Assembly (NCBI GenBank): GCA_037176885.1
Contig: JAWWNJ010000170.1
Location: 124,001 to 188,000, forward strand
Direction: 5' to 3'
DNA from: Favolaschia claudopus
Lineage: Eukaryota; Basidiomycota; Agaricomycetes; Agaricales; Mycenaceae
DNA: 64,000 nucleotides
A program made the position numbers and the translations under genes. Below the pieces are notes generated by a model, which was not told the origin of the DNA, ran no database searches, and was given only the letters and a program-made list of their open reading frames with translations. Positions within the stretch are counted from its first letter, which is position 1. Every line of letters begins with the position of its first letter. Positions 1-64,000 of this stretch are shown here, one piece after another.

Positions 1-846
1 TTTCTCTGCATTTGGCGACATTTCCGCGATCACTCTCAAGAGTCTGCACCCTGCGGCACACGCCTACGGACTAGAACCCAACTGGACGATCGCGTACGAT
101 CACAACTTCACGGAGCTTGCTAGATATCATACTCCGGGAAATCTGCTCGACGCTGCCGTCGAAAGACCTGCGCTGGGCGGAAAGTGTACTGCACTCGCTG
201 TTCATGAGTTGACAAGCCGTACGTTTGCATAATCTAAGTGGTCCACAATCTTAGTTCAGTTGATTATTTTTGTAGTCCCTGGATGGCCGACTATTGCTCA
301 GAATATTAGGGACCATTTTGGCGGTACAACCTATAACCTCTGGACGACATGGGTAAGTACTATACCTCGGCGATATCGACCCATATGCCTCCTAAATCTT
401 CATCACAGGACGGTGTGACCCACGCACACTCCTGCGTCGGAGACACGATTGTGTCGCTGGTTCCAACTGGTAAGTGGACACCATTTGCGCTGATATTCAG
501 CATCGACTCGCGCCGCTTCCCCATAGGAAAGCGTCAATGTACACTCAACAATATCACCACTGATGGCGTGCTTGTGGGTACTAGTGGAACCACTTCTATC
601 ACTATTTCATCCGGGTTTGCGGCAACTGCTGGAGAGACGGTAACGAGTGCGTAGTAATCTCACTTCGCTCTCAACTTGAAAATAATCGTGGTATTACTGC
701 AAATTGCCTTTTTAGAGCAATCAACCCTCGCAGGGGCATACACGGCCTCCATCGTTGTGGGCGTCCCAGACATCTTCTCAGTCGGGGCATCATATACCAT
801 TGGAGTGCAGTTCACCAACACACTGTACGGGTCTAGGCAAGGATAA
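1..846 (+). CDS. 3' part of a five-exon gene, unknown function, possibly secreted
   Basis: The reading frame is open from the window edge and continues through five exons: 1-218, 276-352, 409-469, 527-646 and 716-846, with stop TAA at 844-846. All four introns are GT-AG, 55-70 nt, and the phases agree, so the model is well supported although the start lies outside the window. The visible protein is about 200 residues. It has Cys in GGKC, HSCVG and RQC contexts, possible N-glycosylation sites (NWT, NFT, NIT), and a C-terminal half of alternating Ser/Thr and hydrophobic residues suggesting beta strands. That pattern resembles fungal secreted beta-rich proteins, possibly aerolysin/ETX-like folds, but I cannot assign a family. 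No signal peptide can be judged because the N-terminus is missing. Confidence 0.7.
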
Positions 847-1883
847 TCTTGTTATTGCTTAACAATACCGCTCCATTAACTATCGCGGTTTGCTTAGTTT
901 TGAAACCAAAGTCAACAATCAGGTCCGAATGAGGAAAAGCCTCCCGCGGCAATTCCCCCGAATTGCCGGCAATTGCCCCAAATTCGACGGAATATCTGCG
1001 ATTAGACCAGTTACCTTGCTAGCAACGTTGAAATCTAGTTACCTCTAATTAGGACCCAAATTACCTCGAATTACCTGTACTTTCTGGGGTTCTTTTACCA
1101 CTTTTTGCTCTCAATCCAGTCCGGTATATCTGCAAGTCGATCATGTATTGCAAGACTACATAAGACAGAAACAACTAGGTACATAAATCACGAGCACCGG
1201 TGCTGGGGCTCGCCCCCGAAAAGTAAATGAACGGGACATGGAATCCCACCTTTGAGGTGTGAGGGTTAAACGAAGACATCCTGTTTATAGTGAAGTCAAC
1301 AAGCTGTCGTGAAAGGAAAGGCATATATTCTAACCTTACTCGGCACCGTGCACAGTCCGGTCAACGAAAAGTGGGAGTCCAATTTCATTCTGCAACATAA
1401 TTTCAGTGCTGTATTCATGTACTGCGAGAATGACGAACGCACCAAATATTATTAACTGCACACACTCTTGACCGCATGAAGGCTCGGTTGGGAGTGAGTC
1501 GAGACCGAGTTGAGAGGAGCGGGTATTTACAGAGTCTTACATGTCGGTAGATGGCGCTGAAACGGCGGGGAAGGCTAGGGCGTTGACGACGGACGAGACA
1601 AAGCCACAGCCCGGTCCCGAAGGGCGTGCGCTATGCAGTTTAGCTGCTGCATAAAGAGTCAAAGATCAATACACGTACCAAAACTTAAGTGCAGCGTTCC
1701 TGCCAAACTCAACTCATCCGGTATTCCAACGGGACGATATGAAAGGATTGCCTTGATGTTAGATCGTGATGTTAGATTGAAGCCCGAGAGCGGTCCCACG
1801 GGTTTGCGGTGAGAAGGCGGAGCGGCGTCCTAGTCGTGCTTTCGGCCTTCAACGCGTTTGACTATCACCAATTCGACGAATTC
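847..1883. other. Intergenic, no gene recognised
   Basis: No supported gene. Around 940-1075 there is a run of short alternating AATTGCC and AATTACC words (a degenerate simple repeat). The rest is unremarkable. Confidence 0.5.
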
Positions 1884-2305
1884 ATGCTAAACACCAATGC
1901 TTTCGAACCAACTGGTCATATCCAGCCAGATAACATGTGGGCTTATTCTAGCGGCGAAGAACGTCTCGAGGTGCGTTTCTACTTTCTTGCTCACCTTCCT
2001 CTGGCATGATCTATTTCACTTGCTAGCCCGAACCGATGCAGTGGACTCGAGCATCGCAAGAGCTTCCACATCTCCCCATGCCGAATTTTGGCCCCACCCC
2101 TTCGCCGACTCCATCTCAACAGCAGGAGACGAACTCGGATTCCCCAGCCGACCTCGATGACTATGTGGCACCTCAGGATATTGATCTTGAGCTTAGTGAG
2201 CGCAATATAGTCACCGGGAAGCGTCAAAGAACCAAATCGATGCGCGCTGGAGGGCCAGATCTTGAAGAAAGGGCGCCGAAAAGAGGAGCACAAGCATTGC
2301 CCTAG
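1884..2305 (+). CDS. Tentative two-exon gene, unknown function
   Basis: Two open segments join in phase across a good 56-nt intron (1971-2026, GTGCGT...TGCTAG): exon 1884-1970 from an ATG, exon 2027-2305 to TAG. The spliced product is about 121 residues. It is Pro/Ser-rich in the middle (PTPSPTPSQQQ), acidic after that, and ends in a basic stretch (TGKRQRTKS). Such acidic-then-basic linkers occur in transposon-encoded proteins, but no domain is recognised. It may be a 5' fragment of a larger, decayed gene, because a GTGAGT donor directly follows the stop. Confidence 0.35.
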
Positions 2306-2365
2306 GTGAGTCGGCCGCATGCATGTATGCTAAGCTATTACTGAGGTGACCTTAAGACGTCTTCT

Positions 2366-2480
2366 GCAGTGATTCAACTTGCTCAAGCATCGATATCGGA
2401 AGCACGCAAATTCAACTTCGTTTCGTTGGATAAATTCAACTTTACCCAATCTAGTTGTGAATTCAACTTCACTAGATGTG
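2366..2480 (+). repeat. Short direct repeats of ATTCAACTT
   Basis: The word ATTCAACTT occurs four times between 2369 and 2475, three times as AAATTCAACTT or GAATTCAACTT. It overlaps spurious ORFs. This may be the edge of a transposon or a decayed satellite. Confidence 0.5.
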
Positions 2481-2814
2481 ACGGCGGCTCAATTAAACTA
2501 TTTTTATTTGGGATTCATACAGATGGATCATTCAGATGCGAGAATGTGTACTGAGGCGATACTCGACTGTTAAATCTTGAGTTTCAAGTTGTTCAGTTGA
2601 GTTTCGTAATTATAACGAAAGGTACGAGCTTATTTCTCGCTATAATTGTCTGTATTCGTCTCCACAGTCGTATGTGTGAATCAACTACAGAATAACGGTC
2701 TCAAATGATATCTGAATCGCAGCGATCGAGCAAACGCGGATTTCAACCGTAAATGTGACATATAGTCACATTCTGTGACTGATCTTGGCGGCCTTCGTGA
2801 GGGGCACAAGGGGA

Positions 2815-3525
2815 TGAATCTAACGAGAAACCCGGTTTCCCCAGGAACCCTCCCATATAAGGAAATATTTGAGAAACCCCAACAAAACACTATTTAGAAA
2901 CCCCAGCCGGCAGACTCGGCAAAAACCATTTATTTTGCGAGACTTTTGGAAGGTATAGCCTCTGTTGTGGCTTTATGAGAATCCGAATGACACCCGGCAC
3001 TAGTATCACTGCCAACATGGTCAAGACCGTTGAGAACACTCTGCCGATTGAATTGCCGGGTGCGATTTGATCTCGATCAATGCCCGGCAGATACTGGCAT
3101 ACTGCCGAATCTAACACAGCTACCATGTATGTTTTGCATTGTCATAATATATTCCTACAGTCATGAGAATGGTCATACTCTGACAAATGTATTCACTGAC
3201 TGAATAAAACAGTCAGTACTTGCACTGCAGGATGACTTTATGATATGATCCGGCATCACAACCGACATGGTGCGTCAATTCATTTTTTGATACATGTATC
3301 TCCAGCACTTGTAGATTTCAAGTCTTTGTCTATAGACTTGAAACTCAGCATCTTCCATTGGAGCGGTAGTAAAAGGCTAGAGGCGCAAGAACTCATACCG
3401 TGTTTGCGGCAGGTCAGCCGATTGATTCAAAATCAGATCCGTGGGCGGGGTTCCTTCGAGAAACCCAGCTTCTGAACAATCTTCAAATTACGGCAGGGTT
3501 TCTCCGAGAAACCGGGTTTCCCAGT
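2815..3525. repeat. Region bounded by GAGAAACC/GGTTTC inverted words
   Basis: GAGAAACCCGGTTTCC near 2829 faces GAGAAACCGGGTTTCC near 3505. Further GAGAAACCC words lie at about 2871, 2895 and 3457. The arrangement suggests a small decayed inverted-repeat element of about 700 bp with no coding capacity. No target duplication was found, so its type is open. Confidence 0.3.
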
Positions 3526-3964
3526 AGATTAATCCGGCACAAGGAAGAGAAAAAGTCAAGTTCAACCATACAATGATATAACTAAGGTTATTGGGATCGA
3601 AATATCGGCAAAATTGTCCTTTCAAATTCAATGTATTCTTCACTGTTTCGCTGAGTCCCGGAACTTCCCATTTCAGGCTGATCTCATCTGATGCGGCTGG
3701 TACCGGATTGTTCGGCCAACACGCACAGGCGGCGTGATTGTCACACCTCTTACCCGAGTTCCATTCTTCTCCACCACCTCGACAGCTGAGTCGCACTGTC
3801 GAAAACATCATCAGTGGAACTCGGATGCCAACCCACTCCCATCCTTCTGGCATATACTCTCTTTTTCCAGCGAATGTGGAGGGCCGGAAGAAACGTGGAA
3901 TATACGGGAATACCTAATAAGGGGAGTGAAATCTCAACCATTCATACTTCATACGAGTTGGTTG

Positions 3965-4845
3965 CTACACCGATTCCAATAAAGAGTTGAATGGAGAATA
4001 GCGAAGCAATAACAAACCTCGAATGTCCATGATCGCATGATGCATCGATGGTATTTCGCACATTGTTTGCGTTATATCGTATGCTCTTGCACTTGAGACC
4101 GCCAGACCGAGTCCGTGAGGATCTACAAATCCAAGGATTCCATTCACGGCAAAGCTTTCAAAACGAACTCTACTTTGCATTGAACGCGTGGAGTTGATTA
4201 AAGTGCTGGAACTTGACACACATTCTGATTTCTCGCTGAGTTTGAGGTATTCAGACCACAAGCTGGTAGATTGAAGACGTACCTTCGCTCGAGCACATCG
4301 GAGACTGCTAGCTGGTAATGATTCAGAGTCAATAGTTCATTCACAAACGAGCGAAGGGAACAGGTTAACTCACAAGCCACGAAAGCGAATTGCCGCTCCT
4401 GCTTTACGTGCGGTGTATTCGAAGGCCGACTTGGAATCATTCAGTAGGTCTTCTTGCAAAGATTTGATTCCGATATCTACCTGATCGCTCCACCGATTCC
4501 GATAAACACAAAGGCGAATAGTAAAGCAGTAACAAACCCCGAATGCCTCTTATCGCATGACTGAATTTTGCGATGATGCGGGCGTCGATGGTATTTCGCC
4601 CCTTTCACGGATTGTATTGTATGATAATGCTAGTGCACTTGCAGATGCCGGAGCGAGTCCGTGCGTATCTACGAATGGGAAATGGTAAGCATTGGGAGCA
4701 TCAACATCGCCTCACAGCGAACGAGTCTTCGAAACGCACGCATTCTGCCTATCATCGAGCGCAAGAGACTTCATAAAAGAGACCAGAGCTTAGCACACGT
4801 TCTGGTTTTCGCCAAGTTCGAGGTAAACTGGTACAGCCTCAGCTG
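3965..4845 (-). repeat. Diverged tandem duplication of about 0.5 kb
   Basis: The segment at about 3968-4270 is repeated at about 4489-4840 with many substitutions and indels. Shared landmarks are the CACCGATTCC start, a TCGATGGTATTTCGC core and a GAGTCCGTG word. On the minus strand both copies contain a hydrophobic stretch read as FVTALLFAFVFIGIG or similar, suggesting a duplicated exon with a membrane segment. Stops and frameshifts break both copies, so they are gene remnants. Confidence 0.45.
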
Positions 4846-4896
4846 CGGAATCACCTTTCTCGAGGAGATACTCACAGGAAGACTGGAACGCGGATA

Positions 4897-5335
4897 TTAG
4901 ACGAAAGAAAAAAACGCCCAGAGATTGAGTATTTTGTCGGTATTCCGAAGTTCTTTGACCAGATAATTCAGCATCCACCGTCGTAAGGCACTCTGGAACA
5001 GCGCCTCGGAGGGCTTAGACATTGGAGATCGTTGCACCCATAGGCGTAGTACATTCCGATGGCGTAGTATATTCCGATACCGCAGCCTGGAGAACTCAAG
5101 TAGTGTTGAACATTCAGAGAGAACCTTTGCAGGTGAGTATCTTGTCCGAGTCTGCGTTGCGACCTTGTTCGATAAGAGCCTGTGCTCGGCGTTGGCGAGA
5201 AATTGCGCTCCGCGACGCATATTGAATCTTTAAAGCAGCGAAGTTCGAACTCGCATTGTTGGAAAGCAGGCTGGGCTGGTTGGCTAGTGCTTTGGAGCGG
5301 ATCTTGATAGTTGCAGCGTTGACTGGCCGAGCCAC
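4897..5335 (-). pseudogene. Possible 5' region of a decayed gene, unknown function
   Basis: A minus-strand ORF of 73 residues starts at 5335 (MARPVNAATIKIRS), rich in Ser/Ala/Asn. It is followed at 4897-5130 by overlapping open frames that lead toward the duplicated exons at 3965-4845. No splice chain keeps one frame throughout and no domain is recognised. It may be the 5' end of the gene whose 3' exons were duplicated. Confidence 0.2.
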
Positions 5336-5639
5336 TCTCGACTGAGTTGTACGACGTGCATGGTGGTGTGAAGGAAAGAGAAAGGAAAGAACAACGCGGA
5401 ATTGATGGATGGGGAACGGTAATCAGATCGGATGCAACAAGCTGTTCCGCCTGTTCAGCTGGCGCCGTCGTCTTCAAGACACTTTGAGTCAAGCAAGTAC
5501 AAAGAGGAGTAGAGATTTTGAAGCTCGTATGTGCATTTTTTTTCTTTTACCCAAGGTCACGAAAATAAAGAGGATCGACGCGTTGCTTGTGTCTATGTAC
5601 GCGTTTGATGCATCAGACCATCATCAGTGATTGCCACGT

Positions 5640-8600
5640 GTCACTTTGTCCTCTTCCCCGTTGACGACGTCGACGACGGCCAACGCATTCCCGCCCAACA
5701 GAATTGGCAACGCTTCTGAGCCCCAGTCTTTTTATATCTTCTGCAAACATGGCGCTCTTGGGTTTGAAACTCGAATTTGATCGATTCGATAAACTGCCCC
5801 GGAGTCTTGAGTCTTGACGTCCCCAACTCGTAGGATAGCGCGTGCGCCTTGAGCGGCTGAGCGCTTGTTCCCTGCCTACTGGAGGGCCGTGAATCTCGCT
5901 TCTCGTCGGTCCAAATGGGACACTTTCTCTCGCGTCCCGGTTCGGAAGAAGTGAAAACTTGGCACCAGTCGTGGAGGAGAAACCCTCCGTTCGCTCTCAG
6001 TGAGAGAAAACTAGAATAGGTGTTGTTGAAGGTATGGTGATGGGTTCTCGTGCGTCTTCCTGTTCATCTTATCCGATATACAATGAAGCTGACCCGCTGT
6101 GGCCAGCGCTTTCCACGGTCGCCTCATGGATTCGCATACACCATGCGGCATGACGAGCCACGCGTTACGATGGGGCGAGGGGTTGCATACTGGCAGAGCG
6201 TTCGTTGACGACTTCTCATTTTAGGCTCACCGGTAGGTTTCAAAGCTTTGTATTTTCGGTGCCCCTAACGATAACATACCACCAGCGACCTCCACGATCA
6301 TCTACATCGTGGATGCGCCGTCGGCTGTCCCCTGTACATATTGAGGCGGGCTATGCTCTACAATATGAAGAACGTGTAAATGGAGCGATACGCCGCCATG
6401 GAACGATTCGCATGCTCGTGTGTGATGCGCGAGACTTCCGATGGATCTATGTTAACACATACCCGAAGCCACGACCCCAGGACGCTTCGCCGGGTTCGAT
6501 GGCTTTCTCGACTCTACTGTGTCTGTCAGTGGCTCCGAGGCTCGACATCTCGATTCATATTCTACAAACCCCCAGCCTCGTCAGGATTCTCCCGCGTATC
6601 GATCCGTATGTTAGGCTGGCTCTACGGCAACGATCTGGCTCACCGACGCCCGCCCGTGTCTCGACCGGCGCATACGGTCCTCGCCATCCCACCCTCTGTG
6701 TCACGCAAGCACGCCCGCATTCCTCCCGTTACCGACGGTCGCGCCAGGCGTGTTTGCGGGTCTCGTGTCGCCATGGTCCTGGCTATCCGCGTGGTACTTG
6801 ACTACTTTGATGTCGTTTGTCTCTTCTCTCTCTTCCATTATTCCTCCTCCTCCTCGACGCACCCAATTTCTCGTTACTGTACCCTACCACCCTCTTCCTT
6901 TCTTCCACGCGTCTCTGCTACCTATCTCGCTTACCTTTCACCCATCTCGTCGCCACATCTTCGCTTTTACCTTCCATACATACACTCCGTCGTCTTCGTC
7001 TTCGCCCGATTCGCTCGGTCTACTGATATCTTCGCTAACGATGATACTCCCCCTCCCACCCCGGTCATCGTCTACACACCCGCCGTCATATTTTGCCTTC
7101 CTCCACCTACCTTCATTCACCCCTATCGTTTGCCTCGCACGACATACCTCTTTACATCCCTCACCTCCTTCACATACCTCGTCCCTCCTCCTCATATACG
7201 TACATCCGTTTCTATGTACGATACTTCCCTTCGCTTCGATGCGGATCGTACGAGGCGAGACCCCTCCGCCACGCCGTCGGCGCGCCATCTTTCCTGCTTG
7301 CTGGAGGATACCCAGCCCACCGTTCCCGGCCGGCCCCGCCGCCACCGACACCTCCGCGGTATCTCTAGGCACTGCTGTCCTCCATCTCGCGTGGCCGTAC
7401 CTTCATCATCTGCTCACCATCTCCCCACACTGATAGCATGGAAATCCGCATTGTCGATCCGCCATCTGCGTCCTCCGCCCATTCGTCTCCTACACCCCTA
7501 TCGTTGATACTTCACTTGCTTTTCACCCTCGACGTTCCCGTTATCCTCGTCGACATTCTGCGCCCCCAACGCTCACCCCAATTTTCTCCGCTCTGCATCC
7601 TCACCGTGGCGCATTTTCCGATTCTGGGTGGGCGGCGGGAAGCACGACAACCTGCTTCTACCTTGGGGAGAGGAAGACGGAAGCGGAGGTGGTATTCATG
7701 GCATGCGCCTGGGGCGGAACGAGAGTGGTGGGAAGACGGGTGCGGATGGAGGTCGAAGGGCGGAGAGAGGAGAAGGCGCCGGCGGGGGGAGGGGTACGTG
7801 CGAAACGGGCGTGGCGTGCAGCCTGGGACGTGGCGGGGATGGGATGCTGAAGGAAGGCGAAGATGAGGCGCATGCCCAGGAGCAGCGCGGAGGAAAGGTC
7901 GTCTTTGTCGAGCGGGGATGCTGGGATTGGTATTGGTTGCGCGGGATGTGATGACGAAGATTGAGGGGACACGCAGCGGATGTGCTTGAATGAGTGGGAG
8001 ATGGAGAATGACGTGGGGGCGGACTATGGGATCCGGATGTGGATGTGGAAACAAACGAGGGTGGATGTCGAGGAGGACGCAGACGCCTGGGGTAACGTCT
8101 TGGGCATCAGGACGTTCGAGCGGCAAGCTACCTCTGTGCGTAGTCGTCGTACAGGGATAGTGAGTTCGGTCTTTCGGTATTCGTCGGTGGTACAGTTGCT
8201 GACTCGAATGTACAGATTTTCACTTGATATCTGCTCCTTGGCGACCTCAGCTCGCGCACTGGCACGCCACGCACACTCGGCTTCAATAATCGCCACGAGT
8301 GTGCTCCGATTCGTCTTGTCGATTGCGCTGCGAGCTCGTTGATCGTCTGTCATCGCCGCCGTCTTCGTCTTCCAGCAAAATCAAGTCCAAGTTCTGCAGC
8401 TTTGGGCTAAATATAAGCCACGGACTTGGTTTCCCCTTTGTTCTCCCACACCTCCACTCATCTTTTCGAGACTTGATGCAACTGTAACTTTCACCTATCT
8501 ATTGTCACCTCTTTACCTTCCCTAGGTCTGTTTGTTAGATTAGCCCGAATTTCCTTGCGCCCTTTCACGCTACTCGGCCGAGCACTAAATATCTCATCTA

Positions 8601-8860
8601 CGAGTACAGCTTCTATTCTGCTCTCGACACGTACAATACAGCATGAGATTAGCGCTACGTACTCAGTACAATGCGAAGAGTAGATAGAGTAACTTAGGTC
8701 GGGGAGGGAGTGAGGTAGCAAACTAAAATACAAACGGAGCCGTCGCCGTCATCACTCCCCGCTCGTCGCTCACCTCCGTACTTGGTTCTTGCATCCTCCC
8801 CCTCCGCATATATCAACCTCGGTCTGGCCAGGCACAACGAGCACATTCAGACACCCGGCC
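5640..8860. other. No supported gene; strongly strand-biased composition
   Basis: About 6815-7590 is pyrimidine-rich on the plus strand and about 7640-8070 is purine-rich. The long overlapping ORFs here (the longest 375 codons) are explained by this bias: they are Pro/Ser/Arg-rich, lie in all frames, and show no domain or exon structure. TATA-like AAATATAA lies near 8408 without a convincing gene after it. Confidence 0.5.
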
Positions 8861-10908
8861 CCGCACCATGAATCACCTTCTCCTCTCCCTAACGCCCACG
8901 GAACCCGAAAGACCAGCAGTGCGCCGAGTCGGAGAGAATGAAGACGACTCGAGAAGAAAGCGGAATCGACTCGGTGCTATCGTTGGGTCGGGGTACATTG
9001 TCCGGTGGTTTGGGGGTTTTGGGGGCGGAGGGCGGAAGGTGGGGAAGGGGAAGAGAAAGGGGTGGTTGATAGGTAGATTATGCGACGGACGGCGTGGAGG
9101 CAGGAGTATCGTATGGAGGTCGTAGGTATGGATAGGTAGGCGGGGAATCTGTGTATAGGGTGTACTGTGGTCGAAGGACAGCATGGAAGGACGAGATAAA
9201 TGGAGGGGGTAATGCTGGAGGGGATTGGAGCGAGTATGGCTGGAGTATGGGGAGGGCTGCGAGATACACCGACGTCAGTCAGTGCCACTGACGTGACGCC
9301 GAGGAATGAGTACGGCGCACAGAAGGGAAATACGGGGAGGGCGGGGGGAAGGGGTACGTACGTTGGATGCATTAGGCAACGGAAGTAGGTGGGCAATGGG
9401 CGGGGTGTAATGACGGCGACAAAAGGAAGGGAAAGAAGATCGGATTAGGGAAGACGGAGGGTACGGGTTAAAATGCAAGGCATAAGCAAAAAGAAGAAAG
9501 GAAAAGGTATAGCAGCAGAGAGTAGACTCTTTAGAGGGAGTGAGAGCGATTGAAGAGGGCCACTTGAGCTCCGCTAGTCGTATTGGCGCGGATTCGGGAG
9601 ACAGACCGGATAGCGGTGGAATCGTCGACAGCGTCTTCGGTCTAGTCTGAGGGTCGCAGCGGAGTCGTTGCGATGGTGCCAGCGCCGGAGCTGTGAAGCA
9701 GTCGCGCGTGGAAGACATATTGCAGGTCTGACTGGAGTCAAGTGGAGAGTGACCACCAGAAGCGCCAGGATACGTTCAAGGTAGAAGCAGCATTATGACT
9801 GCCAGTTCGCGTATACAGAGTAGCTGGAGTAAATCCACGACAGCCCGTCGATTTTCGATAGCGCCGCTAGCAGCATACGCTGCAAGTCACAGTTCAGTCA
9901 GCGGGTAGTTTACAAGCCAAGGACCAGTGAAATACAAAGAACAGAAAACGCACGATAGCTGCTGTATACTCTCGCAACAACCACAAGCAATCCTTTAGCT
10001 CAACCACTCAGAAATTGTGCTGCCTTCATGATCTTTCCCAAGGGTGTACAGAGAAGCGCCCTTTGTACTTGTAGCTGTTGTGGCGTTCATTCGTCCTCAT
10101 GTGTATCGATCTCGAGGCGCTGAAAGGACCGTCGACGAGGGGGAGAATGAGGAACCGGCGGCATCACGAAAAATCATCCGAGCCTGGGAAGATGCCGGCA
10201 ACACGGTTCGAGGCTTGGTTGAGGCTTGGTCGCGAGTCCCTCCAGCTTCGAATTTCCATCCAAGAAACGACTAACTCTGGACTGTCCACAGCAAGCTAGC
10301 TCATGTCTTGAGATGACCCTGCCCACTCCAATGACGCGTCACGTCATGCTTCGCTCTTTCTTTCGGACCACCACCGTCTCCGCTGTTGCTTAAGCCTGCC
10401 TCCCTCCCGCCCTCTCTCCTGTGCTCTCCCGCCAGCGCACGCTCGACTTCTGACTGCTCATTCATCAAGCTCTCATAGACGCGCCAACCCAACTTGAAGA
10501 CATCAAAGTCCCCGTCGTCTGATATGATTAATGAATTCAGGATTCCACACGTCTGATCAAGTTTACCGACCAGACCAAGTCAAATCTATGGATCTGGGAC
10601 TTACGCGCTCGCCTTGTCGCTGCAGCATTCACCCCATCGACACTTCCAAGTTCCGAGTCGAGACGCGGGGAGGATAATGAATACTGGTACTGGGCGGGCT
10701 TATAACATAGAGCCAGTGTGTGCTGAAATGCTCTTTTCTTTCATCTTTTCCCTCTCAACTTGAAATCGTTTTTGGATCGTTGTCTGACTTTCCTTCCTCG
10801 CCGATACCAGCCTCACTTTTGTCGAGACGAGCAAGGTCTTCCTGTCGCGCTATCATCGTAATTTTGGGCTGATCCTCAGAACAATGCCTTGAATCTGGCG
10901 GGCATTAG
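8861..10908. other. No supported gene; purine-rich tract at about 8980-9560
   Basis: A second G/A-rich tract (about 8980-9560) produces long mirror ORFs on the minus strand. An 85-codon ORF starts at 8868 after a reasonable CACCATGA context but has only Arg/Gly-rich low complexity. From 9570 to 10,908 nothing is recognised. A pyrimidine-rich stretch at 10,735-10,800 resembles a basidiomycete core promoter. Confidence 0.45.
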
Positions 10909-11364
10909 ATGGAGCTCGTGCGCACCGCAATATCTATGGTATGCCTCAGGCTCATCCTTCTCTTCTCTCTCCGTCGACTGACATCTTCATACTATCTTTT
11001 CAATGCAGCTCACTCTCCTGCTGGCCATCGGCTCTCTTCTATCGATGTCGCTCCCAACCCATCGCGACCATCTGCTTCGTCGACCGCTGCTGCTTTCCCC
11101 CCATCGGCAAAATACCTTCATCTTCGTCATGGTCTCGTCGACTTCGTGCTTCGCGAGATCAACTCGGTCAATTTGGTGCACACCGGCGACCGCACGTATG
11201 TCTCGCTGGTCTTCCTCCTCCCATCCTTCACGCATCTCCACGCTGCAGAAATCGTACCTTTCGTGCTCCATTCCTCATCGGCTCCTTTATTCTCGCAACG
11301 CCGCCTCAAATGCACCCACCCGCTTCGTTTGTCCCCTTCCTTATTTTTGTCATGCATTCAATAG
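10909..11364 (+). CDS. Tentative three-exon small protein with N-terminal hydrophobic segment
   Basis: Exons 10909-10938, 11009-11195 and 11251-11364 join in phase through two GT-AG introns and give about 108 residues. Splicing places a hydrophobic stretch (LTLLLAIGSLLSM) right after a short basic start, as in a signal peptide or membrane anchor. A pyrimidine-rich promoter-like stretch lies about 100-170 bp upstream. The rest is basic and of low complexity, with no known domain. It could equally be an untranslated leader of something else. Confidence 0.25.
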   Translation: MELVRTAISMVCLRLILLFSLRRLTSSYYLFNAAHSPAGHRLSSIDVAPNPSRPSASSTAAAFPPSAKYLHLRHGLVDFVLREINSVNLVHTGDRTYVSLVFLLPSFTHLHAAEIVPFVLHSSSAPLFSQRRLKCTHPLRLSPSLFLSCIQ

Positions 11365-12163
11365 GTCTGCCTTTTCTCGCCGCTGTAACTATCTTTTCCT
11401 CGCTTATGCGCCTTGCTGGTAATGCTGGATATTGCTAATGCCCTGTTGTTCTTCCTGATTCTTCCTTTTAGAATCGATTTCACCTCTCAAGAACTCATTT
11501 TGAAATTTGTTATTATGTAACTTGGTATGATTTCCTCGTCTTGATATTTTTTCTTCCGACGCATGTATCACTGGCCCGATCTCAAATAAACTGTGTGTCT
11601 TCAAAAGCGGGTACTCAATCTCGCTCTCAAAGTCTTTCCTTAGCTACTTATATTATGTTTTGAACTGGTTCGAGCTCTCAGCCTTGTCTCAGCCTTCATT
11701 CTGCGTCACTCAGTTCCATTTTTCACCATACGGAGTATTTCGCCAGTTCCCTGTCTTTGTTATCTTTGCTCATCCACGACTTATTTCGCTGACTGTGTCG
11801 ATTTTTATGATCCTGACCCCAATGATAAACAAATCTGTATCAAGTGCGTCTTTTTCAAGCACATACTTGATCATTTGCTCACGGTTCTTGTTGCGTTGTG
11901 CCGTATTTTCTAGCGTTGGATGCAACAGTACTAGTACATTATTTACTGGTGGAGGATTCGATCGACGATTCGATGCGCGCATGAGTTTGCATACAGACGT
12001 TCAACGGCTCTGTCTGTATTTAGCCAGGACTCGAATATATATATCACTCATTCTTGACAGGAAGCACGAGGCAGTCCGCGGCCTTGGATTCCCAAGGCGA
12101 AAATACTCTCGCGGAGATACGGGGCAGAATAAGGATCCGATTTCGGCGGCGGCAAAAGGGAAG

Positions 12164-12169
12164 TATAAA
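12164..12169 (+). promoter_or_regulatory. TATA box of the NLR gene
   Basis: TATAAA lies 53 nt upstream of the NLR start codon at 12217, which has a strong ACCACCATGG context. The spacing suits fungal core promoters. Confidence 0.5.
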
Positions 12170-12216
12170 GAGCTGTGGAGTGACAAGGATCACCCTTCCC
12201 CTTGTCCTCTACCACC

Positions 12217-15200
12217 ATGGCAGAAGTGCTTGGTATTGTCACTGGCGCTCTTCAGCTCCTCGATACAGCTCTCAAGGCTGCAGAACTTGTCAAGGATGTA
12301 TACAGGGCGACACAGGAGAAGCAGGAGCTTCATGATGAGCTGGAGGGTCTCAAGCCACTCTTGGCTGAGCTGCAGCTTCGCGTCTCGGCTAATTCATCTC
12401 AACGAGTGCTCAGGAACATGGCTGGACCCCTTACAAGGTTTGATAAAACCCTAAAAGAGTTGTGTAGCAGATTGCAACCTACCAAGAACACATTTGAAAG
12501 ACTCAAATGGGGGTTCTCAGAGAAAAAGAAGATGAAAGAGGATCTACTCACGTTGAGGCAGTTCCATGAAGTGGTTAACTCTTGGATGATTCTTGATTTC
12601 TGGTATGTCCTCATAAATCATGGTGTTGATCTGCTTTCATTTTGTGTTTGCTAGGGATCAAATAGATGGTAATAGCCTGTGCTTGATGAAAGACCCTAAC
12701 TAAGCTATTCCTAGCTGCACAACGACTAGCAATAATTGAGTGGTTGTCTCCTCTCAATTTCTTCATTCGTCAGCAGGATATTTCTAGAACACGACAGCCT
12801 GAAACAGGAGACTGGCTTCTCAATGACCCAAAATTCAAAGAATGGGAACTAGGGAAAGGAGGAGTTCTGTGGTGTTCTGGAATACGTGAATATTCAGCTA
12901 TTCAAACAGAATTGCAACTTACCTACAGCTTGCAGCTGGTGCAGGGAAAACTGTTCTTGCGTGGGTTCAAATCCTTGAATGATAACAGCTGGTCTTTGAT
13001 ATAATATTAGATCTTTGGTTGTAGATCATTTGACCAGTGCACACACAAAAAACCCAGAAATTGGGATAGCATGCATTTACTTCAACCATAAAGAAACCCA
13101 AGTTCAAACACTGGAAAATCTGCTTGCAGCACTGTGGCGACAGTTGGTATTCAAGCAACCTCTTGGCCCAGCTTCTGACTTGTATGCTCAACTTGTGGAG
13201 AAGAAGACGAAACCCACATCAACAGAGACACAGAAAGTGCTTCTCCATGCACTACAGAGATTCAAACAGATTTATTTTATTATTGATGCAGTAGATGAGC
13301 ATTCCGAGCAAGAGTGGCATACTTTGGCTGGAATCCTGACAAAATTGTCAAAGAATATCAGGCTGTTAATTACAGCAAGACCACATGTTGCTCCAAATGT
13401 GGTGTTCTCTCAGATGGCTGTTCTGGAAATACGAGCCAGCAAAAAAGATCTTGAAGTGTATATCAAGGCACAGATGGAGGCTTTGCCACATCTATCTCAA
13501 CATATTGCAGATAACAGAGAAATTGAGACCAAGATTTTTTCAGTTTTGTGTAACTCTGTTGATGGAATGTAAGTAGATGGCAGAATTTATGGCTTTGGAC
13601 TCTGACAGATCCCTTGCCTTGTTTACTAGGTTTCTACTTGCTAAACTTCATCTGGAAGCTCTTGATGCAGCACCAAACACAAGGGCTCTCCGTGATGCAT
13701 TTGAAACTCTGCCCATAGATCTCAATCACACATATCAGAACATTCTAAGCCGCATTGGGTGCTTGTCTGGGGCTTCAAAAGAAATTGCACACTCTGCACT
13801 TGTTTGGGTTGCAAATGCAAAGAGACCGTTAACAGCAGTAGAGCTCTGTGAGGCTATAGCCATTGAACCAAGAACAACGACCCTGAACAAAGACAATATA
13901 ACTGAGATTCAAGTTATTATTCGTCTGTGCACTGGTCTGATTATCCTTGATGAACAAAGCTCTTTAGTGCGGCTGGTACACTTTACAGCACAGGATTATC
14001 TTGATAAGGCTCAGAGCTTGGAATTCCCGTTTGCAAATGTTCAGATTACAAGATCGCTCCTTACATATCTCAATTTCAAAGAGGTTGCAAACACTGGCCT
14101 TGACTCTGATTCTTTCAATCCTTTCGTCAATGGAGATAAACTGATGGCGTTCACATCCCAATATCCACTAATGGATTACTGTCAATATTGTTTGATTCAT
14201 GCTCAGTCTTGTGAAGAGCAACTTCAGCACGATGTCATTGAGTTTTTGAAAGTAGCCAAAGCATATTGGAGAAAATTTGGGACAATAGACTGGAATTGTT
14301 GTCCTTGGAACTATGCCTGGTGGCCTGACTCTCCTTCGCCTTTATGGGTTGCAGTAGCTGCAAATCTAGTACAAAGTGCAGTAGAGCTCATGATCAGTCA
14401 TGGATCCAAATTGGATGTGACAACACATCCTTTGCACACCGCTGCATATAATGGCTGCAAAGAAATAGTTGCATTATTACTTGACAAAGGCATGGATGTT
14501 AACACAGAGGGAGGTTATTATGGGACTGCATTGCAAGCTGCAGCATATGAAGGGCATGAAAACATTGTGCAGATGCTCCTTGTCCAAGGTGCAGATGTGA
14601 ATGCTCAGGGAGGCAAGTATAGAACTGCCCTCCAAGCTGCAGCATATTCTGGGCGTAAAACCATGGTGCAGATGCTTCTTGACGCAGGTGCAGACATAAA
14701 TGCTGAGGGAGGCGAGCCTGGAACTGCGCTACAGGTTGCAGGATCTCAAGGGCATGAAAACATTGTGCAAATGCTCCTAGACAGAGGTGCAGCGGTGAAT
14801 GCTAAGGGAGGCAAGTGTGGAACTGCCCTGCAGGCTGTGGCATATCAGGGGCGTGAAACCATTGTGCAGATGCTCCTTGACACAGGTGCAGACATAAATG
14901 CACAGGGAGGCAAGCATGGAACTGCCTTGCAGGCTGCAGCACTTAGAGGGCATGCATCCATTGTGCAGATGCTCCTTGACCAAGGTGCAGACGTGAATGC
15001 TGAGGGAGGCGAGTATGGAACTGCCCTGCAGGCTGCCTCCAATGAAACCATTATGCAGATGCTCCTTGACAGCGGTGCAGATGTGAATGCTAAGGGAGGC
15101 AAGGGTACAACTGCCCTGCAGGCTGTGGCATTTCGGGGGAGTGAAACCATTGTGCAAAGGCTTCTTGACACAGGTGCAGATGTAAATGCACAGGGAGGCA

Positions 15201-15742
15201 AGCATGGAACTGCACTGCAGGTTGCAGGATTTCAAGGGCATGAAAACATCGTGCAAATGCTCCTAGACAGAGGTGCAGCGGTGAATGCTCAGAGCGGCTG
15301 GTGTAGAACTGCCCTCTGGGCTGCAGCAGATCAGGGGCGTGAAAGCATTGTGCAGATGCTCCTTGACACAGGTGCAGACATAGATGCACAGGGAGGCAGG
15401 TATGCAACTGCGCTGCAGGTTGCAGCATATCAAGGGCATGAAAACATTGTGCAGATGCTCCTAGACAGAGGTGCAGATGTGAATGCTGAGGGAGGCGAGT
15501 ATGGAACTGCCCTGCAGGCTGCAGCAGATCGGAGGCATGAAACCATTGTGCACATGCTCCTTGACAGAGGTGCAGACGTGAATGCAGTGGGAGGGAGATA
15601 TAAAACGCCACCTCTGGAATGGTGGGGGCCTCGGTTTCTGGAACAAATCCTGCTTGCCAGAGGTGCTCAAGAATATATTGAGAATGACAAAGAAGAAATT
15701 GCACATTCTGAAGAGAGCCTCAAAGAAAATGTGGATCAATAG
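12217..15742 (+). CDS. NLR protein: HeLo-like N-domain, NACHT, ankyrin repeats
   Basis: Six exons (12217-12602, 12655-12668, 12715-12885, 12936-12960, 13011-13568, 13630-15742) splice in phase to 1088 aa with no internal stop. Residues 1-125 match the helical fungal STAND N-terminal (HeLo-like) type. A linker follows, then a NACHT domain with Walker A GIPGAGKT (189-196), encoded across three exons, and Walker B IIDAVDE (289-295). A winged-helix region starts after DGMFLLAKLHL (about 383-393). Twelve 33-residue ankyrin repeats plus a degenerate cap fill about 650-1060. Fungal proteins of this build are intracellular sensors linked to non-self recognition and regulated cell death; the ligand here is unknown. 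Nearby genes give no operon-like context. ATG 12217 was chosen for its context and the TATA box upstream. Unspliced, the gene looks broken: reading straight through hits stops near 13002 and 13571. Confidence 0.92.
14426..15604 (+). repeat. Twelve-unit ankyrin repeat array, 99-bp period
   Basis: Units start at 14426, 14525, 14624, 14723, 14822, 14921, 15020, 15110, 15209, 15308, 15407 and 15506. All are 99 bp except the seventh, which lacks 9 bp (30 residues) and stays in frame. Units share the pattern TALQAA...IVQMLLD.GADVNA.GG. Units 4-5 and 8-9 are nearly the same at DNA level, which points to recent block duplication or gene conversion. Confidence 0.9.
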
Positions 15743-16114
15743 TGTTAGAGAAATCAAAGATAGTCATGTTCATGCTCACTTGTATGTAGTAGACAGATTT
15801 TGCTGTACTTACCCTTTGCACCATTGGAAGAATTTGGGTCCGAGAAGCGTGTAAAATCTAGGCGTTGAGAATTTCAAAGTCTTAAGGGAGAATAGTAGTG
15901 GTATTGGTAAAAAAAAATCCCTTCTATTCCCGCTACCTTTAGGTAAGGGTTTTATAGCGCCCTAAATTTACCTCTCGCAGTAAATCACAAAATGTCAAAA
16001 CTGATCACGTAGTTGATGGCCCAGACTTGGTCTGGACAGGTCTGGACTTGATTCTCGATTCCGGCTGTCGGTCCCGCTTTGTTGCGTCATCCGTTTGACT
16101 TTTTTCTTCCCTCT

Positions 16115-16522
16115 CGCGCCTCTTAGACGGGTAACCGATCTCTCGTATGAAGACAATCGTTCATAGAGAGACCGGTCGATCTGGTATTTATTTACCGGGA
16201 TGCCAGAGACGTCACGTTTCTGTCATGTCATCTTGCTTACATGATACCTCTCTCTTTTTACTTCCACCCTTTTGACTGTTGGGGAGGTGTGATATCGTTT
16301 AGGAAACTGCATATCATAGAGTACAAACATTGCATGGCGCAGGAGCCCCGTCAAGACAATGAGATTGGAAAGAGAGAAGTGTCACATAAGCAAGATGGCA
16401 GCAGTACACGTGCCAGAAACGTGACGTCTCTGGCATCCCGGTAAATAAATACCAGATTGACTGGTCTCTCTATGAACGATTGTCTTCATACGAGAGATCG
16501 GTTCCCGGTCTACGCGCCTCTT
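16115..16522. mobile_element. MITE with long inverted repeats and 10-bp target duplication (MULE-like)
   Basis: CGCGCCTCTT occurs as a direct repeat at 16115-16124 and 16513-16522. Between them lies a 388-bp foldback whose arms (about 16125-16262 and 16358-16512) are inverted copies with few mismatches plus one small indel; both contain TCTCGTATGAAGACAATC or its complement. Long terminal repeats with 9-11 bp target duplications are typical of Mutator-like elements. No ORF is present, so it is non-autonomous. Confidence 0.75.
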
Positions 16523-16529
16523 GCTCTTC

Positions 16530-17850
16530 ACAATCATGTCCCTTCGCCGACTTTCTGTGATATCCATCTCTCTGCGACGTATGGTGCTGACTCTGCTGAG
16601 CTTGAAATCTCTGTGATCTTTCCCACTGGGTGCGACACTCTGGGGTCAATTGCTCTGAACCTCAAGCTGCAAGCGTCTTTGCTCTACCTTGCGACAACCC
16701 TACCTTTAAAATGAAAGTGGAGCTGATCATTAAGGACTACCTACCCTTCGACCTCGTCCTGGGTCGTGGCTGACATCTTTTCTGCAGAGATGTAAGCGTG
16801 GTTCGTGTTGACATCGCGAATTCTTGTGTTCGCCCCATCGAGTATGTATGGCAGTCTTTCTGTCTTCCCTGATAAAACTTGTCTCGTAGCTGTGGCCACT
16901 CGTGTATCCTCTGGCAATGTTGCCATGGACATTATTGATCCTAAGTCTACTGCTGGTAAGTTTTATGCTCTTTGCGTCCGTATCTCATATTGACAGTCTG
17001 TCAGAATCACCGTCTGCTCACGGCCCGTCTGTGGACAGTGCCTTCTCGTCACAAACGCCTCCCACACCTATTCCAAACCCTATTCCGTCTTCCAATATCG
17101 TTCGCGATATTTTTACTGGTCGTTGTACGACTCATTCCGGTATATCCGTATATCGTTCTGATCTGCAAACAATCCAACATGCTCTTGCCTTACATACCAT
17201 CCCTCACAAGATGACTTCAATCTAATGTTATGAAGCACTCTTATTCACCTCCTCATTACTGGTGCCTTTGTTGACCCACATACTCGACATGGCACCGACA
17301 GCCAGATTTCTGAGTTCACCATCTGATGTGTCATTCAATTGTGCAAAATTCGACGTCTTCCACTGTTGTGAATATAACCCCCGCTACCTTATCGCCGCCG
17401 CGCTCAATATTGCTGCACCGAAAACTCGAAACCTTCGTTTCAAAGTCAAGGCCGCGATTCGCAAACCCCTAGTAAATCTCAAGTCAACACTCATCGAGGA
17501 CCGATCTTCTATGTTGCTTCCTTTGAGGCTCGCAGAGAGCCTGATCTTTCTATGTCGCGGCGCTGCGGTCAATCAACGTACCAGATAACAACCTCTGATC
17601 AAATTTGGGCATCCATCTCGAATTATATTTCCTCCCTTCTTGCGTTCCACTTCCCAAAACTTGAACTCTTCCTTCTCATGTACTCTATCACTCACATCTC
17701 GTGGGATTGAATATCAGCCAGGAAGTCCCTGCGTGGAAAGCTTCCGTCTTCAATTCAGCTTAAAAAAAGGCTGTCGTATTCAGCGTGAAGAATTAGAACA
17801 GAGCGAGAAAAGTGAACCAAGTCAATGGGAATATGTGAAATGTTTGTGAG
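16530..17850 (+). pseudogene. Decayed retroelement-like coding remnants
   Basis: Around 16711-16770 the plus strand reads KDYLPFDLVLGR, resembling the flap/DWL region of retroviral-type aspartyl proteases (LP.D.ILG.DW), but a 3-nt loss and stops follow at once. Further short open frames to 17,850 carry no recognisable domain. I read this as old retroelement debris; the family assignment is weak. Confidence 0.3.
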
Positions 17851-18469
17851 TCTCGGCGGGTGATACTCACCCTCTTCCGCAAGCAGACTTCTTTTGAAGT
17901 CGTACTTTATATCGACATCTTTGACTGCGAGCTCCCGATGTCAATTTCCTTTTGGCTCAATTCTTGAAAATGGTTAACTTCCACCGGAACTCTATCCCAC
18001 CGCAGATGCTGTTTGGATCGCATCGCAAACTTGTCATTGAAGGTGTATCCCTAAGCTCTGCTGATGCGGTTCCTCCACCCTCCCTATGTTTTGTGTAGTT
18101 TTGGTGTGATTCCTAAAACCAACAAGCTGGCACCTATCGTTCTGGCAAATAAATTTGTTGAAATAATGCGTGTCGAATAGGTTTCGGCTGTTCATCCCTC
18201 CGGATTCGACCCCGTAGCGGGCCGTGCCACTCGTTCTGTCTCGGTAACCCAGACGTTCTGAGAGCACGAGTGGACGGCCAAAATCAACATGTAGCAATGT
18301 GTCTATGTTGTACACACAAAAATAGCAGAAAATCATAGGAGTAAAACACTGCAACAATCAAGCAAAACGGCCCAGAAACGGGCTCAAAAGACCCGTTTTC
18401 GAGCTGGTCAAGTGTCAGGGGTCCTGGGCACAAAACGCCTACGTGGGACCTCCCTGCCCATTTTTTCAG

Positions 18470-18486
18470 GCCCGCCTTCGGCGGGC
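18470..18486. other. GC hairpin, 7-bp stem and 3-nt loop
   Basis: GCCCGCC-TTC-GGCGGGC is a perfect small palindrome just after a run of T. Gene context is absent, so a terminator role cannot be claimed. Confidence 0.4.
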
Positions 18487-18580
18487 GGTACTTCCCATAT
18501 ATATGGCCCCTGGGACGTCCCAAGCATAAAAAACGAAGGGACATGGGACATCCCAATGTATGGGAATACCAATCAGGAAA

Positions 18581-18629
18581 CCCCCTCTTAGGCCAGTTAA
18601 GTCAATAAAAAGTCAGGCCTAAGAGGGGG
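18581..18629. other. Perfect 14-bp inverted repeat with 21-nt loop
   Basis: CCCCCTCTTAGGCC (18581-18594) pairs with GGCCTAAGAGGGGG (18616-18629). The surroundings (18360-18660) contain more short palindromes such as GGGACGTCCC and are probably part of a small repeat element without coding capacity. Confidence 0.5.
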
Positions 18630-18960
18630 GTCTAGGGGGGTGCCCAAAGTGCAACAGACAATATACATCGACGAAACAAACCAAAGAAAACAAATAAGCT
18701 TCTGGAGTTTATCTTGAATGGAGTCCAACGTCTAATTGTTCACAAAGCCAATACCGGCTTGCCGCTCACAACGAGAGGAGGGAATCCACTGGAGCACCAG
18801 TACAGAAAACGATGCCTTTTATACCTTTCACTAATAAATAATAAGAGATCGAACAATTGACAAACGGGTATATGGTGAGAGAAACATAGGGCCCCGCCCT
18901 ATCCTTGGTTGCCAGAACAGGAAATGGATCAAAAGTGCATTGAATCCCACTCCCTTATCC

Positions 18961-19140
18961 CTAGTGCTGCCGCCCGTTGCCGTGTCCACGGGGCCACGGC
19001 AACCGTGGCACGGCTCCCGTGCCCGTCCCGTTCAGCATTTCAGACCCTGGAAGACGGCACGGTTACGGTACGGGTTACACAGCAGACGGCCCGTCGAAAT
19101 ACGGCCGTGACGGCCGTGAGACGGGTGCATACGGGCAGCG
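18961..19140. repeat. Left terminal region of hAT element, GC-rich subterminal motifs
   Basis: TAGTGCTGCCGCCCGTTGCC opens a tract dense in short ACGGC/GCCGT words. The right-hand counterpart at 26338 opens with TAGGGCTGTCACCCGTGCCC in the same plus-strand orientation. Subterminal repeats of this kind bind hAT transposases. No unambiguous 8-bp target duplication was found. Confidence 0.5.
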
Positions 19141-19797
19141 CTTTCGCTGTATTTCTTGAGATCCTCCTTCGAAGATCCGTTGAGCCGTTTATATTGAGAA
19201 ATTTTGGCGTGATAGACCGAGTTAGAACGCCGAAAATCAGTGACAGCATCATTCGCATCACTTGTTTCTGCTTGTTTGCTTAGCTCTTCTTGTCGTCTAC
19301 TATCATCTTCCTCAACGTTTATATGCCTCTACCGTGTCTATTCACGTTGGATTCACTTCAATCTACTGTTCTCTACTGTTTCTTTGGTGTCCTAGCCTGA
19401 AAGTCTTTGCCGACTGGTGTCTCAATGCTCAGATCTTCAAGCGAGCTGTCTCCTACTATCCTCATGCTCAGAAATTCATATGCTTTCGGATACACGGCTC
19501 TTTTACTCAGCTTACTTCCTCTCTCTTGTCATTCTACCTGACAGTCTGGCTTATTTTTTTGCTGCGGCGGGATACCGACACTTGAGAGTTGGTCATTATC
19601 ATCGTTTTTGCGCGTGAATTCTCGTTGTTTTTTACCGACTGTGCCATCTCGGCTTACTCTTGCGGCCCGCATCCATTGAAAACTTTGTCATTTTGATTTT
19701 TTCTGCTTCTCAGTTGCGGTCTACCGTCCGTCCTGGTGCGGAAACTGAGTAATTTTCATTTATAATCTCAGTTCCGTACTTCCGTCTGGCTTCGTGC

Positions 19798-19803
19798 TAT
19801 AAA
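19798..19803 (+). promoter_or_regulatory. TATA box of hAT transposase gene
   Basis: TATAAA lies 45 nt upstream of the ATG at 19843. Confidence 0.45.
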
Positions 19804-19842
19804 GAAGGCACGAATTCTGATTTTTATTCACAACTTTTCAGA

Positions 19843-22301
19843 ATGTCTGACCAGTGCGCACTCGACAAAAATGGCGGCCTCAAAGATGCGTCCGAAATCG
19901 ACTTCTACAACTCGGAGTCAGATGAAAGACCCACCGCGCCCTCAACTGCTGGTACGTGCTAAATTCAATGATTTCTTTCAATTTAAAATTCGGGTTGCAG
20001 CTGCTCCACGTCGTAGTTTCCGGAAGAGGGACACCACCAAGCTCACCCTGTACCTGGAGGCGCAGAAAGCCGACGACGACGGCAATCCAAAAGCAGCTCC
20101 CAAGACCAAGGCTCCGACTGCTCCCCGCGCTCTGCGCACGAAGAAAGTTCCCGAGACCGCAACCGAGGCAGCAGATGAGGATTTTTACGACATGCCTGAG
20201 CTTGGCGATGTTTCCGACTCCGAAGATGAGTTTGATGGCGACTCGGACGCAGAATTGGACAACGACGAGGCGAGTTCTGGTTTTGTTACCCATACACTTC
20301 AATTACCTTCTTATTTAGCTTGCCGATCTACTTCCAACCAAGACCGTGCCCGCTCGAGGCGGTAATTCAACTAGACTTCAAAAGCGCAAGCGGACCGTCG
20401 AAGAAGCAGGTGCCCCTCGTCGCAATGTCACTGTTGAGGAGGTTGACGATGAGGATGGCGACGCGAATCCACAAGTGAGTTTGAATTGGCTTATGCTTGT
20501 TCTTTCAACTGATTCCTCGTCAGAATACAGCAAGCAACGAGGAGCTGGGAGACGATTCTCCGAAACAAACGGTGCGTCTTTGATCCTCGTTCTATTCATG
20601 CGCTTTAATATTGCTCCACACAGTTCAAAAACCCCATATATTATTTCTATGAACTTGTCGGCAAGAACAGTGAAGGTTCCCCGGGCAATCCTGGCGACAA
20701 GCACTACAGGTGCCGCCACGGGAATGGGAGGATCATTACTGTGACTAAGAAGATGCGCTACAATATCAGCGGTACTATTTATTTATTCCTCTGTCTTTCG
20801 ATGCTAATTAATCTATAGGTCTTACTACTCACCTTCGAAAGGACTTCCCCGTCATGTACCGCCTTTACCAGGCACTCTATACTCGGAGGGATGAACCCAT
20901 AACCCCGCAAGAGATCGACCTTGCTCGCGGCAAGATTCCCGTCGACTCAGACGCAGCAAAGCTTTATCTCGGTAGGATCGAGACTGCCACTGCCAATATC
21001 ATTCAAAGTCTGGAAAACCAAGCGAAGAAAGCTCGAGTAAGTGTTCAATATATTGTTCCTTCCCAAAATCTGACTTGAACTTCAGGGAGACTTCTCCCAG
21101 GAGGTATTCAACACCCTTCTCGCGCAGTATATCGTCGCATGTGACCAGCCGTTCGACACCGTCGAAAAGCCCGAGTTCATTCGACTCATGGAGTATACTC
21201 ACCACGGATCCTCACTCAACTTCTCCATCCCCGGCCGCACCGCCATTACATCCCGAATTATGAAGATGGGTGAAGATACAGTTGCGGGAACTCGTAAAAT
21301 GTTTTCGGTATGGAGCTACTGTTTATAATGAATGGTACTTAATTTTTGCTGGGCAGGAACTCGAGTCAAAAGTCAGCATCTCGCTTGACGCTTGGACTTC
21401 CCCAAACCAGCACCCTTTCCTGGCTATCGTCGCACACTACATCAGCAACGAGGGACAATTAGGTATGTTCTGATTCTCGTATTGAGTTCTCATCACTTAT
21501 TTCGACTTGCAGAGGAGCTTCTTATCGATTTTCGCGAGCTTGTAGGCGAACATTCGGGGGAAAACATGGCTGAAGAGGTGTTCAGTTGCTTGCAGACGTA
21601 CGGCTTGGACGACGGACGGGTAGATATTGATTCTGATGAGGATTTCGATGATATGCCAGCACTCATACCTGTTTAGCTTTTGGGTGTCAATATGGATAAT
21701 GCTTCAAATTGCGACACTTTGGCTGACTGTCTCGCCGTAAAACTCGACAATATTGGAGTACCTTTCGACCCAATCGCAGCTCGAATTCGGTGCATGCCTC
21801 ATACTGCCCATCTGTCTGCTATCAAGGTAATGTTCTAATTATAAGCCAAGCATTTTGTTTTCTAATGACGCGCAAGTTGCTTGGGGCGATCGGAGTCATC
21901 AGCAAGTCGAGTCAGAAGAAGGCCGAGGGCAAGACGGCTCTTTACCAAGACTCGGTAACAGCTTCGCTTGCTAGGGAGGACGACGAGGACTGGGAAGAGG
22001 ATGACGAAGATGAGGAAGGCAACGAAGAGGAAGATGCCGAGGGTTCCAGTGGGAAAGCGGAGAAGTTGAAGTCTGTGACGAAGGTGTGTGCTAGGTGTCT
22101 CTGCTTACTATTTTTCGCTCATTCGTCGCATGACAGCTTCGCAAAATCATTCGCTCGATTCGCGGCAGCCCTCAACGCCGGCAGGAGTGGATAAAAGAAG
22201 TAGAAGAGTCGGTTGCATTTAAATCTGGCCGGCTCGGGAAGCGTCCCTTGATGCTGATATTGGATGTTCGGACGCGGTGGTCTTCAACTCATCAGATGCT
22301 G
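19843..22301 (+). pseudogene. hAT transposase, N-terminal half, truncated
   Basis: About ten exons splice in phase from ATG 19843. An acidic N-terminal region comes first, then a BED-type DNA-binding region (KHYRCRHGNGR...TTHLRKDFP, 20685-20860). The start of the RNase H-like transposase core follows: KVSISLDAWTSPNQHPFL, then LLGVNMDNASNCDT, then LILDVRTRWSSTHQML. One intron (20270-20318) has a GC donor; another (about 21616-21676) removes what looks like an in-frame stop. Homology ends abruptly at about 22301, at the point where hAT proteins continue with a RALDHRQ-like segment. That segment is found inverted at 27529. As it stands the protein lacks half of its catalytic core and the dimerisation domain. 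Confidence 0.8.
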
Positions 22302-22856
22302 TGCGCGTCTCGCCTGACCAATTCCCCAACATCGTGGTCGTCGAGCGCACCACGCCGTTCCGGCCGGACATGCAGGCGTGGTGGACAATCAACTCGCTAT
22401 GCCCGCGACGTGTCCGCAATTCCTCTTCGCAGCAGAGGATTGCATTCTTCGAGCTAATAATGCGTATACTGTCAGTCGCAGGCACCTTCGCCCACATCGC
22501 GACGCTCGGTGGTTATCCAGACGCCAACCTACCGATGGAACACTACCCTTTCCACTGCGCTAACATCAATGCGTCCCTGGCGGTGAGCTGGTTCGTGCAA
22601 CACGGCATCTCGAAGGATGGGGCTGCAATTGGAGTACTTGAGGTGTTCGCACGCTCGCGCCGCAACTTTCGTGAAGGACAGGCCACCGTTAGTCTGGACG
22701 AATACACTGGCGGCGGTTGGCCTAAATCCGTCGCGGACGCACAGGCTGTAACGGCGGCAAACGTCACTTCTTGGCTCAAGATCATGCATGGACCCGTATT
22801 CCCCGGCATCACCACCAGCTACTCGAGGGGCCCCGGCGCCATTGTCCCAGTCTGAG
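22302..22856 (+). pseudogene. 3' end of a retroelement-associated ORF, unknown protein
   Basis: The open frame continues from the hAT break and ends with TGA at about 22856. It reads AFFELIMRILSVAG...HYPFHCANINASLAVSWF...SWLKIMHGP. The protein resembles multi-copy Agaricomycete ORFs of unknown function, from memory only. A polypurine tract and an LTR follow directly, so it is probably the last ORF of an LTR element whose 5' part is missing. Confidence 0.45.
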
Positions 22857-22974
22857 GCGGCAATGGTTGACGACGGCGTGGCGTTACGCTAGCCGTTTTT
22901 GACCGTAGCCGCGCCAGGATGAGACGCCTGTGTCACACGGTGCCTTGTTTTGGATCGGACTCGGACTCTCGTCC

Positions 22975-23243
22975 AAGGGGGGAGGGTGTAAGGTACCCAT
23001 ACAGGCTACACCTACATTCCTACCTCGCGTGTTCATTCACTCATTGACCATATATTCATAATCCTTACTCATATATGCTTACTCATATTCACACACGATT
23101 TGTACTACATAGTTCTCACGGTGCTGCCAGCGGAGGGTAACTAATCTTTGACCCAACGCTGACAGCTACCACTCTAAAATATAGAACGTGGTTCAGTTCA
23201 GTCGGGCATCGATATAAGTTAACTTATCTCTCAACCTCTTACA
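22975..23243 (+). mobile_element. Polypurine tract and 257-bp LTR
   Basis: A polypurine tract (AAGGGGGGAGGG, 22975-22986) immediately precedes TGTAAG at 22987. The LTR ends with CTTACA at 23243, giving perfect 6-bp inverted ends TGTAAG/CTTACA. No matching 5' LTR was seen in the window, so this is a truncated element. Confidence 0.6.
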
Positions 23244-23414
23244 GACGGGCTGAATCCACTTCCAGTGAGCGGACTTGTTTGGATTGCTGTGTGCTTGCTG
23301 AGCAAGATCATAGAATCGACGTCGAGCCTTCATCCATATTGTTCGGCAGCAGCGGATGACGCTGATGATGAAGCGTGCCGGCCGCGGTCATTCGTTGTCG
23401 GGTATTCCAGGGAC

Positions 23415-25947
23415 GGCTCAGGGCGAACTTGCGCTGCCGTGCAGGGCATGTCCACAAGACGGGACCGGACGGATGGAATCGGATAAACTGGGAAACTATG
23501 CCGGAAGATCTCCGGTACGTTGAGGTGTCCATTTTCCGTTGAGGTCAGGCTGACTCAAGTGCACAGTTTCAAATACTTCACTTTTCTGGCTACAGATGCA
23601 AATTTTCGCCCGATAAATCGAGACACGCGACCCGGTCATAGACGATGGCCTGGGGTACTTTGGAAATCGAGAACTATACAAGACGTATCTTCGCGACCAC
23701 GTTGATGAAGAGGAAATATCGACGTGCTCCGGATTCCAAGCCATGTTCTTGGCAGGTGCCAAGCGCGGCAAAGGATTGCGTACCACGGGCGTCGGCGGAG
23801 TGACATGTGCCCGTCACAACATGTGGCGACCGAACGGGATTGGCGATTTGCAGCGGGGAGAACGGTGCGTGATTCATGTCTGTCTATTTTCATTTAGCTC
23901 ACTCCCTATAGCTATTGTAACATGGACTTCATATTGTTCTCATTGATCCTGAACGCCGTGGTGCTCTACCTGATTCTTTCATACGACATTGCCTGTCAAT
24001 ATAGCAAGAAGTTCTGGGAACGGATGAAGGGCTTGCCGGAGGCGATGCAGATCAACCCAGAAACGACATCGGTTTGGTTCAAGGTGCCTAGTTTCCACAT
24101 TCTCGGCCATAAATGGCCGTGCCATTCCCCTCACTCTTTTCACTGGATGTGGGGTGCTGGTATGACGGATGGCGAAGACGTGGAGCAGAATTGGGAATTC
24201 ACAAATGGCGCCGCCGGATCTACAAAGATGATGGGACCCGGCGGGCGTCACGCTTTTCTGGAGGGTTTGTTCGCATTCCATAATTGGATGCGGACAGTGT
24301 CCTATCGGAAGGTGCTGAGCCAGCGATTAGTCCGCGATTTGAAGGAAGGCCGGAAGCACAAGGAAGCGTTTGAGGCGTTCACTCAGGTCATCGAGGCAGA
24401 AAAGCCCGAGCTAGTGGTGAGATGGAAAGCATGGGTCAAGGATTGGGAATCAAGCCAGCATACAGAGGGGCATGCATCTCCATTTGAGGTGTCGAAACCT
24501 GGTAAGCTGCCTACAAGTGAATATATTCATAATCATCGCGCTAACACATTTAATAGTTAAATCCCTCAAGGAAATATGTCTGCAACTGGGTAAAGACGAG
24601 TTGACACGTACGGGACAAGGAATCGAAATCGAACGTCAACATACTTCTAGTACGTTTATCGCTCTCGGCCTCAATATTGAGGACAGCCAGTAGGTTCATC
24701 CAATAGAATTGAAAACAGCGCTGACAAAGAATTCAGACGTGTTTTGGCCGTGGATATCAAGGCTACAACGGATCGGTCACCATCTCAAGAGCTGGATCTG
24801 GTGCAGCGGAAGGCCTCCCTGCTGCGGCGTGTGAATCGCTTCCGGAATATGCAGCGCGTATTTATGCCCGAATTGGCTCGCTTCCTCCCCGCGGCGCAAC
24901 ACGACATTTTGGACGACCGAACACGAGCGGTAGAAACGGTGAAACTCTTCATGCCGTCAGAACTAGGGAATGACATCCGGGAGAAGGTGTGTGAGTCGGG
25001 ACTGACTAAAATTGAGGGGGAGATGCGCGAGGCAGAGCTCGCGGATACATTGGAGGATCTTCGGCATCAATTGCGTTTGCGTTCAGGAACGAATCGATTT
25101 TGCCATCGCAATATTTGCGGGCAAAAAGGGCTGACGCGGGGACAAGGGGTCCTGCGGCAAACAGAAATTCGCATTCATAAAGCAAAATTACGGTACAGAT
25201 ATGCACGAAACGCCCTTCTTCGCATCCGAGGCCATGGGACATGGGAGAAGATGTATAGGAGTCTAGCTGACGAAGACGTGCGCGGGATAAATGAAAGAGC
25301 GTGGAGCGAAGAGGAAGAGGCGGAGCGAGAGAGGCTGCGAGCGCTTGGTGAAATTGTTGAAGGGGGTGTGGAGGCGGCGGGGATCGTGGCAGCGGGTGAG
25401 GGGTCACACACAATGAGTTGGATCTGGTACAAAACGAACCTCGGCGACGATGACGCGGAAATTATTGATGGTATGTGTATGGTTGGAGTCGAGTGCGCTT
25501 TTGCTGATGGTAATTCGGTGGACAGCGTTGAGAGTCGAGTGGTGTAAGGCCTACGCGCGAACACGTCGTTGGCATGAAGACATCATCTTGATTGAAGAAG
25601 AAATGCGCCGGACCATTGAGTACGGAGTCTGGATGGGTAGAGAGTGGGAGCGGTGTGCTGCAGCGAGAAGTGTCGCGTCGCCCGCGCTGGCAGAAGGGCT
25701 GAATGCGTATGCAAAAGAGCATGTACGGCGCGAAGAGGTAACGTGCCAGCGATTGAGAAACCAGTGGGCGGGGTTGCGATTGAAGGCGGCGAGATATCTG
25801 GAAAGAGTGGAGGATTTCGGCCCAGGTATAGTGGTGAATGTCGACGGAGAGGACAGGGATGAGGAGGACGAGGAAGGGGACGTGGCGGGCGACGAGGTAT
25901 TTGATGACGGAGATCCGGAGGACAGTCTAGAGGCCGAAGACTTGTGA
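23415..25947 (+). pseudogene. KDZ transposase, truncated at the N-terminus
   Basis: The KDZ family (Kyakuja-Dileera-Zisupton) is recognised by an ordered set of motifs: GELALPCRACPQDG, TFLATDANFRP, TGVGGVTCARHNMWRPNG, LSYDIACQYSKKFWERM, HILGHKWPCH, GMTDGEDVEQNWEF and a long basic coiled C-terminal region ending in acidic repeats. Several introns of about 50 nt separate exons. The N-terminal CxC2-like cysteine domain is missing: the LTR at 22987-23243 lies where it should be. One apparent single-base frameshift lies near 23,625. The catalytic acidic residues (D in ATDANF, D in YDIACQ, E in DGEDVE) are present. Confidence 0.8.
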
Positions 25948-26337
25948 TCTCTGTTCTTGATCGGGATATCGGGGTTCAACAGAAGGGAAACACCGAAACC
26001 GTGGCAGCGTGTGCTTATTATGTGGTAATATACTAAATGCGGGTAGCGGATTGTTCTGAACACTGAAAGATGTTGCGGCCTGATGAGACATCAGTAGATA
26101 ATGTTCCTTGAACTGTTGGTGGCCTAGAAAGGCAGTTGTCATCAGATTTGAGCCCGGCAGGGTGTGCCGGAGAAAGATGGAGTATTATATCCAGGTTTCC
26201 CATTATTTACAGCAACATTACATTGTGGCTGGTTTTACTGGTCAGCTACTACTGTGAAAAATGCAATGCAGTATGCAGCTATTACTGGCAGTATTGTATT
26301 ATCACTACATCTCTTGGTGATGATCGGGATAACTTGT
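25948..26337. other. Intergenic, no gene recognised
   Basis: Short ORFs only. The stretch separates the KDZ remnant from the hAT terminus. Confidence 0.5.
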
Positions 26338-26505
26338 AGGGCTGTCACCCGTGCCCGTGAAGGGCACGGCCGTGGATTCGACGGGTGTTCGACGGCACGG
26401 CCCGTGCACTAGACGGCCGTCAAGAGAGTGTGTCTAACCCCCAACGGCACGGCACGGTTCACGGCACGGCCGTAAACAGCATCACGGCTTTTGACGGCAA
26501 TAGCA
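26338..26505. repeat. Terminal region of hAT element, inverted relative to the expected order
   Basis: TAGGGCTGTCACCCGTGCCC is followed by many CACGGCC/GGCACGG words, matching the tract at 18961 in composition and start. It lies just beyond the 3' end of the minus-strand hAT C-terminal half, so it is that element's terminus. Confidence 0.5.
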
Positions 26506-26549
26506 AAAACAGCTGGGCGTGTATCAAGCGTGTATACTACAAGATTAAA

Positions 26550-27529
26550 CTATCCTAAGATTTCTTTGATCGCGGTACGTGCATGGCGGAGACGTTGCTT
26601 GACAAGCATTAAGGTTCTAATGGTATTGGGCTTGAGACTGGCGCGGCGCAGCGAAATTGTATCGCGACCGCCCGAAAAAATGCGCTCGACAGCGACCGCG
26701 GAGCCTAAAACTCTCTCAATTATAGTGTCAAAAGCAGAAATAAAGTAGAAACTTACCGGGAATTGTCATTAAGTCGCGTGCTAATTTGAACAGATTTGGA
26801 AATTGTGCCTTGCGAGCGAACCACCACTGTACCGGATCACAGAGAGTGAAGTCTTCTCGCGGGAGATTAAAGTAGTCTCGCAGCTCGTCGACTGCACCCC
26901 GGCGCTCAACACGATACCGGGCAGTGAAGTCCTTCTGCGGTGAAGTTGATTCAACCGTGGAATGCATGGGAGCGGTGTTCTGTGCTGGACCAACACGACG
27001 GGTCTTGTGAGCGTAATGTAATCGGAAGTGGTCGCTGAGCTCAGCTTTTGAATTTTCAAGCTGTGTGAGAAGTTCTTCATCGTGAACAAAATCGGCTTTG
27101 AGCCCGTCGTATGAGATACGAGGATCTAGAACTAAACCAAGTTAGAAAAATAATGGCTTGTTGAACTCAATGAGAAACACTCACGCGCGGCCCAGGTATA
27201 GTACGGAGACTCATCAAACTTATAATAATAGTCGCTCAGCTTGAGGTGGGCATCAACAAGTCCATTCCGAAGGACAGAAGGCGTCGTAATAGGAAGATCA
27301 CGGAGACTAGTGCGTAAATCTTCTTGAAGACCGCGGAAAATGGCGTGAGTGAAAGATAGCATCGGTCGTTTTGTCGTAGACATCAGCGTCGTAGCCGTGC
27401 GGAAGGATTTCAACCACCCTGTTACAAGGATGATTGACTCCCAATCCAGCACAGTCAGGTCGTGTTTGTGAAGGTCACGATGTTTGCCCACGAAGTCGGT
27501 GATGATCTGACGATGATCAATAGCTCGGC
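26550..27529 (-). pseudogene. hAT transposase, C-terminal half with dimerisation domain
   Basis: Three exons (27529-27185, 27131-26757, 26704-26550) join in phase. They read AIDHRQIITDFVGKHRDL, then WLKSFRTATTLMSTTKRP, then YYTWAALLDPRISYDGL. The hAT C-terminal dimerisation signature follows: ELRDYFNLP...DPVQWWFARKAQFPNLFKLARDLMTIPGSAVAVERIFSGG. The stop is TAG at 26550-26552. The 5' side begins at an intron acceptor at 27530 with no upstream exon. The piece starts where the plus-strand half at 19843-22301 stops. Confidence 0.82.
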
Positions 27530-27555
27530 CTAGAAAAAACAAATCAAACAATGTA

Positions 27556-27650
27556 TTCAGGCGCTACAAATTTTGGTAGAAACTCAAGTCCTTTGCGAAC
27601 TTGAGTTGTATTTGAAGACTTCAGTCCTGTAAAAAACTTGAGCCTTGATG
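27556..27650. repeat. Cluster of ACTTGAGTT/AACTCAAGT words
   Basis: Several near-palindromic AACTTGAGTT-like words lie just beyond the hAT break. Similar clusters occur at 61435-61645 and 62585-62635. Confidence 0.4.
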
Positions 27651-27693
27651 CGGGACGCAGATCACCAGGTGAAATAGAACTGACCGTGCTTCA

Positions 27694-29647
27694 TTATTTG
27701 CGCTGACGCTTGTTAGGATTCTTATTCTCGTCCTCTGGTGCCACTGCCGCCTTTCGCTTGCTGCGACGGCGGCTTCCGGGTTCAGTTTCGGGCTCAGCCT
27801 CAGCTGCAGCTTTGGCTTTGGATCTCATCTTCCGTGGGCTGACAGGTGGAAGCGGGTGAGAGGGGCCAGACGGCGGTAGGGGATGATGCGGAGGTGGAGG
27901 TGGAGGCGGAGGTGGGGGTGGATGATGCGGGGGAGGTGGGGGAGGTGGAGGCGGAGGTGGGGGTGGAACTGGAGGTTCTGCACGAGGGCGAGAGCTCTCA
28001 CGCGACGGTGGCGGCCGAGATTCCTCCGATTCCTCATTGGATGGAGGAGCTGGCTCCGATTGCTGAGGTCGGCGGAAGAAAAGCCCCGATGTGTTGGCGC
28101 CTGCAATTTCGGCAAGGGTGAAGGCTGCGTCAAGCCAGACTCCGCGCCCCCACTCGCTAAGCCCTGACGGCGGGAAGGGATGGGGGAACTTATCTAGGTC
28201 ATAATACGCAGCCGGTTCACTAGCAACCGATGGCCAAGGGATGTCCTTGACACCGAATACTCCTTCTGCGAAACAAATTTAGCCATAATTCGCTGTACAT
28301 GCGCACCTAAACTTACCGTAGGATTGTTGGAAGAAATCTGTAACCGTTAATTTGAGTTCATCAAGCGCTACACCTTTTTCCAAGTCTGCCGTAGTCAAAG
28401 GGAAAAGCAGTGTCGAAGCGTTGTCGGGTGGTTGTTGTGAAGCAATATACTCTGAGCACCGCAATGAGCAAGTGTCAAATCAAAGTAAATTTTTACTTAC
28501 CTTTGAGGGGCTTTGCCGCCCATCTGTGGAACGCATCGCTCAGCTGCTTCAACACTTCTGGCTCTTGTTTGTCAAAGCTCTGTGGGAATTGAAGTCCTTC
28601 AGGACGACCCTCACTCCTATCGCAAACATCAGCCATGTGAAAGACTACTCGCAAGCGTAAGCATCACATACCACTCAACACAAACCTTCCCGTCGTCATC
28701 GACCCACATCATTATCATCGCTGCGACGAATTTGCGAAAGTGGGGACTCTTGTTGACCGTCTCCACCATATCGGAGAAGCCGTCTGTCACAAGCTCCTGG
28801 CGCCTGAATAAAAATATGTAAGTCTTGTAGAGATCAGGTAAAGTGTTACTGGACTCACTCCACCCAATTCACCTCGCCCTCGTTGGTTTCCGCCTTCGCC
28901 TCCCAAGCTGCCTGATCTTTGTCCGCCCACAACTGCGCCAACGCCTTATTAAATTTCCCACCCGGATTCGAAGAGCCGGGAATGGTCTGCGAATGCAGAA
29001 AGATACGGTCGTGACATTCGTCGCGAAATTTGTCACGACCTTTGTACGCAGCCAGGCGATAGAGCTTAGTTAATGCCCTGCTCTGAGATGGTGTCGGTGC
29101 TGGAGCTGGAGCTAGCGGCGTTGATGAGGTTGCGAGAGCCGGTGCGTTAGATGAAGAGGAGGACGATTGGCGTTGTTGATTCGTTTGAGCTGTACGTTTG
29201 TTGGTGACGACTCGCTGGATCGCCTGGCAAAAGTTAGTGGCAGTTGGGAACGCACGAAGAACATGTCAAAGCACTAACCTTTTCCCAGCCAATAATTCTG
29301 TAGCCTCGCAACAGATTGGTACGAGAATCCTCATCCTGAGGAGTGGCATCGTCACCGGCCGTTGCAGAAGCATCGCTGGTATCAATGGCCTCTCCGTTCT
29401 TCTTTGCTTTGTGTTGTGCTTTCTTCTTTTGGTCGTTTTCTTTCCAGGTGGAGATGAGAGCAGGAAGAGCACGCTCTTCAGTCTCGTCGCCTGCCTGTGG
29501 TACGTGCTGAAAAGCCTTGGATTTCAAAGCAGCACTCTTGATCTTCTCATTTGTTTCCGCATTCTCTTTTTTGTTTCCGGTGATAAGCCTGGGACAGAAA
29601 CACCCTATGTTTCTTTCATTTTCGCACTTGTTACGTAGCGCGATCAT
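27694..29647 (-). CDS. Six-exon gene, unknown function, poly-proline C-terminus
   Basis: Exons at about 29647-29279, 29223-28859, 28803-28672, 28616-28501, 28451-28317 and 28265-27694 join in phase to TAA at 27694. Recognisable stretches are NLLRGYRIIGWEKV, FRDECHDRIFLHSQTIPGSS, LVTDGFSDMVETVNKSPHF and GVFGVKDIPWPSVASEP. A long run of proline with HH breaks follows, then a basic tail (RRRSKRKAAV...KRQRK). The layout (GYRI-GW motif, helical middle, Pro-rich basic end) matches a multi-copy Agaricomycete family known to me only as hypothetical proteins. No catalytic motif is visible. The basic tail suggests a nuclear location. The exact start codon is uncertain. Confidence 0.6.
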
Positions 29648-31345
29648 GATTAGCGCTTACATCTCGACAAGGGCTAGTGTGTGGCCTGCACAGCTAGCTA
29701 CAAGCTATATGCACTGAGCTAGTTCAACAAGTAATGATGAACTGGGATTCAGAAATGTTTAACAGTTACAAGACGAATTGAACTCAGTCACAGAACATGT
29801 ATATTGAATTGTCGCGCTTAGACAAGGAATTGCATGGCATGTACCTAATAAAGGCTTAGAAGGACTGTCTGAGATGCGGGGTATCCATCATGTGCAAGGG
29901 GCACAACTCGAATCAAGTCAAACGACTTAAAACTGCTGGCGCGATGAGAAGAAAGTTGAACCGTGACAAGTTGATGGTCAGCGTGACAGGTGTGACAACT
30001 GCCGTAGATGCCGGGAGGGCCCCGGGAGATGCCAGTTGCCTAGAGTTGCCTAGACAAGTCAATTAAACCATATGGAGTTGGAATCACTTGACTTTGACAA
30101 GTTGTCCAGTGACCTGAATCAAAATGAGTCAATTTTGAAGCACGGGGTGAACTGCTGCGCGCACGCGCACCTACGTGGAACCTACGACGTTGTAGATGGT
30201 AGAAAGGACCCTATAAATGCACTTTGGGTGCATATCATGGCCTTCAATGGCCCACTTTGTCTCAAATATTATTTATTGGCCTGTTTTCACTCTTTATTTC
30301 GCATTTTCTGTATTTAATTCGTTCTGCCATCAAATAAATAGGGGTAAACACGAACATGTATATATAGGGTAGCTGAATTCGTTGTAGAGCACTGGATCCT
30401 GCGCTCCCCTCCCAGGGAGAGTAGGATTTCAAGTCTAAGTGCTCAAAGGGGGAGTTACTTGAGTTGGTTAAAAATATATTGTGTTGCAATTGAACTTGTG
30501 TTCTTTTGAGTGGAGAAAAGTCTTAGAGACCTTGCATGCCTCAAGGGTTACCTTGTTAGCGAGAGGTCCTAGTTCTTTGTATTGCTCAAAAGGCATTTAG
30601 TCTCGATTTATTCAAAGTGTTGGTTTAGAGCCAAATATTGTGATTGTCTGAACTCTTGGTTGTTTTACGCGTGATTGAGTGATATTTTGGGTTATAAACG
30701 CGTGATATACTGTGGAGGTTGGACCTCGGATCGATATTTTGGTTGAGAACCACTTACTTGATTTGAATTGAAAGCTGAACTCGAGTTCCTTGAGTTTAGC
30801 GCTACAAAGACACAAATCTATAAATATTGTTGAACTTGCCTGACCCCAACTAAGTCCATTGATTGAGTTGAGTGCATAGAAGTCCAATCACTCTGTTAGC
30901 CTCGCAAGGTTGCAATTCTACAGTCCAAGTGCAGTAGTTGATACGAAACTATAATCCCCGAACTTGCGCGTTTGACTTGTTCTAAGTTTTGGTTGGATTA
31001 GGGAGTTGTGTGTTGGTGGTATATTATACTGCTGAAGCATAAAGCTCATTTCCACGCCCAGACGCAAGTCCAGCGTTTCATCTGGAGCCCACCGCGAGGG
31101 GATTCACTTGAATTAAACTGTTGAAGTCTGCACAAGGCAAAATAGACTTGGTTGCATTTCTTGGACTTTTCACTGTCTATACTTGTTGGAGTCATTCCTC
31201 AAGCGCTCTCTGAATTGAGAACTTGAGAAGGACTTCTATTTGAAGTTAGTCCCGTTGAGCCCACCCGCTCCAGGATTTTGTGTTTTATTGAACACACCAC
31301 TCTCTCATAATTTGATCTATCTCCAATTTCAACTTTGTAAAAATT
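29648..31345 (+). mobile_element. Putative LTR and leader of the gag element
   Basis: No ORF above 100 codons occurs here. A candidate LTR runs from TGTGACAACT at about 29991 to a CA at about 31079. It contains CTATAAAT at about 30211 (TATA) and AATAAA words. TGGAGCCCACCGCGAGG at about 31083 looks like a primer-binding site of fungal Ty3 elements. No second LTR was found in the window, so the boundaries are inferred. Confidence 0.35.
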
Positions 31346-32251
31346 ATGGGGAGTCAAGGACCCCAAAATGCGATTCCCATAGGGTCGCATACAGGCCCAG
31401 GAGTGCCTCAATCTTCCAGCTTTCGAATCCCTTATGCCTGGGATAAGAATGCACCCAAATTTACAACAGACAACTATGAGGAGTTGCTGTTATTTGTGGA
31501 TCATGTACTAGAGATATTTCAACATGGAAATATTTCAGGAGATGAAGACAAGAAGGAGTACTTCACCAGTCTGCTTCCAGTTCGTCGGAAAAGACTGTGG
31601 AGGACTCTAGATTCATACCTCTCTGGAACATTCAATGAGTTCTTAGTTGAGATCTATCAGAGTTTCCCTGACATTGAGGAATATCGACTTGGCTCGAAAA
31701 CTCGTCTCAGAGAAATCACTCGAGACTACAATGGTGTTGGAATTGCCCAAGAGGGGCTATTGAGACGATTTGGTGTTGAGTTCAACCAAGAGGTTGAGAA
31801 GTTATTCAAAGCTCCGGCTTTGATAACTAATTTGGAAGCAGTTGAATTTTATGTTCAGACTCTTGACTCGAATTTTGCTGAGGCACTTAGATTACAAGTC
31901 CAACTGAGGATTGTACTACAAAGTAGTGCATTCCCTGGAATTGAAATCGAAAGTACACCTCAAGAGAAATTGGGTAGAGTTGAGGACCCAATATTGTTGA
32001 AAGACTTGGTTGAATTAGCTGAAACCATGTCTCGGAAATCAATCAGGTCCAATCATGCTCAGGAAAATATTCAGGTCGAGACTGTGATAGCTCACAGAGT
32101 AGAGCACACCCAGGAGACTCGTAAAGGTGTTCGAGTAGCCGCTATAAAGCCCCAGAAAGGTACAATCCCACTGGTACATGTTTTGAAGTCAGCAATTGAA
32201 GTTGAACATCTTTCCAAGGAAAGCTCTTCAACTTCAGCTGTCAATGAATGA
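31346..32251 (+). CDS. Retrotransposon Gag-like protein (pol absent)
   Basis: A single exon of 301 codons. It starts with a Pro/Gly/Ser-rich leader, then APKFTTDNYEELLLFVDHV and helical segments with WRTLDSYLSGTFNEFLVEIY, the arrangement of Ty3/gypsy-type Gag capsid regions in basidiomycetes. There is no CCHC zinc knuckle at the C-terminus, and no protease, reverse transcriptase or integrase follows: an unrelated gene starts at 32408. The element is therefore gag-only or truncated. The ORF itself has no stops. Confidence 0.6.
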   Translation: MGSQGPQNAIPIGSHTGPGVPQSSSFRIPYAWDKNAPKFTTDNYEELLLFVDHVLEIFQHGNISGDEDKKEYFTSLLPVRRKRLWRTLDSYLSGTFNEFLVEIYQSFPDIEEYRLGSKTRLREITRDYNGVGIAQEGLLRRFGVEFNQEVEKLFKAPALITNLEAVEFYVQTLDSNFAEALRLQVQLRIVLQSSAFPGIEIESTPQEKLGRVEDPILLKDLVELAETMSRKSIRSNHAQENIQVETVIAHRVEHTQETRKGVRVAAIKPQKGTIPLVHVLKSAIEVEHLSKESSSTSAVNE

Positions 32252-32407
32252 ATAAAAACAGGTCACAATCGACAGTCTAAATAAGGACATTGTCAATGGC
32301 AAAGCGTTGGCCACATTGTGTAATCAAAATGGATAAGACGTCTGCTCTGCTTTGATTTATAAGTCCACGATCCATTTTGCGGAGTGAAAACCTTACCTTC
32401 TACACCC

Positions 32408-33336
32408 ATGGCACGAGTCTCCATCCCTGTCCAAGAAACAACCCGCCTCTTTGGCACCGTATACTCCCCAGCCTCCGACGCCAATGTTCGCCACCGTGCC
32501 TTGACGCGAAAGGCCATTGAGCTTCATGGCGCCGACTATCTTGAACGCGTCTTTGGACGAGGGCCCATCACCGGACTGCGACTTGTAATGGGCACTGGAA
32601 ATCGTCAGCAAGAATTTGGTGTACTTTACACGGAAAAGGTACGTCTTACCTGGAAGTTCTATATATCTTGCCACCAACATTTATCGTTGTCAAGGATGAG
32701 AGACGGCTGGTTTCTTATCGACGAACTCGTTTGCTCAGTGTGGAACAGCGGGGCCAACTGGAAGCTTACCGTAACCGATACGACGGGTATTACATGAAAC
32801 ACGGAAACGGATACACTGAGCGTCGAGGGGGAGAGAGGCAAGCACTTCAAAGCGCGGAACAAGTCTTCCACGATTACATCGTGCGCAACGCCCTCGGACC
32901 TCGTCCTCGATGGACACTGGAACCGCTGCCTGGTCTCCAACGAGTCCGCGTAGCCAATCCTGCCCACCGTATTGCTCCTCTGCCACATCATTCAACTCAG
33001 CATCGCAAACAGCATACCCCTCCACCGCGCCGCTCCTTCCTCCCATCACCACTGACATCCCCTGCGCGAGCCGCCCCTCCTCCGCGGCCAGCTCCTTCTC
33101 TACCTATCCCACCCGCTTCCTCAGTTGCGGGACCATCACGTCCTCGACGTGAAGTCATTGACGTTCCTGATTCGGACGATGAAGGTGTCGTCGTGGTTGC
33201 TGAATCTCGTAAGACGTCGAGGCCGGGGGTAAAAAGAAAACACCCTGACAATGTTATTGACATCTCGGAGGACGAAGATGAGCAACCCCTTACCAAGAAG
33301 CGAAGATTTCTTGGTTTTGTGGACTTGACGATATAG
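32408..33336 (+). CDS. Two-exon protein with three SUMO-interacting-like motifs
   Basis: Exons 32408-32638 and 32695-33336, with a phase-0 56-nt intron, give 290 aa. The start was chosen at CACCCATGG. Residues 1-150 are folded-looking with no recognised domain. Residues 150-215 are Pro/Arg-rich. The C-terminal part has VIDVPDSDDEG, VIDISEDEDE and a terminal VDLTI. Hydrophobic V/I-x-V/I cores followed by acidic residues are the known pattern of SUMO-interacting motifs (SIMs). KRKH and KKRR patches may be nuclear signals. Function is unknown; a SUMO-reader role in the nucleus is inference. Confidence 0.65.
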
Positions 33337-34854
33337 ATAATAGATTTCTGGTTTTTTTCTGAATTAATGTACATTATTAGCGAGCTTGTACAAGTTCCAA
33401 GGAATATCGACTTTACCTGACATTCAAGCATTGAAGATGTGTGAAAAAACGCGAATATAACACGCTGTAATCTAAAAAAATTGAGGATGTCACAAGTCAC
33501 GTGTCGGTGACCTGACGCGCCGAAAACTGTCCACGGTGGACAGTTTTTCGGTATCGTACAGTAAATGAGGGAATAGCAAGAGAAATACACCGGATAATCA
33601 TATCGTATTACTAGCCTAGTGTATATACATCCGAAACTGTGGTGTACCTACAGTAGAAAGGAATTTAAACGGCTCATGCGGCTTGGTTTTGCAGTAACGT
33701 TAGCAGCGAGCAGAACAGCGTTTCAGCGCGTGTCGTCTGAACAAGAGAGAAAGTGAGGATTTGCTCTACAACTGATGTGAACTACACTTACTTTGGGACT
33801 TTCTCGTTGCCACAAATCAGACTTGCACGTACCGATCCGAATGCGTTGACATGAGGCGGGCTGTGGCACGAGGCTGTCGTGTTTGAAAGAGGCGTATTAG
33901 GTGAGCACAGGGATGCAGTTAGGAATTATGGGTGTTTGAGCTTGACGGTCTGCATCGGGTTTGAGTGTCGATGAGTTTGTGTGGGGGAGGCGAGATGTCC
34001 GAGTCGACAGCGTCGGGCAGGCGAGAGCGGGTGGCAGGGCAGCGGAGGTGGGCGGCGACAAGTAAGGTGATACGGGGGGCGACACTTAGGTTCAGGAATG
34101 ACGGTGTCGTCCATACGCGTGGGTGAGATGTGTTTGCCGGCGTCTTGTGTGTAAACTGGGGACAATGAAGCAGTTAGTAGAAACAAAGAAAAGAGGCGGT
34201 GGCGACGCACTTAGGTTTCGTTGAAGCCAACACAGCGAGGAGCGCTGACGCTAAGGATTTGGGAGGCGGAAGTCTGGAATCGGTGGGTTAGAGGTGTAAG
34301 CTGGGCATACTACTAGTAGGACAACAACACACCCTTATCTTTGCTCAGGTGCACTACATACGCCGTTCACGCGTTCACCCTTGTCGTCCTTGTTCAGCTT
34401 TGCGTTTGGTGGGAGCTGATAGAGAGCGGAGGATGTGGCGGCGTGGCGGAGAGTCGGGACCATGGCGGACAAGAGCAAGAGAGAAAATAGCTGTGTAGCA
34501 ATTCGCCGCCGATTTGCGGCCAGCGGGACAGTTGATATCTCCGCGACTTGAGCTGTCCCGCCTTCCGACTTCACCGGCGCGCTCTCAATGACGCCATCTT
34601 TTCCTCCTCTGCACTTCACTTCCATGTCCCGAAGGTAAGTCGTCGCTAGTGTAGTCGAGAAATACAAGTCTTTGCTGTTGAGCCGACCGTTTGAGGCAAT
34701 GAATACCAGAATACACGCGCCTGCATCATGACCGACCCTGAAAAACTCCGATTGGCTCTCGACGCGGCCGTCTCCCATACGAAACTGACAGCGAGCTCGG
34801 AATTCTAGTGTCTATTTCGCATAACTCGACGACTTTGTTTCAAGTACTAGAGAG
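33337..34854. other. No supported gene
   Basis: Minus-strand ORFs of 94 and 147 codons (33926-34210, 34335-34778) lie here. The first begins with a signal-peptide-like stretch (LFSLFLLTASLSPVYT), but neither extends into a convincing spliced gene. Confidence 0.4.
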
Positions 34855-37606
34855 ATGGAAGGTGCGCTATTGAATCTCTGCTGGGATCTCTACTAGTACT
34901 AACTTCTGAACACAGACTCCAATCCTGCTCAGCGCGATCGCTCACCTCGTCAACGAACACCACTCTTTCTGCCCTCCTCCCGAGATCCCACCCCATGGTA
35001 TCCCCCCTCAAGATTTGGCTCCGAAAGCGGACTTGATGACTTGACCTCAACGGTCCGTTCCGCTATCTCAATCCTCGATATTTCTCTGATGGCAATACGC
35101 AGCGGAATGTAAACAATTTTCTACCTGTAAACATCAATCCGCCCAGGGACGGCCGTGAAGCAATTGAAAGCAGTCAAGATCACAGGCGCCGGCGCAGGGA
35201 TATCAGCAATAGATTTGTCGACATTGCAGCTGATGAGAGTGACGGGGAGGGAGGGATCACTGAGAACAGAGACGACAGCAGCGACGATGAAGAGCGTGTC
35301 TCTGACCGAGGTGCGTATTCATCTGTTTCCCCGGTCTCGTCTCTCAATTCTCCGCTCATCCACTTATCCAAATTGACAATGCTGCAGAGTTTGTCGACGA
35401 TTCTCCTCAAAACGACACTTCGTTTATCTATACCCGTTTCGACGAAGATATTGCAAGTGGATCGACCCCCGCGCCCTCTTTTCGACAAAGAGCCGCCGCA
35501 TATGCAGCTGATGTCACTAAGGAAGCAGGGGAGTCCAGTACCCACAGCACAGAACGTGGCGCTACTCCACCATGGGTTTTGCGACAACGCACACCCCCTC
35601 CGCTTGCCAAATTCATCACTGGCGCCTCAGCCCCCTTGGCTGGGAAGGGGTACGCTGGGGATTGGGTGCGGATTCGGACTCATGGGCACCATTTTCTTAT
35701 CGGTTTCGCCATCGATGCCAACAGCTTTCTCGTTCCTAATCAGAAACCCGATCCAAATCCCCTCAATGCACCTCACCTTCAATGCCTCCGAATCCGCGAC
35801 CCCTCGAAAGTCACCCCCATCGTGCCTCCCGCATGGTATGACTTGGCACCACGACAGCGCCTCCCGCACCAGGCCATGCTAGAGTGCACTTCGTTGGAGG
35901 AGTTAGCACCGTTTTTGCGCGACTCTCACCCTGCGCTACTTACCCTCACGCACCACACTGACTCTCCCGCTCTCCTTACCTTGCTCCCATGCGGGACGGC
36001 GGGTATTGTCTTGACGTTACTCCCGACAATGAGACGCTCATGGTGAAGTTGAGCCACCTCCGTTGGCACGCCCTCGACTTCTCGTATGCTTTCCAAATCA
36101 ACGATCGCGTTCAAAGTGTTTCCAGTGGCGCAACAGGCCGCGTCACTGAGGTAGATTATCAAAATTTGCTTGTTTATGTGGCGCGAGAAAATGGGTCGAG
36201 ATTCAAAGTGGGCATCGACGAGGTGGTCAGGATGTGGGAGCCGGGAGACTCCGTCCGCGTTCGTTGGGGGGAGCACTTTCTACGCGCGGGGTTTATTGTC
36301 AATGTCTTACGCGGGGGATTTCTCGATATATTTGATGTAAGTTTGTTCTTTCTTACTCTTACCTATTCATATTCTGACTGACATGTTCCACAGCCGCATT
36401 TCCCGGTCGTATTGAAACCCAATCAATGGTCGGAGGAGAACAAGGCAAGTCAGGACGTGCTTTCAAACAATATGAACTAACACTGGCCTATCTTTTCATA
36501 CAGTTTCGAGTACGCGCGGCAGACGTCGACTTCGACACCTACGAAGACAACTCCCATTCCCTGACGGCTCAGCAGAGACATTCTTCTGGCGCGGAGACGG
36601 GGGACATGCAAGGTGGTAAAAATCGTCTTCACCATCTGCAGGTGCTAGTTACTGGGAAGCATTTCTACAAAGGTTTACGCGGTATGATCGTCGCCGACCA
36701 CAAACGATGCGCAGCGGGCTGCTCGGCTCCGTGACGCAGAGGGTTTGGGCAACCCTGAATACGGACTCGAGAAACGGAATCCCGAGGGTATTTTGCTAAC
36801 GATACGGAAAGAAAGGTCGAACGAGTTGGTGCAGAACATTCGGATTGAGGACGTTGTACATGAACAGTAAGGATTTTCATTCTACAAAAGATGTGAACTA
36901 ATGTATTCTCAGAACCATGTTACCGCTGATACAGGCGCTATCATTGCCTCCAGCGGTTCTCAGTACTTGTAAACCTCCGACACAACTCTATGGATTCCCT
37001 GCCGAAGTGCCCCCTCCGCGTCCGACCACTCCTCATACATCGTCTATCAGCGACGTGGAGGAGGTCCCATCTATCCCCAGTTTCAATGGTAAGTATTGTT
37101 TGCCACAAACGATTGTCGTATCTTACCTTCATTCTGAAGACAGGGATGGCTCCTGGCTCAGTATAGCCGAGCTCAACATGAAACGTCTTGACGTGCAGAT
37201 TGTTGGTACCGACAGCCTCAAAAAAGCATCCAAGAAGCTTCAGCGCTGTAAAGGGCAATTTGGCCACCTTCTCCTCGAAGGTCCTGTTGACTCTCTGGAC
37301 AAGAAGGTTGTCGTCTACGGAGTAGGACCAAGCCGCATTCGTCCGAGCGTTCCGAAAGAATGTGTCATTCCACGGCGGGAGAACGACGTAGGTCACTGGT
37401 TGTGGGAAATCCGGGAGCGGGTGGTCGTTCTGAGACCAGATGTGTGGGGGGATGTATCACGGAGGGGACTCTACGCAGAGACGATGCCCGAGGTAGAGCA
37501 TGGCCTTGGGCCGGAGATAGCTGCAGTAGTTTTTGAAGGAGGGCGGGAGGTGGGTTTTTTCAATGCGCAACCTCTTTTGCCTGTCTCGCAATGTATATGT
37601 CGATGA
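34855..37606 (+). pseudogene. SPT5-like KOW-domain gene, apparently frameshifted
   Basis: Exon 1 is only 7 nt (34855-34861), followed by 34916-35052, 35103-35310 and 35388 onward. Later exons carry KOW-like segments (NDRVQSVSSGATGRVTEVDY; PGDSVRVRWGEHFLRAGFIV; GKHFYKGLRGMIVAD) and end at TGA near 37606. The N-terminal RRDISNRFVDIAADES followed by an acidic run resembles the Spt5 N-terminus. One intron (36445-36503) uses a GCAAGT donor. The frame of exon 4 fails to join the frame beginning at 35989, and no intron can fix it, so there is a frameshift at about 35,940-35,985. Spt5 is a transcription elongation factor; this shorter, diverged paralogue lacks a clear NGN domain and is probably a multi-copy relative, not the essential gene. 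Confidence 0.6.
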
Positions 37607-37860
37607 CGATTTTCCGTCGAGCGTTTTCAAGTAATAGTGATATTCTGAAATTTGTATATATGTAGAATACTACAGAGTAACACAAAATAAACGGCGTGAC
37701 TTGAAGCAGTTTTCTTCATGTACACGTCCGCGACAGGGTTACTGGTATGTGGTGGTCCACCGTCCATCTGTCTTAGCGTCAAAGATACTGATAACAAACA
37801 CAGGTACAACCAATTAAGGCAACTCTGCTTTGCCACTGACCACACTCACCATTGCTCGTC

Positions 37861-38069
37861 ATGATGAAGCGCGTTGGGAAGAACAAAGCCAAGAAGACTT
37901 CAAAACACCTCAATGCCACTCTTCAAGATGGCTATGAAATAACTTATCACTCAGGTATGAGTCAATTCGATTCCGAAATTTGTATGCTAAGTTATACCCA
38001 GGCCCTTCTCCGCGAAAAGAACGCCACATTGTCGACGACCCGTTGGAACCAACACAGGGACCCAGTACA
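37861..38069 (+). pseudogene. 5' part of KDZ transposase gene, interrupted by the CACTA element
   Basis: Exons 37861-37954 and 38002-38069 read MMKRVGKNKAKKTSKHL... and GPSPRKERHIVDDPLE..., ending in phase at the ACA (Thr) codon that is duplicated by the insertion. Without the insert the frame runs straight on at 57181. Confidence 0.8.
38067..38069. repeat. 3-bp target-site duplication (ACA), left copy
   Basis: ACA directly precedes CACACCGG at 38070; the partner ACA is at 57178-57180, directly after CCGGTGTG. Confidence 0.8.
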
Positions 38070-38626
38070 CACACCGGAAAAAACAAAATTTTAATATAGT
38101 CAAAAACGCCCCTCAAATGGGCTCAATTTAGTATAGGATTTGTAACGAGAGTAAAGGAAAACATTTATATTGTACCAAAAGACACCCGAAATTGTAAGGA
38201 TTTGGTATACATAATAGAGCAAAGGCAATGGAGGCCATTTAAGTGACGCCAAAAGCTGCGTGAAAAGGGAAGGATTTGGAGGCAGTTTTAGACAGCCTCA
38301 AAGGAGCCCATTGAGCCATTGCCAAAAGGTGTCCCAAATTGGCGAAATTTGGGGTCGCTTTTAGGCAAAGCACAAAGGAGCCCTTTTAGCGCGTCTGAAA
38401 GCAACCCCAAATGCTTGGCATTTGGAACGCCTTTCAGACGCTCTAAAAGGCCAGCATTTAGGAAACGCCAAAAGGCGTCCCAAATGGGCACCATTTGGTT
38501 CCCGTTTTAGGTAAGCCCAAAAGTGGCCCATTTTATTTTTCTAAATGTTTGTCTAAATGGAGCCCTTTTAGGCATACCCCAGGGTACACCCTGAGGTGCA
38601 CCTCGGGGTACTACCCGCGGGTGCAC
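38070..38626 (+). repeat. Left 557-bp terminal inverted repeat of the CACTA element
   Basis: It starts CACACCGGAAAAA and ends GCGGGTGCAC. It is an inverted near-identical copy of 56621-57177, with only a few substitutions seen, for example near the outer end and around 38138. The interior is built from many short words such as CCAAATGGG, CCATTTGG and AAAAGG in both directions, the kind of subterminal repeats bound by CACTA proteins. ORFs inside it are by-products. Confidence 0.88.
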
Positions 38627-39192
38627 ATCGTACTCTCAGCAGGTCGTATAGAGAAACTGGGTTTATTGATTCAAGTAATCTACGTTGGTGTACGCTGTTG
38701 CCATCGGGTGTTTCTACGAGGGAGGGGAGGGGTCTGTTGCACCCTCCCATGGTTGGGATACTCAAGCACACCTTGTAAAAAAGGAGGGCGATGAGATTAG
38801 CGTCTAGGGAGTGGGCGAAAGAGCGCATGCGTACCAGGTTCCGATATCGGGTGGACAACATTGTGAAGCACCAGGTGCCGCGGTATATCTCACCTGCAGT
38901 ATGAGATCGTGAGTGTCGATGAGCGAGAACGGGAGTCCGAGTTGGGCTCGAAGCAGAGTGCAGGTGACAAACGCAGGGGGGAAGACTACAACACGATTAA
39001 CGAATACTAAGATCCGACGAAATACACTTACATTTACAAGACGCGAGGTGAGCGCTCCCGCCTCATTCGATGTCCGTCTGCGAATCGAAGTCGCGCTTCT
39101 CGCGTCCTTTCCCGCACCAGCCTTTGCGCTCTTAGACCCGGCCAGCGGAAGGTCGCCACCAACAGCAACTTGATTGTACGACTTGACAGCTA
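38627..39192. other. CACTA interior left of the nested Tc1 element, no gene recognised
   Basis: Only ORFs below 100 codons without recognisable domains. Confidence 0.45.
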
Positions 39193-39382
39193 TCTACAAA
39201 ACTCTGGAGCGTTCCGAAAAAAAGTTCCCGCTGATGAAGTGACGTCAGTTACCATATAAGGCAGGCACTGCCCTCCAATGCCGCCAACCGACGGCTGGCG
39301 CGTCAGAGCGGGGCGTCCTCATGTTGCAGCCTACGCGCAGCGTAATTGGAGTATTCGATGACGGTGTATCATAATCGAGGTG

Positions 39383-39390
39383 TATAAAAA
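39383..39390 (+). promoter_or_regulatory. TATA box of the passenger gene
   Basis: TATAAAAA lies 36 nt upstream of the ATG at 39426. Confidence 0.5.
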
Positions 39391-39425
39391 CAACGGATAA
39401 TTCATGGAGCCTCGTATTTACAAAG

Positions 39426-40884
39426 ATGAATCCTCAAAATCCACAACGCTATGCAACAACTCAGTATCTCCTTGGAATGGGTCCGATGCCTCCTCCGACG
39501 AACACAGAGCTTGCTGTTGCCCAACTTCAACACAGAATGGACCAGGGTGCTTTTGCTAACATGGGGTACATGGCACCCGGGCCGGGCTACGCACCGCCTC
39601 AGTACATCTCCCAGCCTCGAGACCCCATTCCAAGCTCTCAGCCCCCGAGTCTTCGTGAGTCCTTGGAGCATAATTACCTTGAGAATACCATTGAATTGTT
39701 TCAGAGCTGGATGTCCATGTCCCGGAGCCTGCAGTACAGGAAACAGCTACGACTCAGGCTACCGCTGTTCCACCTACCGTCCTCGAGATTTCCATTGACA
39801 ATATTGCGCCCGAGGATTTTCTTGCCCGCATCTGTGCGCGAATGGAGATTCCCGATGGTGATGCCCAACTGGGATGGAAGTCGAGCGATGATTTGAAACG
39901 GGACCTTCCCAAACGGCTGAGCACTGAAGACGATGTCAAAGCTGCGTTTGACTACTTCCGCCCAATTCTTTTGAGCAAGCGTCGCCAGAAGAAAATTTTC
40001 ATGGAGATCATTAATCTGGTGAGTCCGTTGCTGTCCGTGTTGAGCTGCCAATTAATCTGATTTATACATTCCAAGGCCAAACCAGCCGAGAAAACAGCCG
40101 CGGCGCCCAAGGTCACTGAAACCGCCTACCGTGATGAACTCAACATCGTAAAGGCTGCGTTGGCGTGCGAGAAACACCGCGGCCACAATCGGTGGTGTTA
40201 TGTGAGGAGGGATAATGAGAAGGGAGAGCGATGTGTCCCGCTGGGCTTAGAGGAGGTTACACTTTGGGCACGGAAATTGGTACGTTGCGCGCGCTATCAT
40301 ATACATCCCGAAATCAATTCTGATAATTGACTCTTGCCCAGCACGAAGATAAAGCCAAGCCGGAGAACGAACGCGAACTAGATGACAAGTGTACCAAGTA
40401 CCCCGATGTTTTTAAACTCGACGACATGGAGAAGGTTGCAGCCGAGCGCGAGGAGCGTAGCAAAAATCGTAAGAAAGGCAATGCTGCCCCCGAATTCCAT
40501 CTTCACATGCCGGCGTCCATGGCCGGGATCTTTGGTGACGTCAGCAATGCACAACCGGCTCCGAAACGCGCTCGCGACACCGAGGACTCGGACAACGACT
40601 CAGACGATGACGCACCTGCTGTCTCTATTTCCGACGTTCTCAATGTTTTGCACAAGAAGATGCCGGACCTCAATTATCCTCAATATGAGGCGGCACTTCG
40701 TGGGCAGGGCATCGCGTACGCAAATGCTGTCAGTGGGTTCGATCGGGACTTTTATTTCAAGGAGATTGGGATGGTGAAAGGTGTCGTGCAGGAGTTTATA
40801 AAGGTTGCTAAAAAGGTCGCAAAGGGGAAGGGCAAGAAAAGGGCGCGCGTAGAGAGCGAACACGACAAGGAGAATCAAATGTAA
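39426..40884 (+). CDS. Passenger gene of the Tc1-type element, unknown function, 429 aa
   Basis: Four exons (39426-39654, 39705-40018, 40076-40279, 40342-40884) splice in phase with no internal stop. The N-terminus is Pro/Gln-rich. A middle region contains WKSSDDLKRDLPKRLS and a Cys/His cluster, CEKHRGHNRWCYV, that could bind metal. The C-terminal third is acidic, then basic (KKVAKGKGKKRARVE). The C..H....CYV cluster recalls a widely expanded Agaricomycete family of unknown function. Predicted nuclear. It converges on the transposase gene with 55 bp between stop codons, and lies well inside the 35-bp repeats, so it travels with the element. A DNA-binding helper role is possible but unproven. 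Confidence 0.85.
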
Positions 40885-40939
40885 ATACTATAATGTCCAC
40901 GAAAACAAATCTAATGTACAAATACAAGAAACTATATGC

Positions 40940-42136
40940 CTAGTCGACTAAATACCCACAGTCGCGATACCACGACTCGATATTCTCGGGTGTCATTGTC
41001 GAGAAAACAGCCTCCCACAGCATCTTGATTGGGTCGCACGTTGGTTCGTTTGACATTTCCCCCAAGACGTAGTCGCGGTTACGCCGAATCCACGCCTTCA
41101 TCGCCGAGAACCCCTCTTCGATGGGATTGAAGTCGGGGGAATATGCGGGAAGGTATACCAAGCGCATACCGCTATACAAGATTAGCTATGAATCTATTCC
41201 GGGATGAAAGCCACGCACCGAGCTTCGATCTGCTCCCGAATACCCTCATAATGGTGGGTGCTTGCATTGTCCATGACGATGACGGAGTTGTCTTGCGGGT
41301 AGGGATTCATATTGTCTAGAAGTGCGTCGATGTAGACCCTGAATTCTTCCCCCGTCCATGACCGGGTGAGAATATCAAGGTGAAGAATACCGTCGAGCGA
41401 GATGGCAGGAAGAATAGAGTATCTCGATGACTCGTCAACATAGGAGCACTGTGGAAGTGATAACGACGTACCTGATTCCCCTCACAAAGTAATCGTGCCT
41501 GCGGGCTCTGTCCCCAATACGTGCCCAACCCATCTGCCGTTTGGTGGTGTGCCTATTAGCAGCGGACTCGTCAAGGAAGACGAGCGTGCGAGGTGGGTAA
41601 AGCTCCCCAATGACCATCTGATAGTCGGTCCTAGTGTCTTCATTTGCTTCCAGCGCTGGCCGGGTCACCTGTGCAACATTGAGTAATATATCCCTCCTCC
41701 TCCGAGTCTTTCGTGAGCACGTACCTTTTTTCGGGACCAGCCACGACGCCCAAGCGCTCGTGCGATTGTATTGGAGCATGCCTCAACGCCCCGTGCATCG
41801 AAAAGGCATTGAGAGAGCTCGGAGAGGTAGATGTCAGGTTGACGCTCAATGAGGGCCTCGAGATACTGCAGCGATATAAAAGTCAAACAATGAGATGCAG
41901 AAAAAATCATAAATTACCTCGAGATCAAGGGAGTTGAGGATGGAGGGGCGGCCATTGGTTTCTGGCTGCGCAACGACGTAGCCGGTGGTGTGCCAGAGGC
42001 GCCTGACTTTCCGGACAGTGCTCTCGCCGACATTGATAGCAGCAGCAATTTCCTTAGTAGACATCCCATTGGCGGCCATAGTAATCATGAGCCTCTTGTG
42101 GGCTGGGGGAATATACCGGAAGGCGTTGTAGGGCAT
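40940..42136 (-). CDS. Tc1-type DDE transposase, intact, 330 aa
   Basis: Five exons (42136-41918, 41865-41725, 41668-41472, 41422-41219, 41171-40940) join in phase to 330 aa. An N-terminal helix-turn-helix (MSTKEIAAAINVGESTVRKV) recognises DNA ends. The catalytic triad is D in LVFLDES, D in VIVMDNAS and E in SPDFNPIEEGF, with 34 residues between the second D and the E, the Tc1 DD34E spacing. It cuts and pastes the element at TA sites. The length is normal for Tc1 transposases, and all exons and catalytic residues are present, so it may be active. Its promoter would lie in the 100 bp between 42136 and the right inverted repeat. Confidence 0.92.
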
Positions 42137-42273
42137 GGTAGTAGGTGAGAGAGAGGTTCCATAGCGGTGATGAGAGTCGTTGGAGAGAGTGGAGCTGGCA
42201 GGCCAAAATAGGCAGGAGCTGTCAAAAACAGGGTGTGAACTTTTTTTCGGAACGCTCCAGAGTTTTGTAGATA

Positions 42274-43780
42274 GCTGGAATTTCCAGCACCAGTCGACTT
42301 GTCCTGGATGCGTGCATGTGAGAAGGTTAGGCATTTCCTGTACTTGCATATCAGCTTCGGGGAAGGATGAGCAAAGAGCCGATGTACTTGAATTGTGTCC
42401 GCTGAATATGTGCATTGAAAACACATTTTTGCACCGACTCATCAGCTCTTTGCATGTCTTCATGTGCAGATACCGCGTGAACTGCTCCTCCTCTTCGCGC
42501 GACCTACCCTCCGCTTTCTTCGGGTGATCCGAGACCTTCTTGTGTCCCTCCATCCCACTCGCGTTGAGGACGCTCCGTCTCAGCGTTGTAGTACGCTTCA
42601 CGAGCGACGTAAGCGCCGAGACATTCCTCGTCGAGATTAAGCGTCGGGACTGAGCGAAACGAGCGTGTCGACGGCCTTTTGACATATACGATTTTAGCGC
42701 CATCGAATTGGGCGGTGATCATGCGCGTGGTGGCGGCGGTGATGGGGTGGGAGAAGGCGGAGGCCTTGCGACAGTGGGTGTTATACTCGGGTATGAACGA
42801 ATTCAAAAAAGAAACACCTCGTGCCTTCAGCGAAGGAAGGGAAGGAGAAGCTCGTACATAGCAAGAGGGCAGATTTACGCCATCGTATCGGACGAGAGTG
42901 AAGGTGTGGTTGGCCCTATACCGCCATTAGCAAAGTACTAACCTGCGACCAAAGAGAGCGTACATATCCAGGTTGATGTGCACGTTGTGTAGAGACCGGA
43001 GAACGGCGTGAGGCTTTTGCTCGTCAACGACTTGGCAATGTCAGGTTGCACCTGAGCAACTGAGCAATCGTCTCGTTGGAGTGAAGTCGGGGCCGCGGTC
43101 GTGGGAGTCGGCGACTGTGGCCTTGTAAGCTTAGGGCTGACGGCGGGATTCGCGGAAACGACCCGGGCAGGCTACGCTAGAAAACCGTCAGGAAAGATGT
43201 AACGGGGATAGCAAAGCGGGACGGACGTATTGGGGCTGGTGTCTCCGACGTTTGCCTGCACAAGCCTGCGAACAAGGTCTGGTTTCCGGAGATGCTGAAT
43301 TCGGAACATACATTTCCTCTTGTGAACCCTTCAGCTTTCTACGAAAGGAGTGAGCAATGCTTTCATGGGTGAATAGGGATAAGAATGGAAAAGAAAGGTT
43401 GACGGATGCGCATGAGTGGACGTCTTAAGCATCAAGTGTGCCACGAGATTCGCGACACATAACTGGATTCGAGACGCCGCCCATATGAGAGCTGTTATCG
43501 CTTCAATATCGGGAACTTCACTACCTGCGGGTCGATCGCTCTGGGCCGGACTACGAGATCGAGTCGTGGACCAGCATATACAGAGATTGGTTCTGCGATG
43601 ATCGATATACGGAGAAACGAATCGCAACGACTCGAGCGACACTGCGTAGAAACGCCGTCGACATGGGAAGACTCGCCATTGGAACGTTGTAGGGAAAGAT
43701 GAGCCAAGCCTCACATCGCGAGATTCGGGAAATATGGAAAGAGCCGTTTGACTTGAGGGTAGCTTACCTTCGACCCTGTT
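42274..43780. other. CACTA interior, no gene recognised
   Basis: Minus-strand ORFs of 210 codons (43331-43963) and 100 codons (42504-42806) show no domain or convincing splicing. They may be decayed cargo. Confidence 0.4.
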
Positions 43781-44179
43781 TGATGTCCATCTTACCCTCC
43801 CTCTCTGTCCTCCTGACCTACTCAACCATCCCGACGACGCTTCGATACCAGCACGTTCAAGCCATCGACAAGCGGAGGGAAGTTGCAGAAGCCAGAACGA
43901 GTGTGATCGATGTGTTGGTGAGAGATAAACAAGCCGCGGTGTCGACGTTTGTTTGCACACCACTGCGCACCATCGGTGTAGACATAGCTACCTCTTCATC
44001 AGCATTCCGCCCGCAACAAGCCTCCGCACGCCGAATTATATTGCCTAACATTGTCTGGACATCCAGCTGTTCGCGGATTCGAGTTTGCCGTAGCTCCCGT
44101 CCTCTTCGACATTTCTATCTTTCAAGTCCAATTGTCGGACCCGGTGCGTAGACGGGTGTGCGTCTCGTCAACCGCGATC

Positions 44180-44890
44180 ATGGTGGGTAGCTCAAAGAAA
44201 ACCGTGAAACGCACGCCCTCGCAAGAACGTGCCTTCCGAAAAATGTGATTTTTTCTTCGTATAACATAAGCCCAAATTCATGGCTACAGCCGTCAGTTGC
44301 CGCCTCTGGAGCAGAAAGCGGCACTCATTGAGCACGCCGACGATCTCCCGTATTTGCGAGAATGTGACGGCTACATCTATCTGACGGCTCAACTCCCGGA
44401 AGACGTCGTACGCGGTCAACAGCCGAAGGAAATAGAGGCCGAGCTCATGGTAAAATGGGGCGAGACTCGCCGGCTCACAGGAAGGCAGGAAGACTACCGT
44501 CGCTGTGAGGCTGGGCGGACGCAGATGTGGATTGAAGCCGTCCACGTCGAGAGGCGTTCGCTGATTGGTGAGTGTGTATGCAGAATGCCGCGAATGTGAA
44601 CTGAGAAAAATTCGGTACAGAACGGCTCATTCATCTCGAGTTGGCAGCTAGAGGGTATAGGCGGGTCATATTCGTAAACCCATGCGGGTGCGGGCATCGG
44701 CATCGCGAGTACGTCTACATGGGCGGGAGATCTCTCGCAGACATTGAGAGCATTATGCGTGGATGCCTTAAGGAGGCGGGCGAATCGAACGCACAAATGT
44801 GAGTGGGTGGGGGAGATTTCGGTGTGACAGCATTTCTATAGCAAAACTTTGCGCCCCCGCCGACGAGGGGCTGCGTATGCTCGAAGATGA
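44180..44890 (+). CDS. GIY-YIG (T5orf172-like) endonuclease, copy A, 189 aa
   Basis: Four exons (44180-44244, 44290-44567, 44621-44798, 44842-44890) splice in phase. The GIY-YIG fold is shown by GYIYL (first strand), VKWGETRRLTGRQEDYRRC (the YIG-like strand with the conserved Arg), ERLIHLEL (catalytic Glu context) and CGCGHRHREYV. The tail KTLRPRRRGAAYARR is basic. T5orf172/Mug113-type domains are single GIY-YIG nuclease modules. The copy at 54121-54842 has the same exon lengths (65, 278, 178, 49 nt) despite clear sequence divergence, which argues for selection on the protein. The start was chosen because both copies share ATGGTGGGTAGC. About 400 bp upstream is also homologous between copies, so an upstream exon cannot be excluded. 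Confidence 0.85.
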
Positions 44891-45585
44891 TGTTGTTGTC
44901 GGATAGCTAGAAGCTTTGGGATGACCTGGTTTCAGGTCGAATGTATATAGGTAAATTGAATTCTGTACATGGGCGTCGGGTGTTGTTCAATGAGGATATA
45001 CTCTTGGTATTGCATTTCCGGTGCCACAACGTGATGTATAGACCTAAATTCCCCTACATGACGTGGGTTCTCAATGAGCGAGCACATTTCAAGTCATAAT
45101 ACTCAAACCCACCTATCCTCAATTCCCGCCGATAACGGTAGGATCTTGTACTTTCGGTGCGTCGGTGCCAATATGGCGCTGCCAATATCTCATTGTCAAT
45201 ACAAGAAAATTGCTTGGGAGGACAAAGGTCACCTGCGCTCGCAAGGTACCCGCACCGCCAAAAATTGATTGAACTTCAAGGCAGCGAGGGAGGGGACTTC
45301 CACAGCACTTATTCAACTCCTCCTGGAGTGGCTTGAGATCAACTCTAAGGGAGATTGAGAACGAGCTGGAAGAATGTCGGCGGTGGCTGTGCTGACCTTA
45401 TTGGGGAGGAGGGTCAGACAAATCGTGGAGAAGACGGGGGCACTACTTCTGGCTATCATACGAGCTAAGTATGCGAGTTCTGTAGAAAGATTGCAGTGAG
45501 GGTGGGTAGGTAGATCACAAAGGAAAGCAAACCTCGGTATGAGCGAGTCCAAAAACTTCCCAACGAGTGACCGCATTCTGACGGG
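44891..45585. repeat. Duplicated 3' flank of nuclease copy A with antisense gene remnants
   Basis: This segment is homologous to about 45790-46440 (direct) and, inverted, to about 53500-54110. On the minus strand splice sites line up between the copies, but stops break each one. It looks like the 3' part of a convergent partner gene that was copied together with the nuclease gene. Confidence 0.45.
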
Positions 45586-45787
45586 CATCGGCACCAATAG
45601 TATGTATATGTGGAAGCAGGATCTCTCGCCAACATGAAGAGCATCATGCGCGGCTGCTTGAAGGAAATGGGGATCAAAATGTATCAATGTGAAGCAAATG
45701 CGGAGTAATTACTCTGAACTTCTGTTTCGAATAGCAGTGCTTTACGCCTCCGCCGACGAGAGGCCCGATGTGCTCGAAAATGATGTT
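45586..45787 (+). pseudogene. GIY-YIG nuclease copy B, truncated
   Basis: Only the second half of exon 3 (about 45590-45680) and exon 4 (about 45739-45787, basic tail with RLRRREARCARK) remain. The first two exons with the GIY and YIG strands are missing, so it cannot be functional. Confidence 0.65.
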
Positions 45788-45959
45788 GCTGTCGGATAGC
45801 CAGAAGTTTTTGGCATGATCTGGTTTCAGGTCGAATATATATAATATGAGTGAATCGAATTCTATATCAAGCCCTCGGGCACTATTCAGATGCTGAATAA
45901 ACTGTTGATATTGCATTTGTGGTGCCACGAGACATGATTTCTAGACATGGATACTCCTA

Positions 45960-46769
45960 CATATACCTGTTTCTCAATGAGCGAGGTCGTTCTATTCGAA
46001 GATACGCAAACTCACCTATTCTCTCAATTACCGCCAAAGGCGGAGCAGGGGATTGACTATGTAAACGTGGAAGCTCGTCACTGCCAATATCAGACTGTCA
46101 ATCCAAGAGAGATTTGCTTGGTGAGGGTACGAAGGTCACCTGAGCTCGCAAGGTACCCGCACCACCAAAAATGGACGGGAATTCAAGGCAGCGCTGGAGG
46201 GAGCTCCCACAGCACTTATTCAACTCCTTCTGAAGTGGCTAGGAATCAACTCTAAAGGAGATTGAGAACGAGCTCGAGTATATCGGCGGTGGCTGTGCTA
46301 ACCTTGTCAGTGAGGACGGCTGGACCAATCATTGAGAAGGGATGCGCTAGTTCTAGCTGTGGTACAGCGAATGCATATAGCCTTTATAAGTTGATTGAGG
46401 ATGAACAGTTAAATTAGGGAGACGAAAACAAACCTCGGTGTGAGCGAATCTTGAAACTTCTCGGTGAGTGGCCGCATTTCCGGGAGTTGACCACCAGACT
46501 GACAAGAAACAAGCAGCTCGGGAATCTGAATTATTCATTGATGAACATGAAAATCAAAAGAGGACGAGAGACAGGAACAAACCTCAAAAATCAGCGCAAG
46601 GAGGTCATTGATATGAGGGTGACTTTCAGTAGCTAAGTCAGACCCGTCTAGTAGTCCGAAAATTCACGTAGGCACTGTGTTGTGCGGATTGAATGCAGGA
46701 GCAAGGCTAGGAAGACTGAAACGAACCTTCAGAGAATGCGGCGGCACCCGAGTTTTGGTGGAACGACAT
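45960..46769 (-). pseudogene. Convergent partner gene of the nuclease module, copy B, unknown function
   Basis: From a minus-strand ATG at 46769 (MSFHQNSGAAAFSE) four exons join in phase through about 50-nt introns: ...DGSDLATESHPHINDLLALIFE, IPELLVSCQSGGQLPEMRPL, LYAFAVPQLELAHPF. The frame then hits a stop near 46250. The inverted copy at 53140-53640 has the same exon borders but lacks the ATG and has a stop. The style (short, Leu-rich segments) could suit an F-box/LRR-like protein, but no domain is certain. It is head-to-head with the WD40 gene at 46872, about 100 bp apart. Confidence 0.35.
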
Positions 46770-46871
46770 ATTGCTTCATTATGAGTGAAGCGCATTGGCG
46801 AGTGGTAGTCCGGCGAATCGAGACACTATTGAGATTTGAATGAGGCCTCACGGAGGCGGATATGGCAAGAA

Positions 46872-48215
46872 ATGCCAGGAAACCAGGCGATTTACACCAG
46901 GCAGCTTCACTCAGGCTTGATCCTCGTGCTCGCTGTGACGGAAGACGGCAAAACCCTTGCGACGGGAGGTAGGCGCTTCGAAGCAAGAGGTCAGATGTAC
47001 CCTGACCCGTCACAGGCTCGCAGGGTACCCGGCTCTTTGACACCAAAACCATGAAGGAGCTAAAGCGTCCTGCCGGCGCTGGCACTCGCGGCCATACCAG
47101 CTCCCTGCACTGGGCACGTCAGACCGATGAGCCGCACGACGTGTTGTACTTTGGAACTCAGAGCGGAACATGGGCTTGTTGGCGCCGAGGAGACGACGGC
47201 TTTGAGGAAACCTTCTCCAAACAAATCACGACCTCAGGCGAGATTACGGGCTTGTCTTTCGACCCCAGCAAGAACATACTCTGTATTTGCAGTCGGTCGG
47301 ATATCGTCCAAGCGTTGAAGATTTTGAAGAATAGCGTTAACGGCAAATGGAGCGCATCTAGTATTTTCAGCAACGAAATAGCTGGCCTCGCTCCCCGAGC
47401 AATCACGTTCGCCGGGTTCGATAGCAGCGGTGACCGCGATATTGTGGCCTTTGGTTCGGGCCACAACGGACCAGTGTGAGTCACAACTTCGTCGCATGCT
47501 GAATCTGCTCTGAATTTCGGTAAAGCGCGACTTTGTCGGGGAGCACAGGTAAATGGAAGGGGGATTGGATGGCGGGTGGATAGATGTAAGGTGCACTGTC
47601 CATACTAGCGAAACTCTGCTGACACTGAGTTCGCAGTAGCTCTGCCGACGTTGACTGGAAAGAGGGGGTTCTCTGCCTGAACGACCCCTACTTTGGTCCG
47701 GGACTCTTCCGTTTGGCAGACGAAGCCAAGGCCCGTTCATTTGAGGTGCCTACGGAGACCGAGGGTGAGCCCTACACGACCGATGCGTGCTTTGGTGAGA
47801 AGGGTCGGTTGATCGTCGCTGGGAGCGACCACGGGATTGTGTATGTTTTCGATGCTCGTTCCGGAGAAACCATTCAGAAGCTGGACACTAAGAAGTCGAA
47901 GTGGGTGAAAGCCGTCACGGTATGTATGGCTCTTATTGACAGTCGCCCCGAGCTAACCAAGAAATGCCACAGATGGCGGAAGTTGCGGGGGTCCCTACAA
48001 TTTTCGCGGCGCACACGTATAGGGACGAAGGATACCAGGATATATTCGTATGGAAGAGAGCTCAATCATTGCTTATAGGATGGTATCAAGTGGAAATTTT
48101 CCTGAAGACCCTCGTAGTCTTGGGGTGCGTTGCATTCATTTACCAGAATCTGGTATCGGCGGGGATGATACAGAAAATCGTGTTTAAATTGCCGCGGGCG
48201 ATCTATGGAAAATAA
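46872..48215 (+). CDS. WD40-repeat protein with C-terminal membrane anchor, 360 aa
   Basis: Four exons (46872-46968, 47016-47475, 47637-47919, 47973-48215) splice in phase. WD40-like blades: SGLILVLAVTEDGKTLATGG...TRLFDTKT, SLHWARQTDEPHDVLYFGTQSG, ITGLSFDPSKNILCICSRSD, DRDIVAFGSGHNG, and LIVAGSDHGIVYVFDARSGE. The C-terminus has one hydrophobic helix (LKTLVVLGCVAFIYQNLV) followed by a short basic tail, predicting a tail-anchored membrane protein with the propeller in the cytosol. It belongs to a multi-copy Agaricomycete WD40 family of unknown role. Inside the CACTA element it lies between the nuclease module and the transposase, both genes being co-directional. The start of this gene (MP.NQAIYTR) is also found inverted at about 53020-53055 as a fragment. 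Confidence 0.85.
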
Positions 48216-48489
48216 TACCGTCAATAGACGAAGTGATGTGGTAGAATTTGTACTTACACCGAATGCTTTTTGCTTGAACAACATCCCATTAAGACTCTTG
48301 GATAATTGTCCAACGACTTGCATTAGAGAGGTGACGAAAATTTTCAGTGGTTCCGAGGTACGCCTCCGACGATATACAGCAGAGGGAATACGGAGAAAGT
48401 ATGCGGTCTGGCCGCGTCTTGAGGGCAGAGGAGTGAGGACGTTGAGCCCATGCAGGGACTCGCCCAGATGAATGAGTCCTCATATGCGT

Positions 48490-48872
48490 CTGGCGATCTA
48501 CACCAGACGGGATGAGGACTTGGGGAGGAGAGATGGAGGTGTCACGCTGTCACGTGTGAATGATGGCGGCTGTGTCACGGAGGTCAGCTATCTAATCACC
48601 CTCTCCACCCTCTCCCACTTTGTGTAGATCGCAGAGTGTTTGCAGAGCGTGTCGCTTCCGCTAATTCGCTGGTTTCGGTGGGACCTGCAATAGTTTGTAG
48701 GGTATCCCAGACCGGGTCATCTTATCACCCTCTCCAAGACCCTACCTCCCCGCTTTGTGTAAATCACAGAGTATTTTATTTACAAGTTGTGTTGATGTTC
48801 GCTGGGACCGCTTTAGGTAAATCCTAGAGTGCCCTGGCTCGTCAACGCCGCTTTGTGTAGATCGTAGAGCGC
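48490..48872 (+). promoter_or_regulatory. Repeated GTGTAGATC motif in front of the transposase gene
   Basis: CTTTGTGTAGATCGCAGAG-like words occur near 48618, 48753, 48811 and 48851, all within 270 bp of the transposase ATG and several preceded by CACCCTCTCC. The related GCGATCTACACCAG occurs at 48493. More copies lie at 46887, 52881 and 53025. A transposase-binding or promoter role is inference. Confidence 0.45.
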
Positions 48873-48881
48873 GTGACGGCA

Positions 48882-51800
48882 ATGGCGCCTCAAGCAAAGT
48901 ACTTCGATTGCAATTGCGCGTTCGAGGAAACAACCCATCGAATCAGGAGCGATCTCAGAGACGTGCATAGAGAGGATCTGAGACGCAAGCTCGAACGCGA
49001 ACGGGAGCTTGAGAATCTCCTCGTTCGAGAGACTACCAGCGCTGTCATCGTTGGCGATGCTTCCGCGGCCTCCAACCCCGAAACTCCTGTAGACGCAGGT
49101 GAAGTCATGACGGAGACCATGCGGGTTCTGTCATATCTCATTTCCCGACGCACCGACGTCAAACAGCCTTGGCGGCAGGGTCAAAAAGATTCCTTGCTGA
49201 AGTTCATCCTGCGAGATATCGAGGCAGCCATGTCCTCCGTTCTGGCCGCGATGACAGGGGGACCAGTGGAACTTCAATTGCAGATTTGCAACGAGGCGTC
49301 GGCCGCTGCCTCAACTGCAGCCGAATCATTAAAACCGTTCAGCGACTCTGACGAGAAATCTTTGGTCGTCGCGATTTTGAGGAAGTTGGACGATCTGGTG
49401 AAGGGGCTACGCGCCACGCTTCCACCGGACATGGGGCCGCTCTTCTACGATTCAGGTATGCGCAATCTTTTGCTTTTCCCGCTTGTGTTGACGCTTCTCA
49501 GGCTATCTTGCTCGCAATCCCATTGGCGACCTCTCAGAGCAAGCGCAAATTGTAATCCTACTTGCACTAGTCTGTCATAGCATCCTCAACATGCCGGCGG
49601 ATCATGTAAATCTCATCATCGGCTCCTCTGAACTTCTTGTCAGGTCCACCATGGCGCTGAACCCCGTAAAGAATCCAAAGGGCTCGCTTCAGTTTGATGC
49701 TCTGCAGGAGCATGTTCTGAAGGAACTACCAACCAGCCTTTTTGACGCTATGTCTACCATGAATCTGGACTGTAAAACTACATTGTACGCAACGTGTCCC
49801 TCATGCCATGAACTCTATGCTCCTACCCCCCTTTCTACATCTTCGGATCCTACTTGGCCTGCCCAGTGCAACAATATGATCGTTGGGAAACAGGGTCGGT
49901 CGGTTTGTGGCACACCATTGTTGAAGGAGGGCAAAACCGCGCTGCACCCCATCAAGCCATTCCTTTCGCCTTGCTTCCTCGACTACATCGCTCGTCTTCT
50001 TTCTAATCCAGAAACTGAGAAAATGCTTGATGACGCCTGTGATAAAGCGCTCAATGAAGAGATGAAAGACTATGACTTCGTTGGTGATGTATTTCAGGCT
50101 GAGTTCCTCCGCGAGTTCAAGGATCGCGATGGAATTGAACTCTTCATCAAACGCCCAGGGAAGCGTATGCGCCTGGCTTTTGCCATAAGCTTGGATTTCT
50201 TCCCCCCGTTTGGCAGCAGAAAGCGTTCGAATTCGAATTCAATTGGACTTCTCTACCTATACTGTCTGAATCTTCCTCTCATTTCCGTTCGCCACGCCCC
50301 CCAGAATGTGTATATTTGCATAATTCCAGGGCCCGCGTCACCCCACCTCATTGGAATGAATCCATTTATACGGACCATAATCGAACCGGCCCTGCAGGGA
50401 TGGGAGCGGGGTATACACTTCTCCTCAACTGCCAGCGAACCTACCACTGGTCGTGTCGCAGACCTTGCCATCGTCCTTGCCGTCAATGATTTACCAGCTG
50501 CACGCCAGCTTGCTGGAGCTGCAGCTCACAATGCCAACATTTACTGTACTTGCTGTAATTGTCAAGGTCGGAGTACTGTATACAACACCAATTTCGAAGA
50601 CTGGACGAAACGAGATAAGGACAAGCTCCGGAGCCATGCTGAAGCCTGGCGTGATGCCGATACAACAGGGCAGCAGGCAAAGCTTTTCGAAAAACATGGA
50701 CTTCGCTGGTCAGAAATGTGGAGGCTGCCCTACTGGGATCCGACTCGGTCACTCATCGCGGATCCTATGCATACCATTTATGAACGTTGGGTGCAGTATT
50801 ATTGTCGTGAAGTCCTTGAGATCAATCTTGCCGATGCGGCCAACATAACAAAAACCGCGCCAGCCTATGAATATGACTTTGCCACCCTTGACACTGAAAT
50901 CCCTAAATCTGGAGTGAACGCGAACGAAAAACCATTGAACTCAACGAACGAAAAAGATATTCTCGACATTTATAAGCTTCTTGTCCGTCAATTTCGTGAC
51001 ACCACGTCTGAAAATGTGGACGCCGGCGAGGACTTCGCCATGGATGTCGACGGGGTTGATGAGGATCAAGGTACCTCTAATCGCAAAGCGGGCGGCAAAA
51101 CTGCTACAGACGACTCCTTGACCGCAGAAAAACTGACGAATATGCTCGCGGGAAAGTCTAAACCCGCCCTGCGCTTCGTCTGTTGGACACTGGAGTTGCC
51201 AAAAACCCTACCTTTGGAGCTGCCTGAACGACCAGTACAGTCCAAGGGGAAGAAGGGGAATCCTGCGACGCTCCAGCGTATGCCCACGAAGATCAATAAA
51301 GATTTTGAGTATGACCCAGAAACATGTACAAGGGGAGATTATCTCGACCTGGTTCAGAGAATTCATTTAGCTGAACTCCTCGTGGAGTGGGTAAGTTTTC
51401 AATGAACGAAATAATTTTCCTGGTCTCATCTCAATGTCTAGCGCCTCACGAAGCCTCTTTGTGACCCAGACAAGATCGTGCCGGAAAGAGCCATTGACTT
51501 GGTCAGCTTTCGCTTTATTCAAGAAGTTATTCGCGACACCACGACACCCGCTTGGATCAATCATGTTCCCAAAAATTATGGAGAAAAAGGGGTGGGTTCT
51601 CTCAAGGCGGATGAATGGCGGTTACTCGCCACAATATACCTTGGTATTGCTCTTGTGATTCTATGGGCCGTCAAATCTCAGAAACCCGAACTTCTCGAGC
51701 ATGGTATGGCACTTGTTCAGGCCGCAACTATCATCAGTCGCTTCGGCTCGTCCGACGAACGCTCTGAGACGCTTAGGAATTTCATCAAGACATGGGTCGA

Positions 51801-52585
51801 AAAGCTACACGCATGTCATCCTCATACCTCCTATCACCATAAGAAGACGGCCATACATATGGCCTTCCACATGTATGATTTTCTGCACCTTTGGGGCCCC
51901 GTTCCGGGATGGTGGTGCTTCCCGACCGAACAGCTCATTGGCATTCTGCAAAAAATCAACAGCAACAGCCATGTTGGAGGTGAGTCGCAACCTTTTTCTT
52001 CGAAACGTATACACCCTCTGACCGACCTTGGCTTGTTTCCATCGAACAGGTGAACATGAAATAACTGTCGCCAAGACATGGATGCGCAACGCAAATCTGA
52101 GGCGGTGGTTTGCTCGCAAGGATTGCCCTGAGCTCGTCCGACAGTTTTTCCGCCTGTATACCATGTTCGTTGTCAAGAGGGGTGAATCTCGCAAAGATTT
52201 GGGGTCGGAGCCCTCAGACAGAAAGGAGAAGGCACACCACAATCACGCAGGGATGCACTTTTCCCGGGCGAGCACACACCTTGGGAACAGTCTCGTTTCT
52301 TTCTCAGACGAGGGGAACAACACTGTCTTCGGGAGCATCGTGAAGATACAGGTGTTGGATCCGGCGACAGACCAGGTGCAATTTATCATTGAAACTCAGG
52401 AACCGTTGCCCCCAAACTCTCCTGATCCTTTTCTACCGTTTCCTCATTTCCCGGCTCGCACGTACTCGTCGAGGATGTCTGAGTCGACTGTCGAGGTTGA
52501 CCCTGATAAAGTGATAGGGCACTACGCGCGCTTCAACTTCTCAGGCGAGCGTGCAGCTGTATTGGATTTATCTAGGGTATGTTGA
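48882..52585 (+). CDS. tnp2-family (CACTA/EnSpm) transposase, about 1179 aa
   Basis: Exons 48882-49455, 49502-51390, 51442-51979 and 52050-52585 join in phase (an alternative last exon ends at 52631). After a coiled basic N-terminal region and a Cys-rich zinc-finger-like segment (CPSCHEL...QCNN...VCGTPL), the tnp2 core appears: RMRLAFAISLDFFPPFGS, then CLNLPLISVRH, then ICIIPGPASPHLIGMN, then VNDLPAARQLAGAA and a C-rich CTCCNCQGR. SLIADPMHTIYERWVQYYCRE follows. These match the order in plant CACTA TNP2/Transposase_21 proteins. Late motifs HKKTAIHMAFHMYDFLHLWGPVPGWWCFPTEQLIG resemble the domain that follows tnp2 in fungal relatives. It cuts at the CACACCGG ends. No internal stop or frameshift was found. 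Four promoter repeats precede it. Confidence 0.88.
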
Positions 52586-52631
52586 TATTCTTTCTAATGT
52601 ATCTACTCGTACTGACAACCCGAAGTTTTGA

Positions 52632-54110
52632 GGCAGTGAGTAGGATTGCGGCAGACGAATCATTTGAGGGGAGAGCTAGTGCGGTGGTGGACGTTATTGA
52701 TGTAATCGTATCCCGTGTATTTTCACAACGTAGTCGTATTCCATGTATTTTACCGTTTGTCTTCTCTCTTATAACATGCAAATTATACCGACTGAATCAT
52801 TTCTTGGGTGACCAAAAACGGCGGGTCAGTCACATGTGACATGGAGTGACAGGGTCAGGGTATTCCTTGACCTCCGCCACCTGGTGTAGATCGCCAGTGT
52901 GCCGGTGGACATCCTCTACGCCCACCAGACGACCATATATAGTCGAGTGTAGAGCGCTCGATGTTTCTGACGGCTTCTCCGCCCTTTGTGCGCCGTCGCA
53001 GAAGGGTACCCGCTCATTGACCCGCCTGGTGTAAATCGCCTGGTTTACTGGCATTTCTTGCCATATCCGCCTCCGTGAGGCCTCATTCAAATTTAAATAG
53101 TGTCGGAATCCGCTGGACTACCACTCGCCAATATGCTTCACTCATAATGAAGCAATATCCCTCCAAATCTCTGTCGCCGAGTCATTCTCTGAAGGTTCGT
53201 TTCGGCCTGCCTGGTCATGCGCATACTCTCATTCCGTACAATACAGTGCCTACGTGAATTTCCGAACTACTAGACGGGTCCGACTCGGCTGCTGAAAGTC
53301 ACTATCATATCAATGACCGCCTTGCGCTGATTTTTGAGGTTTGTTCCTGCTTCTCCTCCTCTTTTCCTTCTCATGTTCACTAATGCATACTCTAGATTCT
53401 CCAGCTGCTTGTTTCTTGTCAGTGTGGTTGTCAACCCCCTCGAAACGCGGCCACTCACTGAGAAGATTTAGATTCGCTCGCAGCAAGGTTTGTTTTCGCC
53501 TTTCTGAGCTAAGTATTTACTCTCATGTTTTCACAGAATTTATATACTTCGCCCGTACAACATCCGAAACCCAAGGTTTTTCTTCTTGACATTTTCTCTG
53601 ACCCTCCTTGCGGAGAAGGTAAGCACAGCCACCACTGACACATTTGAGTTCGTTCTCAATCTCCTTTAAAGATGATTCTAAGCCACTCTAGGAGGAGCTG
53701 AGTCAGTGCTATGGGATCTCTCTCCCGCGCTGCCTTGAATTCCCGTCCATTTTTGGTGGTGCGGGTACCTTGCGAGCTCAGGTGACCTTCATACCCTCCT
53801 CAAGCAAGTTTCTCCTGAACTGACAATGAGTTGTTGGCAGCGGTGCACTGTAATGTATAAGACCCTTTTGTATCTGCGGGAATCCAGAGAATAGGTGGGT
53901 TTCAGTTTCTTGAATTGAAATGCACTCGCTCATTGAGATATAGTATATATAGGGGGGATCCATGTACAGAAACCATACATTGCGGCACAATAAATGCGAT
54001 ATCAACAGTTTACTCGCTATCTGAACAGTGCTCGAAGGCTCAATACAAAATCCAATTCATTTACATACATTCGACCTGAAACCAAGTCATGCCAAAACTT
54101 CAATCTATCC
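52632..54110 (-). repeat. Inverted right-arm copy of the nuclease-partner module
   Basis: From about 53055 the sequence is an inverted copy of the region right of nuclease copy B: the WD40 start fragment (about 53020-53090), partner gene remnant (about 53140-53640) and the shared flank (about 53640-54110). Between 52632 and 53020 lie short GTGTAGATCGCC repeats and no gene. The partner gene remnant lacks a start and carries a stop. Confidence 0.55.
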
Positions 54111-54120
54111 GATACCAGCA

Positions 54121-54842
54121 TCATTTCCGAGCATATGCGGCTCCTCGTCGGCGGGGGCGTAAAGTTTTGCTACACAAACGCTTGAAATCGCCGTTGAATT
54201 GAATTCTCCGCGATATCACTCACATTTGCGCGTCCGGTTCACCTACCTCCCTCAAGCATTGCCGCATGATATTCTCCATGTCGGACAAAGAACCTTTGCC
54301 CAAGTACACATACTCGCGATGTCGATGCCCGCACCCGCACGGGTCGACGAATTTTACGCGCCTGAACCCTCTGGCCGACAATTCGAGATGGATGACTCGT
54401 TCTGGGCCAAACTTCGTTATTTCACAATTCGCAGTGGGCTGCATATACACTCACCGACCAGCAAACGCCTTTCGACGTGAACGGCTTCGATCCACATCTG
54501 CACCCGTCCCGCCTCACACCGACGATAATCTTCTTGCCTTGCCGTCAGTCGTGTACTTTCACCCCACTTCACTATGAGCTCAGCCTCGATTTCTTTCCAT
54601 CGTTGACCCTGTACCACTCCGTCCGGCAGTTGCGCCGTTAAATAAATGTGGCCGTCACCTTCTCGCAAATACGGGAGGTCGTGTTTGTGTACGATCAGTG
54701 CCCGTCTTTGCTCCGAAGGCGCAAGTCGACGACTGCAAAAGTAAATTCGCGGCCGAAGAACGCGAAGAAAAATTTACATCTGTCGAAAGGCACGTTGTTG
54801 CACCAGCGTACGTTTCGGGGTTTTATTCAAGCTACCCACCAT
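54121..54842 (-). CDS. GIY-YIG (T5orf172-like) endonuclease, copy C, 189 aa
   Basis: Four exons (54842-54778, 54732-54455, 54401-54224, 54169-54121) have the same lengths and phases as copy A. Motifs: GHIYLTAQLP (first strand, Y changed to H at one position), VKWGESTRLTARQEDYRRCE, ERVIHLELSARGFRR, CGCGHRHREYVYLG and tail KTLRPRRRGAAYARK. The product is 189 aa with no stop. It lies inverted to copy A, about 10 kb away, on the other side of the transposase. The G-Y-I-Y to G-H-I-Y change could affect activity: the first Tyr of the GIY strand often takes part in catalysis. Confidence 0.83.
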
Positions 54843-55252
54843 GATCGCGTGCTGTGGACGAATCGCACACCCGCACCGAGTCCGTTAATTGAAAGGAAAG
54901 ACGATGTTAGGGATGTCGACGAGAACGCGATGCTCGGCTGGTCCGAATCCACAAACCGCTGGATACTTCAACGATGCTGAGCAAGAGGATTCCGCAGACG
55001 GAGGTTCGTCGGAGTCGGAATGCGGATGAAGTGTAGTCGCGTCCGTTCCAGCGGTCTGCAGCGATGGGGGCAAACAAACGCCGACACCGAGCTTGTTTTG
55101 ACCACTACATCGATCACACTCGTTCCAGTTTCTGGATCCCTTTTCGGCTTCACGCGCCAATTTCGACGGTGGTACTCGAATGTAGAAATGGTAGAGTGGT
55201 TCAGGAGGACTGAGAGGTGATATAGGCATGCAAGGGGCTCGAGGCAAGCCAT
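54843..55252 (-). repeat. Inverted copy of the upstream flank of nuclease copy A
   Basis: Homologous (inverted) to about 43785-44179, including a TCVID-like open stretch (TSVIDV followed by L or V). It may hold the promoter or an upstream exon of the nuclease genes. Confidence 0.5.
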
Positions 55253-56620
55253 CTTCTTAGTTCATTTTCTTCTCGCCGCCCAAAGAAGAAACGACGAATA
55301 AGGCCGCGAGAATGAGCAGCGCAGCTTGGGAAGATTCGATCCCAGCACGCTCGCCCTCTCCGCCTCCCGCCGCTGCAGCCTGCAGCCCCCACGACGACGT
55401 CATAACCGCGGAGAACTAAACGAGGGGATACAAGGTGCCTTACTGACTACAAAGTCCATCCTCTCCGTCTCACGCTGCGCAGCTTTCTGCACTCAACGAC
55501 CCACACTTACTCCCGCTCGCCGCCCTCCTCGTCACCGCCGCTCCTCGACACCGTGCTTCAAGCTTCATCAAGCTCTTACCGCCCTCTCTGAACGAATCCG
55601 GATGACGTGGCGCTGATATCGCCGTGTCCGCCCCTCATCTCCGCCCTGCTCGTCCACACCGAGCACCAAACACCAGCGCTGGCAAAGCCTCGTACGACCC
55701 GCCTCGCCAATGCCGCGAAAAACAACGAAACGAAGTCACCCTCCCGCCGCTTTCCACTCAAACCTTCAGAAACCCCGCCGCTCGCGCTCGCCAACAGCCG
55801 CACTAGCTCTTTGATCAAACGTGCGTGCTCTTTTCTCCTTCCTTCGCCTCTGGTTCTGACCGCTTTCACCCCAGATTCTGCGTCACACGCCTTCGCGGTA
55901 CCCTCCGCTAACCTTCACTGCACGTCCCGAACGCATCGCCTCCCCACCGCTCCGAACCCGACGCGTCTATATGTATCGTCTATGGCTCCCTCCTCAACGG
56001 CCTCACCACGCTCATGTTCGAAAGCACGCCCGTCTACCCGTCCCTCGCGCGCCCCTGGGAGACAAAGCGCTCACTCCCCCGTAGTACCCGACTCCCGTTT
56101 CCCGATACGGATTCGACATTACCTGTCGTCGCCGGACGCCAAAGGCGATATTCATCAGCGCGGACGCATGCGTGGGGGAGAGGGCGTTGAGGCAGCCGAC
56201 TTTGAGGAGGAAGACGAGCGTCGGATGGCTGGAGAGGAAGTCGAGCGCGGGGACGTTGGGGCTTAGGTGTTGTTTCGGTTCCAGTTCGGCGACCACAATA
56301 TGGTCGGAGGGCTTGGGGCGTCAGATGAGTGGGGGAAGTTAGCAGTTGCGGAGGTCCATTTCAGGGAAGGTCAATCGTCGAGAAGGGTAGTCTTGAAACG
56401 TTTCCGCCGCCGCCTCCGAGTGTGGGCGTGCATGCTCATGCGCCGGATGGGTGGTATAGTAAGTTACTATCTTATTCGCTTGCCTCCACAGCTCACCGCT
56501 CGCAAGGGCTCTCTCATTACAGTAACAGTATTTTCGAAGTAATAGTATTTCTATAGCGATGTAGATCTCAACAACATTATCACGACCTTTCCCGTTTTCA
56601 TTGAGCCGTGAGCAAGGGAG
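55253..56620. other. CACTA interior next to right terminal repeat, no gene recognised
   Basis: A 219-codon plus-strand ORF (55607-56266) is Pro/Ser/Arg-rich at first and Glu/Arg-rich at the end, with no domain. A short ORF at 55316 starts MSSAAWEDSIPARSP and stops after about 35 codons. These look like captured or decayed gene fragments. Confidence 0.4.
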
Positions 56621-57177
56621 GTGCACCCGCGGGTAGTACCCCGAGGTGCACCTCAGGGTGTACCCTGGGGTATGCCTAAAAGGGCTCCATTTAGACAAAC
56701 ATTTAGAAAAATAAAATGGGCCACTTTTGGGCTTACCTAAAACGGGAACCAAATGGTGCCCATTTGGGACGCCTTTTGGCGTTTCCTAAATGCTGGCCTT
56801 TTAGAGCGTCTGAAAGGCGTTCCAAATGCCAAGCATTTGGGGTTGCTTTCAGACGCGCTAAAAGGGCTCCTTTGTGCTTTGCCTAAAAGCGACCCCAAAT
56901 TTCGCCAATTTGGGACACCTTTTGGCAATGGCTCAATGGGCTCCTTTGAGGCTGTCTAAAACTGCCTCCAAATCCTTCCCTTTTCACGCAGCTTTTGGCG
57001 TCACTTAAATGGCCTCCATTGCCTTTGCTCTATTATGTATACCAAATCCTTACAATTTCGGGTGTCTTTTGGTACAATATAAATGTTTTCCTTTACTCTC
57101 GTTACAAATGTTATACTAAATTGAGCCCATTTGAGGGGCGTTTTTGACTATATTAAAATTTTGCTTTTTCCGGTGTG
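56621..57177 (-). repeat. Right 557-bp terminal inverted repeat of the CACTA element
   Basis: Inverted near-identical copy of 38070-38626, ending CCGGTGTG at 57177 and followed by the ACA duplication at 57178-57180. Confidence 0.88.
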
Positions 57178-57180
57178 ACA

Positions 57181-60100
57181 GCTCCAATCCCGCCGCCACC
57201 GGTGCCCGAGGGAGATGGCTTCTTTTCTGAAGACGAGAACTCTGGCCCACTTCCTGCGTATAACACCACGCCTGGCGATGGCAAGACTAGCGAGAAGATG
57301 CGACAGGTAGGTCTATCTTCTTTCGCACATCTCAGAGAAATATAGATTCAATGGCCTTCTCGCAGACCGTGGCACATATGGCAGAGCTTAAAAGTCAAGA
57401 ATCTGCATTCCTCAACTGTCTCCTTGCTACGCATCACAATCCCGACGTTCTCAGCCCATGTGCCTGCGGACGGGCACTTGCGCGCAAAGTCAAATGTGAT
57501 GACTGTTTACACGGTGTGTTGCTCTGCCCCCAGTGCTGGGTCGATGCGCACAGGGCCAATCCAACACATTGGGCTCTTGTCTGGAACACCAATGAGCGAT
57601 ATTTTGAACGCTACGACTTCTGCCGAGTGCTCGGGAGTGCATCCGTGGCCCTGGGACATAACGGTCGGCGTTGTCCGGCAGCAGATGCTGCGAAATCTTT
57701 CACGCTCGTCGACACGAACGGCATTCATGCCACCGCAATATCGTTTTGTCGTTGCAAGACTGGCGATGGGCAGAACCCCAAACCAGAGTTTGAACAGTTA
57801 TTGAGCGCAGGCATCTTTCCCGCCACCGTGAAGCAACCCAAGACAGGCTATACCCTCAATTTACTGGAATATTATCGCGAACTTCGGAACCAGTCAAAGA
57901 TTTCAGCCTACAGCTTTATCCTAGTTCTGCAGCGTCTAGCTGATCCATGGTTTTCTGACGCGGTTCCGGTAAGCATATTCCTTGACAAATCTGAATGAAC
58001 GAGACGGCTAAATGTTTTCAGGACATCTATACCAATTTTCTGGCAATCACACGTTTCCACCAAACCCTCGATATCATCATGCGTCGGGGTTATGCCCATG
58101 ATGTCGATATTCCACTTGACGGGGAGACTGAGCGTCCATATCCTAACCGGCCGATCGGTTATTTAGGGCTTCAGTGTGTTGCTTGTCCGGAACGCGGTGT
58201 AAATATGCCACGCATTGTAAACGTCCCAAACTATCTACGGTGGGTGGCACAGGTCTTCTTTACATAGTTTTCTCATTTGTTCATTTCAGCCATACTATTT
58301 CGGCCTTCAAAACTTTGGACGGCAATTTCAAAGCTAATCAGTTCACCAAACGTGACAACGGGACCGACATAAGCTTGACTGACGGGAGAATGTATCGCTG
58401 TTGTTGGATCGCTAGTCGACATGCTTGTGGGCGAAGCGTAAGCCCTCTCTTTCACATTGAATGTTTGACAGCAATATACTGACCAAGTTTCTCTGATCGC
58501 AGGTTTGCGTTGGGCACGCTTGCGTTGCGCGAGAGCTTGAAACGCACTAATTCTCCGCCTCACGATAAAGAGTCTACAACTCCGGAGGTTTTCAGTTACG
58601 ACAGCTGGTGCTCGTTCGTTGTAAAATTGCGTCGACGAGCAATTGAGATGTTTCCGGAAGAGACGTGGCTCCACGATTTACTGGCTAAAATTGAAGGTCA
58701 GATTCCAGCGGATCATATCAATGGGCACGGCGAAGAGTGTCGAACGATATGGCAAGCTGTCTATTTCGCATGCAGGGCCCACTTCTACGGCAAGACAGCA
58801 GAGGTGATTTGGGCGTTCTTGAACCCGCTCGGTTCGTCAACACGTCAAAGCACTGGGGCTGCTCGGCACGACATCATGAATTTTGTCATTGATGCGTGGA
58901 ATACCTGGAAGATGCTTCACGCAGGTATGATTCTCTCTGTGAGGCGAGAACAATATTGACTTTTTTGAAGCTCGGCTTCTGGCAGACGAGCGTCGTGATG
59001 CTTTACGTCTGTTTGAACTACACATGGCTGTGTTAGAAGATTTAAGTCGACAGCATCTGGATAATGTTGTTGAATGGTCCAGGCTTTCACGCATTGCCAC
59101 CAAGACACCGGACGGGCAGTGGCACAGTGTATATCAGCACGAGTCAAAGACGGGTATGTCCTCAATTTTCTGTGCTGTGATTCGGCTGAGTCTTTTTAGT
59201 TGTAACGATTGAGAGCATGTTGTCGACATTGATGGCCGAAGAAGAACAGACACTGTCACAAGTTGATGAAAGACAGCCACGAACACCGGTAGCACAGTGG
59301 ATTCACAAAGGAATAATGATCGAGCGAGAACAGTAAGTAGATTCAATACATAATTCCGCACACGCTAGGTTTTTACTTACATCTTGCAGACTTCTTACGG
59401 TTGCGATGCTGGGGAATTACCGTTCCCATCCTCTGCAAGATACCTGGGATGCGATCGTCAAATTACGGGAATCTACCAACGCTAATCTCAAGAAATTCAG
59501 AGAGCAGCAGCGTCTGGTGTATCCACGTCTCAAGCTCAGTGCTCTAGATCCTGATGAGCCTGAGCTAACGGCGATTCAGCTCCCATCATACAGAATTAAA
59601 CACGGGCAGCGTGAAGCAAGCAACGAGGGTGGCACTGCTGAGGATCAACAGCTACGTGCAGCCGAGATTCAGTTGCGATGCGGGCAGGCTAATAGTGGGA
59701 TCTTACAAGTACAGCAAGCCTCGCTTGGCTTGTCCGCTGTGAAAAAAGCCAGAGATCAAGACTACCGAGGGCAAGCCGGAATAACCCGCACGAAGCGCAA
59801 TTTGCAAAAAGCAGAACTTCTCAAAACTTTTGAGATCACCATGTACAACAGAGCGCGGACAGCGCTCGTCCACCTTGGATATCAGGACCACGGCTCTGAC
59901 ACGCCTTACCGCCTTCTCACTGCGTCAGATACATGGAGGAAGGATACCCATCTCCACCGCGCAACAGGGGACTCGCGCCTCTTCGATGGAACCGCATGGC
60001 ACCTTCAAAGCGGTACAACCATCTCCACGGTGGCATCGGCTCTATCCTCTGCGCATAAGAGGGATAGTGACGATGACGATGAGCCTCAGTTAGTGGCAAG

Positions 60101-60892
60101 TACTCAGATGCTGAAACGCCGCGGTGAATGATTGTTTTGATCTTCGTCTTCATACTTCACATCACTGATATTCTTCTTAGCGGGAGCGGGATCCTCTCGT
60201 GCGACGAAACGTCTCAAAGACATTGTGCCCGAAGACATTGTCGTGTTATCTGACGCAGAATCCTCTGATGAAGAGATCACTGCATCCTCGCCGGTGAAGG
60301 GAACAGCGAAGAAGAAGACTAAGAAGAAGAAACGCGATGGATGGATTTGGAGCGGCTTTGCCACCCACAGACAGGATGTTAGTGACGAGAGCTTGGCAAA
60401 ATACAAGGCCGAGAGTCAGTTGTCTCCTCTATTTCCCAATCAATGCTAAAATATACAAGGTGATCGAGTGCAATGGTTCCGCGCTGAAGCGGAAATGTAC
60501 CGTTGGCTTGAGCAGTACGAGCGTAAGCATGCTGAATTTCTGCGGGTCATTCAACGCTTTGGTCGCGACAGCGATGTCTGGACTGGACTATCACAGCGCG
60601 AGGAGGATCGCGCTGGAACCTTCAATGGGAAGGCAGCATTTGCTCGAATGCAAGCCGCTATGTATAAACGCTTGCAGCACAATGCCGAGGTTATGTTCAA
60701 AGATGCTAATTCGGGGGCCCATAACGACTGGGTGAAATCAGAAACACTTGAAGAACTCGTCGGCAAGATTGATGGTTGGCGTGACTCTGTCTTCAAATGG
60801 ATGGATGACATGGTGAGTAGTAGACCTGTTTTCTGCGACTGCAATGACTAAAAACAAACAAGGATATTCACCGTGCATACAAAGATTTATGA
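57181..60892 (+). pseudogene. 3' part of KDZ transposase gene (CxC2 domain and core)
   Basis: The frame resumes in phase at 57181 (APIPPPPVPEGDG). Exons at 57181-57306, 57366-57968, 58022-58239, 58290-58437 and several later ones follow. The CxC2-like cysteine cluster is clear: CACGRALARKVKCDDC...LCPQCWVDAH...ISFCRCK. Core motifs: TLDGNFKANQFTKRD, FSYDSWCSFVVKL, and a helical C-terminal region (YPRLKLSALDPDEPELTAIQLPSYR, then REEDRAGTFNGKAAFARM). About 50 residues are missing after SLTDGRMY, and the frame is lost between 58437 and 58510. So this KDZ copy was already degenerate or decayed after the insertion. The normal YDxACQ and TDGE motifs are weakly conserved. The last exon ends at TGA 60890-60892. 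Confidence 0.75.
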
Positions 60893-61434
60893 GTACACGA
60901 GCTTCGGTTGAATGTGAACACGAGTTTTGATTAGGGTATTACCGTATCTTGTGTGATATCTTCAATCAGTGAGCTGTAGCATATTCTAAAATCATTCTTT
61001 GCTCTCCCTCTGCTCGCGACTTTATCTGTGACTTCGTTCGGTGAGAGAAATTGAGATATATTTCAATATATGTATATTTACTCCCAAACCATTGTATATG
61101 CTTTGCCGTATGTACCTAAACCTCTTAAATGATTGTGAAATAGGAAGTAAGTAGCACAGCAACGATGGATTTGGGCAAACATCAAGAGTATTGATGGTGG
61201 CCAGGACACATTCTGGGTTATTACGTCTCATGGTTGAAGGGAAACACACTCTAAAACTAAGTCTGTAGGGTGTATAGAGGGCCAGAATAGAATGAAAAAT
61301 AATACTGAGCATGGACCTTGCAATATGGAGTCAGGAAAGAAAAGGCAGCAAACGGGGCCCGTCTCGGCCTCATATTATTGATGGGATCAAAATTTCCTTT
61401 TCAGTTCAAACAACCATTGATCAAGCTCGTCAAA

Positions 61435-61645
61435 AGCTCGTTCCAAAACTCAAGTTTGCAGGTTGGACTCAAGTTTACAGGACTTGAGTTTTTGGATCAA
61501 GAACATTACTCTGTATATATGAGGTATATATTGGTATGTATTAATGGGCTGAGCGAACTTAAGACGACGACAGGAACTTAAGATTCTCATCAGAACTTGA
61601 GACCTCAATAGCAACTTAAGTCTGTAATTGAACTTAAGTTTTGAA
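61435..61645. repeat. Eight ACTTGAGTT/ACTTAAGTT words in 210 bp
   Basis: Near-palindromic words AACTTGAGTT, ACTCAAGTTT and AACTTAAGTT recur about every 25 bp. They also occur at 27556-27650 and 62585-62635, suggesting the ends of one repeat family. Confidence 0.5.
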
Positions 61646-61841
61646 CCACCTTCCATGCACTAATATATCTACATAAGCTAGCTCGTCGCGCTCTGGGAGC
61701 TGACATGTAGTACAGTATGTAAAATAAAGAAAGAATATCTCGCGAAGAGACGGGGGGAGACAAAAATTCATGCAGAATGCCAGCAAAGGACAAGTTCATG
61801 CATAGTAAAGGTGGTGTGTCAGGCGCGGCCGCAGGCCGCTG

Positions 61842-61968
61842 TGAGACGCTCCCGACCCCGAGAGCGCAATAAAAGCAACTCCGGGGAGTGGGAGACGTAG
61901 CTCGCGAGACGCTCCCGACAACCAGAGCGCAACAAAGGCGACACCGGGCAGGAGACGTACTCGTGTGT
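61842..61968 (+). repeat. Two-copy tandem duplication, 64-bp period
   Basis: GAGACGCTCCCGAC starts at 61842 and 61906; both copies continue with AGAGCGCAA, AAAGC/AAAGG and GGAGACGTA blocks. Confidence 0.55.
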
Positions 61969-62643
61969 GCAGCCCGCGGCCAGTGCGACACGAGACTGGG
62001 GGATACCGACGCCAGAAGCGAGCAGCCGGACCCCCAAACCGGAGCAGCGCTCCAAAGCGAAGCGCGACCGGCAAACGCGAGGAGGCGACGGGCACCCCAA
62101 CCGGAGCGCTGCGACAAGGAAAAGAGAGAAAAGGATTATAATTGAAACATACCGCGTCCCCAGTGACGCAAATACGGGACTAATATCACCAGAAAACAGA
62201 CTTCAGCCAGTGCAGGGCTATCAGAAAGAGCTCAAAGTCGTCGAGGAGACTGCAGATCAGATTCGTCGAGTTTGATGGCAAAGAGGAAGTGACGAGACAA
62301 CAACGGGATGGTGAGCAACGCTACAGGCGGCGAGCGCGCAAAGTCGCCACAGAAACACGTGAGGAGGATGGGTCGGAAACTGCGCGCAAAAATCGCCAGC
62401 GCGGCGCGAGGTGGTGGTACCGAGCAGAGCTGTAAATTGTGATCCTGTGATGACGTCAGTGAATGGGATCACTCCCCGCGCTCTCTCGCTATCTTATCTT
62501 GCGCTAGACGCGGCTCGTGCCTCGCCCCGCCTAGCTGGCAATATACTCATATCTACTCATTTATATTGGCCCACTAGGTGCAGTGGGACTCAAGTTTGAC
62601 TTTTGGTCTGGAGCAGAAAAACTTGAGTTTAGCTAATTTTATT

Positions 62644-64000
62644 TCATTCTATGGAACCTCTGCCCTCGAGGCGCTCGCCGGTGAATACGGTGACGTTGCT
62701 TTCACCGGCGGCTGCGTTTCCCAGCTGGATAGGGATGTCGTCCATCTCGACGTCGTCGTACGCGCTGAATGCAGACGTCGTCATAGGAATCTTGTGGCTG
62801 TTGGTCTTCCGGACCCAGTAAGCCGCCTTCGCGGCACCGCACCGTGCTATCAAATACGCCTCGCCGCTAGTACGCGGCAGAACAGGTAAGTTGAGGAGGA
62901 TAGCACAGGTAAATGTGAGGTAGGCGTAAGCCGATTCCTCCGTGCGACGTACCCATCGAAGAAGATTCTTCGCTTGGTCGACGTCCGCCATGACCAGTCC
63001 AGCCCATACGCCAGCCTCGGCCAGTACGAGCGGGCGCTTCAGCGCGTAAGCGTCGGGGTTCTCTGCGAGCTCCTCGGCACGGCGCTGGACCTCCAAAGCT
63101 TTCCAGTTGCTTGGCAGGGTGCGCTTGTCGCTCTCCGAGCCGAAGTCCTGTTCATCGCCTTGGATAGTCTCCAGAGGGCATACCGGGTGGCCACGAGGGT
63201 CGATGGTAGCCTGCGCGATGGGCGGCGGGAACACCTTCCTAGTCCATCCAGTCTTCACCTTGGTCTGTCAACCCCGCGTTTTCAGAGCTGCGTCGCGCAA
63301 CTCCTCCGTATCGGGCCGTTGTTGGCGGTTCCCCATAGGGTTGAATCACTTCCCTCCACGGCCTCGGGACGTGGAGGGTGGTCGTTCACGCTGCGCGGTG
63401 TGCCGGTGATGATTCGGCTGCTGAGGAGGCGGCGGCGCGTGACGAGGCGGCGACTGACGATGGGAAGGGCATAGTGTGGTGAAGCTGAGCGGCTGTCGTA
63501 CTGGTAGCGGGAGGAGTTGTCAGAGGTCGATCCAGACGCAGTGCCAGAGTGACGACTCGACCCATAATGTCGGGGAGGAGATGGTCCGCGCTGGGCATGG
63601 TACCCGGCGAAATCATTCTGCGTGGGACGCTCCGGCGAGTAGTATCGGGGAGGAACGCGCGATGGGCCCGCACGCGGGTAGAACCTATTGTCGTTAGACA
63701 GAGGTGGTCCGTAGTCGTCTTGCCATTGCCGTGTGTTGAATCGAGAGTCCCTCGAGGGTGCGGCGTGGGGCGCACGGTTGCGTTCGGAGACGTAGGGCGC
63801 GGGCGGATGATTGAGCGAGACCCCTACGGCGGGTACCCATGTTGGGGCTCTATCCGGTCCCTGCCATGTGCCACCGAGCTGAGTTCTGTCGTAGAATTTC
63901 CCAGATTGGTGTCGCGCAGCGATGTGCGTTTCGCTATCCAGAGGGTGGGGAGTACCTCCAAGGCCCCGGGTATAACCTGGCAGGAGGTAGTGGGCGGGCA
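62644..64000 (-). CDS. 3' end of an unrecognised gene, probably repeat-associated
   Basis: A minus-strand open frame of about 204 codons (63258-62644) reads LPSNWKALEVQRRAEELAENPDAYALKRP, then AYAYLTFTCAILLNLPV, then EAYLIARCGAAKAAYWV, with an acidic end. Upstream, 63435-64000 is open in another frame with a Pro/Arg/Tyr/Ser-rich sequence (SRVPPRYYSPERPTQ). The two parts must join by one or more introns I could not fix. It may belong to the same multi-copy family as the retroelement ORF at 22302-22856, judged from general character only. The gene continues beyond the window. Confidence 0.45.

Follow-up and report, generated by a model that had tools for sequence, protein, structure and literature searches.

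Our comparison of element copies across the Favolaschia claudopus genome makes it highly probable that the 19.1-kb element at positions 38070–57177 of the 64,000-nucleotide stretch analysed here (the window) is a deleted member of a giant CACTA/EnSpm family, which has a conserved multigene core, is mobilised by a tnp2 transposase and is remodelled by recombination or gap repair. The window element is one of six complete copies in the genome (19.1–37.7 kb), and its five siblings measure about 27–38 kb. These counts come from one draft assembly, which seemingly contains both haplotypes and in which the element joins are as assembled. The host, a member of the Mycenaceae, is the orange pore mushroom.

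All six copies are bounded by 557-bp terminal inverted repeats (CACACCGG...CCGGTGTG) with the CAC...GTG termini that serve as a criterion for CACTA/EnSpm elements. In the window, end matches and self-complementarity place the left repeat at 38070–38629 (forward strand) and the right repeat at 56618–57177 (reverse strand); the two 560-nt ends are 99% complementary and mismatch at three of 557 positions. Genome-wide, the full-length end occurs 12 times as six inverted pairs, and each of the six copies has its own perfect 3-bp duplication (ACA, TCA, CAA, GCT, CGT and ACT, all different), which rules out chance or independent small elements. The original prediction of inverted 557-bp repeats, of an ACA duplication on both sides (present in the flanking sequence at 38067–38069 and 57178–57180) and of a tnp2-bearing CACTA/EnSpm element that makes 3-bp duplications and moves as one unit is therefore upheld, and the search that it proposed for copies with the same ends yielded five besides the window copy. 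It had named two ways of being wrong, namely that the repeats belong to independent small elements or that no other copy carries the same internal genes; both fail because five further copies combine these ends with these internal genes. A partner was also sought for a solitary end on C15, and none was found. Sub-terminal repeated motifs are a further feature of CACTA/EnSpm elements, and the commonest 7-mer is present five times in the 557-bp end, a number reached in one of 300 shuffles that preserved base composition only.

The gene interrupted by the window copy encodes a KDZ transposase, as had been proposed: Pfam detects on the forward strand the CxC2 cysteine cluster of KDZ transposases (57351–57995; PF18803, E 8.6e-28) and the KDZ transposase domain (58510–58956; PF18758, E 1.1e-16). 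Two relatives with 85% identity (C36:1070717–1071186 and C8:264125–264594) are uninterrupted across the insertion site, both in frame but with one additional codon immediately beside the insertion point. Related target sites without the insertion were found for all six copies, and when the five sibling sites were joined in silico, host ORFs of 511, 428, 534, 375 and 154 aa ran through them.

The anticipated tnp2-type transposase inside the element is confirmed by an open gene and by its match to PF02992 (Transposase_21; 38 bits against a curated cut-off of 28.6, E 1.3e-9). Our hand model, based on GT..AG sites, comprises five exons on the forward strand (48882–49455, 49502–51390, 51442–51979, 52050–52576 and 52626–52631; gene 48882–52631), and the frame is open over 1,177 aa in all six copies. 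Pairwise dN/dS ranged from 0.27 to 0.90 (15 pairs), the highest value coming from one pair with 12 codon differences, so that recent purifying selection is not evident in every pair. In an alignment of 15 rows, set against the catalytic criterion of a DDE triad whose second D and E enclose C(2)C and H(3-4)H motifs, D202, C319, C322, M393 and H394 are invariant and D300 nearly so; the assignments stop short of the last acidic residue and of a second H. Among the matches listed (the best 73 of 223 candidates were scored), seven reach at least 70% identity, namely the six copies and C47.

The five siblings share a core of about 20 kb in which tnp2 and a WD40 gene point in the same direction, with gene4 and an orphan of about 1,000 aa divergent from them. 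In all five, the WD40 gene has an uninterrupted frame of 384 aa, and its product has a hydrophobic C-terminal segment; the orphan is likewise stop-free in all five. Between copies, gene4 stretches show no third-position bias and some indels that are not divisible by three, and this putative gene draws its support from matches at two diverged loci. A fifth, variable gene (gene5) is likely, though not settled, at e11.5–13.8 kb of C12, where third-position bias is accompanied by stops in three copies and by one weak match (E 0.003).

Relative to copy C24, the window copy lacks 10.4 kb internally, and with it most of the core; it is an internal-deletion derivative whose junction (46900–46903) bears a 2-bp microhomology (GC). 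The deletion removed the first 41 coding bases of the WD40 gene, whose remnant was recognised at 46901–48215 (forward strand) by comparison with C24 and the siblings; the in-frame ATG at 46872 is unrelated, and the remnant contains a stop when read with the C24 introns. Both the orphan and gene4 are absent. The ORFs at 39.2–42.7 kb were ruled out as cargo genes, as they lie in or across a nested multicopy repeat of about 3.1 kb (39186–42280) with inverted ends of about 41–44 bp and a transposase-like helix-turn-helix (HTH) ORF, which is not part of the CACTA backbone. Of the element's own genes, tnp2 is the one found intact among those tested here, and for this copy the several intact non-transposase genes originally reported have to be given up. 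The inner inverted arms of the core are retained at 43886–46902 and, from self-comparison, on the opposite side at 53024–55134 (71.7–77.8% alike). Outside them, a genome search with the copy-specific flank between the left end and the core (38630–39185) listed no match except the edge of the nested element, and a search with the copy-specific right flank (55200–56617) found short host-like fragments.

Whether the additional core genes belong to the transposon can be judged from its diverged relatives. The genome contains at least 43 orphan loci (one row per locus, 43 of 106 orphan rows; the best 45 of 303 candidates were scored), which we paired with 51 of 75 tnp2 rows after exclusion of weaker rows and second pieces. 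For 30 of the 43, a listed tnp2 relative is no more than 45 kb away (0.75 expected by chance), and for 24 no more than 13 kb (0.22 expected); for the other 13, the list contains none inside the 45-kb limit. All 30 nearby tnp2–orphan pairs are divergent. Moreover, at both diverged loci that were read, C188 and C16:1.79 Mb, WD40 and gene4 lie between tnp2 and the orphan at a tnp2 identity of 39–44%, and this shared order of tnp2, WD40, gene4 and orphan indicates a backbone and not random cargo. It is unlikely that WD40, gene4 and the orphan are hitch-hiking host genes, a reading which is countered by the uniformly divergent pairs and by the conserved placement at both loci. It could draw on the fact that none of the three has a known role in transposition, on the orphan and the scanned gene4 exons having no Pfam match at cut-off, and on the orphan structure predicted by AlphaFold2 (mean pLDDT 69.8, pTM 0.51), which matched no PDB fold at E 0.001 or better. 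At C47, tnp2 (70%) and the orphan are 26.5 kb apart, and a 10-kb stretch matches C12 over its first 486 bases only. In Mycena, putative shared contigs carry the orphan with WD40 (at least four), tnp2 with the orphan (at least one) and tnp2 with WD40 (at least one); in these protein searches the candidates sharing most words were scored (best 7986 and 7993). For the most part, what looked like cargo of the siblings is a gene set whose order is kept in diverged relatives.

The core inverted arms are about 70–84% alike, and the opposite arm contains an ORF resembling the tnp2 C-terminus. Such arms of its own, together with the variation between copies of the DNA from arm to end, might suggest that the tnp2 core originated as a separate, older transposon and came to lie within a small outer element to which the 557-bp ends belong. 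We regard this as very improbable: each of the six end pairs encloses the core, complete or deleted, all six near-identical tnp2 genes lie inside these ends, and independent nesting in one outer family predicts outer DNA common to all copies, a pattern that they do not show. Furthermore, the diverged C188 element (28,747 bp, 3-bp duplication ATA) has its own CAC ends, CACTCGG...CCGAGTG, around the same gene order.

When cargo was compared between copies, as the original prediction had recommended, the apparently shared cargo proved to be the core genes, and the DNA between ends and core mostly differs from copy to copy. The real cargo is host-gene-like DNA adjoining the ends, which was sought in six of the 12 flanks (C12 left, shared by C16; C24 left; C10 left; C16 right; both flanks of the window copy). 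The C10 flank contains AMP-binding matches (PF00501, E 7.5e-37 and 2.1e-16) and is 82–83% identical to three genomic loci over 2.1–2.2 kb of its 2,263 bp; in the window, 55975–56063 is 88–90% identical to part of this AMP-binding-enzyme-like DNA and to its genomic relatives. A WD40 repeat piece is found in the C12 left flank, which is common to C16, and the C12 and C24 left flanks match two locus sets on different contigs. Since flank pieces are only 66–88% identical to their best-covered genomic relatives, the captures are old or the true donors were not found. The cores are recombination mosaics (Rm 28; 24,105 of 57,291 informative-site pairs incompatible).

Judging from these sequences, tnp2 would cut and paste the element at the 557-bp repeats with a 3-bp stagger, and the other conserved core proteins may assist or regulate mobilisation. 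Recombination or gap repair between copies would then remodel the elements, giving rise to mosaic cores, internal deletions such as that of the window copy, and captured host stretches between ends and core. For the last of these, capture through the end of a neighbouring element in place of template switching during repair is a possible but less favoured route, along the lines of the tandem-array model that a review (PMC13317346) sets out for Pack-CACTA of Arabidopsis. It would fit captured DNA directly inside a complete end and the partnerless end on C15, yet one neighbouring segment hardly explains two locus sets on different contigs in the C12 and C24 left flanks, and the cores are multiply recombined.

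The family resembles CACTA/EnSpm (CMC) elements in its CAC...GTG ends, 3-bp duplications and tnp2, following the end and duplication criteria given in PMC12730594, and differs in several ways: five copies measure 27–38 kb, the order of no fewer than four genes is kept, the core has inner inverted arms, DNA resembling host genes lies within the ends, and tnp2 and the orphan are divergent. Pack-CACTA and other Pack-TYPE elements, described as non-autonomous and from plants (PMC8903248), similarly hold host gene fragments within CACTA-type ends; membership was rejected since the family has a fungal host and an open tnp2 in all six copies. CNIRT6 and CNEST of Cryptococcus neoformans are likewise basidiomycete elements, mobile and of the CMC supergroup (PMC12810828); by their description there, they have a transposase gene, in contrast to the multigene core and captured DNA found here. 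Fungal EnSpm-related transposons may carry an extra gene such as TET (PMC12730594). Plavaka belongs to this circle, and membership was rejected on its ends (TGT..ACA or CATCA..TGATG), which are unlike those of the family; no TET/JBP match was obtained in the ORFs scanned with Pfam. The element is not itself a KDZ transposon, given its 3-bp duplication and internal tnp2, KDZ being the interrupted gene; for Zisupton, an 8-bp duplication is described (PMC12730594). Among titles and abstract openings in open-access PMC, we found none describing this CACTA family, and no open-access PMC paper on Mycena with transposable elements and CACTA. The Starships of Pezizomycotina are also giant multigene fungal mobile elements and have a tyrosine recombinase captain, whereas tnp2 and long inverted repeats characterise the present family, whose ends and duplication also differ in kind; the part of its ORFs scanned with Pfam contained no tyrosine-recombinase domain.

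CACTA elements are usually thought to carry one or two genes. Here, one fungal family unites an open transposase gene, a multigene core, a size of about 27–38 kb and copy-variable host-gene-like pieces. We put at even chances the broader reading that it represents an undescribed giant DDE lineage in mushrooms, in which a conserved divergent apparatus moves units of about 27–38 kb, takes up and reshuffles host genes, and forms a basidiomycete counterpart of the Starships. The apparatus in that reading consists of tnp2, WD40, gene4, the orphan of about 1,000 aa and perhaps the fifth variable gene. The family also calls for caution, as “cargo” read from a single copy may instead belong to the conserved backbone, to a nested element or to the scar of a deletion. 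If the broader reading is true, the lineage would parallel the ascomycete Starships with a different enzyme, and the family offers a test bed for the movement of big DDE transposons, their helper proteins and host-gene shuffling in basidiomycetes.

The reading of the stretch as a real CACTA insertion was borne out, and there proved to be more at the locus than had first been described. The inverted ends of the element at 38070-57177 (38070-38629 and 56618-57177) are 560 nt long and 99% complementary, with ACA on each side at its two ends. The gene it interrupts carries CxC2 and KDZ domains. Two KDZ relatives elsewhere in the Favolaschia claudopus genome are uninterrupted at this site; since both have one extra codon beside it, we take them as relatives of the target, not as proven alleles. 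The assembly totals 264.6 Mb. For strain CIRM-BRFM 2984 the published genome note reports 265 Mb, with 86.8% of BUSCO genes duplicated (PMC10905254), from which we infer that both haplotypes are present. Set against the literature (PMC12730594, PMC12810828, PMC6431247, PMC10853768, PMC8903248, PMC13317346), the element shows three of the five CACTA/EnSpm features examined. Plavaka, KDZ and Pack-TYPE membership were each considered and rejected on their defining features.

The full-length 557-bp end occurs 12 times in the genome, as six inverted pairs bounding complete copies on contigs C170 (the window copy, 19,108 bp), C89 (37,689), C16 (27,942), C12 (27,453), C10 (28,674) and C24 (26,708). 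We found no description of this family in the open-access literature; Repbase entries or closed papers could hold one. Target duplications across the six are ACA, TCA, CAA, GCT, CGT and ACT. Junctions were inspected base by base in C170, and the other five copies (siblings) were judged by joined-flank searches, in which matches spanned the join for every sibling (identity 84-96% in C16, 83-94% in C12, 89-92% in C10, 81-94% in C89 and 73-77% in C24). Host ORFs, measured stop to stop, run across the joined sites of C89 (511 aa), C16 (428), C12 (534; F-box-like PF12937, 2e-6), C10 (375) and C24 (154); together with the KDZ gene, these six cases suggest that the elements insert into coding sequence. 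C15 (77%) and C47 (interrupted) each hold a more distant end, and a search for a partner of the C15 end found none. Terminus-like 50-bp matches (84%) at C211:176926-176975 and C183:333491-333540 are possibly ends of another related family. Within a copy, the number of mismatches between the left end and the right ranges from 3 (window copy) to 39 (C24) over 557 positions. In several copies this exceeds the difference between ends taken from separate copies, which fits exchange among them.

The core, with its inner inverted arms, spans approximately e3.3-24.9 kb in C12 (e, position within an element copy). Its five-exon transposase gene, tnp2, is open over 1,177 aa in all six copies, with a synonymous divergence of 0.004-0.030 and dN/dS of 0.27-0.90 (15 pairs). 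Immediately upstream of its start (window 48600-48870), a motif like CTTTGTGTAGATCGCAGAG is repeated about four times by eye. The adjoining five-exon WD40 gene keeps an open, indel-free frame of 384 aa in all five siblings. By eye, the C-terminus of its protein (P0026) is a hydrophobic segment resembling a membrane anchor, and two Mycena relatives show one as well. On the strand opposite these two genes, a gene of ~1,000 aa (orphan, e17.5-20.6 kb; exon third-position bias 64/37/122) is stop-free in the five siblings, C16 having a 1-base gap between two matched exon pieces. Gene4 (e14.2-16.7 kb) is stop-free in C12's frame; its exact model is provisional because the stretches used lack third-position bias and contain some indels whose lengths are not multiples of three. 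The stretch at e13.3-13.8 kb (bias 77/92/180; stops in three of the four other copies) is likely a fifth, fast-changing gene (gene5), though this is not settled. The arm opposite tnp2 holds a second ORF resembling the tnp2 C-terminus (C12 element 20936-21448), stop-free in C12, C16, C10 and C24 and, in C89, interrupted by two stops close to the 3′ end; it looks as if two related elements fused long ago.

The window copy is a deletion derivative. Relative to C24 it lacks e10719-21107 (~10.4 kb, with 2-bp microhomology). Orphan and gene4 are lost with this segment, as are the 41 coding bases with which the WD40 gene opens. An unrelated ATG stands in frame at 46872, but the remaining WD40 frame meets an internal stop when C24's introns are applied. 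Two ORFs, at 39.4 and 40.3 kb, fall inside a nested multicopy element of 3.1 kb (39186-42280), as does part of a third at 41.8-42.7 kb. This nested element has inverted ends of ~41-44 bp and an HTH ORF; it has genomic copies at 97-99% over almost its full length, and many full and partial relatives. Owing to the deletion, the WD40 stop and the nested ORFs, the intact cargo genes of the original prediction do not hold up: tnp2 alone is intact among the copy's own genes tested. One flank of the C89 element contains two direct 488-bp repeats (23641-24128 and 35779-36266; 99.8% identical, 12.1 kb apart), which look like a recent nested LTR-type element accounting for much of the 37.7 kb.

The flanks between ends and core measure ~1.2-2.8 kb, and are longer on one side of C170 and C89, where nested elements sit. 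C12 and C16 have a common left flank (99.3%); otherwise flanks are largely unalike, with a few matching stretches of 40-235 bp, several adjoining the ends. Genome searches covered six of the 12 flanks. The C10 left flank encodes parts of an AMP-binding enzyme and has three genomic relatives, 82-83% identical across 2.1-2.2 kb of its 2,263 bp. The C12/C16 left flank contains a WD40 piece (Pfam WD40, 2.5e-6), by eye presumably coronin-like, and a second source located on other contigs. Two sets of loci match the C24 left flank, and eight single loci, at 66-69%, the C16 right flank. Apart from the nested element, the flanks of the window copy have short pieces only, one of 89 bp being 90% identical to part of C10's AMP-binding-enzyme DNA. 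Because the content is gene-like and no element end lies at the matching loci among the 557-bp-end matches listed, these pieces are probably captures, not shared repeats.

The cores themselves are mosaics. The nearest relative of C12 switches along 15 kb of core, and across five copies the Hudson-Kaplan test counts 28 recombination intervals, a figure that repeated mutation or misalignment could inflate. Core genes are mostly 93-100% alike, arms ~63-98%, and flanks unrelated, a contrast that point mutation on its own would hardly produce. Gap repair or ectopic recombination with template switching probably reshapes the copies. A serious rival for the flanks is capture through the end of a neighbouring element, the Pack-CACTA model as summarised in PMC13317346.

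The gene set extends beyond the six copies. At two diverged loci inspected, on C188 (tnp2 44%) and at C16:1.79 Mb (39%), WD40 and gene4 lie between tnp2 and orphan in the order and strand of the siblings; gene5 has a weak match at one (E 0.003). The termini of the C188 element (165416-194162; 28,747 bp) read CACTCGG...CCGAGTG; its terminal repeat is ~190 bp long at 99%, and ATA flanks the element left and right. From its left end it is 99.7% identical to C115 over 6.4 kb, and the right sides match in pieces only (77-87%), a half-and-half likeness also seen in C12/C16; no right end was found within the 10 kb of C115 examined. Among orphan loci in the genome, 30 of 43 have a tnp2 relative, among those listed, within 45 kb, and 24 within 13 kb (0.75 and 0.22 expected by random placement); all 30 pairs, which include the five siblings, are divergent. 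Orphan has 25 matches, from Mycena and a small number of further basidiomycetes, and the WD40 protein 28, those named being from F. claudopus and Mycena. Matched by species and size, orphan and WD40 apparently share four contigs (M. haematopus 21,793; M. sanguinolenta 980,818 and 1,579,475; M. olivaceomarginata 400,417), tnp2 and orphan one (M. venus 2,074,661), and tnp2 and WD40 one (M. sanguinolenta 68,242). WD40, gene4 and orphan are thus the backbone of these elements, not their cargo.
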